A stretch of DNA of 59,012 nucleotides from Melioribacteraceae bacterium (GTDB taxonomy: Bacteria > Bacteroidota > Ignavibacteria > Ignavibacteriales > Melioribacteraceae): contig JAKIUC010000028.1 in NCBI GenBank assembly GCA_021647785.1, positions 1-59,012 of the forward strand. Reading direction: 5' to 3'. The notes under the pieces are model-generated. The model did not search any database. It saw nothing but the letters and a program-made list of their open reading frames with translations, and was not told where the DNA came from. The position numbers and the translations under genes are program-made. Shown piece by piece: positions 1 through 59,012 of the stretch (its first letter is position 1; every line of letters starts with the position of its first letter).

Positions 1-320
1 TTTCTAAAGAATACAAATTAAAGGATTTACTTAATTTATGTAAATGCTAATTCTAAAATAACGCAGATAGGTTATCTATATACTCAATTGTGGACAGTTT
101 ACACTTGAGTTTTAACATAACAATGACTGAAATTGTGGAAAATATTTTATCAAATATAAACACGGGTGATGATTACATACCCCATATTATTCAATAAACC
201 TTTTTCTTTTCCAAAACAAAAAACGTGTATTTTTATTCATAACAACCCCTTTTCAAAAAAAACCTTACGTCTTTTATTGAATTTAACAAATAAATAGTTT
301 ATAATTGTTCTGCATTTATT
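1..320. other. AT-rich non-coding start of window
   Basis: No convincing gene is visible in this stretch. A short open frame at positions 3-50 could be the last 15 codons of a gene lying outside the window, but nothing supports it. The only useful signal is the promoter-like pair just before the His-rich gene, listed separately. Confidence 0.5.
277..305 (+). promoter_or_regulatory. Sigma-70-like promoter of the metal efflux operon
   Basis: TTGAAT at 277-282 and a perfect TATAAT at 300-305 are separated by 17 bp, the ideal spacing. The start codon of the His-rich gene is at 321, so transcription would begin only about 8-10 bases before it. This would give a very short leader, and no Shine-Dalgarno sequence is visible. 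The match to the general bacterial consensus is seen directly. Use by this organism's sigma factor is inferred, since Bacteroidota-group promoters often differ. Confidence 0.5.
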
Positions 321-785
321 ATGTATAAAAACAGAAAAAAATATCGAACTATTATTTATTTACTTTCACTTTTTTATGTGAATTTATTTTTTCTATCTCC
401 ACACGTTCATCATCATCATTCAGATAACGAAGATTTGCATAGCCATCCTCACTCTGTTAGCGGAGAGAAAAGTGAAATAATCCACACACATTTATTTTAT
501 GATAGTGATAATCTGCATTCCAAAGAATCTGATAATCATTATCATAACGAAGAAAACCACTCCTCGTACTTATTTCAAGCGAATTATGTGAGTAGTTTAA
601 AAGCATTTAGAGATTTGCTCCCTTCTCTGAATATTGATTTTTACTCAATAGTAGAATACTCAATAAAAGAGAGAGAGATTTCTGTAATTGATACACCAAC
701 AATTTCCGGCTTTTCTAAACTTCAATGGAATAAGTACGTCCAATCGGCAACCAATCTTTCACCCCCTCTCGGATACAACATCTAA
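321..785 (+). CDS. His-rich secreted or membrane-anchored small protein
   Basis: A 154-residue protein with a hydrophobic segment at about residues 10-28, followed by a dense histidine region (HVHHHH near residue 28, then many H, D, E and S residues up to about residue 80). The layout suggests an exported or membrane-anchored protein that binds divalent metal in the periplasm. No named domain is recognised. It is the first gene before an RND metal-efflux operon, and the downstream adaptor also has a His-rich N-terminus, so a role as metal buffer or sensor for that pump is a reasonable inference. The second half has no recognisable motif. A near-leaderless promoter lies just upstream. Confidence 0.75.
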   Translation: MYKNRKKYRTIIYLLSLFYVNLFFLSPHVHHHHSDNEDLHSHPHSVSGEKSEIIHTHLFYDSDNLHSKESDNHYHNEENHSSYLFQANYVSSLKAFRDLLPSLNIDFYSIVEYSIKEREISVIDTPTISGFSKLQWNKYVQSATNLSPPLGYNI

Positions 786-829
786 ATAGTTAAACCATTA
801 ATTCCGACTAAAGACACCCTTTTGGAAGT

Positions 830-937
830 GTCATTAATTGTAATTTGTAGTCATTTGACTTTGCCGTCATTCTTCGGCTAATATTATTCTAAACAATAAT
901 GAATAACTATAAATGACCACAAATGACAATTAATTAC
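830..937. repeat. Imperfect inverted repeat with 27-bp arms
   Basis: The arms at 830-856 and 911-937 are reverse complements at 24 of 27 positions, with a 54-bp spacer that itself contains a small GCCG/CGGC hairpin (867-882). The whole 108-bp unit lies in the 253-bp gap between the His-rich gene and the outer-membrane factor gene. It could fold as a long RNA hairpin or be the relic of a miniature mobile element. No clear target duplication flanks it. Confidence 0.7.
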
Positions 938-1038
938 AGCGAATCTAATGATTTAATAATTAAAATTAATTTTATAACCAATCTTTGGTGTTCCGTCTTT
1001 TAACGTGAACCAATTTAAAACTAATTAACGGAGGTAAC

Positions 1039-2298
1039 GTGAGACTTTTTCGTCTCTTCTTTGTGCTGTCGGTTATTATTGCAATACCGGTTATTGCACA
1101 AAATAAAATAACACTTGATGAAGCTATAAATATGGCTTATCAGAAGAATATTGATTTACAAAAACAATTTGTAGCCATAAAAAATGCTGAAACAGATCTC
1201 GGTGGCTCAGCAAGGTTACCGAATCCTTTGTTTTCATATTCGCGTGAAGATTTAAAATCAAATTTTTCAAATTATAATGAGTGGATAGCTTCCGGCTCAA
1301 TCCCTATAAATTTTCTATGGGAACGCTGGAGTAATATTGATTCAAAAGAGAAATCTCTTGAAGCCCAGAAATTTTTATACGAAAATTTCAAGAGGAATAT
1401 AACCTTAAAGGTTCGGGAAAATTATTATGCTTTTCACAATCATTCTGCTCTATCGCAATCTTTGGATAAAACTCTGCTTCGTCTATCAAATTTAACAGAA
1501 GCGGGAAAACACCGCTTAGTGGAAGGAGATATTTCAGAATATGAGCTACAGAGAATTTTAATTGAGCTGAATAAACTAAGAGCAACTGCATCAAAAATAG
1601 AATTGCAAAAAATCAAATTTGAAAATGGCTTAAAGCTGCTAATTGGATTTGATACAAATATTAGAATTCATACTCTCTCCCCTTCACTAAAAAAAGAAGT
1701 TGAATTTACCGAAAGGGAACTTATTAAAATTGCACTTGATAACAGGAATGATGTAAAAGCATTTCAGCTAATTATTGAAAGTGAAAACTTAAACTTATCT
1801 TTTAATAAACTAAAAATAATTCCGGAAATAAATTTTACTGCCGGCTACAAAAAACAAACAGGTGATTTAAGTGGATCTGTTTTGCAGCTCGATTTTGAAA
1901 TTCCTTTATTCAATCGTAATCAAACCTTAATAGAGCAATCCGAAATTCAACTCTCTATTCTTGAAAAAGAGATGCTTTTCTTAGAAGAAAAAATTAAAAT
2001 GGAAGTTGTTGAATCGTTTCATAATTATAACGTAAACAAAAATTTGTTTGAAGATATAAATGATCTTCAGTTCAAAAATATTTTCACAACCGCTGCATTT
2101 TCTTACGAGCAAGGGGAAATATCCCTCGTTGAATTTATAGATGGAATTAATGCCTTTATTGACGTGCTTATTTTAAGAAATGAATTACAAATAAATTACA
2201 ACAATAGTTTTTTCAAACTTGAAAAAGCAGTTGGGGGTTCTCTTACTCCCAACTTAATCGGGAATGAAAATAATTTAGGAGCAAAGGAAATAAAATGA
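1039..2298 (+). CDS. TolC-family outer-membrane efflux protein (CzcC/CusC-like)
   Basis: This 419-residue protein has a cleavable signal peptide (about residues 1-20, ending in ...VIAQ) and the two long-helix repeats of outer-membrane factor proteins. The segment near residue 24, TLDEAINMAYQKN, is the usual start of an OEP repeat, and the second repeat begins near residue 225 (ERELIKIALDNRNDVKA). It would form the outer-membrane exit duct of a tripartite RND pump with the two genes that follow. Translation starts at GTG 1039, supported by GGAGG at 1030-1034. Its stop overlaps the adaptor start by 4 bases (ATGA). Family assignment is strong; the exact metal is not readable. Confidence 0.9.
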   Translation: MRLFRLFFVLSVIIAIPVIAQNKITLDEAINMAYQKNIDLQKQFVAIKNAETDLGGSARLPNPLFSYSREDLKSNFSNYNEWIASGSIPINFLWERWSNIDSKEKSLEAQKFLYENFKRNITLKVRENYYAFHNHSALSQSLDKTLLRLSNLTEAGKHRLVEGDISEYELQRILIELNKLRATASKIELQKIKFENGLKLLIGFDTNIRIHTLSPSLKKEVEFTERELIKIALDNRNDVKAFQLIIESENLNLSFNKLKIIPEINFTAGYKKQTGDLSGSVLQLDFEIPLFNRNQTLIEQSEIQLSILEKEMLFLEEKIKMEVVESFHNYNVNKNLFEDINDLQFKNIFTTAAFSYEQGEISLVEFIDGINAFIDVLILRNELQINYNNSFFKLEKAVGGSLTPNLIGNENNLGAKEIK

Positions 2299-3812
2299 TA
2301 AAAACTAATTTTAAAAAAGTATATGCAGCATTTGTAATATTAGCAGTTACACTCTTCATTGGCTGTTCGCACGAACATGAGCACGATTCCAATAACGCTG
2401 AACATGAGCACAGCAGCATTTCGATTACACAATATACTGATTCAACTGAAATATTTATGGAGTATCCGGCGTTAGTGATTAATACTGAGGCAAAATTTCT
2501 TATTCATTTAACTGATTTGAAAAACTTTAAAGCTGTAACCGAAGGTGTTTTAACCGTTGAGTTTATAAATCAAAAAGGAACGAAATTTTCCATTATACAA
2601 GCAGAACCCACTCGTGCCGGTATTTACACACCTGTGGTAGAATTTATTAAACCGGGAAAATACAAAATGACCATTACTCTTACAGGTAAACAAGTTTCCG
2701 ATATAATTATTGTTAACAATTTAATTGTATATTCTAACGAAAGCGAAATTCCTCACGAAGAGGAAGAATCTTCTTCAAGCATATCTTTCTTGAAAGAACA
2801 GCAATGGAAAATTGATTTTAAGAATGAACCGGTAATTAAAAGAAAAATGGAAAAATCTGTTGTTGCTACCGGAGAAATAAAAGCAAAGTCTGCGTTATTC
2901 TCTAAGGTTGTTTCTCCTATTGAAGGAGTTGTGTTGAGCAAAAACAATGAAAGCTTAAAACCAATTGGTTCTTTTGTGAAGAAAGGAGATGTGTTGTTAA
3001 ATATTTCCCCATCTGCTGATGCAAGTTTCAGCATTCAAAAAATAAAAAACGATTTTCACTTAGCTGAATCGGAATATGAAAGAGCACAAAATTTATTCAA
3101 TAAAAAAGCCGTCTCTCGGAAACGCTTGGAAGAAGCCAAGTTCGATTTTGAAGCGAAGCAAGCAAGTTACAACTCTCTAATTGATCAAATTAAGATAACC
3201 GAAAATGGTTTTGCTATAATTGCTCCCATCAGTGGGCATATTGAAAACAAGGAGTTTGTATTGGGCGATCACATACTGTCCGGACAAGAATTGTTTACAA
3301 TTATCAATCCGCATAGATTGGTATTAAAAGCAAATGTTCCATCTTCTCAATTTGAAGCTGCGAATAATTCAACTGATGCTTCCTTCAATGTGGAGGGTAT
3401 AAATTCCGAATTTAGAATAAGCAATATGGATGGAAAAAAAATATCCGTTGCAGCAAGCCTAAATGAAACAAACAGAACAGTACCGGTTTATTTTGAGTTT
3501 AGTAATCCTAAAAATAAAATTAAGGTGGGAATGTATGCCGAGGTTTACATAAAAGTTGGGGGGACAAATGAATATATATCTATTCCTGAAAGTGCAATAG
3601 TTAACGAAGACGGATTACATACAGCTTATGTTCAAACCGAAGGAGAAGTGTTTGAAAAAAGAATATTAAAAACCGGAATTATTAATAACGGATATGTGCA
3701 AATAATTTCCGGATTAAAAGTTGGAGAAATGGTTGTTACAGTTGGTGCTTATCAAGTAAGGCTTGCTGCACTTTCTCCCGAATCTGCAATTGGTCACGGT
3801 CATGCTCACTAA
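2295..3812 (+). CDS. RND efflux periplasmic adaptor lipoprotein (CzcB/CusB-like)
   Basis: A 505-residue membrane-fusion protein. A lipobox (LFIGC, Cys24) is followed immediately by a His/Glu-rich stretch, HEHEHDSNNAEHEH, a likely metal-binding tail. Residues about 45-150 look like an Ig-type beta domain often found in HME-type adaptors. From about residue 185 come the beta-barrel and lipoyl halves (VVATGEIKAK, then SPIEGVVLS, with IIAPISGHI on the return strand) flanking a coiled-coil hairpin around residues 245-300. The C-terminus is also His-rich (GHGHAH). It links the inner-membrane pump to the outer-membrane factor. The start overlaps the previous stop, implying translational coupling. 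Confidence 0.92.
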   Translation: MIKTNFKKVYAAFVILAVTLFIGCSHEHEHDSNNAEHEHSSISITQYTDSTEIFMEYPALVINTEAKFLIHLTDLKNFKAVTEGVLTVEFINQKGTKFSIIQAEPTRAGIYTPVVEFIKPGKYKMTITLTGKQVSDIIIVNNLIVYSNESEIPHEEEESSSSISFLKEQQWKIDFKNEPVIKRKMEKSVVATGEIKAKSALFSKVVSPIEGVVLSKNNESLKPIGSFVKKGDVLLNISPSADASFSIQKIKNDFHLAESEYERAQNLFNKKAVSRKRLEEAKFDFEAKQASYNSLIDQIKITENGFAIIAPISGHIENKEFVLGDHILSGQELFTIINPHRLVLKANVPSSQFEAANNSTDASFNVEGINSEFRISNMDGKKISVAASLNETNRTVPVYFEFSNPKNKIKVGMYAEVYIKVGGTNEYISIPESAIVNEDGLHTAYVQTEGEVFEKRILKTGIINNGYVQIISGLKVGEMVVTVGAYQVRLAALSPESAIGHGHAH

Positions 3813-3818
3813 AAAAAT

Positions 3819-3921
3819 AATCCGGCTTCGTTAAAAAGAAACTACGCCGAGACAATCCGGCTTCGTTAAAAGAAACTACGCCGAGACAATCCGGCTTCGT
3901 TAAAAGAAACTACGCCGAGAC
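3819..3921 (+). repeat. Three tandem 34/35-bp hairpin repeats
   Basis: Three head-to-tail copies lie at 3819-3853 (35 bp), 3854-3887 (34 bp) and 3888-3921 (34 bp). They are identical except for one additional A in the first copy. Each unit contains an imperfect inverted repeat, CGGCTTCGTT against AACTACGCCG, pairing at 8 of 10 positions around a short A-rich loop. They fill the gap between the adaptor stop and the pump ribosome-binding site at about 3924-3930. Confidence 0.95.
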
Positions 3922-3936
3922 AAGAAGGAGAAAAAA

Positions 3937-6900
3937 ATGTTTGATAAACTAATTCAATTATCACTTCAGAAAAGATTGGTTGTACTTATATCATCTATTC
4001 TGCTGCTGATATTAGGAACATATATTACTATCGATTTACCTGTGGATATTTTCCCCGATTTAACAGCACCGACTGTAACCATAATGACTGAGGCTCACGG
4101 TATGGCAGCCGAAGAAGTTGAAATGTTGGTTACATTCCCAATTGAAACAGCAGTAAACGGAGCAATGGATGTGCGGCGAGTTCGTTCATCAAGCTCAGCC
4201 GGCTTTTCTATTGTTTGGGTTGAATTTGATTGGGGTGCGGATATTTTTATTGCACGCCAAATTGTAAATGAAAAAATTCAAACAACAGCAGCAATTTTAC
4301 CAAAGGGTGTAGATAAACCGGTTCTTGCACCTATCTCATCTATTATGGGTGAGATAATGCTTGTCAGTTTAACTATTGATGAGAACAACAACCCGCAGAA
4401 CTTAACTGAAATGGATTTAAGAACATTAGCCGATTTTGAAATTAGAAGACGGCTGCTTTCAATAAGCGGAGTATCTCAAGTAATCCCTATTGGAGGATCG
4501 GTAAAACAATACCAAATTTTTGTTTCACCTGAAAAACTTGCCTCGTACAATATTACCTTAAATGAAGTGCTGAAAGCGGCTGAAGAATCGAACGAAAACT
4601 CTTCAGGCGGTTTGTATATGGATTCCGGCAGTGAGTATTTGATACGAGGGATTGGAAGAGTTAAAACCATTAACGATATAGCAAACAGTGTGGCTGCCAT
4701 CCGCGATAATGTACCTATTTTTATTAAAGATATTGCAGATGTTCAAATTGGTTCGGCAATAAAAATCGGTGATGGTTCAGCTAATGCAAAGCCTGCTGTA
4801 ATTTTAACAATTCAGAAACAGCCTCAAACAAACACTATTGAATTAACTGAAAAAATTGAGGAAACTCTTGCTGCAATTCAGCACTCTCTTCCACCAGGAA
4901 TTGTTATTAATACCAACATATTTAAGCAAGCCGACTTTATAAAAATATCTATCACCAATGTAATTAAGGCTTTGCGTGATGGTGCAATTCTCGTTATTAT
5001 TGTCATCTTTCTATTTTTATGGAATTTTAGAACAACATTTATTTCAGCACTTGCCATCCCACTTTCAATAGTTATAACAATTATCATTTTTCAGATATTT
5101 GATATTATGATAAATACAATGACTTTGGGGGGAATTGCTATTGCCATCGGTGCTCTGGTTGATGATGCTATTATTGACGTTGAGAATGTTTTCCGGCGTT
5201 TGAAAGAGAACAGATTAAAGCCAAAAGAGGAAAGAGAGAATTCTTTAACTGTTATTTTTGAAGCATCAAAAGAGATACGAGCACCAATGGTAAATGCAAC
5301 ATTAATAATTGTTATCGTTTTTATTCCGTTATTCTTTTTAAGCGGTGTTGAAGGGAGGCTTTTAAGACCAATGGGCATTGCTTATATAACTTCAATTTTT
5401 GCATCTCTCTTTGTAGCATTAACAATAACTCCTGTGCTGGCTTACTATTTATTGCCAAAAGCTAAATTTATGAATAAAGAGGAGGATACTTGGCTCGTTA
5501 CAAAACTTAAATATTATTATGAAAAAATATTGAGTGTTACACTTAAACATCCCAAAACCCTTCTTATATCGGCAGTAATAGTTCTAGGATTTACCATTGC
5601 CGTTATCCCATTTTTAGGCAGAGCGTTCTTGCCCGAATTTAATGAAGGCTCTCTTACAATAAACTTAGTTACGCTTCCCGGTACATCTTTAGAAGAATCG
5701 AACAAAATAGGCAAACTTGCCGAGGAGATTATACTTACGTTTTCCGAAGTGAAATCAACCGCCCGCAGAACCGGTAGAGCAGAACTTGACGAACATGCCC
5801 AAGGTGTAAATAGTGCCGAGCTTGATGTTCGATTTGAGTTGAATGGGAAAAGCAAAGAGGAATTTATTACGGAAGTACGAAACTCCCTTGCTGCCCTGCC
5901 CGGAACAAATATTACAATTGGTCAGCCAATAGGACATAGAATAGACCACATGCTTTCGGGAACCCGTGCCAACATTGCCGTTAAAGTTTTCGGCTCAAAT
6001 CTGCAGCAGCTACGCTCGTTGGCTAATGCCGTTAAAGATGAAATGGAGAAAGTAGAAGGAGCAGTTGATATTGCTGTGGATCAGGAAGTTGAAGTACCGC
6101 AGACTAAAATAAAATTCAACCGTACTGCAATGGCTCGTTACGGTGTTACAGTGGGGCAGCTTGCTGAAGCAATTGATATTGCCTTTAATGGCGAAGTAGC
6201 TTCGGAAATTCGTGAGGGGCAGAATATTTTCGATTTGGTAGTTCGTTTCAATGAAAATAACCGCGGCAATATTCACAAAATTCAAACAGCATTGTTCGAT
6301 ACTCCGATGGGTGCGAAAATCCCTTTATCTCAATTAGCTGAAATTGTTAATGAAAAAGGACCCAACCGGATTAGCCGTGAAAATGTTCAGAGAAAAATAG
6401 TTGTCCAAGCCAATGTATCTGGAAAAGACCTCCGAAGTGTAGTGGACGAAATGAAATCTAATATTAAAAATAATGTTAATTTTCCTCAAGGATATTTTGT
6501 TGAATTCGGCGGGCAGTTCGAGAGCGAACAGGAAGCCACAAGAATTATCTCATTGCTAAGTTTAGTTTCAATTGGTGCAATATTTTTAATTCTATATTTG
6601 CAATTCGGCAGATTTAAGTACGCATTATTTATATTGGTTAATTTACCACTCGCTTTAATTGGCGGTGTTTGGGCTGTTTACTTTACAGATGGTATTATTA
6701 GCGTTGCTTCACTTGTGGGATTTATTACTCTGTTCGGCATTGCAACGCGGAACGGTATATTGATGATTGCACATTACACACACCTTTTAGATGAAGGGAA
6801 AGAGTTTACACAAGCCGTAGTTCAAGGGTCAATTGAAAGATTAAACCCGGTTTTAATGACTGCTATTACCGCAGCACTTGCATTAGTGCCACTTGCACTT

Positions 6901-7032
6901 GGCGGTGGGCAACCCGGTAAAGAGATAGAAGCTCCAATGGCAATTGTAATTCTCGGCGGGTTATTTACATCAACAGCACTAAATATGATTATTCTTCCAA
7001 CTCTATTTCATAAGTTTGGGAAGGAGAGATAA
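3937..7032 (+). CDS. Heavy-metal RND efflux pump, inner-membrane subunit (CzcA/CusA-like)
   Basis: A 1031-residue RND transporter of standard HME length: TM1 near residues 13-32, a large periplasmic loop, TM2-6 around 335-490, TM7 near 545, a second loop, and TM8-12 after about residue 870. Proton-driven export through the outer-membrane duct is known for the family. The TM4 segment at residues 403-417 reads AIGALVDDAIIDVEN. Asp409 and Glu416 match the conserved acidic pair of CzcA, but the upstream Asp of CzcA is Ala, as in CusA, and there are two additional Asp residues (410, 414). Metal choice is therefore uncertain. AAGGAG lies 7 bases before ATG 3937, and three tandem repeats precede it. 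Confidence 0.93.
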   Translation: MFDKLIQLSLQKRLVVLISSILLLILGTYITIDLPVDIFPDLTAPTVTIMTEAHGMAAEEVEMLVTFPIETAVNGAMDVRRVRSSSSAGFSIVWVEFDWGADIFIARQIVNEKIQTTAAILPKGVDKPVLAPISSIMGEIMLVSLTIDENNNPQNLTEMDLRTLADFEIRRRLLSISGVSQVIPIGGSVKQYQIFVSPEKLASYNITLNEVLKAAEESNENSSGGLYMDSGSEYLIRGIGRVKTINDIANSVAAIRDNVPIFIKDIADVQIGSAIKIGDGSANAKPAVILTIQKQPQTNTIELTEKIEETLAAIQHSLPPGIVINTNIFKQADFIKISITNVIKALRDGAILVIIVIFLFLWNFRTTFISALAIPLSIVITIIIFQIFDIMINTMTLGGIAIAIGALVDDAIIDVENVFRRLKENRLKPKEERENSLTVIFEASKEIRAPMVNATLIIVIVFIPLFFLSGVEGRLLRPMGIAYITSIFASLFVALTITPVLAYYLLPKAKFMNKEEDTWLVTKLKYYYEKILSVTLKHPKTLLISAVIVLGFTIAVIPFLGRAFLPEFNEGSLTINLVTLPGTSLEESNKIGKLAEEIILTFSEVKSTARRTGRAELDEHAQGVNSAELDVRFELNGKSKEEFITEVRNSLAALPGTNITIGQPIGHRIDHMLSGTRANIAVKVFGSNLQQLRSLANAVKDEMEKVEGAVDIAVDQEVEVPQTKIKFNRTAMARYGVTVGQLAEAIDIAFNGEVASEIREGQNIFDLVVRFNENNRGNIHKIQTALFDTPMGAKIPLSQLAEIVNEKGPNRISRENVQRKIVVQANVSGKDLRSVVDEMKSNIKNNVNFPQGYFVEFGGQFESEQEATRIISLLSLVSIGAIFLILYLQFGRFKYALFILVNLPLALIGGVWAVYFTDGIISVASLVGFITLFGIATRNGILMIAHYTHLLDEGKEFTQAVVQGSIERLNPVLMTAITAALALVPLALGGGQPGKEIEAPMAIVILGGLFTSTALNMIILPTLFHKFGKER

Positions 7033-7095
7033 TTTGAATGATGAACATCGATTAACGAATTACGATTTCAGAACTTGAGAATTTCATCATTCAAA
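7033..7095. repeat. Inverted repeat immediately after the pump gene
   Basis: TTTGAATGATGAA at 7033-7045 is perfectly complementary to TTCATCATTCAAA at 7083-7095, and the pairing continues after a 1-base bulge (AATT on both sides). The 37-bp spacer is AT-rich. It begins directly after the pump stop codon, so it may protect or process the 3' end of the efflux mRNA. No T-run follows it. Confidence 0.7.
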
Positions 7096-7139
7096 ATTCC
7101 TTGTTCTATATTCGGGAAAAGGTTCTGCTGGGCAAAATA

Positions 7140-7170
7140 AAAACCACCCTCGTAAGAGGTGTGGTTTTTT
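7140..7170 (+). terminator. Rho-independent terminator of the efflux operon
   Basis: The arm AAAACCACCCTC (7140-7151) pairs with GAGGTGTGGTTTT (7156-7168) around a GTAA loop, with one bulged T, and the stem runs into a T-tract ending at 7170. It is correctly oriented to stop plus-strand transcription about 110 bp after the pump gene. Confidence 0.85.
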
Positions 7171-7174
7171 ATTG

Positions 7175-7270
7175 TATACCGACAATGAAATGTCTGTGAG
7201 ACTCTTACAGAGGTTTTCCTTCCGAAAACCAATTTGTTTGTTCCTGTGAATGCTACTAAATGTACACAGG
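7175..7270. repeat. Dispersed hairpin element, copy 1
   Basis: It starts with TATACCGACAATGAAATG (7175-7192). This is followed by the hairpin GGTTTTC/GAAAACC (7212-7230) continuing as CCAATTTGT, then by CCTGTG (7243-7248) paired with CACAGG (7265-7270). The first motif recurs at 19550 and 46927, and the CCTTCCGAAAACCAATTTGT block recurs at 46999. The copy lies between two converging genes. The right arm of hairpin 1 seen in the other copies is missing here. Confidence 0.7.
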
Positions 7271-7325
7271 CACTATGTCCAATGTAACCTTATTTGTATC
7301 ACCGCGCTCCCCTTTTGTATAAATT

Positions 7326-7556
7326 CTATAAACTCTCCTTCGCTCTTTCTAAAGCAGAGATAACCGCATCAATATTTTCTTTAGGAATATGTACTTTCCA
7401 ATTTGGTTCATCACTCTTTTCTTGAAGTAAAACACCTATGCTTACTACGCTTTCACTCTTTTCACCATAAGGTTTATCTACTATACTTATAGATATCCTT
7501 CCATTTTTAGTATTACCCAATTTAATTTCTTCGATATTTCTCACTGTTCCACTCAT
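7326..7556 (-). CDS. Small PC4/p15-like protein (tentative)
   Basis: A 76-residue protein with no signal or membrane segment. Four or five predicted strands (for example GRISISIVDKPYG and SVVSIGVLLQE) are followed by a C-terminal helix (KENIDAVISALERAKESL). This size and order resembles the single-stranded-DNA-binding PC4/p15 coactivator fold, in which a helix follows the curved sheet, but the sequence match is weak and the assignment is inference. AAGGAG lies about 7 bases before the ATG. It is transcribed in the same direction as the S1/P1-like gene behind it, with a 106-bp gap, and could share a transcript with it. Confidence 0.6.
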   Translation of the reverse strand: MSGTVRNIEEIKLGNTKNGRISISIVDKPYGEKSESVVSIGVLLQEKSDEPNWKVHIPKENIDAVISALERAKESL

Positions 7557-7662
7557 AGTTGCTCCTTTATTATAATTTTTTAGTGTATCATTTTTGCAAT
7601 TAACTCATAATCTTTTGCAGACATATAATTTTTATTATCACTTGTAAATATATTACTATTTA

Positions 7663-9558
7663 TTAAAGATAATATCGCCAATCAAATGCTAAACGTAATC
7701 CGATATACCAAACAGGTTTAAGCTCTGGTAAATCAGCACCTGTTGGTGAGCTTACTTTATTATTACGCGGTATATCCACACCTGCATTTAGCTGAACTAC
7801 TAAACTGGAACTCTGATCGAGTGAGAACGTACGGAATGGACGATACTCAAGAATTGGAAAATCAAACTGTGTAGATTGAAATGTTATAAGTGTTGTTCCA
7901 TCTTTATTTTCACCTTGTCCTGGTATAAGGAGAGCATCCTTCTGCTTACCATGCCCGTAAAATGTTACTCCTATTTCACGACCAAAAATAAATTGAATTC
8001 GTCCGATTGGGGTTGCAATTCCGCTCTGCCACGGAATTAGACCACCATTTACTGCCTGTACACCAATACTGGCAAGGGTTTCAGGTGATATGAGTGCAAG
8101 TAAAGGAGTAAGAATAAGCATATCTCCTGGAACAAGCCAGAAGGGGAGACGTAAACGGATTAAGTATGCATCACGCCCAGGTATAGCTGCAGTAATTTGA
8201 CCTCCTGCAATAAGTGTACTCGAATTACCAAACTTCATAGTTGAGGGACCATCTTGTCGCCAGCCAAGGTCAAGAAAAATCAATCCATCTCCAGACTCGT
8301 TCAACACTCCCTCTAAACCAACACCTAAACGTATAGCAACATCAATTCCGCCAACACCGCCAACCGTAACTTGGTCAACCCCAAATCCTCCATCTACTGT
8401 ATTACCGCGTATTGCAGGAACTACACCAACAAACATTCCAAGCTCTGTACGAAAACGAGGAAGTTCTCCTAATCCTGTTGCAAGTCCCGGTACAGGTGTT
8501 AACACAAGAACATCTAGTAAATAAGTTCTAATAAGAGTCTCTTTAATATTTAACTTAGGTAGTAATTTTTTTTTACAAACGTTAAAATTATTTGGTGTTA
8601 TTGAAAAAGAATCGGTAGTTGACGGATAATTTATTTCAACATTTCCACTTGCTAAATCAAGAAGTTGTTCTAAACTTAACCTAATAGCTGCAGCAGCAAC
8701 CTCTGCATCTTGGGGTCGCATATAAGCATCACCCATTAGTATAATACGTTCGCCATTCCATGTTGTAACATCTAATCCTTTTTCATTGTAGAAATCATGA
8801 GTACCTTTACGCTGCGAAGCATCGCCCCATGTACCTGCTACATGACCTGCAGCAAAAACATCTTGAAGAAAATGGTGTGCAAATGCTTCATCAGCAAGAG
8901 CCGACAAAGCTAAAGCTGAGCGTTCAGAATCTGATAATAATTCATTATTTAATTTTGCAGCTTTCATCAAAGCACTATAATGAAATAATGTATAAGCAGC
9001 CAGAGCATTTAGTTCTGCACCTTCCGTTAAACATGCCGTTAAATATTCACGAATATCGGTTCCAACTTCCGGACGTGCTAATAAGAAATGGACATTGTTT
9101 GAACCCGCACGGGTTGCATACTCTAAATCTGCACGCTGCAATTTAATATCTGAATCACGAATTGAATTAATATGTTTACTTCGTAATTCAGAATTTGAAA
9201 TATCTATTTTTAATTGAGCAGCAATATCAGCAACCTCTAGTATCCAATCTGTTTTCAAAACATTGTGTAGTAATTTTTCCGGTGAGCATGAATGATCTCC
9301 ACTTATAGCAGACCATGAGGCATAATCAAGCTTTTGAGGTTCAATTGTTTGTGTTGCGTAAATAACAGTTTCGGTTAATCTATACTCATAACCAACTCTT
9401 GCTTCTGCCCAAAGTTTATTAAGAATGGAATGATACTCTGGGGAAAGTTTTTCAATTGCCAACAGACTTATATCTCTATGTTCAGGGTACAACCAGGCAT
9501 ATACAGATGTATTATAAATGAAAAGAAATGCAGCAATCAGAAGAAATGGTTTTTTCAT
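7663..9558 (-). CDS. Secreted S1/P1-nuclease or phospholipase-C-like zinc hydrolase with C-terminal barrel-like domain
   Basis: The best start is ATG at 9558 (631 residues); the frame extends upstream only through a TTG at 9582. The signal peptide ends ...SVYA, and cleavage there leaves Trp as mature residue 1 and His as residue 6, the exact positions of two zinc ligands in P1 nuclease. Further likely ligands are GDH (mature 66-68), LLH (77) and the block AHHFLQDVFAAGH, whose His-Asp-His spacing of 4 and 6 equals His116/Asp120/His126 of P1. THDFYNE follows where the last ligand pair is expected. From about residue 330 the protein changes to alternating beta strands ending WYIGLRLAFDWRYYL, like an outer-membrane barrel. 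Substrate (nucleic acid or phospholipid) is not readable. Confidence 0.75.
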   Translation of the reverse strand: MKKPFLLIAAFLFIYNTSVYAWLYPEHRDISLLAIEKLSPEYHSILNKLWAEARVGYEYRLTETVIYATQTIEPQKLDYASWSAISGDHSCSPEKLLHNVLKTDWILEVADIAAQLKIDISNSELRSKHINSIRDSDIKLQRADLEYATRAGSNNVHFLLARPEVGTDIREYLTACLTEGAELNALAAYTLFHYSALMKAAKLNNELLSDSERSALALSALADEAFAHHFLQDVFAAGHVAGTWGDASQRKGTHDFYNEKGLDVTTWNGERIILMGDAYMRPQDAEVAAAAIRLSLEQLLDLASGNVEINYPSTTDSFSITPNNFNVCKKKLLPKLNIKETLIRTYLLDVLVLTPVPGLATGLGELPRFRTELGMFVGVVPAIRGNTVDGGFGVDQVTVGGVGGIDVAIRLGVGLEGVLNESGDGLIFLDLGWRQDGPSTMKFGNSSTLIAGGQITAAIPGRDAYLIRLRLPFWLVPGDMLILTPLLALISPETLASIGVQAVNGGLIPWQSGIATPIGRIQFIFGREIGVTFYGHGKQKDALLIPGQGENKDGTTLITFQSTQFDFPILEYRPFRTFSLDQSSSLVVQLNAGVDIPRNNKVSSPTGADLPELKPVWYIGLRLAFDWRYYL

Positions 9559-9753
9559 ATTTCGCTCATAATAAATTTTCAAAAAATATTAACAAAAGAA
9601 AATAAAGATAACTTTCAGATTTTCAATCTAATAAATAGTATAGAAAGATTATTCTTTTTTTTGATGCGGCATTGCTAACTTAACTGCAATGGAGAGAGCG
9701 TAATTCTTTACATTTTATTATCTTTAATTTTAATATAAGTTTAACGTGAGAAA

Positions 9754-10944
9754 ATGACCAATTATATTTACAAATGCACAAATTGCAAATCAGAATTTGA
9801 ATCGAGCGAGATTGAAAACAACTTTCACTATCTATGCCCCAAGTGTGGAAAGGCTGAGAAGAACCAACCCCTTAAAGGTGTTTTGCTAATTGAATATAAT
9901 TACAACTCAATAAAGAAGGATATTTCAAGGGAAGAATTTTTAAATTTGGAATCTGGAAAGTTCTGGCTCTATCCCGAACTTTTACCGATAGATTTTTCCA
10001 AAACAGATACTTCTATTTTAAATAGATTATCACTTCCTTCAAGCACTTTATTGGATTATCAAATAGATAATAACAAATTCTCAATTTTAGATGAAACGAG
10101 AAATCCTACTCTCTCTTATAAAGACAGGGCTTCCTCCCTTGTTGCATTAAAAGCTATGGAGTTTGGAATAAATGAAATTGCAGCAGCTTCAACTGGAAAT
10201 GCAGGCTCCTCACTTGCTGGTATATGTGCAAGACTTGGGTTAACTTCTCACATTTATGTTCCTAAAAATATTCCCGATGCAAAGAGAATTCAAATAGCAG
10301 CATACGGTGCAAACCTTGTAGTTGTTGATGGAGATTACGATTTTGCATTTGATAAATGTCTTGAAGATTCTAAAATTAACAATTGGTATAACAGAAACAC
10401 GGCATACAATCCACTTACTATTGAAGGAAAAAAAACAGCAGCTTTTGATATTTTCATACAGGGAAAAGGAAATATCCCAGATACAGTTTTTATTCCGGTG
10501 GGGGATGGCGTAATTATTTCTGGAATTCACAAAGGATTTTTAGAGTTGCTAAAACTTGGCTGGATAGAAAAACTACCACAACTAATAGGAGTACAATCGG
10601 ATAAGAGTGATGCCGTTGTTAGATATTTAAGTAGTAGCAAGTTCGTTTATAAACCAGCAACTACTATGGCTGATAGTATTTCAGCAGGTGCACCACGTAA
10701 TTTATACTTAGCAGCAGAATCTATTAAAGCGAGTGCTGGCAAAGCTATTTCCATATCTGACGAAAACATTTTGCAAAGTCAAAAAGAATTTATTAAAGCA
10801 ACTGGCGTTTTGTGCGAGCCTTCAAGTGCCGCAACATACGCAGCTTATAAGAAATTATTAGATGAAAATGAACTACAAAACAAATCTGTTCTTCTCTTAG
10901 TTACCGGAAATGGATTGAAGGATATTGAATCGTTAAAAGAATGA
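9754..10944 (+). CDS. thrC: Threonine synthase
   Basis: A 396-residue PLP enzyme of fold-type II. It converts O-phosphohomoserine to threonine. An N-terminal zinc-ribbon-like cluster (Cys8, Cys11, Cys28, Cys31) is typical of the shorter, bacterial/archaeal type of threonine synthase. Lys123 in PTLSYKDRAS is the expected PLP lysine, and STGNAGSSLAG (about 146-156) is the phosphate/substrate loop of the family. Cysteate synthase and other relatives share these features, so the specificity is probable rather than certain. The stop overlaps the MocA-like start by 4 bases (ATGA at 10941), suggesting coupled expression. Only a weak GTGAG precedes ATG 9754. Confidence 0.82.
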   Translation: MTNYIYKCTNCKSEFESSEIENNFHYLCPKCGKAEKNQPLKGVLLIEYNYNSIKKDISREEFLNLESGKFWLYPELLPIDFSKTDTSILNRLSLPSSTLLDYQIDNNKFSILDETRNPTLSYKDRASSLVALKAMEFGINEIAAASTGNAGSSLAGICARLGLTSHIYVPKNIPDAKRIQIAAYGANLVVVDGDYDFAFDKCLEDSKINNWYNRNTAYNPLTIEGKKTAAFDIFIQGKGNIPDTVFIPVGDGVIISGIHKGFLELLKLGWIEKLPQLIGVQSDKSDAVVRYLSSSKFVYKPATTMADSISAGAPRNLYLAAESIKASAGKAISISDENILQSQKEFIKATGVLCEPSSAATYAAYKKLLDENELQNKSVLLLVTGNGLKDIESLKE

Positions 10945-11537
10945 AAAACAAAATAACTGGTTTGCTAATTGCAGCAGGCTTCTCTTCAAGAATGGGTAAA
11001 TTTAAGCCGTTGCTAACTTATAGGAAGAAATCATTTTTATATAATATTGTAACTAAGTTGGATTCTGTTTGTGATGAAACCATTGTAATTACAGGGCATA
11101 ATGATGATTTGATTGAGAAAGAGCTAAACTCATTTTCAACAAAAAAAAGAATTAAAACCATTTTTAATGAAAACTATCAAGATGGAATGTTCACATCTCT
11201 ACAAACAGGATTACAGGGAACAGCAAGCAGCCATTGGGTTTTGTACCATTTCATAGACCAGCCAAATTTGCCGAATCTATTTTACAAAGAATTTATTGCA
11301 CAAATTGATGATTCGTTCGATTGGATACAGCCTAAATATAACGGAAAGAAAGGGCATCCAATTTTATTAGGGGAAGAAGTAATAAAAATAATCTTAGCTT
11401 CTAATCCGAAAAGTAATTTAAAACAAATATCTGAAAACCATAATATTAAAAAGAAATGTTTTGATGTTAAAACCAAATCAATCTTTTGTGATGTTGATAC
11501 GAAAGAGGATTACAAAACGTTAATTGAACAAAAGTAA
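10941..11537 (+). CDS. MocA/YgfJ-like molybdenum-cofactor nucleotidyltransferase
   Basis: A 198-residue MobA-like NTP transferase. The N-terminal block LLIAAGFSSRMGKFKPLL (about 8-25) is the nucleotide-binding signature of this superfamily, and GKKGHPILLGEEV is the conserved mid-protein motif of MocA-type enzymes. MocA adds CMP to molybdopterin for xanthine-dehydrogenase-type enzymes. YgfJ is its relative in selenium-dependent hydroxylase loci. A molybdenum hydroxylase gene converges on it, about 0.5 kb away, which fits this role. The C-terminal DVDTKEDYK is also usual in the family. The ATG overlaps the threonine synthase stop. Confidence 0.85.
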   Translation: MKNKITGLLIAAGFSSRMGKFKPLLTYRKKSFLYNIVTKLDSVCDETIVITGHNDDLIEKELNSFSTKKRIKTIFNENYQDGMFTSLQTGLQGTASSHWVLYHFIDQPNLPNLFYKEFIAQIDDSFDWIQPKYNGKKGHPILLGEEVIKIILASNPKSNLKQISENHNIKKKCFDVKTKSIFCDVDTKEDYKTLIEQK

Positions 11538-11562
11538 ATAGGTCATATTTTCTCGTTCAAAT

Positions 11563-12039
11563 TTATTTGTTTTCCATAAAGTTATTATACTTGTCATCTA
11601 TATTTTTGAAAAAGCCATTTGGTTCAATAAGTAAAGATTTTCCTTCAACAGCAATAGTGCCATCATCCAAAGTGATTTCACCTTTAGCTAATATTTTCTT
11701 TCCCTTTTTGCTTACAACTTTTGCGTGTATTTTAAGGGGTACGCCAAGCGGAACAGGCTTTAGAAAATTAATATTTAAATTAGCTGAAACAATTTTATAA
11801 CCAGTAACCCAAGCAGCAAACCCCATGGCTTCATCCAACAATGCAGCGGAGGCACCACCGTGTGCATGTTCGGGCGGTCCCTGTTGTTCTGCTGTTAAAA
11901 CTGTATCACAGTATATTTCGTTGTTCTCAGAATAATACCATTTTACTCCAATGCTTTTAGGGTTTTGCGATCCGCATACAAAACATGAACCATGTTCCGG
12001 GAGTGGTTTTAATTTGTTTTTATCTAAGTTATTTAACAT
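11563..12039 (-). CDS. PaaI-like hotdog-fold thioesterase
   Basis: A 158-residue protein with a hotdog domain. The motif HAHGGASAALLDEAMGFAAW (about residues 74-93) carries the HGG and the acidic residue used in PaaI/YigI-type acyl-CoA thioesterases. A Cys pair, CFVCG, near residue 20 is common in one subgroup of these proteins. Its start overlaps the end of the molybdenum hydroxylase gene by 11 bases, so the two are probably translated from one mRNA. The substrate is unknown. A link to the hydroxylase pathway is inferred from the overlap alone. Confidence 0.85.
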   Translation of the reverse strand: MLNNLDKNKLKPLPEHGSCFVCGSQNPKSIGVKWYYSENNEIYCDTVLTAEQQGPPEHAHGGASAALLDEAMGFAAWVTGYKIVSANLNINFLKPVPLGVPLKIHAKVVSKKGKKILAKGEITLDDGTIAVEGKSLLIEPNGFFKNIDDKYNNFMENK

Positions 12040-14593
12040 TAATTTCTCTCTTCTTTATAGGCAACTTAAAATACCTTGTTCCATCAAACTGATAAAAGGC
12101 ATTTGCAACAGCACCCGCTGTGGGTACAAGCCCAATCTCTCCAACCCCTTTAGCACCGTGTGGTCCTTTGGGGTCGGGAACTTCAACACCAATCACTTCA
12201 ATATTCGGAGTCTCTTTAGCACGCAGCACTCCCATTTTCCTTAAGCGTGTCGATTTTGGAATTCCCTTTTCAAGCTCAAGTTCTTCAGATATTGCATAAC
12301 CCAAACCCATATGAACAGAGCCTTCAATCTGTCCTTCAAAGAGAGTTGGATTTATAATTTTGCCTGCATCGTGAGCTGCAATTATTTTTTCAACTTTCCC
12401 TTCATTATCAAGAATTACAACTTGCGTTGCATAGCTATAAGAATAGTGTGTTACAATTTCTTTAACATCTGCATCCGGTTTTGTAGTCCAATCGCAAATC
12501 CATTGTCCAACATATTCATTGCCCGCCAAATCTGAAAGTCTCTTTGTTTTTAAATCCTCAATTAATTTTTTAGAAGTTTCACGAATTGAATTTCCAATAA
12601 GGGATGTTGCCCTTGAAGCAGTAGTCATTCCAGAGCGAGCCTCTTTGGATGTATCAACAACAACCTCAATAATGTTGGGGTCTATTCCAGTCTCTTCACA
12701 AAGAAATTGAACTGCCATTGTATTTACACCTTGTCCCATCTCTGTCCAGCCATGATTAAGAATAACTCTATCTTCAGAAATTATTTCTATCTTAATTATT
12801 CCATCATCAGGCATACCGTTTCCAATTCCTGTATTCTTTATTCCACAAGCAATTCCAGCATACTTTGAGTTTTGGAATACCTCCTTAACAGCAAGTAATG
12901 TTTCACGAACCCCAGCACCAGCAAGTATCACTTGTCCAGTAGCTGTTTGGTCTCCATTTTTTATAGCATTATCAAATCGGAATTGCCATCTATCAAATCC
13001 ACCTTGTTTGCATAAATCATCCACACATCCTTCAACTGCAAAGGTAGCTTGGTTTGCACCAAATCCTCTCATAGCACCACAGGGTATATTGTTTGTATAA
13101 ACAGCTTTTGCACTCACTTTTACATTTGGAACCGTGTAAGCCCCTGTTGAATGCCCTGCAGCACGCTCAAGAACTTTCATGCCTACAGAGGCATATGCAC
13201 CAGTATCACCAATAATATCCGCCTCTAAAAAAGTTAGCATTCCGTTTTCATCACACCCTAATTCGTATTTCATTTTAATTGGATGTCGCTTAGGGTGCAT
13301 TATTATTGACTCATCTCGTGTAAGTGTAAATTTTACAGTTTTGTTTAATAGGAATGATGCAAGAGCAGCGTGATGTTGAACTGTTAAATCTTCCTTCCCG
13401 CCAAAGCCGCCACCGTTGGGAACAAGCTTAACTCGTACCTTTTTTTCATCAAGGTTTAATATCTTCGCAATCTGTTTTCTATCTTCATAAACTCCTTGCC
13501 CTTGCGAAAATATTTCAACACCATCTTTATAGGGTCTAGCTACAGCAGCCTCTGTTTCTAAAAATGCATGCTCAACCATCTGAGTTTCATAAATTCCAGT
13601 AGAAATAAATTTTGATTTGCTCTTTGCTAATTCTATATCACCTCTATCAACCACTGTCTCAGAAAGGAGATTACCCCCTTTGTGAATATGCGGAGCATCA
13701 GCATCAAGAGCTTTAGTCATTTCAGTTAATGGCTCTAATACCTCATAATCAACTTTGATAAGATCTAATGCTGCTCTTGCAACATCATCACTTTCAGCAA
13801 TAACGGATGCAATTACATCACCAACGTATCTTGTTTCCTCACCTACTGCAACCATCATTGACCAATCTTTAACTATAAGTCCTGATATTCTATCTCCTGG
13901 AATATCCTCAACAGTTAATACTTTTTTAACACCGCTAAGCTGCTCAGCCTTTGTTATATCAAGGCTAACAACTTTTGCACGAGGATGTTTGCTAAACTTC
14001 AATGCACCAAAAAGCATTCCTTGAAATCGCAAATCGTCAACATAGGGTGCAGTTCCGAGTGTTAATTTATCTCCATCATATTTTGGCTGGCTTTTTCCAA
14101 TTTTACCAATTTGTTTTGGAGTGGGAATCTCTTTCGACTCTCTAATCGCATCGGCAGCAAGTTCAATTGAATCTATGATTTTTATATATCCAGTGCAGCG
14201 ACAGATATGTGGAGTGAGCGAGTTAACAATTTCTTTGCGTGTGGGGTTTTCATTGCTTCGGATAAGTGTGTTGGCACGCATCACAATTCCAGGTGTGCAA
14301 AATCCGCATTGTGTTCCACCTTTCTCTACAAAAGCATTGGCAAAAACATTTTGTTTATATTCACCAAGACCATCAGTGGTAGTAACTTCTAATTTCTCTA
14401 CTTTCTTCATTGGTGTTATACACGAAAGAACTGCATCGCCATTAAGTTCAACTGTACACGAGCCACAACTGGCTTGACCTGAACAGCCATCTTTTACAGT
14501 TGTAATGTTTTCGATGTTACGTAAATATTTTAGAAGTGGTAATTCTAAATCACCTGTGTATTCTTTTTCAATACCATTTAATATAAACTTCAT
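12029..14593 (-). CDS. Selenium-dependent xanthine dehydrogenase-like molybdenum hydroxylase
   Basis: An 854-residue fusion of an Fe-S domain and a molybdopterin domain. The first [2Fe-2S] site is Cys37, Cys43, Cys46 and Cys58; the second is Cys96, Cys99, Cys131 and Cys133 (QCGFC...CRC). The molybdopterin part starts near residue 165. It has GGGFGGKEDL around 390 and MRGFGANQATF around 505, and ends with KGVGEIG, where Glu819 fits the catalytic glutamate of xanthine oxidase family enzymes. There is no FAD domain. The layout and the ygfK neighbour match the family called selenium-dependent xanthine dehydrogenase; labile selenium on the Mo centre is known for that group and only inferred here. 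The exact substrate could be a purine or another heterocycle. Confidence 0.87.
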   Translation of the reverse strand: MKFILNGIEKEYTGDLELPLLKYLRNIENITTVKDGCSGQASCGSCTVELNGDAVLSCITPMKKVEKLEVTTTDGLGEYKQNVFANAFVEKGGTQCGFCTPGIVMRANTLIRSNENPTRKEIVNSLTPHICRCTGYIKIIDSIELAADAIRESKEIPTPKQIGKIGKSQPKYDGDKLTLGTAPYVDDLRFQGMLFGALKFSKHPRAKVVSLDITKAEQLSGVKKVLTVEDIPGDRISGLIVKDWSMMVAVGEETRYVGDVIASVIAESDDVARAALDLIKVDYEVLEPLTEMTKALDADAPHIHKGGNLLSETVVDRGDIELAKSKSKFISTGIYETQMVEHAFLETEAAVARPYKDGVEIFSQGQGVYEDRKQIAKILNLDEKKVRVKLVPNGGGFGGKEDLTVQHHAALASFLLNKTVKFTLTRDESIIMHPKRHPIKMKYELGCDENGMLTFLEADIIGDTGAYASVGMKVLERAAGHSTGAYTVPNVKVSAKAVYTNNIPCGAMRGFGANQATFAVEGCVDDLCKQGGFDRWQFRFDNAIKNGDQTATGQVILAGAGVRETLLAVKEVFQNSKYAGIACGIKNTGIGNGMPDDGIIKIEIISEDRVILNHGWTEMGQGVNTMAVQFLCEETGIDPNIIEVVVDTSKEARSGMTTASRATSLIGNSIRETSKKLIEDLKTKRLSDLAGNEYVGQWICDWTTKPDADVKEIVTHYSYSYATQVVILDNEGKVEKIIAAHDAGKIINPTLFEGQIEGSVHMGLGYAISEELELEKGIPKSTRLRKMGVLRAKETPNIEVIGVEVPDPKGPHGAKGVGEIGLVPTAGAVANAFYQFDGTRYFKLPIKKREINVK

Positions 14594-14716
14594 AGGAACG
14601 CAGATTATTATGATTGTTAAGATTAATTATGATTTATGTTCATTTATTAAACACTTATTTAAAATACAAATTCTTTTAATCTTATTAAATCATAAGTATC
14701 ATAAAAATCTGCATTC

Positions 14717-17700
14717 CTATTCGGTTTTTAGTAATGAATCATTATGCAAGTTCTTTAATAGATATATCATTTCTGATAGCTTTGATAGATTGATACTCTC
14801 ATTTTCTGATTCTTTCAACTCGCAGTTAACAATTGAATAATCTCTACTATCCAGTTCAACATTAACTATATCAGATTTATAAATATAATTTGAATTCTTC
14901 AAACTAAGAGTTTCAACAACACCATTCAATTTATAATACAAAGAACCAGCTTTCATCAAATAACAATTATCTTCACTATTAAAACTATCTTCTGTTAAAT
15001 AGAATTTTGGTTTTGTTAAATAAGGTGCTTCACTTGTTGGGCAGAAGGTGTTGCAGTTGCCACACTCATTGCAAAAATCTCCGATGTTAAAAATCTGCGG
15101 TTTTTGCTCAACTGTAAAATAGTCATCAATGATATTAACAACGTCGTTCCCCCTCTTCTCAAGTATGTAAATCGGAATTCTCTCCTGAGTTGATTCAAAT
15201 GAAATATTCGCAAAATTAGGACAAACACCAATGCAGATATTACAAACGTCATCACAAAACAAACAACGAGATGCTTCTGCAATTGCTTCTTCGTTACTTA
15301 ATGAAGGATGCACTAACTCAAAGTTATCTCTATCATCCAAAGAGATTTCTGGCATTGGCTTACCAAACATGCGAGTAGCTTGATTCTGTTGGAACTTAGA
15401 GAAACTTAATTTTTGGGTTCTCCTCTTTTCTTCATCATCATTCGTGTTCGTTCTTTTAATTATTTCCAATGCTATTTTCTTCCCATCACCAATAGCATTT
15501 ATTAAAGAATCGGCTCCGCGAACAGCATCACCACCAGCAAAGATATTTTCCAATTCTGTTTCAAGTGTGTCCTTGTTTAAATTAAGTTTTTCACTCTCAA
15601 GAAATTCGAGTTTAACCTCTTGTCCGATAGCGGGAATTATTGAATCAAAACTTATAGTAAATTCTGAATTAGGAATTTCAACTGGTCTTCGTCTTCCACT
15701 TTCATCAGGCTCCCCTAACTCCATTCTTGTAAGATGGAATTTCAATCTGCCATTTTCTTTTTCAATATTTTGAGGTGCAGTTAGTTCAAGTAACTCTATT
15801 CCTTCTGCCAACAATGCTGTTATCTCTTCAGAATCAGCAGGCATCTCCTTTTGGGTTCTGCGATAAATCACAGTAACTCTTCCGCCATTTTCTACCAGCC
15901 TGTTTGCAGTTCGTGCAGCATCAACTGCTGAGTTACCACCACCAATTATAGCTACCTCTCTTCCAAGTGTGATTTTTTCTTTGCGGCGGACTTTAGAAAG
16001 AAAAGCTAATTGATCTAAAACACCATCATGGTTTTCCCCTTCTATGTTAAGGAGTTTACTTTTCTGTGCTCCTACAGCTATGTGGGTGTAATCATATTCT
16101 TTCTGAATTTTGTTGAACAACACCATATCCACTTTTTGATTGAACTGAAATTTTACACCGAGTGATTTTATTAAATCAACATCAGCTTTAATTTGTTCAT
16201 CTGTTAATCTGAAAAATGGAATCGAATCAGATGCCATTCCACCAGCAAATGATTTAGATTCGTAAATTGTAACATTAAATCCTTCAAGTGCTAAAAAATA
16301 TGCTGAAGACAATCCGGACGGACCAGCCCCAATAATAGCAACGTTAAATCCATTTTTCTTTTTAACTGTCGCAGCAATATCAACATTCTCTTCTTCAGAA
16401 TTAAACCGTTTAATTCCTCGTATTAGCAGGGTGTTGTCATAATTCATACGAGTACACTTGGTTTGGCAAAGATGGTCACACACATTTCCTGTAATGTTTG
16501 GTAGAGGGTTATCCTTTAATATTACATTCAACGCCTCTCCAAAATATCCGTTTTGAGTTTGCCACATATATTCAGAGACGTTCTGAGTAACAGCACAAGT
16601 TTCTATACAAGGTGCATGAACACAGTCGTATTCAGTTAATTGTCGTGATGTTTTAATATTGTCATAAGGGAAATTACTTTTATAATATACTTTGTTCTCC
16701 AATACTAAATCAGCATAGTTCGACAAATTAACTAACCCAGCCTCTCTAACCTCTAACTTCTCCCCTCTTGCCTTTACATATTCATCAATACTTTTTGCTC
16801 CAACGTCATTGAAACTCTTTTTAAGTTCATCCATATATTGAACCATTCGCAAGTAACCGCCAGGCTTCAACAAATCGGAGCAGACTGTGATTGGTTTTAA
16901 ATTGCATGCTAAAGTATCAGCCACATTAAACGCATCAACACCAGCAGAGAACGAGATGTCGAGTTTTCCATCAAAACTCTCTTGTAGTTTTTTTGCAAGA
17001 TTAATACTTATGGGATGCAAGGCACGCCCACTTGCGTAAACCATGTTTTCGCTATCCGGAAGCCATCGTGTTGTGTTTATTGCTTCAAGTGTGTTTGTAA
17101 GTTTCAATGAAAACTGAACCCCAATATTATTAGCACTTTTTTGAAGTGATTTAATTATTTGTAGTGCATCACTATACTTTAGGTCATGTTCAAATGCTTC
17201 ATCAGGAACGGTAATTTCATATCCAAGTTTTTCATTTAAAATATATTTTAGTTTTTCTGCACCTAAAAGAGTTGGATTAAGTTTAATTGTAGTGTGCAGT
17301 TTTCTCTCTTCAATTAAATATTTTCCTATGCTCTCAATCTCATCTGCCGGACAGCCGTGCATTGTAGAGAGTGTAATATTGTTTGATATCTGAACAGGAA
17401 TATCAATCTCATAAATTTGCGGATATAGCTTTTCAAGTTGTGATTTCTTTGCTTCCAACTCGGTACTGCAATCGTTCATCCTATCAAAGAACCATTGTAT
17501 ATTGGGTTTTAAGATTCCCTCTAAATTATAGCCAACACTCATATTAAATATTACACCAAGTTCTTTCGTATCCCAATCAAATTTTTGTTTTAGAATATGA
17601 ATTAAAATCCAAGCGTTTAAATATTCATCAAACGAATCTTTTATTTTTAACTCTTGTGACCACTCGCAGTTGTAGCCTTCGTCCTCCATATCAATGCAAG

Positions 17701-17989
17701 GCTTAGTAACCTCAAGCTCATCAAGGGTTTGAACGGTCTTCAACTCTATATAGCGCGAACCAGTAAGCCAAGATGCAATTATGTTTTGTGCCATCTGGGT
17801 GTGTGGTCCAGCTGCAACACCAAGCGGAGTATCTAAAATTTCTCCGTAACGTTCTAATCTAAAAGGGTCATCTTTGTGTGGAACAAAAATATTCTCTTTA
17901 TAAATTCCAAACCAACGACCTTCTTTTTCTTCGTTTAAAATCCATTTAAACAAACGCTCAATTGATATTCTATAAAACTTATCACTCAT
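14717..17989 (-). CDS. ygfK: YgfK-like flavin/iron-sulfur oxidoreductase (putative selenate reductase subunit)
   Basis: A 1090-residue multi-domain protein. Residues 1-430 resemble dihydroorotate/dihydropyrimidine dehydrogenase-type barrels (LGVAAGPHTQMAQN, SGRALHPISI). Cys clusters follow around 455-510. There is an FAD-binding GAGPSG near 550 and an NAD(P)-binding GGGNSAVDAARTA near 680, as in glutamate synthase small subunits. Two Cys-rich ferredoxin-like clusters lie near 905-930 (CLFCDDVCNICIGVCP) and 970-985 (CNECGNCNTFCP). This order is that of YgfK, which occurs beside selenium-dependent molybdenum hydroxylases. Its reaction is not firmly established. It probably moves electrons between NAD(P)H and the hydroxylase. 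A 123-bp gap separates it from the hydroxylase gene. Confidence 0.88.
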   Translation of the reverse strand: MSDKFYRISIERLFKWILNEEKEGRWFGIYKENIFVPHKDDPFRLERYGEILDTPLGVAAGPHTQMAQNIIASWLTGSRYIELKTVQTLDELEVTKPCIDMEDEGYNCEWSQELKIKDSFDEYLNAWILIHILKQKFDWDTKELGVIFNMSVGYNLEGILKPNIQWFFDRMNDCSTELEAKKSQLEKLYPQIYEIDIPVQISNNITLSTMHGCPADEIESIGKYLIEERKLHTTIKLNPTLLGAEKLKYILNEKLGYEITVPDEAFEHDLKYSDALQIIKSLQKSANNIGVQFSLKLTNTLEAINTTRWLPDSENMVYASGRALHPISINLAKKLQESFDGKLDISFSAGVDAFNVADTLACNLKPITVCSDLLKPGGYLRMVQYMDELKKSFNDVGAKSIDEYVKARGEKLEVREAGLVNLSNYADLVLENKVYYKSNFPYDNIKTSRQLTEYDCVHAPCIETCAVTQNVSEYMWQTQNGYFGEALNVILKDNPLPNITGNVCDHLCQTKCTRMNYDNTLLIRGIKRFNSEEENVDIAATVKKKNGFNVAIIGAGPSGLSSAYFLALEGFNVTIYESKSFAGGMASDSIPFFRLTDEQIKADVDLIKSLGVKFQFNQKVDMVLFNKIQKEYDYTHIAVGAQKSKLLNIEGENHDGVLDQLAFLSKVRRKEKITLGREVAIIGGGNSAVDAARTANRLVENGGRVTVIYRRTQKEMPADSEEITALLAEGIELLELTAPQNIEKENGRLKFHLTRMELGEPDESGRRRPVEIPNSEFTISFDSIIPAIGQEVKLEFLESEKLNLNKDTLETELENIFAGGDAVRGADSLINAIGDGKKIALEIIKRTNTNDDEEKRRTQKLSFSKFQQNQATRMFGKPMPEISLDDRDNFELVHPSLSNEEAIAEASRCLFCDDVCNICIGVCPNFANISFESTQERIPIYILEKRGNDVVNIIDDYFTVEQKPQIFNIGDFCNECGNCNTFCPTSEAPYLTKPKFYLTEDSFNSEDNCYLMKAGSLYYKLNGVVETLSLKNSNYIYKSDIVNVELDSRDYSIVNCELKESENESINLSKLSEMIYLLKNLHNDSLLKTE

Positions 17990-18076
17990 AATATTTACAT
18001 TTTAAATTCACAATTACATTTTGTTTTTCCAGCACATCAAAATAATATGTAACCTAACTTAGGGTTTAAATAATAT

Positions 18077-19333
18077 CTAAACTTCATCAAAAATTAAATG
18101 CTCAAAAGTTTCTCTACTTCTAATAATTTTATATTCACTTCCATCAACAAGTATTTCCGCAGGTCTGCGGCGTCCGTTATAGTTGGATGCCATAACCATT
18201 CCGTAAGCACCCGCAGACATAATTGCGAGTTTATCTCCTCTACCCACCATTGTTATCTCTCTCTCTTTTGCAATGTAATCTCCGGTTTCACAAACTGGAC
18301 CAACTATATCGGTATTAAAATCGATGTTATCAATTTGCTCAAGTGGTTGCACGTGGTGGTATGATTTATATAGAGATGGACGAAGCAACTCCGTCATAGC
18401 AGAATCGACAACTACAAAGTTTTTACCAAGCGAGTTTGTTTTTGTATAAAGTACATCAGTTAAAAGTACGCCACCATTGGCTGTTAAAAACCTACCAGGC
18501 TCAAATATAATTTCTGCATCAAGCTGCATAAAAATTGGAATAAGTTTCTCGGCTAATTCTGTTGGAGTAAATGCTGTTTCGTTGTTATATAGTACACCAA
18601 TACCACCGCCAACATCAAAATGTTTTAAAGGAACTCCTCCAGACTTAATTTTTTTGTAAAGCTCTGCCATTTTAATTACTGCTTCAACAAATGGCTCAAT
18701 GGTTGTAATTTGTGAACCGATATGCATATCAATTCCTGTAAGATTTATGTTGCTGAGTTTCGAACATTCTATAAACATATCGTATGCATAAATAGTATCT
18801 ATCCCAAATTTATTTTCAGCAAGTCCAGTTGAAATGTATGGATGTGTTTTCGCATCTACATCCGGATTTATTCTGATAGCCACTGGTGCCATAACATCTA
18901 ACTCTGCTGCGATGCTATTAATTACATAAACTTCTTCTAACGATTCAGCTTTAATTACTTTTATACCATTTTTCAAACCAAGTATTATCTCTTCATCTGT
19001 TTTACCTACTCCAGCAAGAAGCATATCTTGTGGTTTAACTCCAGCTTTTAGTGCACGATAAAATTCGCCTGCAGAGTTAACATCTATTCCACTTCCAAGT
19101 TCGTGAAAAATTTTAATTACACTTAAGTTAAAGTTTGCCTTTGATGCATAATAGATTCTATGATTTATAGATTTAAATGCTTCATCCAATTCTTTATACT
19201 TATCAATAAAGAAATTTTTGCTATAAACAAAAAGGGGTGTTCCAAACTCTTCTGCAAGTTCCTGAAGATTAACTTTTTCGCAGTGAAGTTTGCCATCTAT
19301 ATATCTAAAATAATTTGAAGGGAAGTAATTCAT
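18077..19333 (-). CDS. lysA: Diaminopimelate decarboxylase
   Basis: A 418-residue fold-type III PLP enzyme, the normal length for LysA, which makes lysine from meso-diaminopimelate. Lys65 in YYASKANFN is the PLP lysine; HIGSQI, DVGGGIGVLY and EPGRFL are the phosphate- and substrate-binding motifs; CETGDYIAKER near residue 345 carries the Cys that reaches into the partner active site. It is the first gene of the minus-strand run continuing into ygfK, with an 87-bp gap. A shared transcript is possible but not shown. A strong palindrome and a dispersed repeat lie upstream. Confidence 0.95.
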   Translation of the reverse strand: MNYFPSNYFRYIDGKLHCEKVNLQELAEEFGTPLFVYSKNFFIDKYKELDEAFKSINHRIYYASKANFNLSVIKIFHELGSGIDVNSAGEFYRALKAGVKPQDMLLAGVGKTDEEIILGLKNGIKVIKAESLEEVYVINSIAAELDVMAPVAIRINPDVDAKTHPYISTGLAENKFGIDTIYAYDMFIECSKLSNINLTGIDMHIGSQITTIEPFVEAVIKMAELYKKIKSGGVPLKHFDVGGGIGVLYNNETAFTPTELAEKLIPIFMQLDAEIIFEPGRFLTANGGVLLTDVLYTKTNSLGKNFVVVDSAMTELLRPSLYKSYHHVQPLEQIDNIDFNTDIVGPVCETGDYIAKEREITMVGRGDKLAIMSAGAYGMVMASNYNGRRRPAEILVDGSEYKIIRSRETFEHLIFDEV

Positions 19334-19444
19334 TCTATACTCGTTGTACGTTTTAAAATAATAACCATTAAAATAAAAAAACTTTTATTGACTGTTTTCG
19401 ATATTTATTATTCTTGAATATTAAAAAAATTCGCTTTATTTTGA

Positions 19445-19471
19445 GTTTAACTAATTCGGAATTAGTTAAAC
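19445..19471. promoter_or_regulatory. 27-nt near-perfect palindrome upstream of lysA
   Basis: GTTTAACTAATTC (19445-19457) and its exact reverse complement GAATTAGTTAAAC (19459-19471) are separated by one G. The site lies 112 bp before the lysA start and 230 bp before the kinase start. Its symmetry suits a dimeric repressor. No regulator gene for it is recognised in the window. Confidence 0.6.
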
Positions 19472-19549
19472 ATCTTTTAATTATTTTAAATTAAAAGTTT
19501 ATAAAAGAATATCCTCTCGTTTTTTGTATGTTAGAAATGATTTCGCAAA

Positions 19550-19655
19550 ATACCGACAATGAAATGCTCTTCGGAAATTTAATGATCGAAAGTTGTCGGC
19601 ATATAATAACATAAGTTGTCCCGTAGAGCGGAGCAATTTATGCTGTATATACATC
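19550..19655. repeat. Dispersed hairpin element, copy 2
   Basis: It begins ATACCGACAATGAAATG (19550-19566). The left arm ATACCGACAA (19550-19559) pairs with TTGTCGGCAT (19593-19602) with one mismatch, forming hairpin 1. Hairpin 2 follows: CATAAGTTG (19610-19618) pairs with CAATTTATG (19634-19642) with one mismatch. The GTCGGCATATAATAACA stretch resembles GTCGGTATATAACAACA in copy 3. Confidence 0.7.
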
Positions 19656-19701
19656 AAAAAAAAACAATAAATTTGAAAGTTTTTTCTAGAGTAGTTTGTG
19701 A

Positions 19702-22005
19702 ATGAAGAATAGGGTTTATACAATATATAAAAAGAGTGTTATAATTTGTTTTATACTAATTGTTCCACTCTCTGCAATCTTATATCAAGATAAAAATAAT
19801 CAGATTAATCTTTTCCCAAATATGATAGGTACAGAAAAGATTGACTCACTTAATAACTACATTCTTAGTTTTGGAAAAAACAATCCGGATTTACGGATGG
19901 AAATTGGACGGAAATGTTATGAGTTATCTAAAAAAGAGAATTATAAGTTTGGGTTGCTTCAAGCAACATATAATATAGGGGCAAGTTTTTTTCATCAATC
20001 CTATTTTGATTCTGCACTAACTTATTATAAAGAGGGATACAAATATGCGAATAGCTTAAACAATTTAGATTGGAAAATGAATTTTGAAACAAATATTGGA
20101 CAAGTCTTTTCAAATAAATATCATTTCGATTCGGCAAATGTCTATTACAGTTTAGGAATGGAGAGTGCTAAATTAATAAAAGATACATCAGCAGTTGGAT
20201 ATCTTTACAATTCTATGGGTGCAGTTTATTGGAAAAAAGGAGAGTTTTTAAATGCAATTAAATATTACAAATTAGGACTGAAAATTAATAGAGAACAGGG
20301 TAATTATAATCGAGTTGCTCGTTCATTAAATAGCATTGGTTCATCATATTGGAATTTGAAAAATAATATTCTTGCATTAGAATATTATCTTGAAGCATTA
20401 GAAGTTCAAAAATATTATTTAGGTGTAATCTCACCACTAACATTAAATAATATTGCTCTGTTATATCTTGAGTTAAATGATATAGCTTTAGCTGAAAAAT
20501 ATGTTGCTGAAGGATTAAAAAATGCTAAGCTAAAAACCAGCATTCTTGGAGAAGGGTATTCATATTTAAACATGGGTGACCTGAATTTCAAAAAGAAAAA
20601 ATATAATAAAGCCTTAGAGTACTATAACAAAGCGATAACGTTTTATGAAAAATTAAAAGATAAAAATGGAATTGCACAAATATTAAATAAAATTGGTGAG
20701 GTTTTTTTAATTACAAATCAGTTAAAATTGGCAGAAAAGAAATTCTTAGAAGCATACGAAATAAGCGAAGTTAATAGATTGAAATTAACCCAAACAGAAT
20801 CGTTAATTAATTATTGCCGTATTCTATTATATCAGAACAAAAATAGTGAGGTAAGAACAAACTTAGACCAAGCCCTACAGCTTGCAGAGGAAGGCAGCTT
20901 TGCTGAAAGCAAACTAAAGATTTTTGAGCTTAAATCTGAAGTTTATGAAAAATTGAAAGATTATAAAACAGCAATATTGTTTCAGCGTAAGTATGTTACT
21001 CTTAAAGATAGCCTCTTTAACGAAAAGCGTCTTCACATTTTTTCAGATACTAAAGAAAAATATGAAGCGGCTGAGAAGGAGAAAAGAAATAGTGAACTTC
21101 AACATATAAACGAGATACAGATATTAGAATTAGAGAGTCAGGAAAAAGAGAAACTCTATGTTATAGCTCTTTCTATATTTTCCCTTTTCGTGATTATATA
21201 TTTAACTTATCTCAACACTCAGCGAAAAAAGAGGAATACTGCACTTCAAAAAGCAAATAATGAGGTGAAGATAATAAATGAAAAATTGAATGAAACCAAC
21301 AAATTACTTCAAAAATCAAATTCAACAAAAGATAAGTTTTTCTCAATAATTTCTCACGATTTGAAGAACCCATTTAACACTCTGTTGGGTGCATCGGAAA
21401 TATTGCAAACAGATTTTTACGAAATGACCAATGAAGAGAATAAAGAATTGATTGACCTTATTGCAAAAGATTCTCAGAAATTATATGCGCTGTTAGAAAA
21501 TTTATTGTATTGGGCAAATTCTCAAACTGGAGAACTTAAGGCGAATAGAACAAACATTCTTTTGAATCAATCAATTTCAGAAATAGTAGTTCTTTTTAGT
21601 TCAAGTGCAAAAGAGAAAAACATAAGTATTGACGTTGACATACCAGAATCGCTAATAATTGTTTTTGATAAATTTATGTTTAGTACAGTTATTAGAAATT
21701 TATTATCGAATGCAATCAAGTTTACCAATGTTGGTGGAAAAATATTATTTGTAGCGAGAGAGTTAAATGGAATAATTGAATTACTGGTAATTGATGAAGG
21801 TGTTGGAATTGAGGAAAATAATCTTCAAAAATTATTTGATGAAAGCTCTGATTATAGAGAGTTAGGTACAAACGATGAGAGTGGCACAGGGCTTGGGTTA
21901 ATTTTGTGTCGCGATTTTGTTAAAGAAAATAGTTCCAAAATAGAAGTAAGTAGCAAGGTCGGGAAAGGAACAACTTTTAAACTTATTCTTGAAAAACCGA
22001 AATAA
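19702..22005 (+). CDS. TPR-containing sensor histidine kinase
   Basis: A 767-residue protein. There is a hydrophobic segment at residues 11-28, then tetratricopeptide repeats to about residue 430 (units such as GAVYWKKGEFLNAIKYYKLGL) and a coiled coil. A second membrane segment lies at about 485-505, followed by another coiled coil, a HisKA domain with His in FFSIISHDLKNP (about 552), and an HATPase domain with NLLSNAIKF (about 666), DEGVGIE (about 700) and GTGLGL (about 730). The TPR part would face the periplasm and sense a protein or peptide signal. No response regulator is adjacent, so its partner must be elsewhere. ATG 19702 has no good ribosome-binding site. Confidence 0.9.
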   Translation: MKNRVYTIYKKSVIICFILIVPLSAILYQDKNNQINLFPNMIGTEKIDSLNNYILSFGKNNPDLRMEIGRKCYELSKKENYKFGLLQATYNIGASFFHQSYFDSALTYYKEGYKYANSLNNLDWKMNFETNIGQVFSNKYHFDSANVYYSLGMESAKLIKDTSAVGYLYNSMGAVYWKKGEFLNAIKYYKLGLKINREQGNYNRVARSLNSIGSSYWNLKNNILALEYYLEALEVQKYYLGVISPLTLNNIALLYLELNDIALAEKYVAEGLKNAKLKTSILGEGYSYLNMGDLNFKKKKYNKALEYYNKAITFYEKLKDKNGIAQILNKIGEVFLITNQLKLAEKKFLEAYEISEVNRLKLTQTESLINYCRILLYQNKNSEVRTNLDQALQLAEEGSFAESKLKIFELKSEVYEKLKDYKTAILFQRKYVTLKDSLFNEKRLHIFSDTKEKYEAAEKEKRNSELQHINEIQILELESQEKEKLYVIALSIFSLFVIIYLTYLNTQRKKRNTALQKANNEVKIINEKLNETNKLLQKSNSTKDKFFSIISHDLKNPFNTLLGASEILQTDFYEMTNEENKELIDLIAKDSQKLYALLENLLYWANSQTGELKANRTNILLNQSISEIVVLFSSSAKEKNISIDVDIPESLIIVFDKFMFSTVIRNLLSNAIKFTNVGGKILFVARELNGIIELLVIDEGVGIEENNLQKLFDESSDYRELGTNDESGTGLGLILCRDFVKENSSKIEVSSKVGKGTTFKLILEKPK

Positions 22006-22128
22006 TTAAAAAAACTTCTCCATTTTTTTTCTATTCATTACCTTATTTTTTGGGTTTTAAAATTAAACTTTCTATTTTTGGTTAGTTTAAATAGTATTTA
22101 ATTGTATGATAATAACCAGGATTTGAGA

Positions 22129-23475
22129 ATGAAAAAAGTATTAATTTTAGGAGCTGGTCAAAGTTCACCCTACCTTATTTCTTATATGCTTAAGGAAGCA
22201 GAAAAGCAGAATTGGTTTGTAACTGTTGCTGATTACAACTACGCTGCTGCATGTGAAAAAGTAAATAATCATCCCAAAGGACAAGCTGTTCAGTTTGATG
22301 TTAATGATGAAAAACTGAGAAATACATTAATTAAAAAATCGGATGTTGTGCTTAATTTACTTGCTCCTTCATTCCAATATTTAATTGCGTTAGATTGTCT
22401 GCACCATAGCAAGCCAGTAATATCGGCAAGTTATGAAGATGAAAGGGTTGGAGATTTAAATAAAGATGCTCAGAGAAAGGGAATATTAATTCTTAATGAA
22501 ATGGGGTTGGATCCAGGTATTGATCACATGTCGGCTATGGCTTTAATTCAAAAAATTAGAGATAATGGTGGGTATGTAACCAGCTTTGTATCATACGGTA
22601 GTGGGGTTCCGGCTCCGGATGTGAAATCGAACCCATTTGATTATTGCATTACATGGAATGCACGCAATGTAGTAATGGCGGGTGAATCTGGTGCAATATA
22701 TATGGAAGAGGGGAAAATAAAAATGCTTCCGTATAATCAGCTTTTCCAAAGAACTTGGTCTGTAGATGTTGATGGTATTGGAACTTTTGAAGCTTATCCT
22801 AACAGAGACTCTATGGTTTATCAGGAGTTATTTAAATTAAGTAAAGTAAAGACAATGGTTCGCGGTACATTACGCTACCCTGGCTGGAGCGAAACATGGC
22901 TTCAAATTGTTAAACTTGGGCTTCCTAATGAACATCTAAAAGTTCCAGGATTAAGTGAAATGACTTATCGGCAATATACTCAGATGTTTCTTCCGCTTAG
23001 TGCCAACGGCGGAAAATTGGAAGCACGAATTGCCAACTTCTTGAAAATTTCGCCCACTGGTGTAATAATGGATAAGTTAAAATGGCTCGGACTTTTTGAT
23101 GATTCAGTTATTGGTGGAAATGTTAAAACTTCTGTTGATGTTATGCAGAAATTATTGAATGAAAGAATGCCTCTTCCTGCTGGAAAGAGTGATATGGTAA
23201 TGCTTATTCATCAGTTAGAAGCAGAGTATCCTAAGGAGAACAAACGAGAGAAATATGTTTCAACTCTTATTGATTATGGTAAACCAAATGGAATAACAGC
23301 TATTGCAAAAACTGTGGGTGCACCTGCCGGAATTGCTGCAAAATTAATTTTAACTGGTGAGCTTCTTCTTACTGGAACACATATTCCCACTCATCCAGCT
23401 ATTTACACAAAAGTGCTGGCAGAGTTAGAGGAGTTGAATTTAAAGTTTGTTGAAAAGGTTGAAGTACTTGAATGA
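22129..23475 (+). CDS. Saccharopine dehydrogenase-family oxidoreductase
   Basis: The start is taken at ATG 22129, because the protein then begins MKKVLILGAGQSSPYL, the Rossmann GxGxxxP-type NAD(P) loop, and CAGGA lies upstream. A TTG at 22102 would add nine unsupported residues. The 448-residue enzyme resembles L-glutamate-forming saccharopine reductase (Lys9 type): NEMGLDPGIDHMSAM near 135 and GTLRYPGWSETW near 260 are family motifs. Such enzymes act in lysine degradation or alpha-aminoadipate metabolism. Carboxynorspermidine dehydrogenase is a related possibility. It lies 123 bp after the kinase gene on the same strand. Confidence 0.82.
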   Translation: MKKVLILGAGQSSPYLISYMLKEAEKQNWFVTVADYNYAAACEKVNNHPKGQAVQFDVNDEKLRNTLIKKSDVVLNLLAPSFQYLIALDCLHHSKPVISASYEDERVGDLNKDAQRKGILILNEMGLDPGIDHMSAMALIQKIRDNGGYVTSFVSYGSGVPAPDVKSNPFDYCITWNARNVVMAGESGAIYMEEGKIKMLPYNQLFQRTWSVDVDGIGTFEAYPNRDSMVYQELFKLSKVKTMVRGTLRYPGWSETWLQIVKLGLPNEHLKVPGLSEMTYRQYTQMFLPLSANGGKLEARIANFLKISPTGVIMDKLKWLGLFDDSVIGGNVKTSVDVMQKLLNERMPLPAGKSDMVMLIHQLEAEYPKENKREKYVSTLIDYGKPNGITAIAKTVGAPAGIAAKLILTGELLLTGTHIPTHPAIYTKVLAELEELNLKFVEKVEVLE

Positions 23476-23520
23476 GTGATTGAAAAATAATTCTGTCATA
23501 AATATTTAATAGAAAATATC

Positions 23521-26500
23521 TTAAAAATCTTCAATCTGAATTGATGCAACATCATCATAAATAATTGTTGTAAGAAATTCATCTTTCAAATTATAGAGCA
23601 TAGAAATTCTTTCCTCTTGGTTGCTGATAGCTTTAAATAAAACTTGTTCTGCAAGCCGAATATTTTGATAATTTAATTCATCCATTTTATTTGATTGAAG
23701 ATAGAGGTCGAGTACAATTTGTAAAGCACCTTCATCTAAAGTATAATTATTATCTCTGGCAAGTTCAGTAGTAATCTGTAAAAGCTCACGTGGTGTGTAG
23801 TCGTCAAAAACAAAGAGAGTATTGAACTTTAATTTTATCAAACTGTTGGTTACAGAAAATTTTTCAAGTTCGTCTCTATTTCCAGAGATAATAATAACGA
23901 GCCGTCCCTTGTGTTTATCATATAAATCGGAAAGATTTTGTAACATTAATTCGCCAAGTTTGTCATTCTCAAAAAATGGTGAAAGTTTTTCGAGAAACAA
24001 AACTCCATCAAGTGCTTTGTTTACAAAGGCTTCAACCTTACTACGTGCATGCTCGCTATCTGCAACAAGTAGTTCGCTGCCATTAACTGTTACAACATGC
24101 CCACTTTTTAAGTAGTTTAATTCTTTATAAATTTTTCCAAGATAGTTTGCCACAGTCGATTTGCTTGTTCCGGAATTTCCAATGAATAGTGAATTTAAAT
24201 TCTTATTCATAAATTTTAATCCACGCTCGGCTCTTAGTTTTGTTACTTGCAGAGATTTAATCTGTTTTTGAATTTGATGTTTAATTTTTTTATGTCCAAC
24301 TAATTCATTCAAATTATTTAATATAATTTTTAATGAATCATCTTTTTTTGTCTCAAATTTTTGTGCAACTTTTTCTTTCTCTAAAAATTCTTCAACATCT
24401 TTAAGTATAATTTTATTTTTATCCTCTTTGTTCTTTTCATCAGCAATTCTAAGTAGTTGCTTCTTCTTAATTTTTTCAAGTAAATTTCTAACTATGCGTG
24501 CGTTTCCAAAGTGTTTATCTCTACGAGAGTAAAGAATTCCAAAATGTTTGAATAGAGCATCTTCCGCTTCTTGGGTTAATTCTAATTTCAGTTTGTTGAT
24601 TGAGAAGTTGGCAATTTTCAATAATTCTTCCGGAGTGTAATCTTCAAAATGGAAAGTTTTTGTAAATCGGGATTTCATTCCAGGGTTACTGGCAATAAAA
24701 TCTTTCATCTCATTTGTGTAACCAGCAGCAATAACAAGGAACTTACCTCTATCGTCTTCCATTCGTTTCAGAAGTGTATCAACGGCTTCTTTGCCGAAAT
24801 CACTGCTGCTATTACTCGATGTAAGTGCATACGCCTCATCAATAAACAGAGTACCGCCCATTGCCGAGCCAATCATAACAGTAGTTTTCTGTGCAGTTTC
24901 GCCAACGTGAGAGCCAACTAAACCAGATCTATCAACCTCAATCAACTGTCCGCTCGGTAAAATCCCAAGTGCAGAGTAGATATCACTAATAATTCTAGCA
25001 ACAGTAGTTTTTCCAGTTCCAGGATTTCCGAGAAAGAGAATGTGATCGCCAAATTTATCTTTTACATTTACACCTTGTTTTATAAAGTACTTTACAAGTT
25101 TTACTAAATCGGCTACTTCATTTTTTATTGATTGAAGTCCGAAGAGATTGTTGAGTTCACTAAGAGCAGCGGATAGGGCTTCCTGATCAATTGGAAGTTG
25201 AACAACGAAATCGTCCTTTGTTTTCAAGATGTTCGTAACATCTTCAATTATAAATGTTGAAAGGAGCTCTTTAGTTTTATCCTTTTCAGCAACTTTAACT
25301 AAACGCTTACTTATTTTAATTTTCAGCTTTTCAAAAATTTGCATAACAAGACGTGCATTGCCAAAGGATGAATCTCGTTTTCTATAAAGACGAGTAAATT
25401 CTTTTTTAAGTTCAAGGGTAGCATCTTCAGCAATTAAATATTCTTCCTTTTTAATTGCATTAGAAAAAATATCCAAAAGTTCATCTGGTGTATAATCATC
25501 AAATGTGAAAGTATGATTAAACCGCGATTTTAATCCGGGGTTCGATTCAACAAAGGTCTGCATCTCTTTCGGGTAACCAGCAACAATAACAACAAACTCT
25601 CCTTTTTTATCTTCCATCCTTTTTAATAATATATCAATTGCCTCTTGCCCAAAATCCTGACCGCTGCCCCCTTTTTTTACTAACGTGTAGGCTTCATCAA
25701 TAAAAAGAATTCCACCCATTGCATCCTTAATTAGCTTGTCGGTTTTTTGTGCAGTCTCTCCAACGTACTGCCCTACAAGGCTTGAACGGTCCACTTCAAT
25801 TACATGACCTTTTTCAACAATACCCATTGCATGAAATATTTCACCCATTAGTCTTGCAATTGTTGTCTTTCCTGTTCCAGGATTTCCTTTAAATATTGCA
25901 TTTATTGAAAAGCTTTTTCCGCGATGAAGCCCTTTGCTTTCACGCTCTTGTTGGAATTTTAGATAATCTATAAACTCTTTAACCGCATATTTAATAGAGT
26001 TTAAACCAACATATCCATTAAGTTCTTCAAGCAATTCCTCTATTGAACGTGCAGGTGGAGCTTCCGGAATAATATTTTCTATTTCCTCTTCCCTATTGGG
26101 GGCTGCAGAATCACTCGGGGCAGAACTCTCTTCAATCTGTGGGGCATGTTCTATCGTGATGTTTTCAGAATCGAGATAAAACCATTTTTCGCAAACCTTA
26201 AAATTCTCGATAAAAACATCAACCTTGCCCTGACCATTATGCCAATTGGCTATTCCAGTTTGTGTAAAAATAACTGTGTCCCAATCTTTCGGTACTTGAA
26301 GTTTAAAATCATTTTTACATACTTCATAATCATCTAAATACCAAATAGCTAAAGCAGAATATTCATTCTCAGATTTATCAAACTCAAAATTTTCAAAAAT
26401 AATCTCTAAACCAATTTTACTTAAATAGTTTGGATTAAGTTGTTGATAATAAGTTCGCTTCCCTTTTGCTTCCTCTTCTGTTTGGTTAAAAATTTTCAAA

Positions 26501-27417
26501 GAAAAAACATCTATTTTTTTATTGCTAAAGCAAACGTGGTCGGTTCTTTTTTCATTTTTTTGAAGTGGTCTCTTTTGTTCATCATCCACAGTGTTTTTTA
26601 CTGCTTCACTAAATTCGTTTTCCAGTTCTATTGCAATGCTCTCTTGAGCTTCTTTTTTCTTTACAAGCTTTTTATGGATAATTTTAAATTGTTCATTTTT
26701 TCTAAAACGATTTTCCAACTCTTTAGCTTTTATCAAGGCTGGCTTGAACTGGTAAGAATGGAGTAGCCCTTCCAAATTTATAAGTTCAGCATCAGAGTGG
26801 AATTCAGAGAGTTTTTTGTTTTCTAAAATTTGTTCTGATAAAATATTCACAAACCAAACATCCCTACTTTTAAGAGCTGATGTAGCTTTGTTAAAATATG
26901 TTTGAAGGTTTTTTTTATTTAATATTTCTTTGCCACTTCGTAACTCTAATGCTGAAAGCAAGAGACTATTTAATTCTTTAGCTTCTTCTTTTATGTGTGA
27001 ATCAACAAGATTTGCTTTTTCAACTAATTTAATTGCTTTTAAAAGTTCCCCTTTGCTCGCTTCAGCTTTCGCATTTTGAATGTACGATCTTCCTAAAAAT
27101 CGTTTTTGATTTTTAATTGAAAAGCTAAAATCATCCTTTGCTCCTTCAAGTATATTTAATTGCAATAAAATTTGGGCACGAACCATTTTAGATTTTGTAC
27201 TGCTTCCGTGTAGTTGAAGGGATAAGTCAGCATATTCAAGAGCTTTAATTGGATATCCATTTTCAAGCAATGCCCAAGCCAGTATTATTGATGCTTCACT
27301 ATTTTCCTGATTATTCTTAAATAATTTTATGGCATTAGTTAAAGCTAGCCTACTTCTGCCATTCCAGAGATGAGTATAAGTTTCATCAAGTAATTTATGA
27401 AAATCTAATTGCGTCAA
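23521..27417 (-). CDS. TPR protein with three CbbX/SpoVK-like AAA+ modules
   Basis: A 1298-residue cytoplasmic protein. Residues 1-250 are helical TPR-like repeats, and residues about 300-420 look like a beta-rich domain. Module 1 has Walker A GNPGTGKTT at 511-519 and Walker B ILFIDEAYTL near 570. Module 2 has GNPGTGKTT at 797-805 and LFIDEAYAL near 855. Module 3 has GNSGTSKST at 1080-1088 and VLFLEKLSPF near 1136, losing both the P-loop Gly and the Asp-Glu of Walker B. CbbX, SpoVK and EccA proteins share this AAA type; they remodel protein complexes. The only usable start is TTG at 27417, since TAA lies two codons upstream and no ATG occurs early. The target is unknown. Confidence 0.88.
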   Translation of the reverse strand: MTQLDFHKLLDETYTHLWNGRSRLALTNAIKLFKNNQENSEASIILAWALLENGYPIKALEYADLSLQLHGSSTKSKMVRAQILLQLNILEGAKDDFSFSIKNQKRFLGRSYIQNAKAEASKGELLKAIKLVEKANLVDSHIKEEAKELNSLLLSALELRSGKEILNKKNLQTYFNKATSALKSRDVWFVNILSEQILENKKLSEFHSDAELINLEGLLHSYQFKPALIKAKELENRFRKNEQFKIIHKKLVKKKEAQESIAIELENEFSEAVKNTVDDEQKRPLQKNEKRTDHVCFSNKKIDVFSLKIFNQTEEEAKGKRTYYQQLNPNYLSKIGLEIIFENFEFDKSENEYSALAIWYLDDYEVCKNDFKLQVPKDWDTVIFTQTGIANWHNGQGKVDVFIENFKVCEKWFYLDSENITIEHAPQIEESSAPSDSAAPNREEEIENIIPEAPPARSIEELLEELNGYVGLNSIKYAVKEFIDYLKFQQERESKGLHRGKSFSINAIFKGNPGTGKTTIARLMGEIFHAMGIVEKGHVIEVDRSSLVGQYVGETAQKTDKLIKDAMGGILFIDEAYTLVKKGGSGQDFGQEAIDILLKRMEDKKGEFVVIVAGYPKEMQTFVESNPGLKSRFNHTFTFDDYTPDELLDIFSNAIKKEEYLIAEDATLELKKEFTRLYRKRDSSFGNARLVMQIFEKLKIKISKRLVKVAEKDKTKELLSTFIIEDVTNILKTKDDFVVQLPIDQEALSAALSELNNLFGLQSIKNEVADLVKLVKYFIKQGVNVKDKFGDHILFLGNPGTGKTTVARIISDIYSALGILPSGQLIEVDRSGLVGSHVGETAQKTTVMIGSAMGGTLFIDEAYALTSSNSSSDFGKEAVDTLLKRMEDDRGKFLVIAAGYTNEMKDFIASNPGMKSRFTKTFHFEDYTPEELLKIANFSINKLKLELTQEAEDALFKHFGILYSRRDKHFGNARIVRNLLEKIKKKQLLRIADEKNKEDKNKIILKDVEEFLEKEKVAQKFETKKDDSLKIILNNLNELVGHKKIKHQIQKQIKSLQVTKLRAERGLKFMNKNLNSLFIGNSGTSKSTVANYLGKIYKELNYLKSGHVVTVNGSELLVADSEHARSKVEAFVNKALDGVLFLEKLSPFFENDKLGELMLQNLSDLYDKHKGRLVIIISGNRDELEKFSVTNSLIKLKFNTLFVFDDYTPRELLQITTELARDNNYTLDEGALQIVLDLYLQSNKMDELNYQNIRLAEQVLFKAISNQEERISMLYNLKDEFLTTIIYDDVASIQIEDF

Positions 27418-27563
27418 AATTTAAACCAAGTACGTTTTGAATTAAGGATTTGTTTTAGAAAAATAAAGAATTTTACAATTAATAAATAATCGAAAATTAT
27501 TTATCTCTTTTTAACTCTCCTTTGATTAGCTTAAAATTAAATATTATTGATTTGAAAGTAAAA

Positions 27564-28472
27564 ATGAAAATTCAGAATCGAATAACAGAATTGTTAAAAA
27601 TAGAACTCCCAATTATTCAGGGTGGAATGGTTTGGGTTTCTGGCTGGAAACTTGTATCTGCCGTTTCAAACAATGGTGGCTTAGGTTTAATTGGTGCTGG
27701 CTCAATGAAACCGGAGCTTCTCAAAGAGCATATTCAAAAATGCAAGAGAGCAACTGAAAAATCATTCGGAGTGAATATTCCTTTGTTAAGGAAAGATTCT
27801 GATGAACTTCTAAAAGTAGTAGTTGAAGAGGGAATAAAAATTGTTTTTAGTTCTGCGGGTAATCCTGCAAAGTATATAGACTTGCTTAAAAAAAATAATA
27901 TTACAGTTGTACATGTTGTCTCTAATTTAAAGCAGGCACTAAAAGCAGAGAGCGTTGGATGCAATGCCGTTGTTGGTGAAGGGGTTGAAGCTGGCGGACA
28001 CAATGGTTTAGATGAAATTTCGATGATGAGTTTAATACCGCAATTGGTTAATGAATTAAAAATTCCGGTAATTGCAGCGGGTGGCATTGCAGATAAAAGT
28101 GGAATTGAGAAAGCCCTTTCGCTTGGTGCTGAGGGAGTTCAAATAGGAACTCTATTTGCTGCAACTGAAGAATCTTCTGCACATATAAACTACAAGCAAG
28201 CTATTGTTAATGCTGGTGCAAATGATACAACACTAATATTCAAAGCAATTGGATTAACAAGAAGCATCAAAAATCCATTTACAAAAAAAGCAATTGAGTT
28301 AGAAAATAAAAATGCAACTTACGAAGAGTTAAAAAAAATATTGGGAGAGAAACGAGAAAGGCTTGGCATCTTTGAAGGAGACATAGATGAAGGTATTCTT
28401 GAAGCTGGTAAAGGTGTTGGGATGATTACTGAAATTCAAACTGTTGAAAATATTTTTAAAAACCTCTCCTAA
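27564..28472 (+). CDS. NAD(P)H-dependent flavin oxidoreductase (nitronate monooxygenase/FabK-like)
   Basis: A 302-residue TIM-barrel FMN enzyme when started at ATG 27564, where the family's N-terminus MKIQNRITELLKIELPIIQGGM begins; a TTG 42 bases earlier is less likely. GGLGLIGAGSM near residue 35 and VEAGGHNG near 140 are typical; the His in this second motif is the proposed catalytic residue of nitronate monooxygenases. AAGGIADKSGIEKALSLGAEGVQIGT binds the FMN phosphate. Relatives include enoyl-ACP reductase FabK, and the sequence alone does not separate detoxification from lipid synthesis. It converges on dnaA. Confidence 0.85.
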   Translation: MKIQNRITELLKIELPIIQGGMVWVSGWKLVSAVSNNGGLGLIGAGSMKPELLKEHIQKCKRATEKSFGVNIPLLRKDSDELLKVVVEEGIKIVFSSAGNPAKYIDLLKKNNITVVHVVSNLKQALKAESVGCNAVVGEGVEAGGHNGLDEISMMSLIPQLVNELKIPVIAAGGIADKSGIEKALSLGAEGVQIGTLFAATEESSAHINYKQAIVNAGANDTTLIFKAIGLTRSIKNPFTKKAIELENKNATYEELKKILGEKRERLGIFEGDIDEGILEAGKGVGMITEIQTVENIFKNLS

Positions 28473-28512
28473 AATCCTTTGCTATACCTTTTAATCTCAA
28501 TAACCCCGTCGT

Positions 28513-28536
28513 ACTTGGGTTTAACTAACCCCAAGT
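28513..28536 (-). terminator. Hairpin at the dnaA 3' end
   Basis: ACTTGGGTT and AACCCCAAGT pair with a one-base bulge around a short loop, overlapping the last codons of dnaA. There is no T-run, so factor-independent termination is doubtful. Confidence 0.35.
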
Positions 28537-29927
28537 TCAATTCTATTTCTCAAACTTTCAACAATGCCTTTTGTTTTATCATCCGAAAGTAGTTTTTCAA
28601 CACTGTTATATGCGTGTATTACTGTTGAGTGGTCTCTTCCGCCAAAGTGCAGCCCTATTGTTTTAAGTGACGATTTTGTTAACTTCTTTGATAAAAACAT
28701 TGCGACCTGACGTGCAAGAACAACTTCCTTTTTTCTATTCTTTTCTCTAACCTTGTTTTCATCAACTTCAAAATACTCACAAACAATTTGAGTAATATAA
28801 TCGATAGAAATATTTATTTGGCGACCAGTTGCAATTTCGTTTACAGCTTTTTTTGCCAATGTAAGGTCAATTTCTTGAGAATTTAAAGATGCACTTGCAA
28901 GAATTTTAATTAAACATCCCTCTAATTCTCTAATATTTGAAGTAATGTTATGTGCCATATATTCAAGAATATCATTTGGGATAGATATACCAAAACTTTC
29001 AGCCTTGTTTTTAAGAATAGCCATTCTTGTTTCAAAATCTGGAGCTTGAATATCAGCAGTTAATCCCCATTGAAATCGTGAAATTAATCTTTCATTCAGT
29101 CCCTTAAGCTCTTTCGGAGGTTTATCGGATGAAAGGATAATTTGTTTCCCTGCTTGATGAAGTCTGTTGAAAATATGGAAAAAATAATCCTGCGTTCTCT
29201 CTTTCCCAATTAGGAATTGTATATCATCAATAATTAATGCATCCATACTTTTATAAAAGTTTGAAAATTCATTTGCTTTTCCGCTTTGAATTGCATCAAT
29301 AAACTCAACTGTAAATTGTTCTGTAGAGATATAAATAACTTTTTTTGATGGGGATTTTTCAATAATTCTATTTCCTATTGCCTGCATAAGATGTGTTTTA
29401 CCAAGCCCTACACCACCATAAATAAAAAATGGATTAAACGAAGTTTCGCCTGAATTTTCACCAATAGCAATTGCAGCTGCACGAGCAAGCTGATTACCTT
29501 CCCCTTTTATAAAGTTATCAAATTTATAGCGAGGCATTAGGTAGCTTTCAAACTCCGGACGAACTTCATCCACAATTGGAGTGATTACTTCTCTAGTTTG
29601 AGGTGCATCTATTATATTTGTCATTTCAAGATTTGCAACATCTTCATCTAAAACAACGTATAAAAGTTTCCCCTCTTTACCCAAAATTTGATTTACAACA
29701 TTATTAATAATTGTATTATAATGTTCTTCAATCCACTCAATAAAAAATGTGTTTGGTACTTCAATTTTTAATCTGTTATTATTATACTCAATTGGTTTAA
29801 TAGGAGTAAACCAAGTACTATAGGTTAATGCAGGAACATTTTCCTTAATAACCGATAAACATTTTTTCCAAATTTTTGTAGAGCTAATTTTTTCTGTTAT
29901 CTCTTTGTCGTTAACTTCCAATCTCAC
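28521..29927 (-). CDS. dnaA: Chromosomal replication initiator protein DnaA
   Basis: A 468-residue protein with all DnaA domains: an N-terminal interaction domain (1-90), a variable linker, an AAA+ core with Walker A GGVGLGKTH (171-179) and Walker B LIIDDIQF (about 231-238), and a C-terminal helix-turn-helix with GGRDHSTVIHAYN (about 430-442), the DnaA-box-contacting signature. It opens oriC and loads the helicase. The start codon is GTG 29927. A consensus DnaA box, TTATCCACA (29928-29936), touches this start codon and no clear Shine-Dalgarno is present, which points to self-repression. The upstream gap is the origin candidate. Confidence 0.97.
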   Translation of the reverse strand: MRLEVNDKEITEKISSTKIWKKCLSVIKENVPALTYSTWFTPIKPIEYNNNRLKIEVPNTFFIEWIEEHYNTIINNVVNQILGKEGKLLYVVLDEDVANLEMTNIIDAPQTREVITPIVDEVRPEFESYLMPRYKFDNFIKGEGNQLARAAAIAIGENSGETSFNPFFIYGGVGLGKTHLMQAIGNRIIEKSPSKKVIYISTEQFTVEFIDAIQSGKANEFSNFYKSMDALIIDDIQFLIGKERTQDYFFHIFNRLHQAGKQIILSSDKPPKELKGLNERLISRFQWGLTADIQAPDFETRMAILKNKAESFGISIPNDILEYMAHNITSNIRELEGCLIKILASASLNSQEIDLTLAKKAVNEIATGRQINISIDYITQIVCEYFEVDENKVREKNRKKEVVLARQVAMFLSKKLTKSSLKTIGLHFGGRDHSTVIHAYNSVEKLLSDDKTKGIVESLRNRIELGVS

Positions 29928-30402
29928 TTATCCACATTTAACAATTTCTTAATATTGCGATTTAATTAAATTTTTATTGATTTAGCTTTCTTCCTAATTT
30001 AATGTTAACATTTTATCAACATTAAAAGACTTGCGTAAACTGCTTTGTTTTAATGAGTTAGGCTACCTTCTTAAAACGCAATAAACAAAATCAAAATTTT
30101 TAGAACATTTTTTTAAGTTTTTAGTGATGTGAAACGTTTCACGAAAAAGAGTTATTCACAAGTTATCAACACCTTTCTATCACCGCTAACTTAGTGTGAA
30201 GTTAGTTTATTTTTCTTTATTCTCCAAATAGGAAGCCCCTTTTTTTTTTAACTTATTGCAATACAATAGATTAAAAATTGAGGTTATTATTTTTATTGAA
30301 AGTATTGAATATTTACTCTATTTTTTTACACGAACTTTAATTGTTGTTGACGATAATCTGAATAATTATTGAATGAGTTTTACAAAATTATTTAAATAGA
30401 AG
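29928..30402. other. oriC: Candidate replication origin (oriC) upstream of dnaA
   Basis: A 475-bp AT-rich gap between the divergent dnaA and asparaginase genes, without a credible gene. DnaA-box-like 9-mers, all in the same orientation, lie at 29928-29936 (TTATCCACA, consensus), 30013-30021 (TTATCAACA), 30152-30160 (TTATTCACA) and 30163-30171 (TTATCAACA). A perfect 14-bp palindrome lies at 30129-30142 and a nine-T run near 30241. Origins next to dnaA are common in bacteria. That this one is active is inference. Confidence 0.6.
30129..30142. promoter_or_regulatory. 14-bp perfect palindrome GTGAAACGTTTCAC
   Basis: The site sits 10 bp from the paired DnaA boxes. Its two 7-bp halves are those of the ParB target parS, but in swapped order (parS reads GTTTCAC then GTGAAAC). 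It may be a protein-binding site of the origin region. Confidence 0.5.
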
Positions 30403-31371
30403 ATGAAAAATATAATAATAGTTTTTACAGGTGGTACATTTTCAATGAAAATTGATAGTGTTACTGGCGGAGCAATTCCACACTTTCATGGTGATGAATT
30501 ATTAAAGATGATTCCTGAAGCAGCAATTGAAGCAAATGTTTCTTTGTATGAATTTGGAATGTATCCGGGTCCGCACATGACACCACAATTAATGCTTGAG
30601 CTTTCAAACAAAATAAAAGAGTATGCAGAAGCGGATGATATTGATGGAATAATTGTTACTCACGGAACAGATACACTTGAAGAGACTGCCTATTTTTTAG
30701 ATTTAACCATTAATACTCCTAAACCAATTGTTGTAATTGGTGCTATGCGAACCAGTTCGGAACCAGATTGGGATGGTCCCAAAAATTTACTTGATGCTAT
30801 TGCAATTTGCAATAACAACAATAGTAGAGAAATGGGAGTTTTGGTTTGTTTAAATGGAGAGATAAACGCAGCAAGTGAAGTAACAAAAACACACACCGAA
30901 GATATGGAAACATTTCAAAGTATGGATTTTGGCTCAATGGGATTTGTTGAAAATGGAAAAGTGATTTTTAATAGACTCCCCAAAAAGCTCGAAATAATTG
31001 AATCGGATAGTGTTGTTTCAAATGTTGACTTAATTAAAGTCTATACAGGAATAACAGATAAGTTTTTCCGATTTTCCGCTGATAGCGGTGCTGCAGGCAT
31101 TGTTGTTGAAGCTCTTGGAGTTGGAAACGTACCCCCAGCAGCTTATGATGGAATTAAGTATGCTGTTGATAAAGGAATTCCTGTAGTACTTGTTTCACGT
31201 TGCCCAACAGGTGAAACTCTCGATATTTATAGTTACCCAGGTGCAGGAAAATGGCTAAAGGAACTTGGTGTAATTTTTACTGATTATTTGAATGGTCAGA
31301 AAGCTCGTATAAAATTAATGTTGGCTTTAAGTGTGTGTAAAGATAAATCGGAAATATCAAAGATGTTTTGA
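30403..31371 (+). CDS. ansA: L-asparaginase
   Basis: A 322-residue enzyme that hydrolyses asparagine to aspartate and ammonia. The N-terminal motif IIIVFTGGTFSM has the nucleophile-loop Thr12, and THGTDTLEETAYFLDL (about residues 86-101) contains the second catalytic Thr with its Asp. A conserved Lys follows in EVTKTHTED. There is no signal peptide, so it is probably a cytoplasmic type I form. Glutamyl-tRNA amidotransferase GatD has the same fold but carries an additional N-terminal domain that is absent here. The gene diverges from dnaA across the origin candidate. Confidence 0.9.
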   Translation: MKNIIIVFTGGTFSMKIDSVTGGAIPHFHGDELLKMIPEAAIEANVSLYEFGMYPGPHMTPQLMLELSNKIKEYAEADDIDGIIVTHGTDTLEETAYFLDLTINTPKPIVVIGAMRTSSEPDWDGPKNLLDAIAICNNNNSREMGVLVCLNGEINAASEVTKTHTEDMETFQSMDFGSMGFVENGKVIFNRLPKKLEIIESDSVVSNVDLIKVYTGITDKFFRFSADSGAAGIVVEALGVGNVPPAAYDGIKYAVDKGIPVVLVSRCPTGETLDIYSYPGAGKWLKELGVIFTDYLNGQKARIKLMLALSVCKDKSEISKMF

Positions 31372-31464
31372 AGCGTGAAAACGTCAAACGTCAAATGTGA
31401 AACAGAGAGTTTTGGCATTTCACTTTTAACTTTCACAGAAAAGAGTAGTAATGTCGCATAAAAA

Positions 31465-31487
31465 AACCTTCTCCGAAGGAGAAGGTT
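31465..31487 (-). terminator. Perfect 10-bp hairpin with T-run on the minus strand
   Basis: AACCTTCTCC (31465-31474) and GGAGAAGGTT (31478-31487) flank GAA. The seven A residues before it become a T-run on the minus strand, so the intrinsic-terminator signature points leftwards, although both neighbouring genes run on the plus strand. On the plus strand it has no T-run. Confidence 0.75.
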
Positions 31488-31592
31488 AGGTATAGTCATA
31501 AAAGTTTATTTATATCCGTCATCGTGTAATTAGCACAACACTAATAAAGAAATATCTATATCAAAAGAATTTGAAAAACATAAAGGAAAAAC

Positions 31593-32933
31593 ATGAGTAA
31601 AATAAAAGAAGTAATAAAACGTAATGGTACAATAGTTCCCTTCAATCCGGAAAGAATTATGAATGCAATTTATAGATCGGCGGTATCGGTTGGAGGAAGG
31701 GATAAGGAGACGGCGAAAGAACTTGCGGATAAAGTTGTAATTGAACTTGAAAGTAGAATTCAGGAGGGTTTCAAACCAAATATTGAAGAGATTCAGGATG
31801 TTGTTGAGAAAGTTTTAATTAATAATGGTCATGCCACTGTTGCTAAAGAGTACATTCTCTATCGTGATGAACAGAAACAAAAACGCGAATCGAATGCAGA
31901 ACAAGGAAGCCGTTCAGCCGAAAAAATTCCTTGGGAAAAGATATGGCATGTATATAATTGGACGGTTGAAAACAACTTAAACACATTTGAAAAACTTAAT
32001 GCAAAAATTGATGCTGGTAATTTTACAGATATAGTTAAAGTAGCGGAAGCACGTTACGAAAAAGATGTTGATAAAGCCGCAGAATTAATTTTGAAACGGA
32101 GCGATAAATTAAAAATGGTTTTTATTAGTGGTCCATCCTCTTCGGGCAAAACAACCACAACTATAAAGATAGAGCAAAGATTAAAAAAACAAGGTCTTAG
32201 TTTTGTAACACTAAATATTGATCACTACTTTTTTGATTTAGCCCTACATCCCAAAGATGAATTTGGAGACTACGATTTTGAAACACCGCAAGCCTTGGAT
32301 TTGCCTTTAATAAATGAACATCTCAAAAAATTGAGTGCAGGAGAGAAAGTAATGATTCCCTCGTATGATTTCAAACAGGGGTTACGTACTTTAAATAAAA
32401 CTCCCATACAAAGAAAGGATAATGAAATAATTTTGATTGATAGTCTGCACGGGCTTTACCCTCAGTTTAGCGAAGGAATTGATGATGAAGTGAAATTTAA
32501 ATTATACCTTGAACCACTTGTTCAAATAAAAGATGCTAATAATAAATTTGTTCAGTGGACAGATATTAGACTGATGCGCCGAATGCTTCGCGATTCTGTT
32601 CAACGTGCCTACGACCCACAGCAAACACTTGAGCATTGGCACTATGTTAGGGCAAGCGAGTTGCGGCACATAATTCCGTACAGCAATAATGCCGATTTTA
32701 TAATAAGCAGCGGAATGCCTTACGAACTCTCGCTCTACCGCTTTCTGCTTTTTGATAAATTTGCGGAATGGGTAAAACTCTTTAAGGGTAATCCATTAAA
32801 GATAGATGCTTACACAAGAGCAGAAAGAACTTACAACATGCTTAAAGGAATTAGACCAATTGAAGATGACTCAGCAGTGCCAACGGATTCTGTGCTTCGT
32901 GAGTTTATTGGTGGTAGTGAATTTGAGTATTGA
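31593..32933 (+). CDS. Uridine kinase-like nucleoside kinase with N-terminal ATP-cone
   Basis: A 446-residue protein. Residues 3-92 form an ATP-cone (VIKRNGTIVPFNPERIMNAI through ATVAKEYILYRD), the nucleotide-sensing domain known from NrdR and ribonucleotide reductases. After a linker, residues 172-446 are a phosphoribulokinase/uridine kinase-type domain with Walker A GPSSSGKTT at 180-188, NIDHYF near 210 and RRMLRDSVQRAY near 330. It probably phosphorylates a nucleoside, with feedback by ATP or dATP through the cone; that control is inferred. AAAGGA precedes ATG 31593. The GNAT gene follows after 21 bp. Confidence 0.87.
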   Translation: MSKIKEVIKRNGTIVPFNPERIMNAIYRSAVSVGGRDKETAKELADKVVIELESRIQEGFKPNIEEIQDVVEKVLINNGHATVAKEYILYRDEQKQKRESNAEQGSRSAEKIPWEKIWHVYNWTVENNLNTFEKLNAKIDAGNFTDIVKVAEARYEKDVDKAAELILKRSDKLKMVFISGPSSSGKTTTTIKIEQRLKKQGLSFVTLNIDHYFFDLALHPKDEFGDYDFETPQALDLPLINEHLKKLSAGEKVMIPSYDFKQGLRTLNKTPIQRKDNEIILIDSLHGLYPQFSEGIDDEVKFKLYLEPLVQIKDANNKFVQWTDIRLMRRMLRDSVQRAYDPQQTLEHWHYVRASELRHIIPYSNNADFIISSGMPYELSLYRFLLFDKFAEWVKLFKGNPLKIDAYTRAERTYNMLKGIRPIEDDSAVPTDSVLREFIGGSEFEY

Positions 32934-32954
32934 GAAGTAAGAGAGTAGAATTAA

Positions 32955-33413
32955 ATGTATAAACTAAGAGATTATAAAAAAGGGGATGAATCTGATATCT
33001 TCACACTACTCAAAATTGCATTACAGGAATATGGGCTATCAGTTGATCCAAAAGGAACTGATGCAGATATAAAAGATATTTATGCATCGTACATTTTGCC
33101 AGGAGGTGCATTTAAAGTTTTAGAGGATAACGGTAAAATAGTTGGCTCATATGGACTATTAAAAATTTCAAACACCACATGTGAACTTAGAAAAATGTAT
33201 CTCTATCCAGAATACAAAGGGAAAGGGCTGGGTAAAAAAATGATGGATGATCTCTTTTTAACAGTTACATCTCTTGGGTTTACTAAAATAGTTCTTGAAA
33301 CAAATAGCTCTTTAAAAGAAGCCATAAATTTATACAAGAAATATGGATTTACTGAATACAACCCCGAGCATCTCTCCGACAGATGTAATTATGCAATGGA
33401 GAAAGAACTTTAA
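32955..33413 (+). CDS. GNAT-family N-acetyltransferase
   Basis: A 152-residue single-domain GNAT. The acetyl-CoA binding motif is LRKMYLYPEYKGKGLGKKMM (about 79-98), with the R/Q-x-x-G-x-G pattern as KGKGLGK. A C-terminal LYKKYGFTEY motif is typical of the fold. The substrate is not predictable. It probably shares a transcript with the kinase gene 21 bp upstream. Confidence 0.85.
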   Translation: MYKLRDYKKGDESDIFTLLKIALQEYGLSVDPKGTDADIKDIYASYILPGGAFKVLEDNGKIVGSYGLLKISNTTCELRKMYLYPEYKGKGLGKKMMDDLFLTVTSLGFTKIVLETNSSLKEAINLYKKYGFTEYNPEHLSDRCNYAMEKEL

Positions 33414-33417
33414 GTTA

Positions 33418-33442
33418 GGCGGTTTTTAAAATTAAAACCACC
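33418..33442. terminator. Probable bidirectional terminator between GNAT and arsC
   Basis: GG-c-GGTTTT (33418-33426) pairs with AAAACC-a-CC (33434-33442), with one mismatch and T/A-rich loop. It lies between two converging genes, and the stem is AT-rich at its tip. Confidence 0.45.
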
Positions 33443-33464
33443 AAATATCGGATGAGAATTGTTG

Positions 33465-33815
33465 TCATATTACTTCATCAATCCTTTCGGTAGGTCTAGC
33501 CACAACTGCTTTGTTACCCTTTTCAACTATTGGACGTTCAATCAAACTAGGATCGTTAACCATAAATTCAATTATTTCTGCTTGGGTATAATTCTTGTTT
33601 TTGAAATCCAGATCTTTGTAAGATTTTTCACGTTTGCGTAAAAGTTCTTCTGCTTTCATATCCATCTTTTTCAGAAGTGTTTTTAATTTATTTTTTGTAA
33701 ATGGAGTGTCGTAATACTTAATTACATCGAACTCAACCCCTTTCTCTTCAAGGTATTTCACACCCTGTCTGCTTTTTGAACATGTTGGTTTGTGGTAAAT
33801 TTTTATATCTGCCAT
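33465..33815 (-). CDS. arsC: Arsenate reductase (ArsC/Spx-type)
   Basis: A 116-residue thioredoxin-fold protein. The N-terminal IKIYHKPTCSKSR carries the active Cys12 of glutaredoxin-coupled ArsC proteins, and VARPTERIDEVI near the C-terminus matches the family's conserved RP motif. Arsenate reduction to arsenite needs this Cys. Small Spx/YffB relatives look alike, and no ars operon genes are nearby, so arsenate as the true substrate is uncertain. Confidence 0.82.
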   Translation of the reverse strand: MADIKIYHKPTCSKSRQGVKYLEEKGVEFDVIKYYDTPFTKNKLKTLLKKMDMKAEELLRKREKSYKDLDFKNKNYTQAEIIEFMVNDPSLIERPIVEKGNKAVVARPTERIDEVI

Positions 33816-34071
33816 TATATGAGTCCTAATTTATTAATAAAACATTGCAACTTAACTTAATGAGCTTTCTTTCTGTTTTTAGAAATCGCAAAATCTAAAA
33901 AACAAAATACAAATAAATATTAAAAGACAATATCAAATATCCAAACAAGAGCTTCGGTAATATTGCAAAATTAAGCCCGAGTTTGTGTTTTCTTTTTTGG
34001 ATATTGGAAGTTATTTGAGATTTATATTTTATCATTTGTTATTTATGAAACCTCTCAACTACTTGAAAGGA

Positions 34072-34545
34072 CTATAAATCACTTTTTATAATATGTTTCA
34101 ACAACCCTAAACATGCATCTTCAAGTAAATCGAGGACATACTCGAAGCCTTGCTCACCACCATAATATGGGTCTGGAACATCTGAATCATTATAGTTTAT
34201 AGCATAATCTAGCATCATTGAAACTTTGTTTTTATACTTTTCTTCGGAATCGAGAATAAGAATATTTTTATAGTTTTCTCTATCCATCGCAATTATATAA
34301 TTGAATCTGTTAAAGTCGTAATGTTTAATCTGTCTAGCAATGCTTGTTAATTCATATCCGCGTTTTATTGCATGATTCTGCATCCTAGAATCTGCAGGCT
34401 CTCCGGTATGGTATGCAATTGTTCCAGCAGAGTCGCACTTAACTCTATCTTGCAAATTGTTTTTTACTATAAGACCATTCATAACTGCTTCACCAGATGG
34501 CGAACGACAAATATTTCCCATACAGACAAATAATATTTTAATCAT
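34072..34545 (-). CDS. Low-molecular-weight protein tyrosine phosphatase
   Basis: A 157-residue enzyme with the P-loop VCMGNICRSPSGE: Cys8 nucleophile, Arg14 and Ser15 in the C-x5-R-S pattern. The general acid is the Asp in DVPDPYYGG near residue 120. It removes phosphate from protein tyrosine. No tyrosine kinase or polysaccharide genes accompany it. The preceding 256-bp gap (33816-34071) is AT-rich and shows no gene. Confidence 0.92.
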   Translation of the reverse strand: MIKILFVCMGNICRSPSGEAVMNGLIVKNNLQDRVKCDSAGTIAYHTGEPADSRMQNHAIKRGYELTSIARQIKHYDFNRFNYIIAMDRENYKNILILDSEEKYKNKVSMMLDYAINYNDSDVPDPYYGGEQGFEYVLDLLEDACLGLLKHIIKSDL

Positions 34546-34609
34546 ATTAACTATTCATTATTTTAAAAATGTAAAAACTAATATAAATTATTAAATAGCT
34601 TTGTTCAAT

Positions 34610-35539
34610 ATGTTTGATTTCAGTAAACACATAAATGAGGGTGCTGCCATTCTTGTTCAGGTAGAGCTACCAAATGTTTCGTCTAATGTAAAAATTTTTA
34701 TGAAACGAATAGACCTTGTTCACCCAATAATATCGGGGAATAAATGGTTTAAGATGAAATATAATATTGCTGAAATGATGGAGCAAGGCAAAGAGACACT
34801 ACTTACCTTTGGAGGGGCATTTTCAAATCACATACACGCAGCAGCAGAGGCTGGTAAAACATTTGGATTTAAAACTATTGGCTTGATACGAGGCGAGGAA
34901 CATCTGCCATTAAATGAAACCCTTCAATCTGCTCGGGATAGTGGAATGGTGTTGCACTACATTGACAGAACAACATTTCGAGAGAGAGACTCTGAGGATT
35001 TTTTGAAATCAGTTAAAGACGAATTAGGTGATGTTTATATTCTTCCACTTGGAGGAACAAACAATATTGCCTTAAAAGGATGTACGGAAATAGTTAAACA
35101 AATTACTATTGATTATGACTACATCTGCTCTGCATCTGGCAGCGGCGGAACTTTTGCAGGTATTGTTGCTGGGCTTAACGGAAACAAAAAGGGAATTGCC
35201 TTTCCTGCACTAAAGGGTGGAGAGTTTCTTGAAGAAGTAATTTCTGATTTAGTATTAAATTATAGTGGAAGAGAGTTTAAGAATTGGAGTTTAAATACAG
35301 ATTATCATTTTGGAGGGTTCGCTAAATTAACAAAAGAACTTGTTGAGTTCACAAAGAACTTTGAAAAGCTAAATGGTTTTGAACTTGATTATATTTATAC
35401 AAATAAAATGATGTTTGGAATTGCTAAATTAATAAAGAGTGGATATTTCAAATCGGGAGAAACCATTGTTGCCATTCATTCTGGCGGACTTCAAGGCAAT
35501 TTGGGTATGAAAGAGAGGATTAATAAATTGCGTTTATGA
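34610..35539 (+). CDS. D-cysteine desulfhydrase / ACC deaminase-like PLP enzyme
   Basis: A 309-residue PLP protein of the tryptophan synthase beta fold. ISGNKWFKMK carries the PLP lysine (Lys45), and FGGAFSNHIHAAAEAGK near 65-81 is the substrate-binding loop found in both ACC deaminase and D-cysteine desulfhydrase. SASGSGGTFAGIVAGL binds the phosphate. Bacterial members annotated as ACC deaminase are often desulfhydrases, so the substrate is left open. ATG 34610 is preferred over the TTG three codons earlier. It diverges from the phosphatase gene by 64 bp. Confidence 0.85.
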   Translation: MFDFSKHINEGAAILVQVELPNVSSNVKIFMKRIDLVHPIISGNKWFKMKYNIAEMMEQGKETLLTFGGAFSNHIHAAAEAGKTFGFKTIGLIRGEEHLPLNETLQSARDSGMVLHYIDRTTFRERDSEDFLKSVKDELGDVYILPLGGTNNIALKGCTEIVKQITIDYDYICSASGSGGTFAGIVAGLNGNKKGIAFPALKGGEFLEEVISDLVLNYSGREFKNWSLNTDYHFGGFAKLTKELVEFTKNFEKLNGFELDYIYTNKMMFGIAKLIKSGYFKSGETIVAIHSGGLQGNLGMKERINKLRL

Positions 35540-35669
35540 TGAATATAGATTAAATTTTCTTTCATTTTTTACGAAAGATACATTTAAAAAGGATAAAGAG
35601 AGAAGAAACATATAATAAATATTAATATCGAAAAATGTGAATGAACAATAAAAAATAAAGGAAGGAAAT

Positions 35670-38414
35670 ATGAGGAAAACACTTTTTTTATCTGTGCTAT
35701 TTATAGCATCAACGTTGCTTCTGGCAAATAATATTACCAGTGAATTTAATGAAGTAAAAACAGTAGGTGGAATAACTGAATACGTACTTGAAAAAAACGG
35801 ACTATCTGTACTGCTGCTTGAAGACCACTCGGCACCTGTACTTACTTTTATGGTAACATACCGAGTTGGCTCACGCAACGAGGTAACCGGAACAACAGGG
35901 GCAACGCACCTACTTGAACATTTGATGTTTAAAGGGACTGATAAGTTTAACAAAAAAAATGGTGGGCACATTGATGCACTACTTGGCAATATTGGTGCAC
36001 GCTTAAATGCAACAACCTGGATGGATAGAACAAATTACTACGAGTCAATTCCCAGTAATTATCTTGAGCTTGCTATCGATATAGAATCGGATAGGATGAG
36101 AAATTTGTGGCTTCGGAAAGAAGATAAAGATGCAGAAATGACAGTTGTGCGAAACGAGTTTGAACGAGGAGAAAACTCACCTTTCAGCGCTCTTAACAAA
36201 GAAATATGGGCAGCAGCATTTCAAGCACATCCATATCATCACAGCACCATTGGCTGGCGTTCAGATATTGAGAATGTTCCAATAGAAAAATTACGTGAAT
36301 TTTATGATACATTTTATTGGCCAAACAATGCTACTGTTACAGTAATTGGCAATTTTGAAACAGAGAATGCGCTTGAATTAATCAACAAATATTATGGAAA
36401 AATCCCATCTTCCCCAAATCCAATTCCGCAACTTTACACAACCGAACCTGAACAACAAGGTGAAAGGCGAGTAACTGTTAATCGTGCTGGCCAACTTGGT
36501 GTTGTTGGTATTGCTCATAAAGTTCCTAAAGGATTAAGCGATGAGACATACCCCTTGGTATTACTCGATTATATTCTATCGAACGGAAAAACCAGCCGTT
36601 TCTACAGAGCATTAGTTGATAAGAATAAAGCAGTAAATGTTTTTAATTTTTATGTGCCGTTGCACGATGCATCAATCTTTACACCTTATATCTTTTTAGC
36701 TCCAGGTGCTACGCACAAAGAAGTTGAAGAAATTGTTCTTTCTGAAATTGAAAAGATACAAATAGATGGTGTTACTGATGAGGAAGTTAAGCGTGCAATA
36801 AGTCAAATAACTGCTGAAACTGCTTATGGAAGAGACGGTTCGTTTTCAATTGCAAGTCAATTAAACGAAGCTATTGCTAAGGGAGATTGGACATTCTATG
36901 TTAACTATCTTGATAATTTAAAGAAGGTAACTGCTAAAGATATCCAAGATGTAGTAAATAAATACTTTGTTCAAAATCAGCGTACGGTGGGATATTTTAT
37001 TCCAAAAACAAATGGTGGAAATAGTGCCGAGATGAAGCCATCCTCTTGGTACGAAGATCAAACAAAGGGATATTATAGAAGAGGTGATGGAGATGAGAAC
37101 TCAACCATTGTACCTAATCCATTGGCTGCACCAAAAATATCAGATAATATAAAATCATCCAAAGTTGCTGGAATGAAGTTGTTGACTGCAAAGACCGGAG
37201 TAAAAGATGTGATTACTTTTACTGGAAGCTTTGCTGCTGGTGATTTCTTTAGTCCGGAACACAATACTGCTATTGCTGATTTAACCGGCTACATGCTTGA
37301 TAAAGGGACAGAGAAAAATGACAAATTTGCCTTAGCTGAAAAACTTGAAAACCTTGGAGCAAAACTCTCCTTCTCAGTCGGAAAACATTCATTGAGCTTT
37401 AACGGTAAGTGTTTATCGAAAGATGTTGATGAAGTTATTACTCTATTGGCGGAGCAGCTACGCACTCCAGCCTTTAATCAAGAAGAATTTGATAAACTAA
37501 AACTACAACGCAAAGGTGGTTTGCAAAGAAGGTTGGAAGATACAAACACACGTGCTTCAGAAAAAGCGGACTCAATGCTCTTTCCTGTAGGGCATCCAAA
37601 TCACGGAACATCAATTCAAAAACTGATTAGTGATATTGAAAAAGTTAACAGAAAGGATGTTGTAAAATTTTACTCTGATTATTATGGAACTAAATCTATG
37701 ATTTTTGTTTTAGTTGGTGATTTAGAAAACGATGAAATTAATTCATCAGTACAAAAAGCTTTTGCCGGCTGGGATGGTGGTGTAGAGTACGCTAATGTTG
37801 ACGATAGTACTCAAGTTACAGTAGGCACAACCACCATTGTAGCGATGAAAGAGAAAACAAGTGCTACTCTTCTTATTGCACAAACTACAGGAATAAAGAA
37901 AACAGACAAGGATTACATTCCCCTAAACATTGGTAATAGTATTTTTGGAATGGGTGGATTTACTGCACGTTTGATGTCAATAATTCGTGATGATGAAGGT
38001 TTAACTTATGGAATCTATTCATCACTTGGAGGTGATACTTATTCTGATGGGAAGTTCACTATTAGTGGAACGTTTTCTCCTGATTTGTTAGCGAGAGGAT
38101 ATAGTTCAACAATGCGAGAATTTAAACGCTGGGTTAAAGATGGCGTAACTGCCGATGAACTAAAAGCTGCTAAAACCCGTGCCATTGGTGGGTATAAAGT
38201 TGGTCTCTCTACTACACGTGGAATGGCTGTAAGATTGCTAAGCATAACAGAGCGTGGGCTTGAACCAAGCTATATGGATGAATATCCTGAAATAATTAAT
38301 GCTGTTACTTTAGAAGAGGTGAATGCAGCAATCAAAAAATATATTGATCCGGAAAAAGTAATTACTGTTGTTGCAGGAACAATTACAGAAGATGACTTAA
38401 AGATGAAAGATTAA
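35670..38414 (+). CDS. Secreted M16-family zinc protease
   Basis: A 914-residue protein with an N-terminal signal peptide (about 1-20). The first pitrilysin half has the inverted zinc motif HLLEH (His80, Glu83, His84), with Glu163 in RNEFERGEN as the expected third ligand. The second half, from about residue 500, keeps the fold and lacks the motif, as usual in two-repeat M16 proteases. It degrades peptides in the periplasm. AAGGAAGG lies just before ATG 35670. No sorting domain is present at the C-terminus, so retention in the periplasm is likely. Confidence 0.92.
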   Translation: MRKTLFLSVLFIASTLLLANNITSEFNEVKTVGGITEYVLEKNGLSVLLLEDHSAPVLTFMVTYRVGSRNEVTGTTGATHLLEHLMFKGTDKFNKKNGGHIDALLGNIGARLNATTWMDRTNYYESIPSNYLELAIDIESDRMRNLWLRKEDKDAEMTVVRNEFERGENSPFSALNKEIWAAAFQAHPYHHSTIGWRSDIENVPIEKLREFYDTFYWPNNATVTVIGNFETENALELINKYYGKIPSSPNPIPQLYTTEPEQQGERRVTVNRAGQLGVVGIAHKVPKGLSDETYPLVLLDYILSNGKTSRFYRALVDKNKAVNVFNFYVPLHDASIFTPYIFLAPGATHKEVEEIVLSEIEKIQIDGVTDEEVKRAISQITAETAYGRDGSFSIASQLNEAIAKGDWTFYVNYLDNLKKVTAKDIQDVVNKYFVQNQRTVGYFIPKTNGGNSAEMKPSSWYEDQTKGYYRRGDGDENSTIVPNPLAAPKISDNIKSSKVAGMKLLTAKTGVKDVITFTGSFAAGDFFSPEHNTAIADLTGYMLDKGTEKNDKFALAEKLENLGAKLSFSVGKHSLSFNGKCLSKDVDEVITLLAEQLRTPAFNQEEFDKLKLQRKGGLQRRLEDTNTRASEKADSMLFPVGHPNHGTSIQKLISDIEKVNRKDVVKFYSDYYGTKSMIFVLVGDLENDEINSSVQKAFAGWDGGVEYANVDDSTQVTVGTTTIVAMKEKTSATLLIAQTTGIKKTDKDYIPLNIGNSIFGMGGFTARLMSIIRDDEGLTYGIYSSLGGDTYSDGKFTISGTFSPDLLARGYSSTMREFKRWVKDGVTADELKAAKTRAIGGYKVGLSTTRGMAVRLLSITERGLEPSYMDEYPEIINAVTLEEVNAAIKKYIDPEKVITVVAGTITEDDLKMKD

Positions 38415-38432
38415 AAAGATTGCCACGAATGC

Positions 38433-38449
38433 ACTAATAAATTATTAGT
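38433..38449. repeat. Short palindrome beside a CCACGAATGCAC motif
   Basis: ACTAATAA and TTATTAGT flank one A. The preceding TTGCCACGAATGC (38420-38432) looks like the edge of a low-complexity dispersed repeat. Only one copy is seen here. Confidence 0.4.
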
Positions 38450-38469
38450 TGGCTACATTATTTTTGTCA

Positions 38470-38491
38470 CAGACTTCTTCGGAGATGTCTG
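38470..38491 (+). terminator. Probable terminator after the M16 protease gene
   Basis: CAGAC-t-TCT and GGAGA-TGTCTG pair with one internal mismatch around a TCG tip, 56 bp past the protease stop. It is followed by GATTATTTTC, a weak T-rich tail. Confidence 0.5.
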
Positions 38492-38656
38492 GATTATTTT
38501 CAAAAAAAGAGAAAAGGAAAATATTGCTTAGTAATGTTTCTTAAATAAAATATTTTAAATCGTTACAGTTTCAAAATTCAGCAAAGATATTTGTTTTGTG
38601 AGATTTTATTATCTTGCGTATAAAATTTTTCTATAGTAAAAATCATAATTTAACGT

Positions 38657-39238
38657 ATGGATCCTATAAGTATTATAGCTGGTATTGGTTTACTATTATC
38701 GATTGCGGCAAATAGCTCTGCTGCAAAAGGTGGATTAAAAAGGGCTGTAACAAAATCGGAAAGAAAACCAAATACATATTTACAAAAAACTCCGTTAAAT
38801 ATTTCTGCTTTAATTTTGATTCTTCAAATTCTTGGTGTTTTTCAAATTGGTGCTATTAAATATGAAAGTGAGTATCAAATATTTAGAATAATTGGGTTAA
38901 TTCTTTTTGCTATATTTGCTTGGCTTCAGGTAAAATCATTTAAAAATCTTGGTGATTTTTATTCGCAAGAAATTTCGCTTCAAAAAAATCATCAGTTAGT
39001 TTCTACTGGCATTCACAAAACTATTAGGCACCCGCAGTATATTAGTCAAATACTAAGCGACTTGTTTTTAGGAATTGCTCTCGGAAGTTATATCATTATT
39101 CCGTTGGTATTATTGGTTGAACTGCCACTTTTTATTTTAAGAGCAAAAAAAGAAGAGGCTATGATGCTCAGTTTTTTTGGTGATAAATATTCTGAATATA
39201 AGAAAAAGAGTAGCTTTATTATCCCAGTCATTTGGTAA
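38657..39238 (+). CDS. Isoprenylcysteine carboxyl methyltransferase-like membrane protein
   Basis: A 193-residue integral membrane protein with about four hydrophobic segments. The motif TGIHKTIRHPQYISQIL (about 118-134) matches the RHPxY S-adenosylmethionine-binding signature of the ICMT/PEMT family, and the C-terminal KKEEAMMLSFFGDKYSEYKKK completes it. Bacterial members methylate lipids or unknown membrane substrates. The amidase gene starts just after its stop (or inside its end if a TTG start is used). Confidence 0.82.
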   Translation: MDPISIIAGIGLLLSIAANSSAAKGGLKRAVTKSERKPNTYLQKTPLNISALILILQILGVFQIGAIKYESEYQIFRIIGLILFAIFAWLQVKSFKNLGDFYSQEISLQKNHQLVSTGIHKTIRHPQYISQILSDLFLGIALGSYIIIPLVLLVELPLFILRAKKEEAMMLSFFGDKYSEYKKKSSFIIPVIW

Positions 39239-39251
39239 ATTTGGTAGCCTT

Positions 39252-40868
39252 GTGAAGATAAAATATTTGATTTTTCTATTTGTTTTTATGGTATCGGCAG
39301 CAGCAATTAATGGGCAAAGGTTGCTGAAGATTTCTGTGTCAAAAGGGGCAGAAAAATATCACGTTTCGTACATCACCAAGAAAGGTATTACTTATTTATC
39401 GGCAAAAGATTTATCCAAAATTCTTAGCGGAAATTATTATTACAATCCAACTGCTGAAAAAATTGAAATGAAGTTTGAGAATTATAAATTAAAAGTAACA
39501 GCAAAAAATCAGTTTTTTGTACTCTCGTCAAAATTTAATTATGAAAAAGAAGTTTATCAGATTCCAATTTCAACACTTTCAATAAAGAATGATGTTTTTA
39601 TTCCAGCAATTTACGGTTTAAAATTTGTTGAAATGGCATATCAGAAAAAATTGATTTTTAATGATGATGAGAAAAATTTAATAATTACAAGTGAGCCAAT
39701 TAGTGTTTTTGAAAAACTGGATGATACTTATGATGCAAATGTAATTATTGAAAAGAAAAAATTAGAACCAACTGATTCGGCTTATGATATTTACGGCATT
39801 GAACTCTCTGAAATGGCTAATGGAACATTGATTAGAATAAAATCGCAGCGTAGAATAAATATGTTTCGGTCCTCCATTCTTGATGGAAAACTTCTATTCC
39901 TTATCTCCGGAGTATCTATTGACCCGAGCTTTGTAAAACAATTTAAACAAACCAGTGTTGTTCGTAAAGTAAATGTGAAGCATGTAAAGGGAAATATACA
40001 AATTGAATTTACATTAAAAAATGGTTTATCAATTTCTAACTCAATGCAGTCCTCTTCAAAAGATGTCGATTCGGATGATATTCTTATATCAATTCAGAAC
40101 GATGCTCTCGATAAATTTAGAAAAGATATCTCCGCTGAGAAAGAGAAATGGAATTTTGATGTTCTTGTTATTGATGCTGGGCATGGTGGAAAAGATGGCG
40201 GAGCCGTTGGCATTACTGGAGTAAAAGAGAAAAAGGTAAATCTTGGGGTTGCTTTAGAATTAGAAAAAATAATAAAACAAAAAATGCCGGATGTAAAAGT
40301 AGTTCAAACCAGACGAACTGATAAATTTATTGAACTATCTGAACGGGGGAAGATGGCAAACAAAGAGAACGGAAAACTTTTTATTTCAATTCATGCAAAT
40401 TCTTTGGCAGGCAGAAAGCGAAGTAATGTGCGTGGGTTTGAAGTCTATTTGCTCCGCCCTGGCAGAACGCAAGATGCTATTGAAGTGGCAGAGTTTGAAA
40501 ACAGTGTAATAGATTTTGAAAAAGATAAAGCAAAGTATAAAGAATTAACTGATGAAAATTTTATTCTTGTTTCGATGGCACACTCTGCTTACATGAGGTA
40601 CTCGGAAAGATTTGCAGGAATACTAAATCAAAATTGGAGTAGTGGTGTAAAAACAATTCCATCTCGCGGTGTAAAGCAGGCTGGGTTTTATGTGTTGGTA
40701 GGTGCATCAATGCCATCCGTATTGGTCGAAACTGGTTTTTTATCAAACAAAAAAGATGAAGCATATTTGAATAGTAAAAAGGGACAGAGAAAGATTGCAA
40801 ATACAATCTTTAAAACAATTAAAGATTATCGTAAATTTTATGATAAACAGATGCAGGAAAGCAATTAG
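39252..40868 (+). CDS. N-acetylmuramoyl-L-alanine amidase with N-terminal accessory domains
   Basis: The GTG at 39252 is chosen as start because it begins a clean signal peptide (KIKYLIFLFVFMVSAAAINGQ); a TTG at 39177 would overlap the previous gene. The mature protein has an N-terminal domain resembling the copper-amine-oxidase-N type found in wall proteins, then an AMIN-like beta region near 190-290. The zinc amidase follows from about 300: VIDAGHGGKDGG (His ligand), a Glu in GVKEKKVNL, SIHANS (second His) and VETGFLSN (catalytic Glu). It cuts the peptide from muramic acid, usually in cell separation. Confidence 0.9.
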   Translation: MKIKYLIFLFVFMVSAAAINGQRLLKISVSKGAEKYHVSYITKKGITYLSAKDLSKILSGNYYYNPTAEKIEMKFENYKLKVTAKNQFFVLSSKFNYEKEVYQIPISTLSIKNDVFIPAIYGLKFVEMAYQKKLIFNDDEKNLIITSEPISVFEKLDDTYDANVIIEKKKLEPTDSAYDIYGIELSEMANGTLIRIKSQRRINMFRSSILDGKLLFLISGVSIDPSFVKQFKQTSVVRKVNVKHVKGNIQIEFTLKNGLSISNSMQSSSKDVDSDDILISIQNDALDKFRKDISAEKEKWNFDVLVIDAGHGGKDGGAVGITGVKEKKVNLGVALELEKIIKQKMPDVKVVQTRRTDKFIELSERGKMANKENGKLFISIHANSLAGRKRSNVRGFEVYLLRPGRTQDAIEVAEFENSVIDFEKDKAKYKELTDENFILVSMAHSAYMRYSERFAGILNQNWSSGVKTIPSRGVKQAGFYVLVGASMPSVLVETGFLSNKKDEAYLNSKKGQRKIANTIFKTIKDYRKFYDKQMQESN

Positions 40869-40920
40869 TTTTCTTAAATTTAAGTTGTAAATAAATTAAA
40901 ATATATGAAAGGAAGAATGA

Positions 40921-41331
40921 ATGACAAACGCACAAAAATGGGTATCAACTTTTTTATTACTATTTATACTTTTGCTGGTTTTAGCAAAAATGACAAGTAG
41001 TGAAGAAGATGAATTGGTTATAACAGAGAATATTGAATCAACAGAAGATCAATCTCCAGAGAAATATGCTGAAGAACTTATGGCAAATAATAAATGCTTT
41101 ACTTGTCATGGTAAAAATTTAGAAGGTGCCAGAATGGGACCATCTCTTGCAAACGTAAAGGAGAATTGGGAAAAGGGAGATTTAGTTAGCTATTTCAAAA
41201 ACCCAAAGGCATTTTTAAGCAATCCGAGAATGGCAGTTTTAAAAGATAAATATAGTAAAGAGATGCCTGCTCAGGATAAATTGTCTCACAAAGAATTGGA
41301 TGCACTTGCTGAATATTTGTTGCACCGCTAA
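40921..41331 (+). CDS. Membrane-anchored c-type cytochrome
   Basis: A 136-residue protein with one N-terminal hydrophobic anchor (about residues 8-23) and an acidic linker. A class I cytochrome c domain follows: CFTCH (Cys59, Cys62, His63) binds heme, and Met115 in KEMPAQD is a suitable distal ligand. It would carry electrons on the periplasmic face. AAAGGAAG lies about 6 bases before ATG 40921. The Trm112-like gene follows after 18 bp on the same strand. Confidence 0.9.
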   Translation: MTNAQKWVSTFLLLFILLLVLAKMTSSEEDELVITENIESTEDQSPEKYAEELMANNKCFTCHGKNLEGARMGPSLANVKENWEKGDLVSYFKNPKAFLSNPRMAVLKDKYSKEMPAQDKLSHKELDALAEYLLHR

Positions 41332-41349
41332 TATACACAAGAGAAGATA

Positions 41350-41565
41350 ATGATAAATCAAGAATTGTTGGAAATACTCTGTTGTCCGGAAACAAAAGCA
41401 GATTTAGTTTTGGATGGTGAGTTCTTGGTCTCTGTTGATAAAGAGACTCGAAAACGCTACAGAATTGAAGATGATATTCCCATTATGCTTATTGAGGAAT
41501 CTGAAACTCTTGATGTTGAAGAGTGGCAAGAGATAATGAAATTGTATGGGAAAGCAATAGATTAA
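41350..41565 (+). CDS. Trm112-family small protein
   Basis: A 71-residue protein starting MINQELLEILCCPETKADLVL, the zinc-ribbon-like beginning of the Trm112/YcaR family, and ending with DDIPIMLIEESETL, its conserved second half. Only the first Cys pair is present, as in many bacterial members. Trm112 proteins activate methyltransferases in eukaryotes. The bacterial role is not firmly known. It lies between a cytochrome and a flavin oxidase gene. Confidence 0.88.
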   Translation: MINQELLEILCCPETKADLVLDGEFLVSVDKETRKRYRIEDDIPIMLIEESETLDVEEWQEIMKLYGKAID

Positions 41566-41568
41566 TAT

Positions 41569-41608
41569 TAAACCCTCAAGTTTTGTTATCTATAAATTTG
41601 AGGGTTTA
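41569..41608. terminator. 11-bp perfect stem-loop after the Trm112-like gene
   Basis: TAAACCCTCAA (41569-41579) and TTGAGGGTTTA (41598-41608) form a perfect stem with an 18-base loop, starting 3 bases after the stop. No T-run follows, so termination strength is uncertain; RNA end protection is also possible. Confidence 0.5.
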
Positions 41609-41640
41609 AAAATCATTCAGTCACACATCCAATCAGCCAA

Positions 41641-43128
41641 ATGATAATCAAAAAAGAGAAGTCTGAAATTGAAAATTTCTTGGTGGACGCTGCAAATTAC
41701 CAAGGAGAATGTGAGGCTGTATGCTTTCCGGAAAACGAAGCAGATATTCTTGAGATTTTAAGTGATGCAAATAAATTTAAAACAAAAATCACCATTGCAG
41801 GTAATGGCACTGGATTGACTGGAGCACGTGTTCCGGAGGGTGGTCTTGTAATTTCCACGAATAAGTTAGATAAGATTATAGAAATTAACATTGAAGCAAA
41901 GTATGCTGTTGTAGAGACAGGAGTGATGTTAAGGGATTTTCAAAACGAGGTTACAGCAAAAGGATTATTTTATCCGCCCGACCCAACTGAGCAAGATTGT
42001 TTTATTGGTGCTACCATTGCCACAAACTCCTCTGGGGCAAAATCTTTTAAGTATGGTGCTACAAGAAATTATGTTCTCGAATTAAAAATTATTCTTCCAA
42101 ATGGTGAGGTTCTAAAACTTAAACGGGGCAATAATTTTGCTGATGGAAATAAGTTGAACATCATTACAGAGAGTGGTTTACAGATAGAAATAAAACTGCC
42201 AAATTATGTGCTGCCAAATGTAAAACATGCTGCGGGATATTTTACAAAAAACAATATGGATGCAATTGATTTATTCATTGGTTCTGAAGGTACACTTGGA
42301 ATAATTACGGAAGCGAAATTAAAATTACTTGATAAAGCAGAAAATCTAATTTCTGGAATTCTCTTTTTTAGCAGAGAAGATGATGCCTTTGATTTTGTTG
42401 ATGATGCACGCTTCCAATCGGGGAAGCATAGAGCAGTAAAGGATGAAACAAACATTAATGCAAGAGGACTTGAGTTTTTTGATTTCTATTCTTTACAGTT
42501 TTTAAAAGATGATTATCCGCAAATAAAAGAGAATCACAAAGCAGCTATTTGGTTTGAGCAAGAGACAACCCTTGAAACTGAGGATTTACTTTTTAACAAG
42601 TGGGTGGAGTTGGTTGAAAATTATAATGCTGATATTGAAAACTCGTGGTTTGCTGTTGATAATACTGAATTAGAAAAATTTAAAAACTTTCGTCATGAGG
42701 TATCTTCTAAAGTCTCGGAGTATATTGCGAAGAAGGGTTTACGAAAAGTTGGAACTGATACGGCTTTGCCTGTTGAGCATTTTAGAAATTACTACAGTGA
42801 TATAAAAAAAAGGGTAGTGGAAAATAATATAGATTATATTTGCTACGGGCATATTGGAGATTGTCACTTGCATCTAAATATGCTCCCTAAAAACAAAACT
42901 GAATTTGCAGTAGCTATAACTCTTTACGGAGAGTTCTGCAAACGTGCCGCAGAACTTGGCGGAACAATTTCGGCAGAGCACGGAGTTGGTAAAATGAAGC
43001 GAAATTATTTATTAGAAATGTTTGGAGAAAAGAGCATTAAAGAGATGGCTGATATTAAAAGAAAGTTAGACCCAAATAGAATACTTGGAATTGGAAATAT
43101 TTTTGATGAGAAATACTTAAATGATTAA
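41641..43128 (+). CDS. FAD-linked oxidase (GlcD/D-lactate dehydrogenase-like)
   Basis: A 495-residue protein of the VAO/PCMH flavin family. The N-terminal FAD domain has ITIAGNGTGLTGARVPEGG (about 49-67), which fixes the FAD pyrophosphate, and TIATNSSGAKSFKYGATR (about 123-140). The C-terminal FAD-oxidase domain includes YGHIGDCHLHLN (about 401-412), with metal/substrate His residues, and AEHGVGKMKR. Substrates in this family are 2-hydroxyacids such as glycolate or D-lactate. There is no Fe-S domain. Its stop overlaps the following TPR gene by 8 bases. Confidence 0.9.
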   Translation: MIIKKEKSEIENFLVDAANYQGECEAVCFPENEADILEILSDANKFKTKITIAGNGTGLTGARVPEGGLVISTNKLDKIIEINIEAKYAVVETGVMLRDFQNEVTAKGLFYPPDPTEQDCFIGATIATNSSGAKSFKYGATRNYVLELKIILPNGEVLKLKRGNNFADGNKLNIITESGLQIEIKLPNYVLPNVKHAAGYFTKNNMDAIDLFIGSEGTLGIITEAKLKLLDKAENLISGILFFSREDDAFDFVDDARFQSGKHRAVKDETNINARGLEFFDFYSLQFLKDDYPQIKENHKAAIWFEQETTLETEDLLFNKWVELVENYNADIENSWFAVDNTELEKFKNFRHEVSSKVSEYIAKKGLRKVGTDTALPVEHFRNYYSDIKKRVVENNIDYICYGHIGDCHLHLNMLPKNKTEFAVAITLYGEFCKRAAELGGTISAEHGVGKMKRNYLLEMFGEKSIKEMADIKRKLDPNRILGIGNIFDEKYLND

Positions 43129-44959
43129 AAAGGTTATTTTTATATTGTTGTTGCCTACATTGCTCCTTTTTGCCCAGACAAATTTGAGCAATAAATATCG
43201 ACTTGGGAAAACATACGAGCAATCGGGGAAACTTGAGAAAGCTAAAGTTATATTTGAAGAATTGGCTCTGGTGCAGCCTCAAAATAATCAGTATGCAAAC
43301 TCGCTGAATGATATTTATTTAAAATTAAAAGAGTACGATAAATCAGCTAAGTTTCTTTTAAATAGAATTAAGATGCGTAATAATGATGTTACTCTTTATG
43401 GTATGCTCGGTGCAACATATTATATAAGTGGAAATAGCGAACAGGCAGTAGAGACGTGGGATAAAGGGATACTACTTAATAATAATTCACAAATCAATTA
43501 TACAATTATTTCAAACTATGCTATGCAAAATAGGGCGTTTGAAATTGCAGTAAAATATTTGGAAGAGGGTAAAAGCAAATCTACAAATTCAATTCAGTTT
43601 TCGTATCAGTTGGCACAAATATATTCTTACACTATGAACTACGGTGCTGCTGCTGAAGAATATTGTGCTGCGTTGATGATGCAGCCGACTCAGTTAAGTT
43701 ATGTTCAAAGTAGAATGAGTACATATCTTTCTGCAGTAGGGGCATTGGAGCAGAGCATTAATGTTGTTGAAAAATATGATGATAATATTACTATCAAAGA
43801 ACTACTTTCATTTCTTTATGTAAAAAACAATCAGTTTGTAGATGCATTTGAATTAACAAAGGAATTAGATAAAGCCAAAGGTGGAGAAGGAATTTTAATT
43901 TATAACTTTGCCTCCAATGCTTTTAGAGAATCACAGTTTGATGTTGCATCCAATGCTTTTAGATATTTGATAGATGAATATCCACATTCAAAATTTGTTC
44001 CGCAAAGTAGTGTGGGATTTGCAAAAACACTTGAAGCAAAGTTGGACAAAGAGTGGAATAAAAATCAGCAAAATTGGAAACCCATTGTAGCAATAGATAC
44101 AGCAAACTCGTACAAATATATTCCAATAATAAAAACTTATAAATCAATAATTTCTTCTGCAAGTGGAAACATAGCAAGTGAAGCTCTTTTTAGAATTGGA
44201 AATATTTATGCTGATAAATTTATGGATTACGAAAACGCAGCAGAATATTTCAACAAAACAATAAAAAGTTCTTCCCTATCTCCTTACTATGGGAAAGCGA
44301 ATCTCGAATTATCAAAAATATCTTTACGCTTAAATAAATTAGAGAAAGCGAAGAAAGAATTGTATAATGTTTATGCTTCATCAAAAACAGGGAATAGAGT
44401 AAAGATGGAAGCAAAATTTTTAATTGCAAAAATTGAGTTCTATCAAACAAATTTTGAAGGAAGCCTTGCTACGTTGGCTAATATCAACAAAGATTTATCT
44501 AACGATTTATCTAATGATGCAATAGAGCTTTCTATGATTATCAATATGGGAAAGATGGATTCCCTAAGCCTTCAAAGTTTTGCTGATGCCGAACTGAAAA
44601 TAGACCAATATAAATTTCAAGAAGCAGAAATAAAATTAAAAGAATTGAGCGAAAAAAAGAATCTACTTTTTCTTAAAAACATCTCACGAATAAAATATGC
44701 GGAAGTGTTGGTTGCTCAAAACAAATATCCAGTTGCAATTGAAGTATTAAAAGAATTGTCTGAAAGGAAGGAATTGAATATTTTTGCAGATAGAAGTTTT
44801 TATTTATTAGCTCAAGTTTATGAGTTTGGAGTTGGAGATGTTGGTTCGGCAGAATCAGTATATCAAAAATTTTTGAAACTTTTCCCTAATTCCCTCTATC
44901 TTGATAAAGCACAAGAGAACTTAAAAAGATTGAAAAACAAAGGAAGTGAATCTATATGA
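43121..44959 (+). CDS. Secreted tetratricopeptide-repeat protein
   Basis: A 612-residue protein with a signal peptide ([19 protein letters not shown]) and TPR-like helical repeats over nearly its whole length (for example [24 protein letters not shown] near residue 27, and another group near 370-600). Such periplasmic or outer-membrane-associated TPR proteins act as assembly scaffolds. The function here is unknown. It starts inside the end of the flavin oxidase gene, and its stop overlaps clpX by 4 bases (ATGA), so its translation is linked to both. Confidence 0.85.
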
Positions 44960-46212
44960 CAAATGATAATGAGCAAGTAACCGTTAAGTGTTCATTTTGC
45001 GGAAGAACAGGTACAGAAGTACAAAGCATGGTAGCTGGTCCGGATGTTTATATCTGCGACAAGTGTGTAAAATCTAGCGTAGATATTCTAAAAGAAAATA
45101 TTGCTGCATATAAAAATGATAGTGTTGATCAAGCAATACTGACCCCCGATACCATACACGGTAAATTAAATGAACATATAATTGGGCAAGACCATGCAAA
45201 GAAAGTCCTCTCTGTTGCAGTCTATAATCACTATAAGCGTATAAATGCAAGCTCATCATTCTTTGAACTTGATGATGTTGAAATAGAGAAAAGTAATATT
45301 TTACTTGCCGGACCTACCGGAGTTGGAAAGACATTAATAGCCCAAACTCTTGCAAGAATTTTGGATGTTCCTTTTGCCATTGCTGATGCAACAACCCTTA
45401 CAGAGGCTGGCTACGTTGGTGATGATGTTGAAACTATATTAGTTCGCCTGCTTCAAGCATCAGAGTATAATCTTGAAAAAGCACAGAAGGGAATTATTTA
45501 TATTGATGAGATTGACAAGATTGCTCGTAAAAGTGAATCGGCTTCAATTACACGGGACGTTTCCGGAGAAGGCGTACAGCAAGCACTTCTAAAAATTATT
45601 GAAGGAACAGTAGCCGGCGTTCCACCAAAGGGAGGAAGAAAACATCCCGAGCAAAATCTAATAAATATTAATACGAAAAATATTCTCTTTGTTGTTGGCG
45701 GTGCATTTGATGGGCTTGAGCCAATTATTGCATCCCGAATAAACCAAAATGTTATGGGCTTCGATTCAGAATTAGAAGAAGTTAAACACCACTATTCAGA
45801 AGATGAAATTTTGCAACAAGTGCAGCCGGATGATATGGTTAAGTATGGACTAATACCTGAGTTAGTTGGACGTTTGCCTATGATAGCCTCCCTTAAACCA
45901 CTTGATAAAGAATCGATGCTCCGAATTTTAACTGAACCGAAAAATGCAATTATTAAACAATTCAAAAAACTCTTTATGATGGAAGGTGTTGAATTGGAGT
46001 TTGAAGAGAAAGCACTAAAGTTAATTGTTAAAAAAGCAATGGAAAGGAAAACAGGTGCCCGTGCTTTACGCTCTATAGTTGAATCAACTCTTTTGGATAT
46101 AATGTATGACCTTCCTTCTAAGAGAAATATCGAGAAATGTTTAATTACAGAAAAGACTGTTCAGAGTGGAGAAGAACCAGTTTATCTTGAGAGTGAAAAG
46201 AAATCTGCTTAG
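44956..46212 (+). CDS. clpX: ATP-dependent protease ATPase subunit ClpX
   Basis: A 418-residue ClpX of normal length. The zinc finger Cys12, Cys15, Cys34, Cys37 binds adaptors; Walker A GPTGVGKT is at 119-126 and Walker B IIYIDEID at 180-187; the GYVG pore loop (152-155) grips substrate. It unfolds tagged proteins for ClpP. No clpP lies nearby; instead the gene is the last of three overlapping genes, after an exported TPR protein. The motif [13 protein letters not shown] is fully conserved. Confidence 0.97.
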
Positions 46213-46240
46213 GTTTTTATAATATGTAAACGGAGGAATT

Positions 46241-46897
46241 ATGATTAGAAAACATATAATACCATCTATTACTGTAATACTTCTATCAATAGTAATTTTC
46301 ACATCTACAAATTGTAAAAACTCTACCGAGCCTAAAGATCAAGATACTTTGGTAACGGTATTTAAACCTAATATTTATCTTTATCCGGAAACAATTCAAC
46401 AGTTAAGTGTTTTATTAGATTTCCCTAAGGGTGGATTTGTTACCATATCAGATCCTGAGTATCAAAATGGTTGGAATGTAACCGTTGATCCCAATGGACT
46501 AATTGATAATAAGTATGGTTTCCTTTTTTATGAATGTAAGGTGCCCGATAGCTGGCAATATAAATATGGCTGGTTTGTAAATAAAACCAATTTTGAAGAA
46601 TTTTTTACAAATAACTTAGAATCATATGGATTTCTTGGAAAAGAGATTGAAGATTTTATTAATTATTGGCTTCCAATATTTTCCGATTATGATAATTTAA
46701 TTGTTTATCCACAAGTCGATTCGGAAATCGAAGAGTTAATTGTGCTAAAAATAATTAATCAACCTAATAGTATTCGAAGATTATTTTACGTTATTACAGA
46801 TTATTCATCACAAATTAAGATTCCACTGACACCTATCTTTAATTCAATAAATAGAGAAGGATTTACAGTTATGGAGTGGGGAGTCATTCTTAAATAA
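46241..46897 (+). CDS. Lipoprotein of the KPxIYLYPE family, unknown function
   Basis: A 218-residue protein with a lipobox (FTSTNC, Cys25) followed by a short linker. The block FKPNIYLYPETIQQLSVLLDF (about 42-62), with GWNVTVDPNGL near 85, is typical of a widespread bacterial protein family of unknown function (KPxIYLYP motif). It should sit in a lipid membrane facing the periplasm or outside. GGAGG lies at the proper distance before ATG 46241. Confidence 0.75.
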   Translation: MIRKHIIPSITVILLSIVIFTSTNCKNSTEPKDQDTLVTVFKPNIYLYPETIQQLSVLLDFPKGGFVTISDPEYQNGWNVTVDPNGLIDNKYGFLFYECKVPDSWQYKYGWFVNKTNFEEFFTNNLESYGFLGKEIEDFINYWLPIFSDYDNLIVYPQVDSEIEELIVLKIINQPNSIRRLFYVITDYSSQIKIPLTPIFNSINREGFTVMEWGVILK

Positions 46898-46926
46898 TTA
46901 AACATAGTCAATCAAAAACCATTATC

Positions 46927-47025
46927 TATACCGACAATAAAATGGTTTTCGGATTTTGAAAGTAAATTTCGTCGGTATATAACAACAAAATTGGTTTCCC
47001 TTCCGAAAACCAATTTGTGTTGTGT
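46927..47025. repeat. Dispersed hairpin element, copy 3
   Basis: Hairpin 1 has perfect 9-bp arms TATACCGAC (46927-46935) and GTCGGTATA (46971-46979). Hairpin 2 has ACAACAAAATTGGTTT (46982-46997) pairing with AAAACCAATTTGTGTTGT (47006-47023), with one mismatch and a bulge. This is the most complete copy and lies between converging genes, where it could act as a two-way terminator. Confidence 0.75.
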
Positions 47026-47077
47026 ATACAAATATTTGTATTGTTTTTCTTACATTCCTATTCGGTAAAGACTTTTG

Positions 47078-48028
47078 TTAAAACCCAAACTTAATTAATA
47101 AGTATCCCCAACTATGATATACTGCTCCGGGAAACTCTGGTGTGTTGAACTGTTGGACATATTCCATTTCAAACTTTTTATAAATTAGAGTTATTCCGAC
47201 AGCAGCATAACCAACAAATCTGTTGATACTACTTAAGGTATAAACGCTTTCGTAAAATAAGCCTCCCTGCAATGTAGCGTTGTATCCTACGAGACTTCCA
47301 CTTGCTGAAAGGGTTAGAAATAGTTGCCATTTTTTTGGAGAGAGAAATTCAAAATCCTTTGGAAACGAATCGAACAAACCGACTCTTGTTAGAATGCCAA
47401 CATCTGCATTTGTAAATGGGAGTCCTAATTTTACAGAAGTTTTACCAGATAGCTCCAACCAATTGTTGTAATAGAATTGCTTCTCGATTGATGCAGAATA
47501 ATTAAGCATTGGGCTATTGCTAATCTGGTTCTCCCATCCTTTAACAAGTGCTGATGTGGGCAAATAGTTATGAATTCCATTTTGCACTTCCTCACCAAAA
47601 GCAGCGGGACCAAGAACCCCAACTTCAATTTCTGAATAAGTCCTAATTCTTTCTGCCTTACTAAATGTTACTTTTTGAAATCCTAACAATAGATAGGCGG
47701 CAAATGGTCTATCCCCATTTAACTGGTCGTCAATACTAAACTTTGCTTTTGGTGTAAAAATATCTTGAGTTAAAGTTAAACTGTTTAGCTCTAACTCATA
47801 AGATTTAATTGGCAACAAAATTGAGTTTACATGACTTGCCTTTGCCCATGGTGCAAAAACCTCAAAAGCAAATCCATTGGTATAATAATAATCTGTTTGA
47901 TATTCAAAATCGTTCGACCACTTAAACTCAAAAGAGCCGAACTCTTCGATTTTATCTAAGTCCCCTCTCTCTTGCGAGAGAATGAGAAAAGGAACAAACA
48001 GAAATAGTATAAATGTTTTTATAGTCAT
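47078..48028 (-). CDS. LpxR-like outer-membrane lipid A deacylase
   Basis: A 316-residue protein with a signal peptide (about 1-19) and the pattern of a 12-strand outer-membrane barrel. WSNDFEYQTDYYYTNGF (about 37-53) contains the Asn39-Asp40 pair and YTNG motif of the LpxR family; QLNGDRPFAAYL near 102 and GVLGPAAFGEEVQNGIHNYLP near 137 are other family blocks, with His153 a possible catalytic residue. LpxR removes the 3'-acyloxyacyl group of lipid A. Whether this protein has that activity is inferred. Confidence 0.82.
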   Translation of the reverse strand: MTIKTFILFLFVPFLILSQERGDLDKIEEFGSFEFKWSNDFEYQTDYYYTNGFAFEVFAPWAKASHVNSILLPIKSYELELNSLTLTQDIFTPKAKFSIDDQLNGDRPFAAYLLLGFQKVTFSKAERIRTYSEIEVGVLGPAAFGEEVQNGIHNYLPTSALVKGWENQISNSPMLNYSASIEKQFYYNNWLELSGKTSVKLGLPFTNADVGILTRVGLFDSFPKDFEFLSPKKWQLFLTLSASGSLVGYNATLQGGLFYESVYTLSSINRFVGYAAVGITLIYKKFEMEYVQQFNTPEFPGAVYHSWGYLLIKFGF

Positions 48029-48338
48029 TGTAACAAACTTAACAAATTATATTTTGTTTGGTTGTTGTTCAACACAAGTGTTTGCTCATATTGGCTATTG
48101 TTTGATTATTCACTTTTATGCAAGTTCTATTACAAATTTATGTTCAATTTCTAAAAGAGATAACACCATTGTTGCAGTTAGAATCATTTCCATCTATATT
48201 TTAAAACAAAATAATATTTCATAATCACAAACCGAATACGAATTATATATTTGAAATACATGAAATATATTTGATTAAGAAAAAAGTAGAGACATTCTGC
48301 GGAATGTCCACTTTTAACATACAAGCAAAGAAAATAGC
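48029..48338. other. Intergenic region upstream of metZ
   Basis: A 310-bp AT-rich gap between divergent genes without a credible gene. It holds one clear structure, GACATTC (48291-48297) and GAATGTC (48302-48308) around TGCG, 30 bp before the metZ start. No SAM riboswitch fold was recognised. Confidence 0.55.
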
Positions 48339-49502
48339 ATGAAAAAATTTGAAACAGATTCAATAAGAATTCAAACAGAAAAATCTCAATTCAGAGAACA
48401 CTCAACACCAATCTACTTAACATCTAGTTTTGCTTTTGATAATGCCGAGCACGGAAGAGCATTATTTGCTGAAGAGGTTGAAGGAAAAACATACTCCAGA
48501 TTAGCGAACCCAACCACGGATGAATTTACGGCAAAAATGATAATGCTTGAGAACGGCGAGGATGGTTATGCTTTTTCATCAGGTATGGCAGCTATCTTTG
48601 CAAGTATTGCTGCGTTGCTTAAATCGGGAGATCACATTTTATCTTCCCGTGCTATTTTTGGTTCATCATATCAAATATTTACAGCACTTCTACCTAAGTG
48701 GGGCATTTCAACTACTTTTATTGATAAGGAAGATGAGTGGGAGAAAAATATTACCGACAACACAAAAATGATTTTTATTGAAACACCCTCTAATCCTGGA
48801 CTGGAATTAATTGACTTAGAGTTCCTATCAAACCTATCAAAAAAAAGAAATTTAATTCTTAATGTGGATAACACATTTGCAACTCCAATATTGCAGCAGC
48901 CTATTAAGTTTGGGGCAGACTTGGTTTCGCATTCAACAACAAAATTTATTGATGGACAAGGGCGTACGCTTGGCGGGGTTGTTGTTGGAAAAAAAACATT
49001 AATGGAAGAAGTGAGATTATTTGCAAAGCAAACTGGTCCAACTATCTCCCCTTTCAACTCGTGGGTACTTACTAAAAGTTTAGAAACATTAGGCTTAAGG
49101 ATGGAGAAGCATTGTTCTAATGCATTGGCTCTTGCAGAAAAATTAGAAAAGAATATTCATTTAGAAAAAGTGAAATATCCTTTTCTTAAAAGTGATGCGA
49201 ATTACAAGCTGGCAAAAAAACAAATGAACCTTGGAGGCGGAATAGTTTCAATAGAAGTGAAGGGTGGTTTAGAACGGGCAAATAAATTTGTTGATTCTAT
49301 TAAACTTGCAACTTTAACGGCTAACCTTGGTGATACTAGAACAATTGTTACACACCCTGCATCCACAACTCATTCAAAACTAACTGAAGAAGAACGACAA
49401 CAGGTAGGAATAACCCAAGGACTAATTAGAATTTCCGTAGGTCTGGAAAGTATAGAAGATATAATATATGATATTGAACAAGCTCTCGAAAACTCAAAGT
49501 AA
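48339..49502 (+). CDS. metZ: O-succinyl/O-acetylhomoserine sulfhydrylase-type PLP enzyme
   Basis: A 387-residue enzyme of the Cys/Met metabolism family. Lys202 in VSHSTTKFIDGQG is the PLP lysine; TYSRLANPTTDEFTAKM and SSGMAAIFASIAAL near 80-93 are usual motifs. FIETPSNPGLELIDL near 146-160 resembles O-succinylhomoserine sulfhydrylase (MetZ), which makes homocysteine from sulfide. Cystathionine gamma-synthase and methionine gamma-lyase are close alternatives, so substrate confidence is moderate. It converges on the FAH-family gene with 18 bp between. Confidence 0.83.
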   Translation: MKKFETDSIRIQTEKSQFREHSTPIYLTSSFAFDNAEHGRALFAEEVEGKTYSRLANPTTDEFTAKMIMLENGEDGYAFSSGMAAIFASIAALLKSGDHILSSRAIFGSSYQIFTALLPKWGISTTFIDKEDEWEKNITDNTKMIFIETPSNPGLELIDLEFLSNLSKKRNLILNVDNTFATPILQQPIKFGADLVSHSTTKFIDGQGRTLGGVVVGKKTLMEEVRLFAKQTGPTISPFNSWVLTKSLETLGLRMEKHCSNALALAEKLEKNIHLEKVKYPFLKSDANYKLAKKQMNLGGGIVSIEVKGGLERANKFVDSIKLATLTANLGDTRTIVTHPASTTHSKLTEEERQQVGITQGLIRISVGLESIEDIIYDIEQALENSK

Positions 49503-49520
49503 TTTTTGCTGCAAGTGGTT

Positions 49521-50180
49521 TTATACAATTGTTGTTTCAATTTCACCAATGTTTTCAATACCTCCGGAGAGCTTATCCCCTTTAACCACACGGCTTACGC
49601 CCGCTGGAGTTCCAGTAAATATTAAATCCCCTTTTTCAAGTGTCATTCTTTTTGAAATGTTTTTAATTGTTTCTGTGGGATTGAAAAGCATGAGACCAAC
49701 CGTAGCATCCTGCTTTATTTTACCATTTACACTTAGATAAATTCTTTCATTCCCTGTGAGTTTGTATTCGTTTTTTAAAACAAATTCTGAAAGCACCCCG
49801 GATGTATCAAAGATTTTTGCAAATGTCCACGGCTCACCCTTCTCTCTGCTCACATTCTGCAAGTCTCTAAGAGTCATATCAAGCCCAACAGCGTAGCCTG
49901 CTATTGCATTTTTAGCTTCGTCGCTATTTGCATTTTTAACTGTAGTTCCAATTAACAAAACCAACTCAACTTCGTGATGTAAGTTTTCCGAATAATCGGG
50001 ATGAACAACATTATCACCACTGTTAATCATACATGTAGCGGTTTTCATAAATACTATCGGAAATTTGTCAGGAATCTCATTCCCCATTTCCTTTGCGTGG
50101 TCTGCATAGTTTCTTCCAACACAAACTACTTTACCTATTTGAATTTCTTCATCGCTATTTTTAATTTTTATCGATTTCAT
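49521..50180 (-). CDS. Fumarylacetoacetate hydrolase-family protein
   Basis: A 219-residue FAH-domain protein. KVVCVGRNYADHAKEMGN near 17-34 is the family's N-terminal block, and the metal-binding acidic residues lie in LHHEVELVLLIG (Glu70, Glu72). FTGTPAGV near the C-terminus is conserved. Short members such as this are acylpyruvases, oxaloacetate decarboxylases or C-C hydrolases; the sequence does not settle which. The next minus-strand gene lies 38 bp upstream. Confidence 0.88.
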   Translation of the reverse strand: MKSIKIKNSDEEIQIGKVVCVGRNYADHAKEMGNEIPDKFPIVFMKTATCMINSGDNVVHPDYSENLHHEVELVLLIGTTVKNANSDEAKNAIAGYAVGLDMTLRDLQNVSREKGEPWTFAKIFDTSGVLSEFVLKNEYKLTGNERIYLSVNGKIKQDATVGLMLFNPTETIKNISKRMTLEKGDLIFTGTPAGVSRVVKGDKLSGGIENIGEIETTIV

Positions 50181-50218
50181 AATTTCTCTTATTTAAAAAG
50201 GATTTATTACTTTAATTT

Positions 50219-50917
50219 TTATTCATCGAAACCTGGTCGAATAAAATCTCTTGCTGCGGGAAATTCTTCTTCAACTAAATTTTGAAGCGTTACTAAAAGT
50301 TTAATTATATTAAAAACAGTTTCATTCTTATCATCTCTTTTCATAAAGATATAACCCCAAGCACTTATTGAATGTTCAATAGCAATTAATACTATTTTTG
50401 CAGAACCATCAGAGTCTTTGGGAAATTCTGATTCAAGTAAATCCTCATCTCTGCCTTGTATTGCTCGCATAATTTTAGGATAGATAAAAATATGATACCA
50501 TTCTATTACTTCAAGCGAATCATTTAACTTAGAAACGGATATTTCTTTGTTCATTATTACTTTATTCTTCTCAAACCATTCAGAGACAATATTGATGTAT
50601 TCCTTCGCCAATTGTGAGGCTTCTTGGCTTTCGGCTATTAAGCGTTTAATATTAAAATCATTCCCAGTATATTCTTTATTATCCAAGAAATAGCTTTCCT
50701 CATTTGATTCCTCATCTTCAATAAGGTCAAGGGTATCCTCAAGATTATCATCAAAAGTTTTCCAAAAACTTTGATTCTCCTCAATCTTGTCATCTAAGTT
50801 TTTATCCATTATTGCCCCGAATTTAAAAGTTAAACAGCGGGTTGTAAAGGTACATCGCTCGCACCATCTGTCGCAATAATTGTAGATCCCTGGTATGTCA
50901 TTTTCATTCATTTCCAT
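50219..50917 (-). CDS. Unknown protein with N-terminal Cys cluster
   Basis: A 232-residue soluble protein. Its N-terminus IPGIYNYCDRWCERCTFTTRC has four cysteines at 15, 19, 22 and 28, which could bind zinc or an Fe-S cluster. A very acidic segment (about 40-85) and a helical C-terminal part follow. No known domain is recognised. It starts only 5 bases from the end of the S9 peptidase gene upstream on the same strand, so co-transcription is likely. Confidence 0.75.
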   Translation of the reverse strand: MEMNENDIPGIYNYCDRWCERCTFTTRCLTFKFGAIMDKNLDDKIEENQSFWKTFDDNLEDTLDLIEDEESNEESYFLDNKEYTGNDFNIKRLIAESQEASQLAKEYINIVSEWFEKNKVIMNKEISVSKLNDSLEVIEWYHIFIYPKIMRAIQGRDEDLLESEFPKDSDGSAKIVLIAIEHSISAWGYIFMKRDDKNETVFNIIKLLVTLQNLVEEEFPAARDFIRPGFDE

Positions 50918-50922
50918 AGCAC

Positions 50923-52989
50923 TTAGTTTTTATTTAAATAATTGTTTCTAATCATCTCTTTGCTATCCCACGGAGCCTTACCGCCGCCAAGGTATTTGTT
51001 AAACCATTCCAAATGTGAGTTATAGTAGAGAGGCATTGAATTTAGGCGACTTGGCCAATGTCCATCATTTTTGAAAATAATTAGCCGCGAATCAATCCCT
51101 TTGTTTTGCAATACTGTAAAGTAGCGTAACGATTGAGTGTAAGGGATGCGATAATCTTTCTCTCCAGCAATAATAAGGGTTGGAGTCTTAAAGTTATCTT
51201 CATACTTGCTTGGGGACATGGTTTCGTAGTCTTCTCTTTTCAAATCCCAATTGGCAAACCAAAGTTCTTCCGTCTCATCTTTGAATTCTTTTAAATCATA
51301 AATTCCCATCATTGAAGCGAGACATTTGAACTTATCTGTTTTAGCTTGGAGTAAATTCATAAAATAACCACCGTAACTCCAGCCCATTGCCCCCATTCGG
51401 GTTTCATCAACATAGTCTAAGTCTGCAAGATATTCGGTTACTTTCATTACATCTTCAAAAACTTTTCCATCCCAATCATCTGATATTGCAGCAGTGTAAT
51501 CCTGACCATAGCCAATAGAACCGTGCGGATTTAGGAATGCAAGAACATATCCCGCACCAGGATAAACTTGCCAATCGCCACGGAATGAGTCCATCCACTG
51601 ATATTGCGGTCCACCATGAATATTAATTATTAGCGGGTATTTTTTAGTAGAATCAAAGTTGTGCGGTTTAACAATAAAGAGGTGAACAAGTTTTCCATCA
51701 GCACCCTTTACCCACGCCTGCTCTGCCGGACGAACATCAACAGAATCTGTTAAAGCCTTATTAACATTGGTCAAATCAATATTTCTTCCACTTGTTAAAT
51801 TTAAATATGCTAACTCTGTGGGTTTGTGAACAAATGAATGCGAATAAATAACAAAGTCATTATTAGGTGAAAGAGCAAAACTTCGGATAACTTTTTTATC
51901 AATTGTTTTTTCAATTTGTTTTGTGCCAACATTAACTTTAAAAAGCGGCATATATCCCTTTTCAAAACCTGTAAAATAAATTGATTTTGAATCGGACGAC
52001 CACTCAAAACTACTTACCCAGTTATCAAAATCATCAGTTATAATTTCGCTTGTTTTATTCTCAACATTGTAAATTGCAAGTCTTATTCTGTCGGATTCAT
52101 ACGTAGGAATTAGTTGTGTTAAGTATGCAATATACTCTCCATTTGGTGAGTATTTAGGATTGAAATCAGCAGCGTTATTATTGATTGTAATATTAGTTAA
52201 GTTGCTTCCGTTTGAATCAACAATAAAAACATCCGTGTTTGTTGAGGCTGCTGGGTTTATCACCCGCTTGGAATCGAAAGTAATAAACTTGGAATTGGGT
52301 GAAAAATTGTAATGGTTACTTCCACCAGCAGAAAATGCGGGTGAATTAAAATAACCAGGAGTTAAATCTTTGTACTCCTCGGTTTCAAAACTATAACTTA
52401 AAACGTGAGTATATTTTCCAACTTTGTATTCTGTCCAGTGCCGCACAAAAAGAGAATCTGCCAAGTGTGCTTGAATGGGTCCTTCACTCAAGCCCTCATC
52501 TATTCTATAATTGCAATCAACATTAATTCCGCATTCAGGAAAAAGAGTTGCTTTAAACAATAGTGATTTTCCATCTTTCGATAATTTGGAAGAGGAAACC
52601 CCAAGTCCAAAATCTGTAATTTGCTCTGCTTCACCACCATCTATAGGTATATAAAATAGCTGAGCAGAACCAGTACGCGTTGATGAAAAGAATACTCCAC
52701 TATCATCAGCTTTCCACATAGGATTAAAATCTGAAGCATCGTTGTTGGTTAATTGTTTTTGGTTTGTTCCATCAACATCCATCACATAAATATCAGTATT
52801 CGATTTTGCTTCTTTAAGATTTGAAGTAGTTACAGTAAAGGCAACCAACTCTCCATTGTTAGAAATGGTGGGCGAACCAACATGTTTTACTTTGTACAAG
52901 TCTTCAATTTCAAATGCTTTTTTCTGTGCATAAATTGAAAGTGAAAAAGAGATTAACAAAAGAAAAACAGTTGATAATTTAAATTTCAT
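50923..52989 (-). CDS. Secreted S9-family prolyl oligopeptidase-type peptidase
   Basis: The start is set at ATG 52989: GGAG lies 5-8 bases before it and a signal peptide follows (MKFKLSTVFLLLISFSLSIYAQ); a TTG at 53022 would put additional residues before the signal. The 688-residue enzyme has an N-terminal beta-propeller of WD40/TolB-like repeats (residues about 30-410) and a C-terminal alpha/beta-hydrolase. Ser in GWSYGGYFM, Asp in AGEKDYRIPY and His in NDGHWPSR form the catalytic triad. It should cleave short peptides in the periplasm, as acylaminoacyl or dipeptidyl peptidases do. Confidence 0.92.
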   Translation of the reverse strand: MKFKLSTVFLLLISFSLSIYAQKKAFEIEDLYKVKHVGSPTISNNGELVAFTVTTSNLKEAKSNTDIYVMDVDGTNQKQLTNNDASDFNPMWKADDSGVFFSSTRTGSAQLFYIPIDGGEAEQITDFGLGVSSSKLSKDGKSLLFKATLFPECGINVDCNYRIDEGLSEGPIQAHLADSLFVRHWTEYKVGKYTHVLSYSFETEEYKDLTPGYFNSPAFSAGGSNHYNFSPNSKFITFDSKRVINPAASTNTDVFIVDSNGSNLTNITINNNAADFNPKYSPNGEYIAYLTQLIPTYESDRIRLAIYNVENKTSEIITDDFDNWVSSFEWSSDSKSIYFTGFEKGYMPLFKVNVGTKQIEKTIDKKVIRSFALSPNNDFVIYSHSFVHKPTELAYLNLTSGRNIDLTNVNKALTDSVDVRPAEQAWVKGADGKLVHLFIVKPHNFDSTKKYPLIINIHGGPQYQWMDSFRGDWQVYPGAGYVLAFLNPHGSIGYGQDYTAAISDDWDGKVFEDVMKVTEYLADLDYVDETRMGAMGWSYGGYFMNLLQAKTDKFKCLASMMGIYDLKEFKDETEELWFANWDLKREDYETMSPSKYEDNFKTPTLIIAGEKDYRIPYTQSLRYFTVLQNKGIDSRLIIFKNDGHWPSRLNSMPLYYNSHLEWFNKYLGGGKAPWDSKEMIRNNYLNKN

Positions 52990-53128
52990 AAAAACTCCAT
53001 AAGTTAAAATATTATAATGCAATATCGTTCTTTTTATTGAGAATTAAAATATGGAGAAATTTTATACAGAACACAAAAAGAAACTCCGAGTTAATTTGGG
53101 AATACATCTGCTTTTGTTGGTGTTGAAA

Positions 53129-55642
53129 CTATTTGATTAATAACATCTTCTTCACATTAGTAAATGTTCCAGCTTGAATTCTGTAAAAATATAACCCGCT
53201 TGCTAATCCATTTCCATTAAATTCTATTTTATAATTGCCTGCTTTCTGATTTTTATTAACTAATGTTTTTATCTCCTGCCCGAGAATATTATATACCTTT
53301 AATTGAACATGACTGTTTTCCTTAATTTTATAAAATATTATTGTGCTTGGGTTAAACGGATTAGGATAATTTTGATATAATTCAAAAGTGTTTGGGAGTT
53401 TGTCACTTTCACCATTAACATCTGTAACTAAATCAGTTACCCAAACCCCACCACCATCCGTTCCTAAAAAGAGTAAATTTGGATTATTAGGATGAAGTTC
53501 TATAAATTTTATAAATGTATGCCCTAAATTTGCAGTTATATTTTCCCAGTCAGCTCCACCATTTTTACTCCTAAATATTCCAGGGTCAACTTCATCATTA
53601 AAAATATACCAGTTCTGATTTGCCGCATAAATCAAATTGTTATCTGTCGGATCAATTGCAATATCAACTATTCTACTTTTATCTAATATTTTATCCCAAC
53701 TATTTCCTCCATCTATGGATTTATACATTCCCCCAAATTCACTATACTCCCAGCTATTTGTAGCAGCTACATAGAGATTGTTGCTATTATCTACTTTTAT
53801 TGATAGGATATCCATTGCCGAGAAGGAGTTAAGCTTTGACCAGCTAGAGCCAGCGTTTTCAGATTTATAAATAGAGCCTCCATTCATAAATGAGTTTGTA
53901 CCTAAATAGAGAATCTCGTTGTTATTTGGATTGATAGTAATCTCCCAAATATTTCCTGAATCATTTGCTATTCCATTATTTATTTGAGTCCAAGAGAGAC
54001 CACTGTTTGTTGATTTGTAGATACCATGATGATAGATAGCACAATAAAGCGTTCTATTACCTGGCGAGCCTAAAGTTTCATCCATGATAAGTTTTGGTCT
54101 TCCATCGGGTAAACCAGCAGAGCGTTTAATCCAAGTGTCGCCATCATCAGAGCTAAACCAAATTTGTCCTGTATCAAAATTATTCTGATATCCATTTGAT
54201 AAACCACTATGCCTACTTATAAAAAGGTCACCATTTTCTGGGTCAATAATAATTTCCTTGGCAGCATCATATCCTTCATAAGGATCCATAATTTCATCTA
54301 AAGGTCTAAAACTTTCACCTCCATCCTCAGATTTAAAAGGTCCAAAATCATCATAACCTATATAGATATTGTCTGGATTTTGTGGATCAAAACCAATTCC
54401 TTCAACAGCCAGTAATTCTAGACCAGTAGAATGCCATGCATCTCCTTTCTTTTCTGTGTAAACCTGTTTCCAAGTTGAACCTGCATTGGCAGATTTTATT
54501 ACCCAAACCAATCCCCAATAAATAACATTAGGATTGCTTGGAGCAAGTTCGAGAACAAAAGCATGTTTCTCATCAAAAAAGGGAGCTTTCATCCAGCCAT
54601 CATCAATGTTGCTAGATACAAAATCCCAAGTTGTTCCACCATTTGTTGTCTTATAAATTCCCATTCCTTCGTATGCGCCTGCTCCTATGTTAGGCATACT
54701 ACGCGTGGTTCCTATATAAATAATATCGGTATTTTGCGGGTTAACAGTAAATTTCCAGTAGTAATAAAAAAGATCTTCATCTGTTTGGTAAGTCGGTAAA
54801 TTTCCATTAATCGAGAACCAACTTTCAGCATTATCAGTACTTTTATATATTCCACCATTAAACGATTGTGCATTACCAATTGTACCATTTGTATTTATTG
54901 TTAAAAAAAGCTGAAGGTTATCCCCAACATAAACACCATGCAATCTGTTTAAGTCACTATGAGGTAATCCATTATTTTTAGAACTCCAGGTTTTCCCATT
55001 GTCTGTACTTTTGTAAAAACCCTTATTTGTCGAAGTATAAATAATTCTATTACCTTCTTGACTCTTCGGATCAATAAAAATTCCTTGAATAACTGCATCA
55101 CCCGAGGCAACTAGAACTTCTTCCCAATTACTCCCTTTGTCGATACTTTTATAAATAGTTCCGGTTCCTTCTTCATCTGAGTGAGCTTCACCAATTCCAA
55201 CAAATAAATTAGAAGGGTTGGCAGGATCAATTGCAATATAGGAGATGGGCATATAATCTTCCTCAGAATTTATGAGACTTGGGAAAATCCTTTTCCAACT
55301 ATCTCCTCCATTTGATGTAAGAAACAATCCAACTGAAGTACAAAGATAAACGGAATTGTATGTTGCATCTGATAGATCAAATACAATTTCGGATACAAAA
55401 TATACACCGGAAGAATTTTCAACGGATAAATTTGAGTTAATGTTTTTCCAAGAACTTCCTCCATCAGTGGTTTTAAAAACCCCTTCAATATCACCCGCAA
55501 TGTAAACTATATCTGAATTTGTTGGATGAATTGCTATTGCTTCAAAATCACTACCTGCACCTGGCCCAATGTTTTGCCAGTTTGTTTGAGAATATAAGTA
55601 GTGGCTTAGGGAGAGAAAAAGTAAAAAAATTAAATGTTTCAT
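53129..55642 (-). CDS. Secreted BNR/sortilin-like propeller protein with T9SS sorting domain
   Basis: An 837-residue protein with a signal peptide (about 1-18). Residues 20-740 are many repeats of the form KTTDGGSSW or KSTDNGKTW, the Asp-box of BNR/VPS10 beta-propellers. The last 80 residues, starting ELYQNYPNPFNPSTI and ending KKMLLIK, are the Por secretion system type A sorting domain, so the protein is exported and attached to or released from the surface. Binding partner or catalytic role is unknown; no enzymatic residues were recognised. Confidence 0.9.
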   Translation of the reverse strand: MKHLIFLLFLSLSHYLYSQTNWQNIGPGAGSDFEAIAIHPTNSDIVYIAGDIEGVFKTTDGGSSWKNINSNLSVENSSGVYFVSEIVFDLSDATYNSVYLCTSVGLFLTSNGGDSWKRIFPSLINSEEDYMPISYIAIDPANPSNLFVGIGEAHSDEEGTGTIYKSIDKGSNWEEVLVASGDAVIQGIFIDPKSQEGNRIIYTSTNKGFYKSTDNGKTWSSKNNGLPHSDLNRLHGVYVGDNLQLFLTINTNGTIGNAQSFNGGIYKSTDNAESWFSINGNLPTYQTDEDLFYYYWKFTVNPQNTDIIYIGTTRSMPNIGAGAYEGMGIYKTTNGGTTWDFVSSNIDDGWMKAPFFDEKHAFVLELAPSNPNVIYWGLVWVIKSANAGSTWKQVYTEKKGDAWHSTGLELLAVEGIGFDPQNPDNIYIGYDDFGPFKSEDGGESFRPLDEIMDPYEGYDAAKEIIIDPENGDLFISRHSGLSNGYQNNFDTGQIWFSSDDGDTWIKRSAGLPDGRPKLIMDETLGSPGNRTLYCAIYHHGIYKSTNSGLSWTQINNGIANDSGNIWEITINPNNNEILYLGTNSFMNGGSIYKSENAGSSWSKLNSFSAMDILSIKVDNSNNLYVAATNSWEYSEFGGMYKSIDGGNSWDKILDKSRIVDIAIDPTDNNLIYAANQNWYIFNDEVDPGIFRSKNGGADWENITANLGHTFIKFIELHPNNPNLLFLGTDGGGVWVTDLVTDVNGESDKLPNTFELYQNYPNPFNPSTIIFYKIKENSHVQLKVYNILGQEIKTLVNKNQKAGNYKIEFNGNGLASGLYFYRIQAGTFTNVKKMLLIK

Positions 55643-55880
55643 CTTTACTCCAGAATTTATCGATTAAAATATTAAATATTTCAATAAGGGAAGTATGTTT
55701 TTTATCAAATCGTTCGCTATTGTGAATTCTTTTCGACGTACTATTTCATTTTTTTTATATTATAATATTTGAGGAATTTTCATAGCAACTTTTTACGCAT
55801 CACATATGCCTAGTTGTGTTTGTTGCTATACCTTAATTCCAAATAATTATACTGCCCACCAAAAGATGTTATTGCTCAAA

Positions 55881-55898
55881 TAGTATCATATGATACTA
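55881..55898 (-). terminator. 18-bp perfect palindrome at the end of the GEVED gene
   Basis: TAGTATCATATGATACTA begins with the stop codon of the gene (minus strand) and is followed by TTTGAG. The AT-rich stem may end transcription weakly, or the site could bind a protein. A second inverted repeat, ATAGCAAC (55782-55789) with GTTGCTAT (55822-55829), lies further into the gap. Confidence 0.5.
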
Positions 55899-58754
55899 CT
55901 TAAGTAATAACATTTTCATAGTTTTATTATAGCCTCCAGAGGTTAATTTATAAAAATATATTCCTGAACTTAATCCACTTGCATCAAATCGTACTTCATA
56001 ATTTCCAGCGCGTTGTTCCTTATTTACTAAAGTTGCTATTTCACGACCAAGAACATCAAAAACTTTTAGTGATGTTTGCTGTGCATACCTGTTTTGTTGG
56101 GAATAGTATTCCTTGCCACGGGGAATGGAATATTTTATTGTAGCTGTCGGGTTAAACGGATTAGGATAATTTTGAAATAATTCAAACTTCGTCGGAAGTC
56201 CGATTTCAATTTCTACTATTTCTGAATATGTGAATGTACCGTCTGTGTCTATTTGTTTTAATCTGTAGTTAAATCTACCTCCTCCCATCGGTTTGTCTGT
56301 AAAAGAATATTCTTTCGGGGAGTTACTGTTTCCGTGCCCTTCCGCAAAAGCAATTACGTCCCAATTGAGATTATCGTCTGCCGTCTCACGTTTTTCGTTT
56401 TTCGTTTGACGTTGTATTTCAAACCCATAATTATCAACTTCCGTTACTGTTTGCCAATTTAACTGTACTTTTTCATCGTCTAATAAGGTTGCGTTAAAAG
56501 TTTCAAGTTCAACCGGTAATGGATTTTCCGAACTATTAGCGCCAATTGCAAAGTCGGACATTGTTGTGAGTCCGGTTACTTTCAATTTATTGGTTTCAAC
56601 AACAGTTGTATTATGCGGCGCCCATGGACTCAATTCATTTTCTCTCTTTATGATAACCAATTTATTGATATCACTAATTCCATCTATTCCCGCTGTAGGA
56701 AGAGTTAGATCGTAAGAGCCATCAAACTCTGTTTCGCCTGGAAGAATAGTCCAAAATTTATCGCTTATGATGTCAACAGTAATATCAGAATTATCGTTGC
56801 TTGTTGCCGAGCTACCTTTTATTTCAGGATTTGCATCCGAGGATGGCTGGGAATCATATCGTTTAAAATCCATTTCCCCGGCAGTTGTAACATTACTAAA
56901 ATAAACAACAGCAGCTGTAGTGGAAGTAATTGTTTGCGCCCCCGTTCCACCTGGAGTTGGCTGATCCCATGCGGCTGGAGTTCCATCAGAATAATAATAA
57001 ATACCCAAATTATCTATATACCATCCAGAAGCAACAAAGGAAGCATCGGGCACAAATTCAAAAGTAATTGTTACGTTATTATCACCAGCATAAAGACTAA
57101 TATCTTTTACTATCTTATGCCAATTTTTTTCATAATCACCACCAGTCCTACCGTCATAACTATAAATTGTTTTAGCAGTAGAATGTTCGGTTGATGATAT
57201 TCTCACATAAGCATAATCACCTCCAACATTATCAATCCATTCAATCCACTTTAAACGAAGTGGACTGCTTGCAGAAATTGAGGAAAGATCCACAGCAAAT
57301 GTAAGACTACTCGTTGTACTATTTTCGTATTTCCCGTCAATATCAACTCCCCAACATTTTGGAGGCGAAAAAGCTTGTGAGGGTCCTAGAGTCGGTGTTT
57401 CCCAGTCCCATTCACCGCTTGATACTGTGGGAGAACCGTTATCAGAGTTAAAGTCGTTTTGATAAATATAACCTTGCGAAACTGTTGAAAAGTTCCAGAT
57501 TTCTGTTCCTGTTGCATTTCCGTTTGCATTAAAAGGAACAATTTTCCAATAATATGTTTCATTTGGTAGTAGAATTCCCGGGTCAAATGTTGTTACATTC
57601 CCAAGTACTGCTCCATTAACAATATTGCTCGCAGCTTCATCAGTTCCAAAATACAATTTGTATCCCGTTGGCACTTCCGCTGCAGCATTCCAATGTAGAT
57701 CGGTATTTGTGAGAACTTCTGTCTGTTCATCAATAGGTGCAAAGGGTGTTGCTGCTCCCGGCGGTTCATCGAACACAATTGAAATAGCTCCACTTTCAAC
57801 AGAACCTGAACCAAAATATGAGCCATTAAGAGAGGTAGTTATCTCCGCATAATCTAACTTAAAATCAAAATCATCTCCGCTATTGGCGTAAACTTTATCT
57901 GCCATCCATATTTTAAGTTGATAAGTTTCCGTAGCATTATCGGCAATTGAGATAAAGTTATCATCGAAAAAAATAATTCTATCCTCTTCAACAGTGCCGG
58001 ATAATTCTGTTGATAAATCGGGACCCGCTAATTGTGCTCCTCCAATTGCAAGAGACCAATCAGACACATCATTATTCGTACCTTTTGTTATTACAATTTG
58101 ATCTATTATTGTTGCCAGTCCGTCACCACTTCCCTGATCGGAAAGAGCAAAATCAAGTACTTGTTTCCGTTCCCCTTCCGTGTTATCGCTGCAGGAAATT
58201 GAAACCGGCTCAACACCCAAACCAGTAGCCACGGTAGATGTACCGTCATTAAAATTTGTGGTATGTTCATTTACATGAATTGTATAATCTTCTATTTCAC
58301 CATAATTTGTCGCCCCGCAAACCGGAGGGTAATTATAGTATTGCATCCTAACCCTCATTCTCAAATCACCAAGTTCGGCATCATCCGGTACGGTTATAGT
58401 GCCGCTATAAGGACCCATCCCCGTTTTTACTGAGAGGCTTATACTTTCATTTGCATCGTCAAAATCTCCATCATCATTCCAATCTATCCAAACAGCTCCT
58501 TTATCGTCTGAATAAGCGGCGCCGAGTGTAATCTCAATTGAAAAACTTTCTCCACGTTCGTGTGTTGTAGAAATTGATGTGTGATCGGAATACCCGTCAT
58601 AAGGACTACCGTTGTCCGAACCTGTAGTATTATCAATTGAACCGGCAACAACACGACTAATATATTCATCTTCTTCCCGAACTGAAGCAGAACAATATGT
58701 CTGTGCATAATTGTATTGAACGAATAAGAATAAAAAAAGTATTACGTATTTCAT
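55896..58754 (-). CDS. Large secreted GEVED-domain protein with T9SS sorting domain
   Basis: A 952-residue protein with a signal peptide (about 1-18). Residues 30-160 form a GEVED domain (WIDWNDDGDFDD near 90-100 and GEIEDYTIHV at 152-161), usual in extracellular proteins of this group. A fibronectin-III-like domain lies near 330-425, then an anchor/MAM-like beta domain (about 430-590) and the C-terminal type A sorting domain (FELFQNYPNPFNPTATI ... KMLLLK). Two stretches near the C-terminus, around NEKRETADD and GKEYYSQQNRYAQQ, interrupt blocks that are usually compact. A role in adhesion or polymer binding is inferred. Confidence 0.9.
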   Translation of the reverse strand: MKYVILFLFLFVQYNYAQTYCSASVREEDEYISRVVAGSIDNTTGSDNGSPYDGYSDHTSISTTHERGESFSIEITLGAAYSDDKGAVWIDWNDDGDFDDANESISLSVKTGMGPYSGTITVPDDAELGDLRMRVRMQYYNYPPVCGATNYGEIEDYTIHVNEHTTNFNDGTSTVATGLGVEPVSISCSDNTEGERKQVLDFALSDQGSGDGLATIIDQIVITKGTNNDVSDWSLAIGGAQLAGPDLSTELSGTVEEDRIIFFDDNFISIADNATETYQLKIWMADKVYANSGDDFDFKLDYAEITTSLNGSYFGSGSVESGAISIVFDEPPGAATPFAPIDEQTEVLTNTDLHWNAAAEVPTGYKLYFGTDEAASNIVNGAVLGNVTTFDPGILLPNETYYWKIVPFNANGNATGTEIWNFSTVSQGYIYQNDFNSDNGSPTVSSGEWDWETPTLGPSQAFSPPKCWGVDIDGKYENSTTSSLTFAVDLSSISASSPLRLKWIEWIDNVGGDYAYVRISSTEHSTAKTIYSYDGRTGGDYEKNWHKIVKDISLYAGDNNVTITFEFVPDASFVASGWYIDNLGIYYYSDGTPAAWDQPTPGGTGAQTITSTTAAVVYFSNVTTAGEMDFKRYDSQPSSDANPEIKGSSATSNDNSDITVDIISDKFWTILPGETEFDGSYDLTLPTAGIDGISDINKLVIIKRENELSPWAPHNTTVVETNKLKVTGLTTMSDFAIGANSSENPLPVELETFNATLLDDEKVQLNWQTVTEVDNYGFEIQRQTKNEKRETADDNLNWDVIAFAEGHGNSNSPKEYSFTDKPMGGGRFNYRLKQIDTDGTFTYSEIVEIEIGLPTKFELFQNYPNPFNPTATIKYSIPRGKEYYSQQNRYAQQTSLKVFDVLGREIATLVNKEQRAGNYEVRFDASGLSSGIYFYKLTSGGYNKTMKMLLLK

Positions 58755-58845
58755 ATTTATCCCATTACTTTATTAATAATAATTTTTTACTTAATACTAA
58801 GGTTGCTGATCCAGTCGAAGTACCACTTACTATAGTGCATTTCAT

Positions 58846-58874
58846 TTGACTTAATACAATCATTGTATTTTAAT
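58846..58874 (+). promoter_or_regulatory. Promoter-like pair with palindrome in the spacer
   Basis: TTGACT (58846-58851) and TTTAAT (58869-58874) are 17 bp apart. The spacer contains the palindrome AATACAATcATTGTATT (58853-58869), a possible repressor site. It lies 57 bp before the truncated reading frame at 58931. Confidence 0.4.
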
Positions 58875-58930
58875 GTTTTTTATTATATTCTTACGAATGC
58901 TAAATAAACTTTTCTTACATTGAGGTTCAT

Positions 58931-59012
58931 ATGTCTTTTCAAGGAGTTGAATTTACCCCAGATATGCGTCAAATGATTGTAAATGTAAAGCATTTTTTTA
59001 ACGACTTAAAAA
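58931..59012 (+). CDS. Start of a gene cut by the window end
   Basis: ATG 58931 opens a frame of 27 codons (MSFQGVEFTPDMRQMIVN...) that continues past the last base. TGAGG lies about 6 bases upstream as a possible ribosome-binding site, and a promoter-like pair with an internal palindrome precedes it. The family cannot be named from so few residues. Confidence 0.5.
   Translation, partial: MSFQGVEFTPDMRQMIVNVKHFFNDLK

Follow-up and report, generated by a model that had tools for sequence, protein, structure and literature searches.

A predicted zinc phosphodiester hydrolase joined to an outer-membrane barrel-like C-terminus in a family of Bacteroidota proteins

What is the function of a protein that begins like a secreted zinc hydrolase and ends like an outer-membrane barrel? 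This question is raised by a gene of a Melioribacteraceae bacterium at positions 7663–9558 (minus strand; 631 amino acids plus a stop codon) of a 59,012-nucleotide stretch of DNA (assembly GCA_021647785.1, contig JAKIUC010000028.1, positions 1 to 59,012), the whole of which we refer to as the window. The original prediction, made from the letters alone, had described the architecture as one that it could not name, and our searches agree with it. The window protein gave one spurious match in Pfam (E = 0.25), none in NCBIfam and none among solved structures, and a profile of its family gave a single irrelevant match to solved structures (E = 0.88). When all 35 proteins of the family described below were compared with Pfam, the best match was to GGR_cat, in one member (E = 0.0055). 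Within open-licence papers, we found no description of an outer-membrane barrel that carries a P1-type or zinc phospholipase C domain. The protein is exported, and its family is undescribed as far as comparison with the literature and databases reaches.

The gene is the sole match in its own genome (E up to 1). Elsewhere, we recovered two groups of relatives. Group A consists of 29 full-length proteins including that of the window, to which the other 28 are 41–72% identical. Group B consists of six proteins that resemble group A in the N-terminal half only, and the five that were aligned are 20–23% identical to the window protein. The N-terminal halves of the two groups are related (hhalign probability 99.5, E = 6e-23). 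The 35 proteins counted throughout are these 29 and six, with L003 and L004 being near-copies of each other; they were drawn from 42 distinct ORFs after exclusion of seven fragments (L014, two in L038, the second ORF of L043, L049, L050 and L051). ORFs under 100 amino acids, such as that of L036, were not listed, and three later finds (L116, L117 and L118) lie outside the count. Genomes with matches, including those with group B proteins and fragments, numbered 11 of 296, 23 of 391 and 18 of 164 in overlapping samples of the phylum, class and order, respectively, and a joint profile of the catalytic half found matches in 17 of 395 genomes of the phylum sample. No relative was found on the plasmids or viral contigs searched. 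A scan of named genomes gave three loci, in MAGs labelled Cytophagales, Bacteroidales and ‘Alphaproteobacteria’. The contig carrying the last of these (L004) matches the Bacteroidales contig (L003) in gene order, encodes almost identical proteins and is probably mis-binned.

We began with the N-terminus, where removal of a signal peptide had been predicted to expose Trp1 and His6 of the mature protein. This prediction fits the family well. Residues 1–21 make up the signal peptide (9496–9558; these and all coordinates given below for parts of the gene are on the minus strand), and the predicted cleavage after S-V-Y-A leaves a mature protein that starts with W-L-Y-P-E-H. His6 (9478–9480) is present in 35/35 proteins, and the residue five positions before it, immediately preceding position 1, is always small (Ala in 25, Gly in six and Ser in four). 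The distance from cleavage site to His6 is thus fixed, as a ligand provided by the N-terminal backbone would require. Trp1 itself (9493–9495), a proposed zinc ligand via its backbone, is Trp in all 29 group A proteins but in three of the six group B proteins, the others having Tyr, Phe and Gly; this variability fits a backbone role rather than a side-chain role.

The predicted zinc phosphodiester-hydrolase domain that follows spans residues 22–320 (mature residues 1–299; 8599–9495) and is the part common to groups A and B. An alignment of 14 representatives (nine from group A and five from group B) has 18 invariant columns in this domain: E5, H6, D67, H68, H136, Y168, H172, H208, D212, G217, H218, H233, D234, G240, G248, G255, D256 and S274 in mature numbering. 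The His and Asp residues among them also hold in all 35 proteins. Seven of the 18 are ligand candidates, and they occur in the order known from P1 nuclease, whose zinc ligands are W1, H6, D45, H60, H116, D120, H126, H149 and D153. We take each of these except D153 to have an invariant, or in the case of Trp1 nearly invariant, counterpart here, in the same order. After His6, the candidates are found in Asp67-His68 (9292–9297), within G-D-H-S; His136 (9088–9090), within an H-F motif; His208, Asp212 and His218 (8842–8874); and His233, which is followed by Asp234 and by position 237 in the motif H-D-x-[YF]-[NC] (8785–8799). The His-Asp-His block is made up of the second His of FAHHFLQDVFAAGH, an Asp at +4 and a His six residues further (H229, D233 and H239 of the precursor). 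This spacing arose in 0.17% of trials in which the invariant columns were placed randomly, and in 3.4% when their labels were permuted over the observed positions. Taken together, the data support strong constraint on the ligand pattern across the whole family.

The spacing of the block had been predicted to be exactly as in P1 nuclease, and the intervals of 4 and 6 are indeed invariant in 35/35 proteins. ‘Exactly’ does not extend to the ligand set. The position four residues after the last ligand His is Asp in P1 and Glu in phospholipase C, but the family never has either at this position, with Asn in 28 of 35 proteins (Asn237 in the window protein) and Cys in the other seven. This substitution is the clearest departure from known families. 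Asn and Cys have replaced one another with at least four changes on the tree, two of them forced by well-supported branches. The invariant Asp234 that adjoins His233 could serve as the acidic ligand instead.

Is the domain then a member of a known zinc hydrolase family? None of the 35 proteins matched the S1/P1 nuclease family (PF02265) or Het-C (PF07217) at E up to 1, and zinc-dependent phospholipase C (PF00882) gave no match in the proteins of either group. The window's own genome contains no match to PF00882 or to the S1/P1 family. When the family was compared, profile against profile, with protein sets of the same phylum, the probabilities were only 0.1–1.3, so that no link to S1/P1, S1/P1-like or phospholipase C profiles was significant. 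These sets comprised 11 S1/P1 proteins (L065–L075, with L076 left out), six S1/P1-like proteins taken together or as four plus two, and four PF00882 proteins (L055 was left out, and L056, L060 and L064 had no ORF of the expected length). Two sub-significant local alignments placed His6 (1.3) and the His-Asp-His block (0.4) in register with the S1/P1 proteins. As a control, S1/P1 proteins compared with the four PF00882 proteins scored 0.6, indicating that the method can miss kinship within the superfamily. Conversely, S1/P1 proteins compared with two S1/P1-like sets, one of which consisted of four proteins with three retrieved by means of PF00882, scored 97.3 and 97.6. Bridging proteins can thus be detected for the known families but not for this one, and the negative result carries some weight.

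The likenesses and differences are otherwise as follows. With S1/P1 nucleases, the family shares Trp1 and His6 after removal of the signal peptide, an Asp, the His of an H-F motif, H-x3-D-x5-H and a later His; six of the seven remaining ligands have invariant candidates, and the equivalent of D153 is Asn or Cys. It differs from them in the 69 residues that separate Asp67 from His136, compared to 15 in P1, and in the added barrel-like C-terminal half. With the zinc-dependent phospholipase C of Bacillus cereus, the family shares the ligand order, the spacing of 4 and 6 and, probably, a lipid substrate, and it differs in the last ligand and, again, in the barrel-like half. S1/P1 nucleases have been described as having nine zinc ligands, consisting of one Trp, three Asp and five His (PMC4144908). 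Because the profile did not match and one ligand differed when tested, we class the protein as one that would work like phospholipase C and P1 enzymes, without assigning it to PF00882 or PF02265. Het-C is a precedent, by analogy, for so distant a branch: PMC3482391 describes it as a divergent branch that is tied to phospholipase C and S1/P1 by a 50% probability together with the ligand pattern. Looked for as a bridge, Het-C was found in one of 198 genomes of the phylum.

We then turned to the C-terminal half, for which an alternating beta pattern had been predicted. A linker (residues 321–364; 8467–8598), whose length and sequence differ among relatives as far as about residue 345, leads into a predicted outer-membrane beta-barrel of perhaps eight strands (residues 365–631; 7666–8466). 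The predicted alternation holds up: over these ~265 residues, its mean moment was 0.300, compared to 0.220 in shuffled columns (standard deviation 0.024). In the N-terminal half, the value was 0.189 compared to 0.207 when shuffled. S1/P1 nucleases have an all-helical fold with a trinuclear zinc site; here, a test for helix periodicity exceeded the shuffles in neither half (0.169 compared to 0.166 in the N-terminal half), and a scan for strand runs found six in the C-terminal part and five shorter ones in the N-terminal half. AlphaFold2 models of the window protein with L002, L003 and L004 were of low confidence, both at full length (pLDDT 33.6), where the N-terminal half was mostly helices, and for the C-terminal part (pLDDT 38.3), where strands reached 22 residues. 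Both low-confidence models have about eight main strands in the C-terminal half and a helical insertion between predicted strands (residues 484–504; 8047–8109).

The protein ends in a predicted strand, V-W-Y-I-G-L-R-L-A-F-D-W-R-Y-Y-L (7666–7713), with large hydrophobic residues at every second position. A strict outer-membrane end pattern was passed by 25/35 proteins (21/29 in group A and 4/6 in group B), compared to 12/148 other ORFs of the same neighbourhoods, some of which are cut by the end of the stretch and hence lack their true end; the 12 that passed are mostly exported or barrel proteins by eye. Ten family proteins failed the pattern: L003 and L004 have a short tail after the motif, L022 has one extra residue, and the fit of L002, L006, L008, L013, L015, L027 and L045 is weaker, at a minimum of two positions each. 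As to the aromatic ending that had been predicted, the window protein ends in FDWRYYL with Leu as its last residue; among the other 28 proteins of group A, Phe, Tyr or Trp is last in 22. Together, the small residue at −1 in 35/35 proteins and the C-terminal end pattern are the marks of an outer-membrane protein, and the sequences support a C-terminus that behaves like an outer-membrane barrel. The C-termini of groups A and B have no detectable similarity to each other (hhalign probability 0.4), suggesting that a single type of catalytic domain may have been paired with two distinct barrels.

On these grounds, we propose that the protein is a secreted, outer-membrane-anchored zinc phosphodiester hydrolase that probably acts on lipid head groups, a reading to which we give a probability of slightly more than one half (roughly 0.52). 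Zinc binding, catalysis, topology and substrate are what we infer. The protein would be exported by Sec and cut by signal peptidase I before Trp1. One zinc would be held by the backbone of residue 1, His6 and Asp212, a second by Asp67, His136, His208 and Asp212, and a third by His218, His233 and the unusual Asn or Cys, or else Asp234. A bridging water or hydroxide would then attack the phosphate ester. The C-terminal ~265 residues would insert as a small barrel, leaving the enzyme on the periplasmic side. A domain of 300 residues would not fit through a barrel of about eight strands, and an even number of strands places both ends in the periplasm, so that the inner leaflet of the outer membrane is the most likely place of action. 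There, its substrates would be the head groups of phospholipids or of a lipid-linked carrier.

The choice of a lipid substrate draws on the neighbours of the family genes. We called ORFs around 21 loci and typed 20 neighbour proteins of the relatives with Pfam. A DUF3943 gene adjoins the family gene on the same strand, with a gap of about 40 bases, in two genomes (G637 and G555), and lies ~6 kb from it in a third (G140). Among 19 genomes tested, 12 had no DUF3943 gene and seven had a total of 12 copies; it was linked to the family gene in those three genomes and unlinked in the other four, including the window's own. By chance, 0.05 genomes would be expected to have a copy within 7 kb, compared to the three observed, and the nominal probability of 2e-5 is loose, as DUF3943 was picked after looking. 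The G140 stretch further contains a DUF481 gene and two genes that are 50% identical to each other, one of them a PAP2 gene (PF01569, E = 2e-18). One DUF3943 gene of the window's own genome has the same surroundings as in G555, namely an aroA-like gene, one small gene, DUF3943 and a small barrel-like gene; the zinc-hydrolase gene is absent there and is found in the window instead, among RND efflux genes and a gene for a PLP-dependent enzyme, which say nothing on lipids. According to PMC12419801, DUF3943 is predicted to process the head groups of outer-membrane lipids, is nearly always fused to or in an operon with a barrel, and has PAP2 listed among its operon partners; the words ‘phospholipase C’ and ‘PLC’ do not occur in the text of that paper. 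The neighbours suggest a lipid phosphoesterase over a nuclease, in three genomes and with the function of DUF3943 itself being a prediction.

The same domain could instead be an outer-membrane-tethered nuclease or general phosphodiesterase that, as S1/P1 enzymes do, scavenges nucleotides or phosphate. The family resembles S1/P1 and phospholipase C equally in its ligand pattern, the sub-significant alignments mentioned above are in register with S1/P1, and 18 of 61 genomes of the phylum encode S1/P1 proteins that exceed the Pfam cut-off. That the window's own genome has no such match is neutral. We nevertheless consider this unlikely, given that lipid-type and barrel genes are what recur among the typed neighbours, a set of 20 proteins in which other links may have been missed.

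The topology proposed for the lipid hydrolase bears on another alternative, in which the barrel carries the catalytic domain to the cell surface by type V secretion and the enzyme acts outside the cell. The order of parts, from signal peptide to enzyme to barrel-like C-terminal end, is that of type V proteins. Known passengers are carried by barrels of 12–16 strands, compared to only about eight main strands within ~265 residues in our low-confidence models, and no POTRA or autotransporter Pfam match was found in the 29 group A members. The closest likeness is to the type Vd proteins PlpD and FplA, in which a phospholipase domain has its own outer-membrane barrel (PMC11116518 and PMC5724010). 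Their enzyme is patatin-like and accompanied by a POTRA domain, with a 16-strand barrel in the PlpD family (PMC11116518), and no patatin or POTRA Pfam match was found here. Export to the surface is accordingly a quite improbable role for this barrel.

Slightly more improbable still is that the metal site has been kept without catalysis, the protein being a sensor, a metal buffer or an assembly factor. Such a role would fit the replacement of Asp or Glu by Asn or Cys throughout the family, a degenerate relative (L118) without His233, and the location of the window gene beside an RND efflux operon (1039–7029; genes for an OEP, a CusB/HlyD-type adaptor and an AcrB-type pump). This operon is probably for metal efflux: its adaptor has His-rich stretches, and it is preceded by a very His-rich ORF of 154 amino acids (321–782). 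Across the family, however, RND-type genes occur at only 3/21 loci, in the other two of which they do not abut the family gene, and we dropped the link to metal efflux. Additionally, the other ligands and Asp234 are invariant at ~20% identity, which is typical of catalysis. Finally, a C-terminus that is a soluble membrane-binding beta domain, like the fused lipid-binding beta domain at the C-terminus of secreted zinc phospholipases, would suit the lack of a confident barrel model (pLDDT 33.6 and 38.3) but seems very improbable given the outer-membrane end pattern in 25/35 proteins and the low-confidence model, whose strands reach 22 residues.

If the hydrolase does act on lipids at the outer membrane, it would extend what is known of this compartment, where lipid head-group turnover is poorly understood. 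The outer-membrane phospholipases known so far, OmpPlA among them, are acyl hydrolases and do not cleave head groups. A phospholipase C-like zinc enzyme on a barrel would be a defined enzyme to test, in a family that spans more than one class of the phylum and whose gene, in a few genomes, has barrels predicted to exchange lipids as neighbours. That a conserved Asn or Cys replaces an acidic ligand raises, in turn, the question of how much this zinc site tolerates. The YfiM-Griddle (DUF3943) lipocones are likewise predicted to be enzymes of lipid head groups in the outer membrane that come with a barrel (PMC12419801); they differ in belonging to the lipocone family and in having their own Pfam model, to which the proteins studied here have no match. 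A bolder version of our reading, which we offer tentatively and regard as doubtful, is that the family constitutes a new branch of the trinuclear zinc phosphodiesterases, marked by an Asn or Cys ligand and fused to two unrelated barrels, and that it takes part, with DUF3943 and PAP2, in an undescribed pathway of Bacteroidota-like bacteria for removing or exchanging the head groups of lipids within the outer membrane.

Several further observations concern the loci and relatives. In G140, positions 1783–17359 of the locus (L098) hold a dense cluster of exported or barrel-like genes, including two DUF3943, two PAP2-like and one DUF481 gene as well as repeated genes, and the cluster is apparently partly duplicated in tandem. 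MscS-type channel genes (PF00924) lie within ~3.5 kb of the family gene in five of 19 genomes (L081, L085, L091, L094 and L096; two of the five are of one genus), compared to 0.2 expected, this family too having been picked after looking; in G184 and G653, both of one genus, the two genes directly abut. The window itself encodes an LpxR homologue (47081–48028, minus strand; outer-membrane lipid A deacylase family, PF09982, E = 7e-52), 37 kb from the gene, and a protein of the phospholipid methyltransferase/ICMT family (38657–39235, plus strand; PF04191). Among the later finds, L116 keeps the ligand set by eye. Three relatives appear to be decaying: L118 (G144) has lost other ligands along with His233 and kept its barrel-like end, L117 (G047) is interrupted by a stop codon, and L014 (G086) has shrunk to 146 residues.
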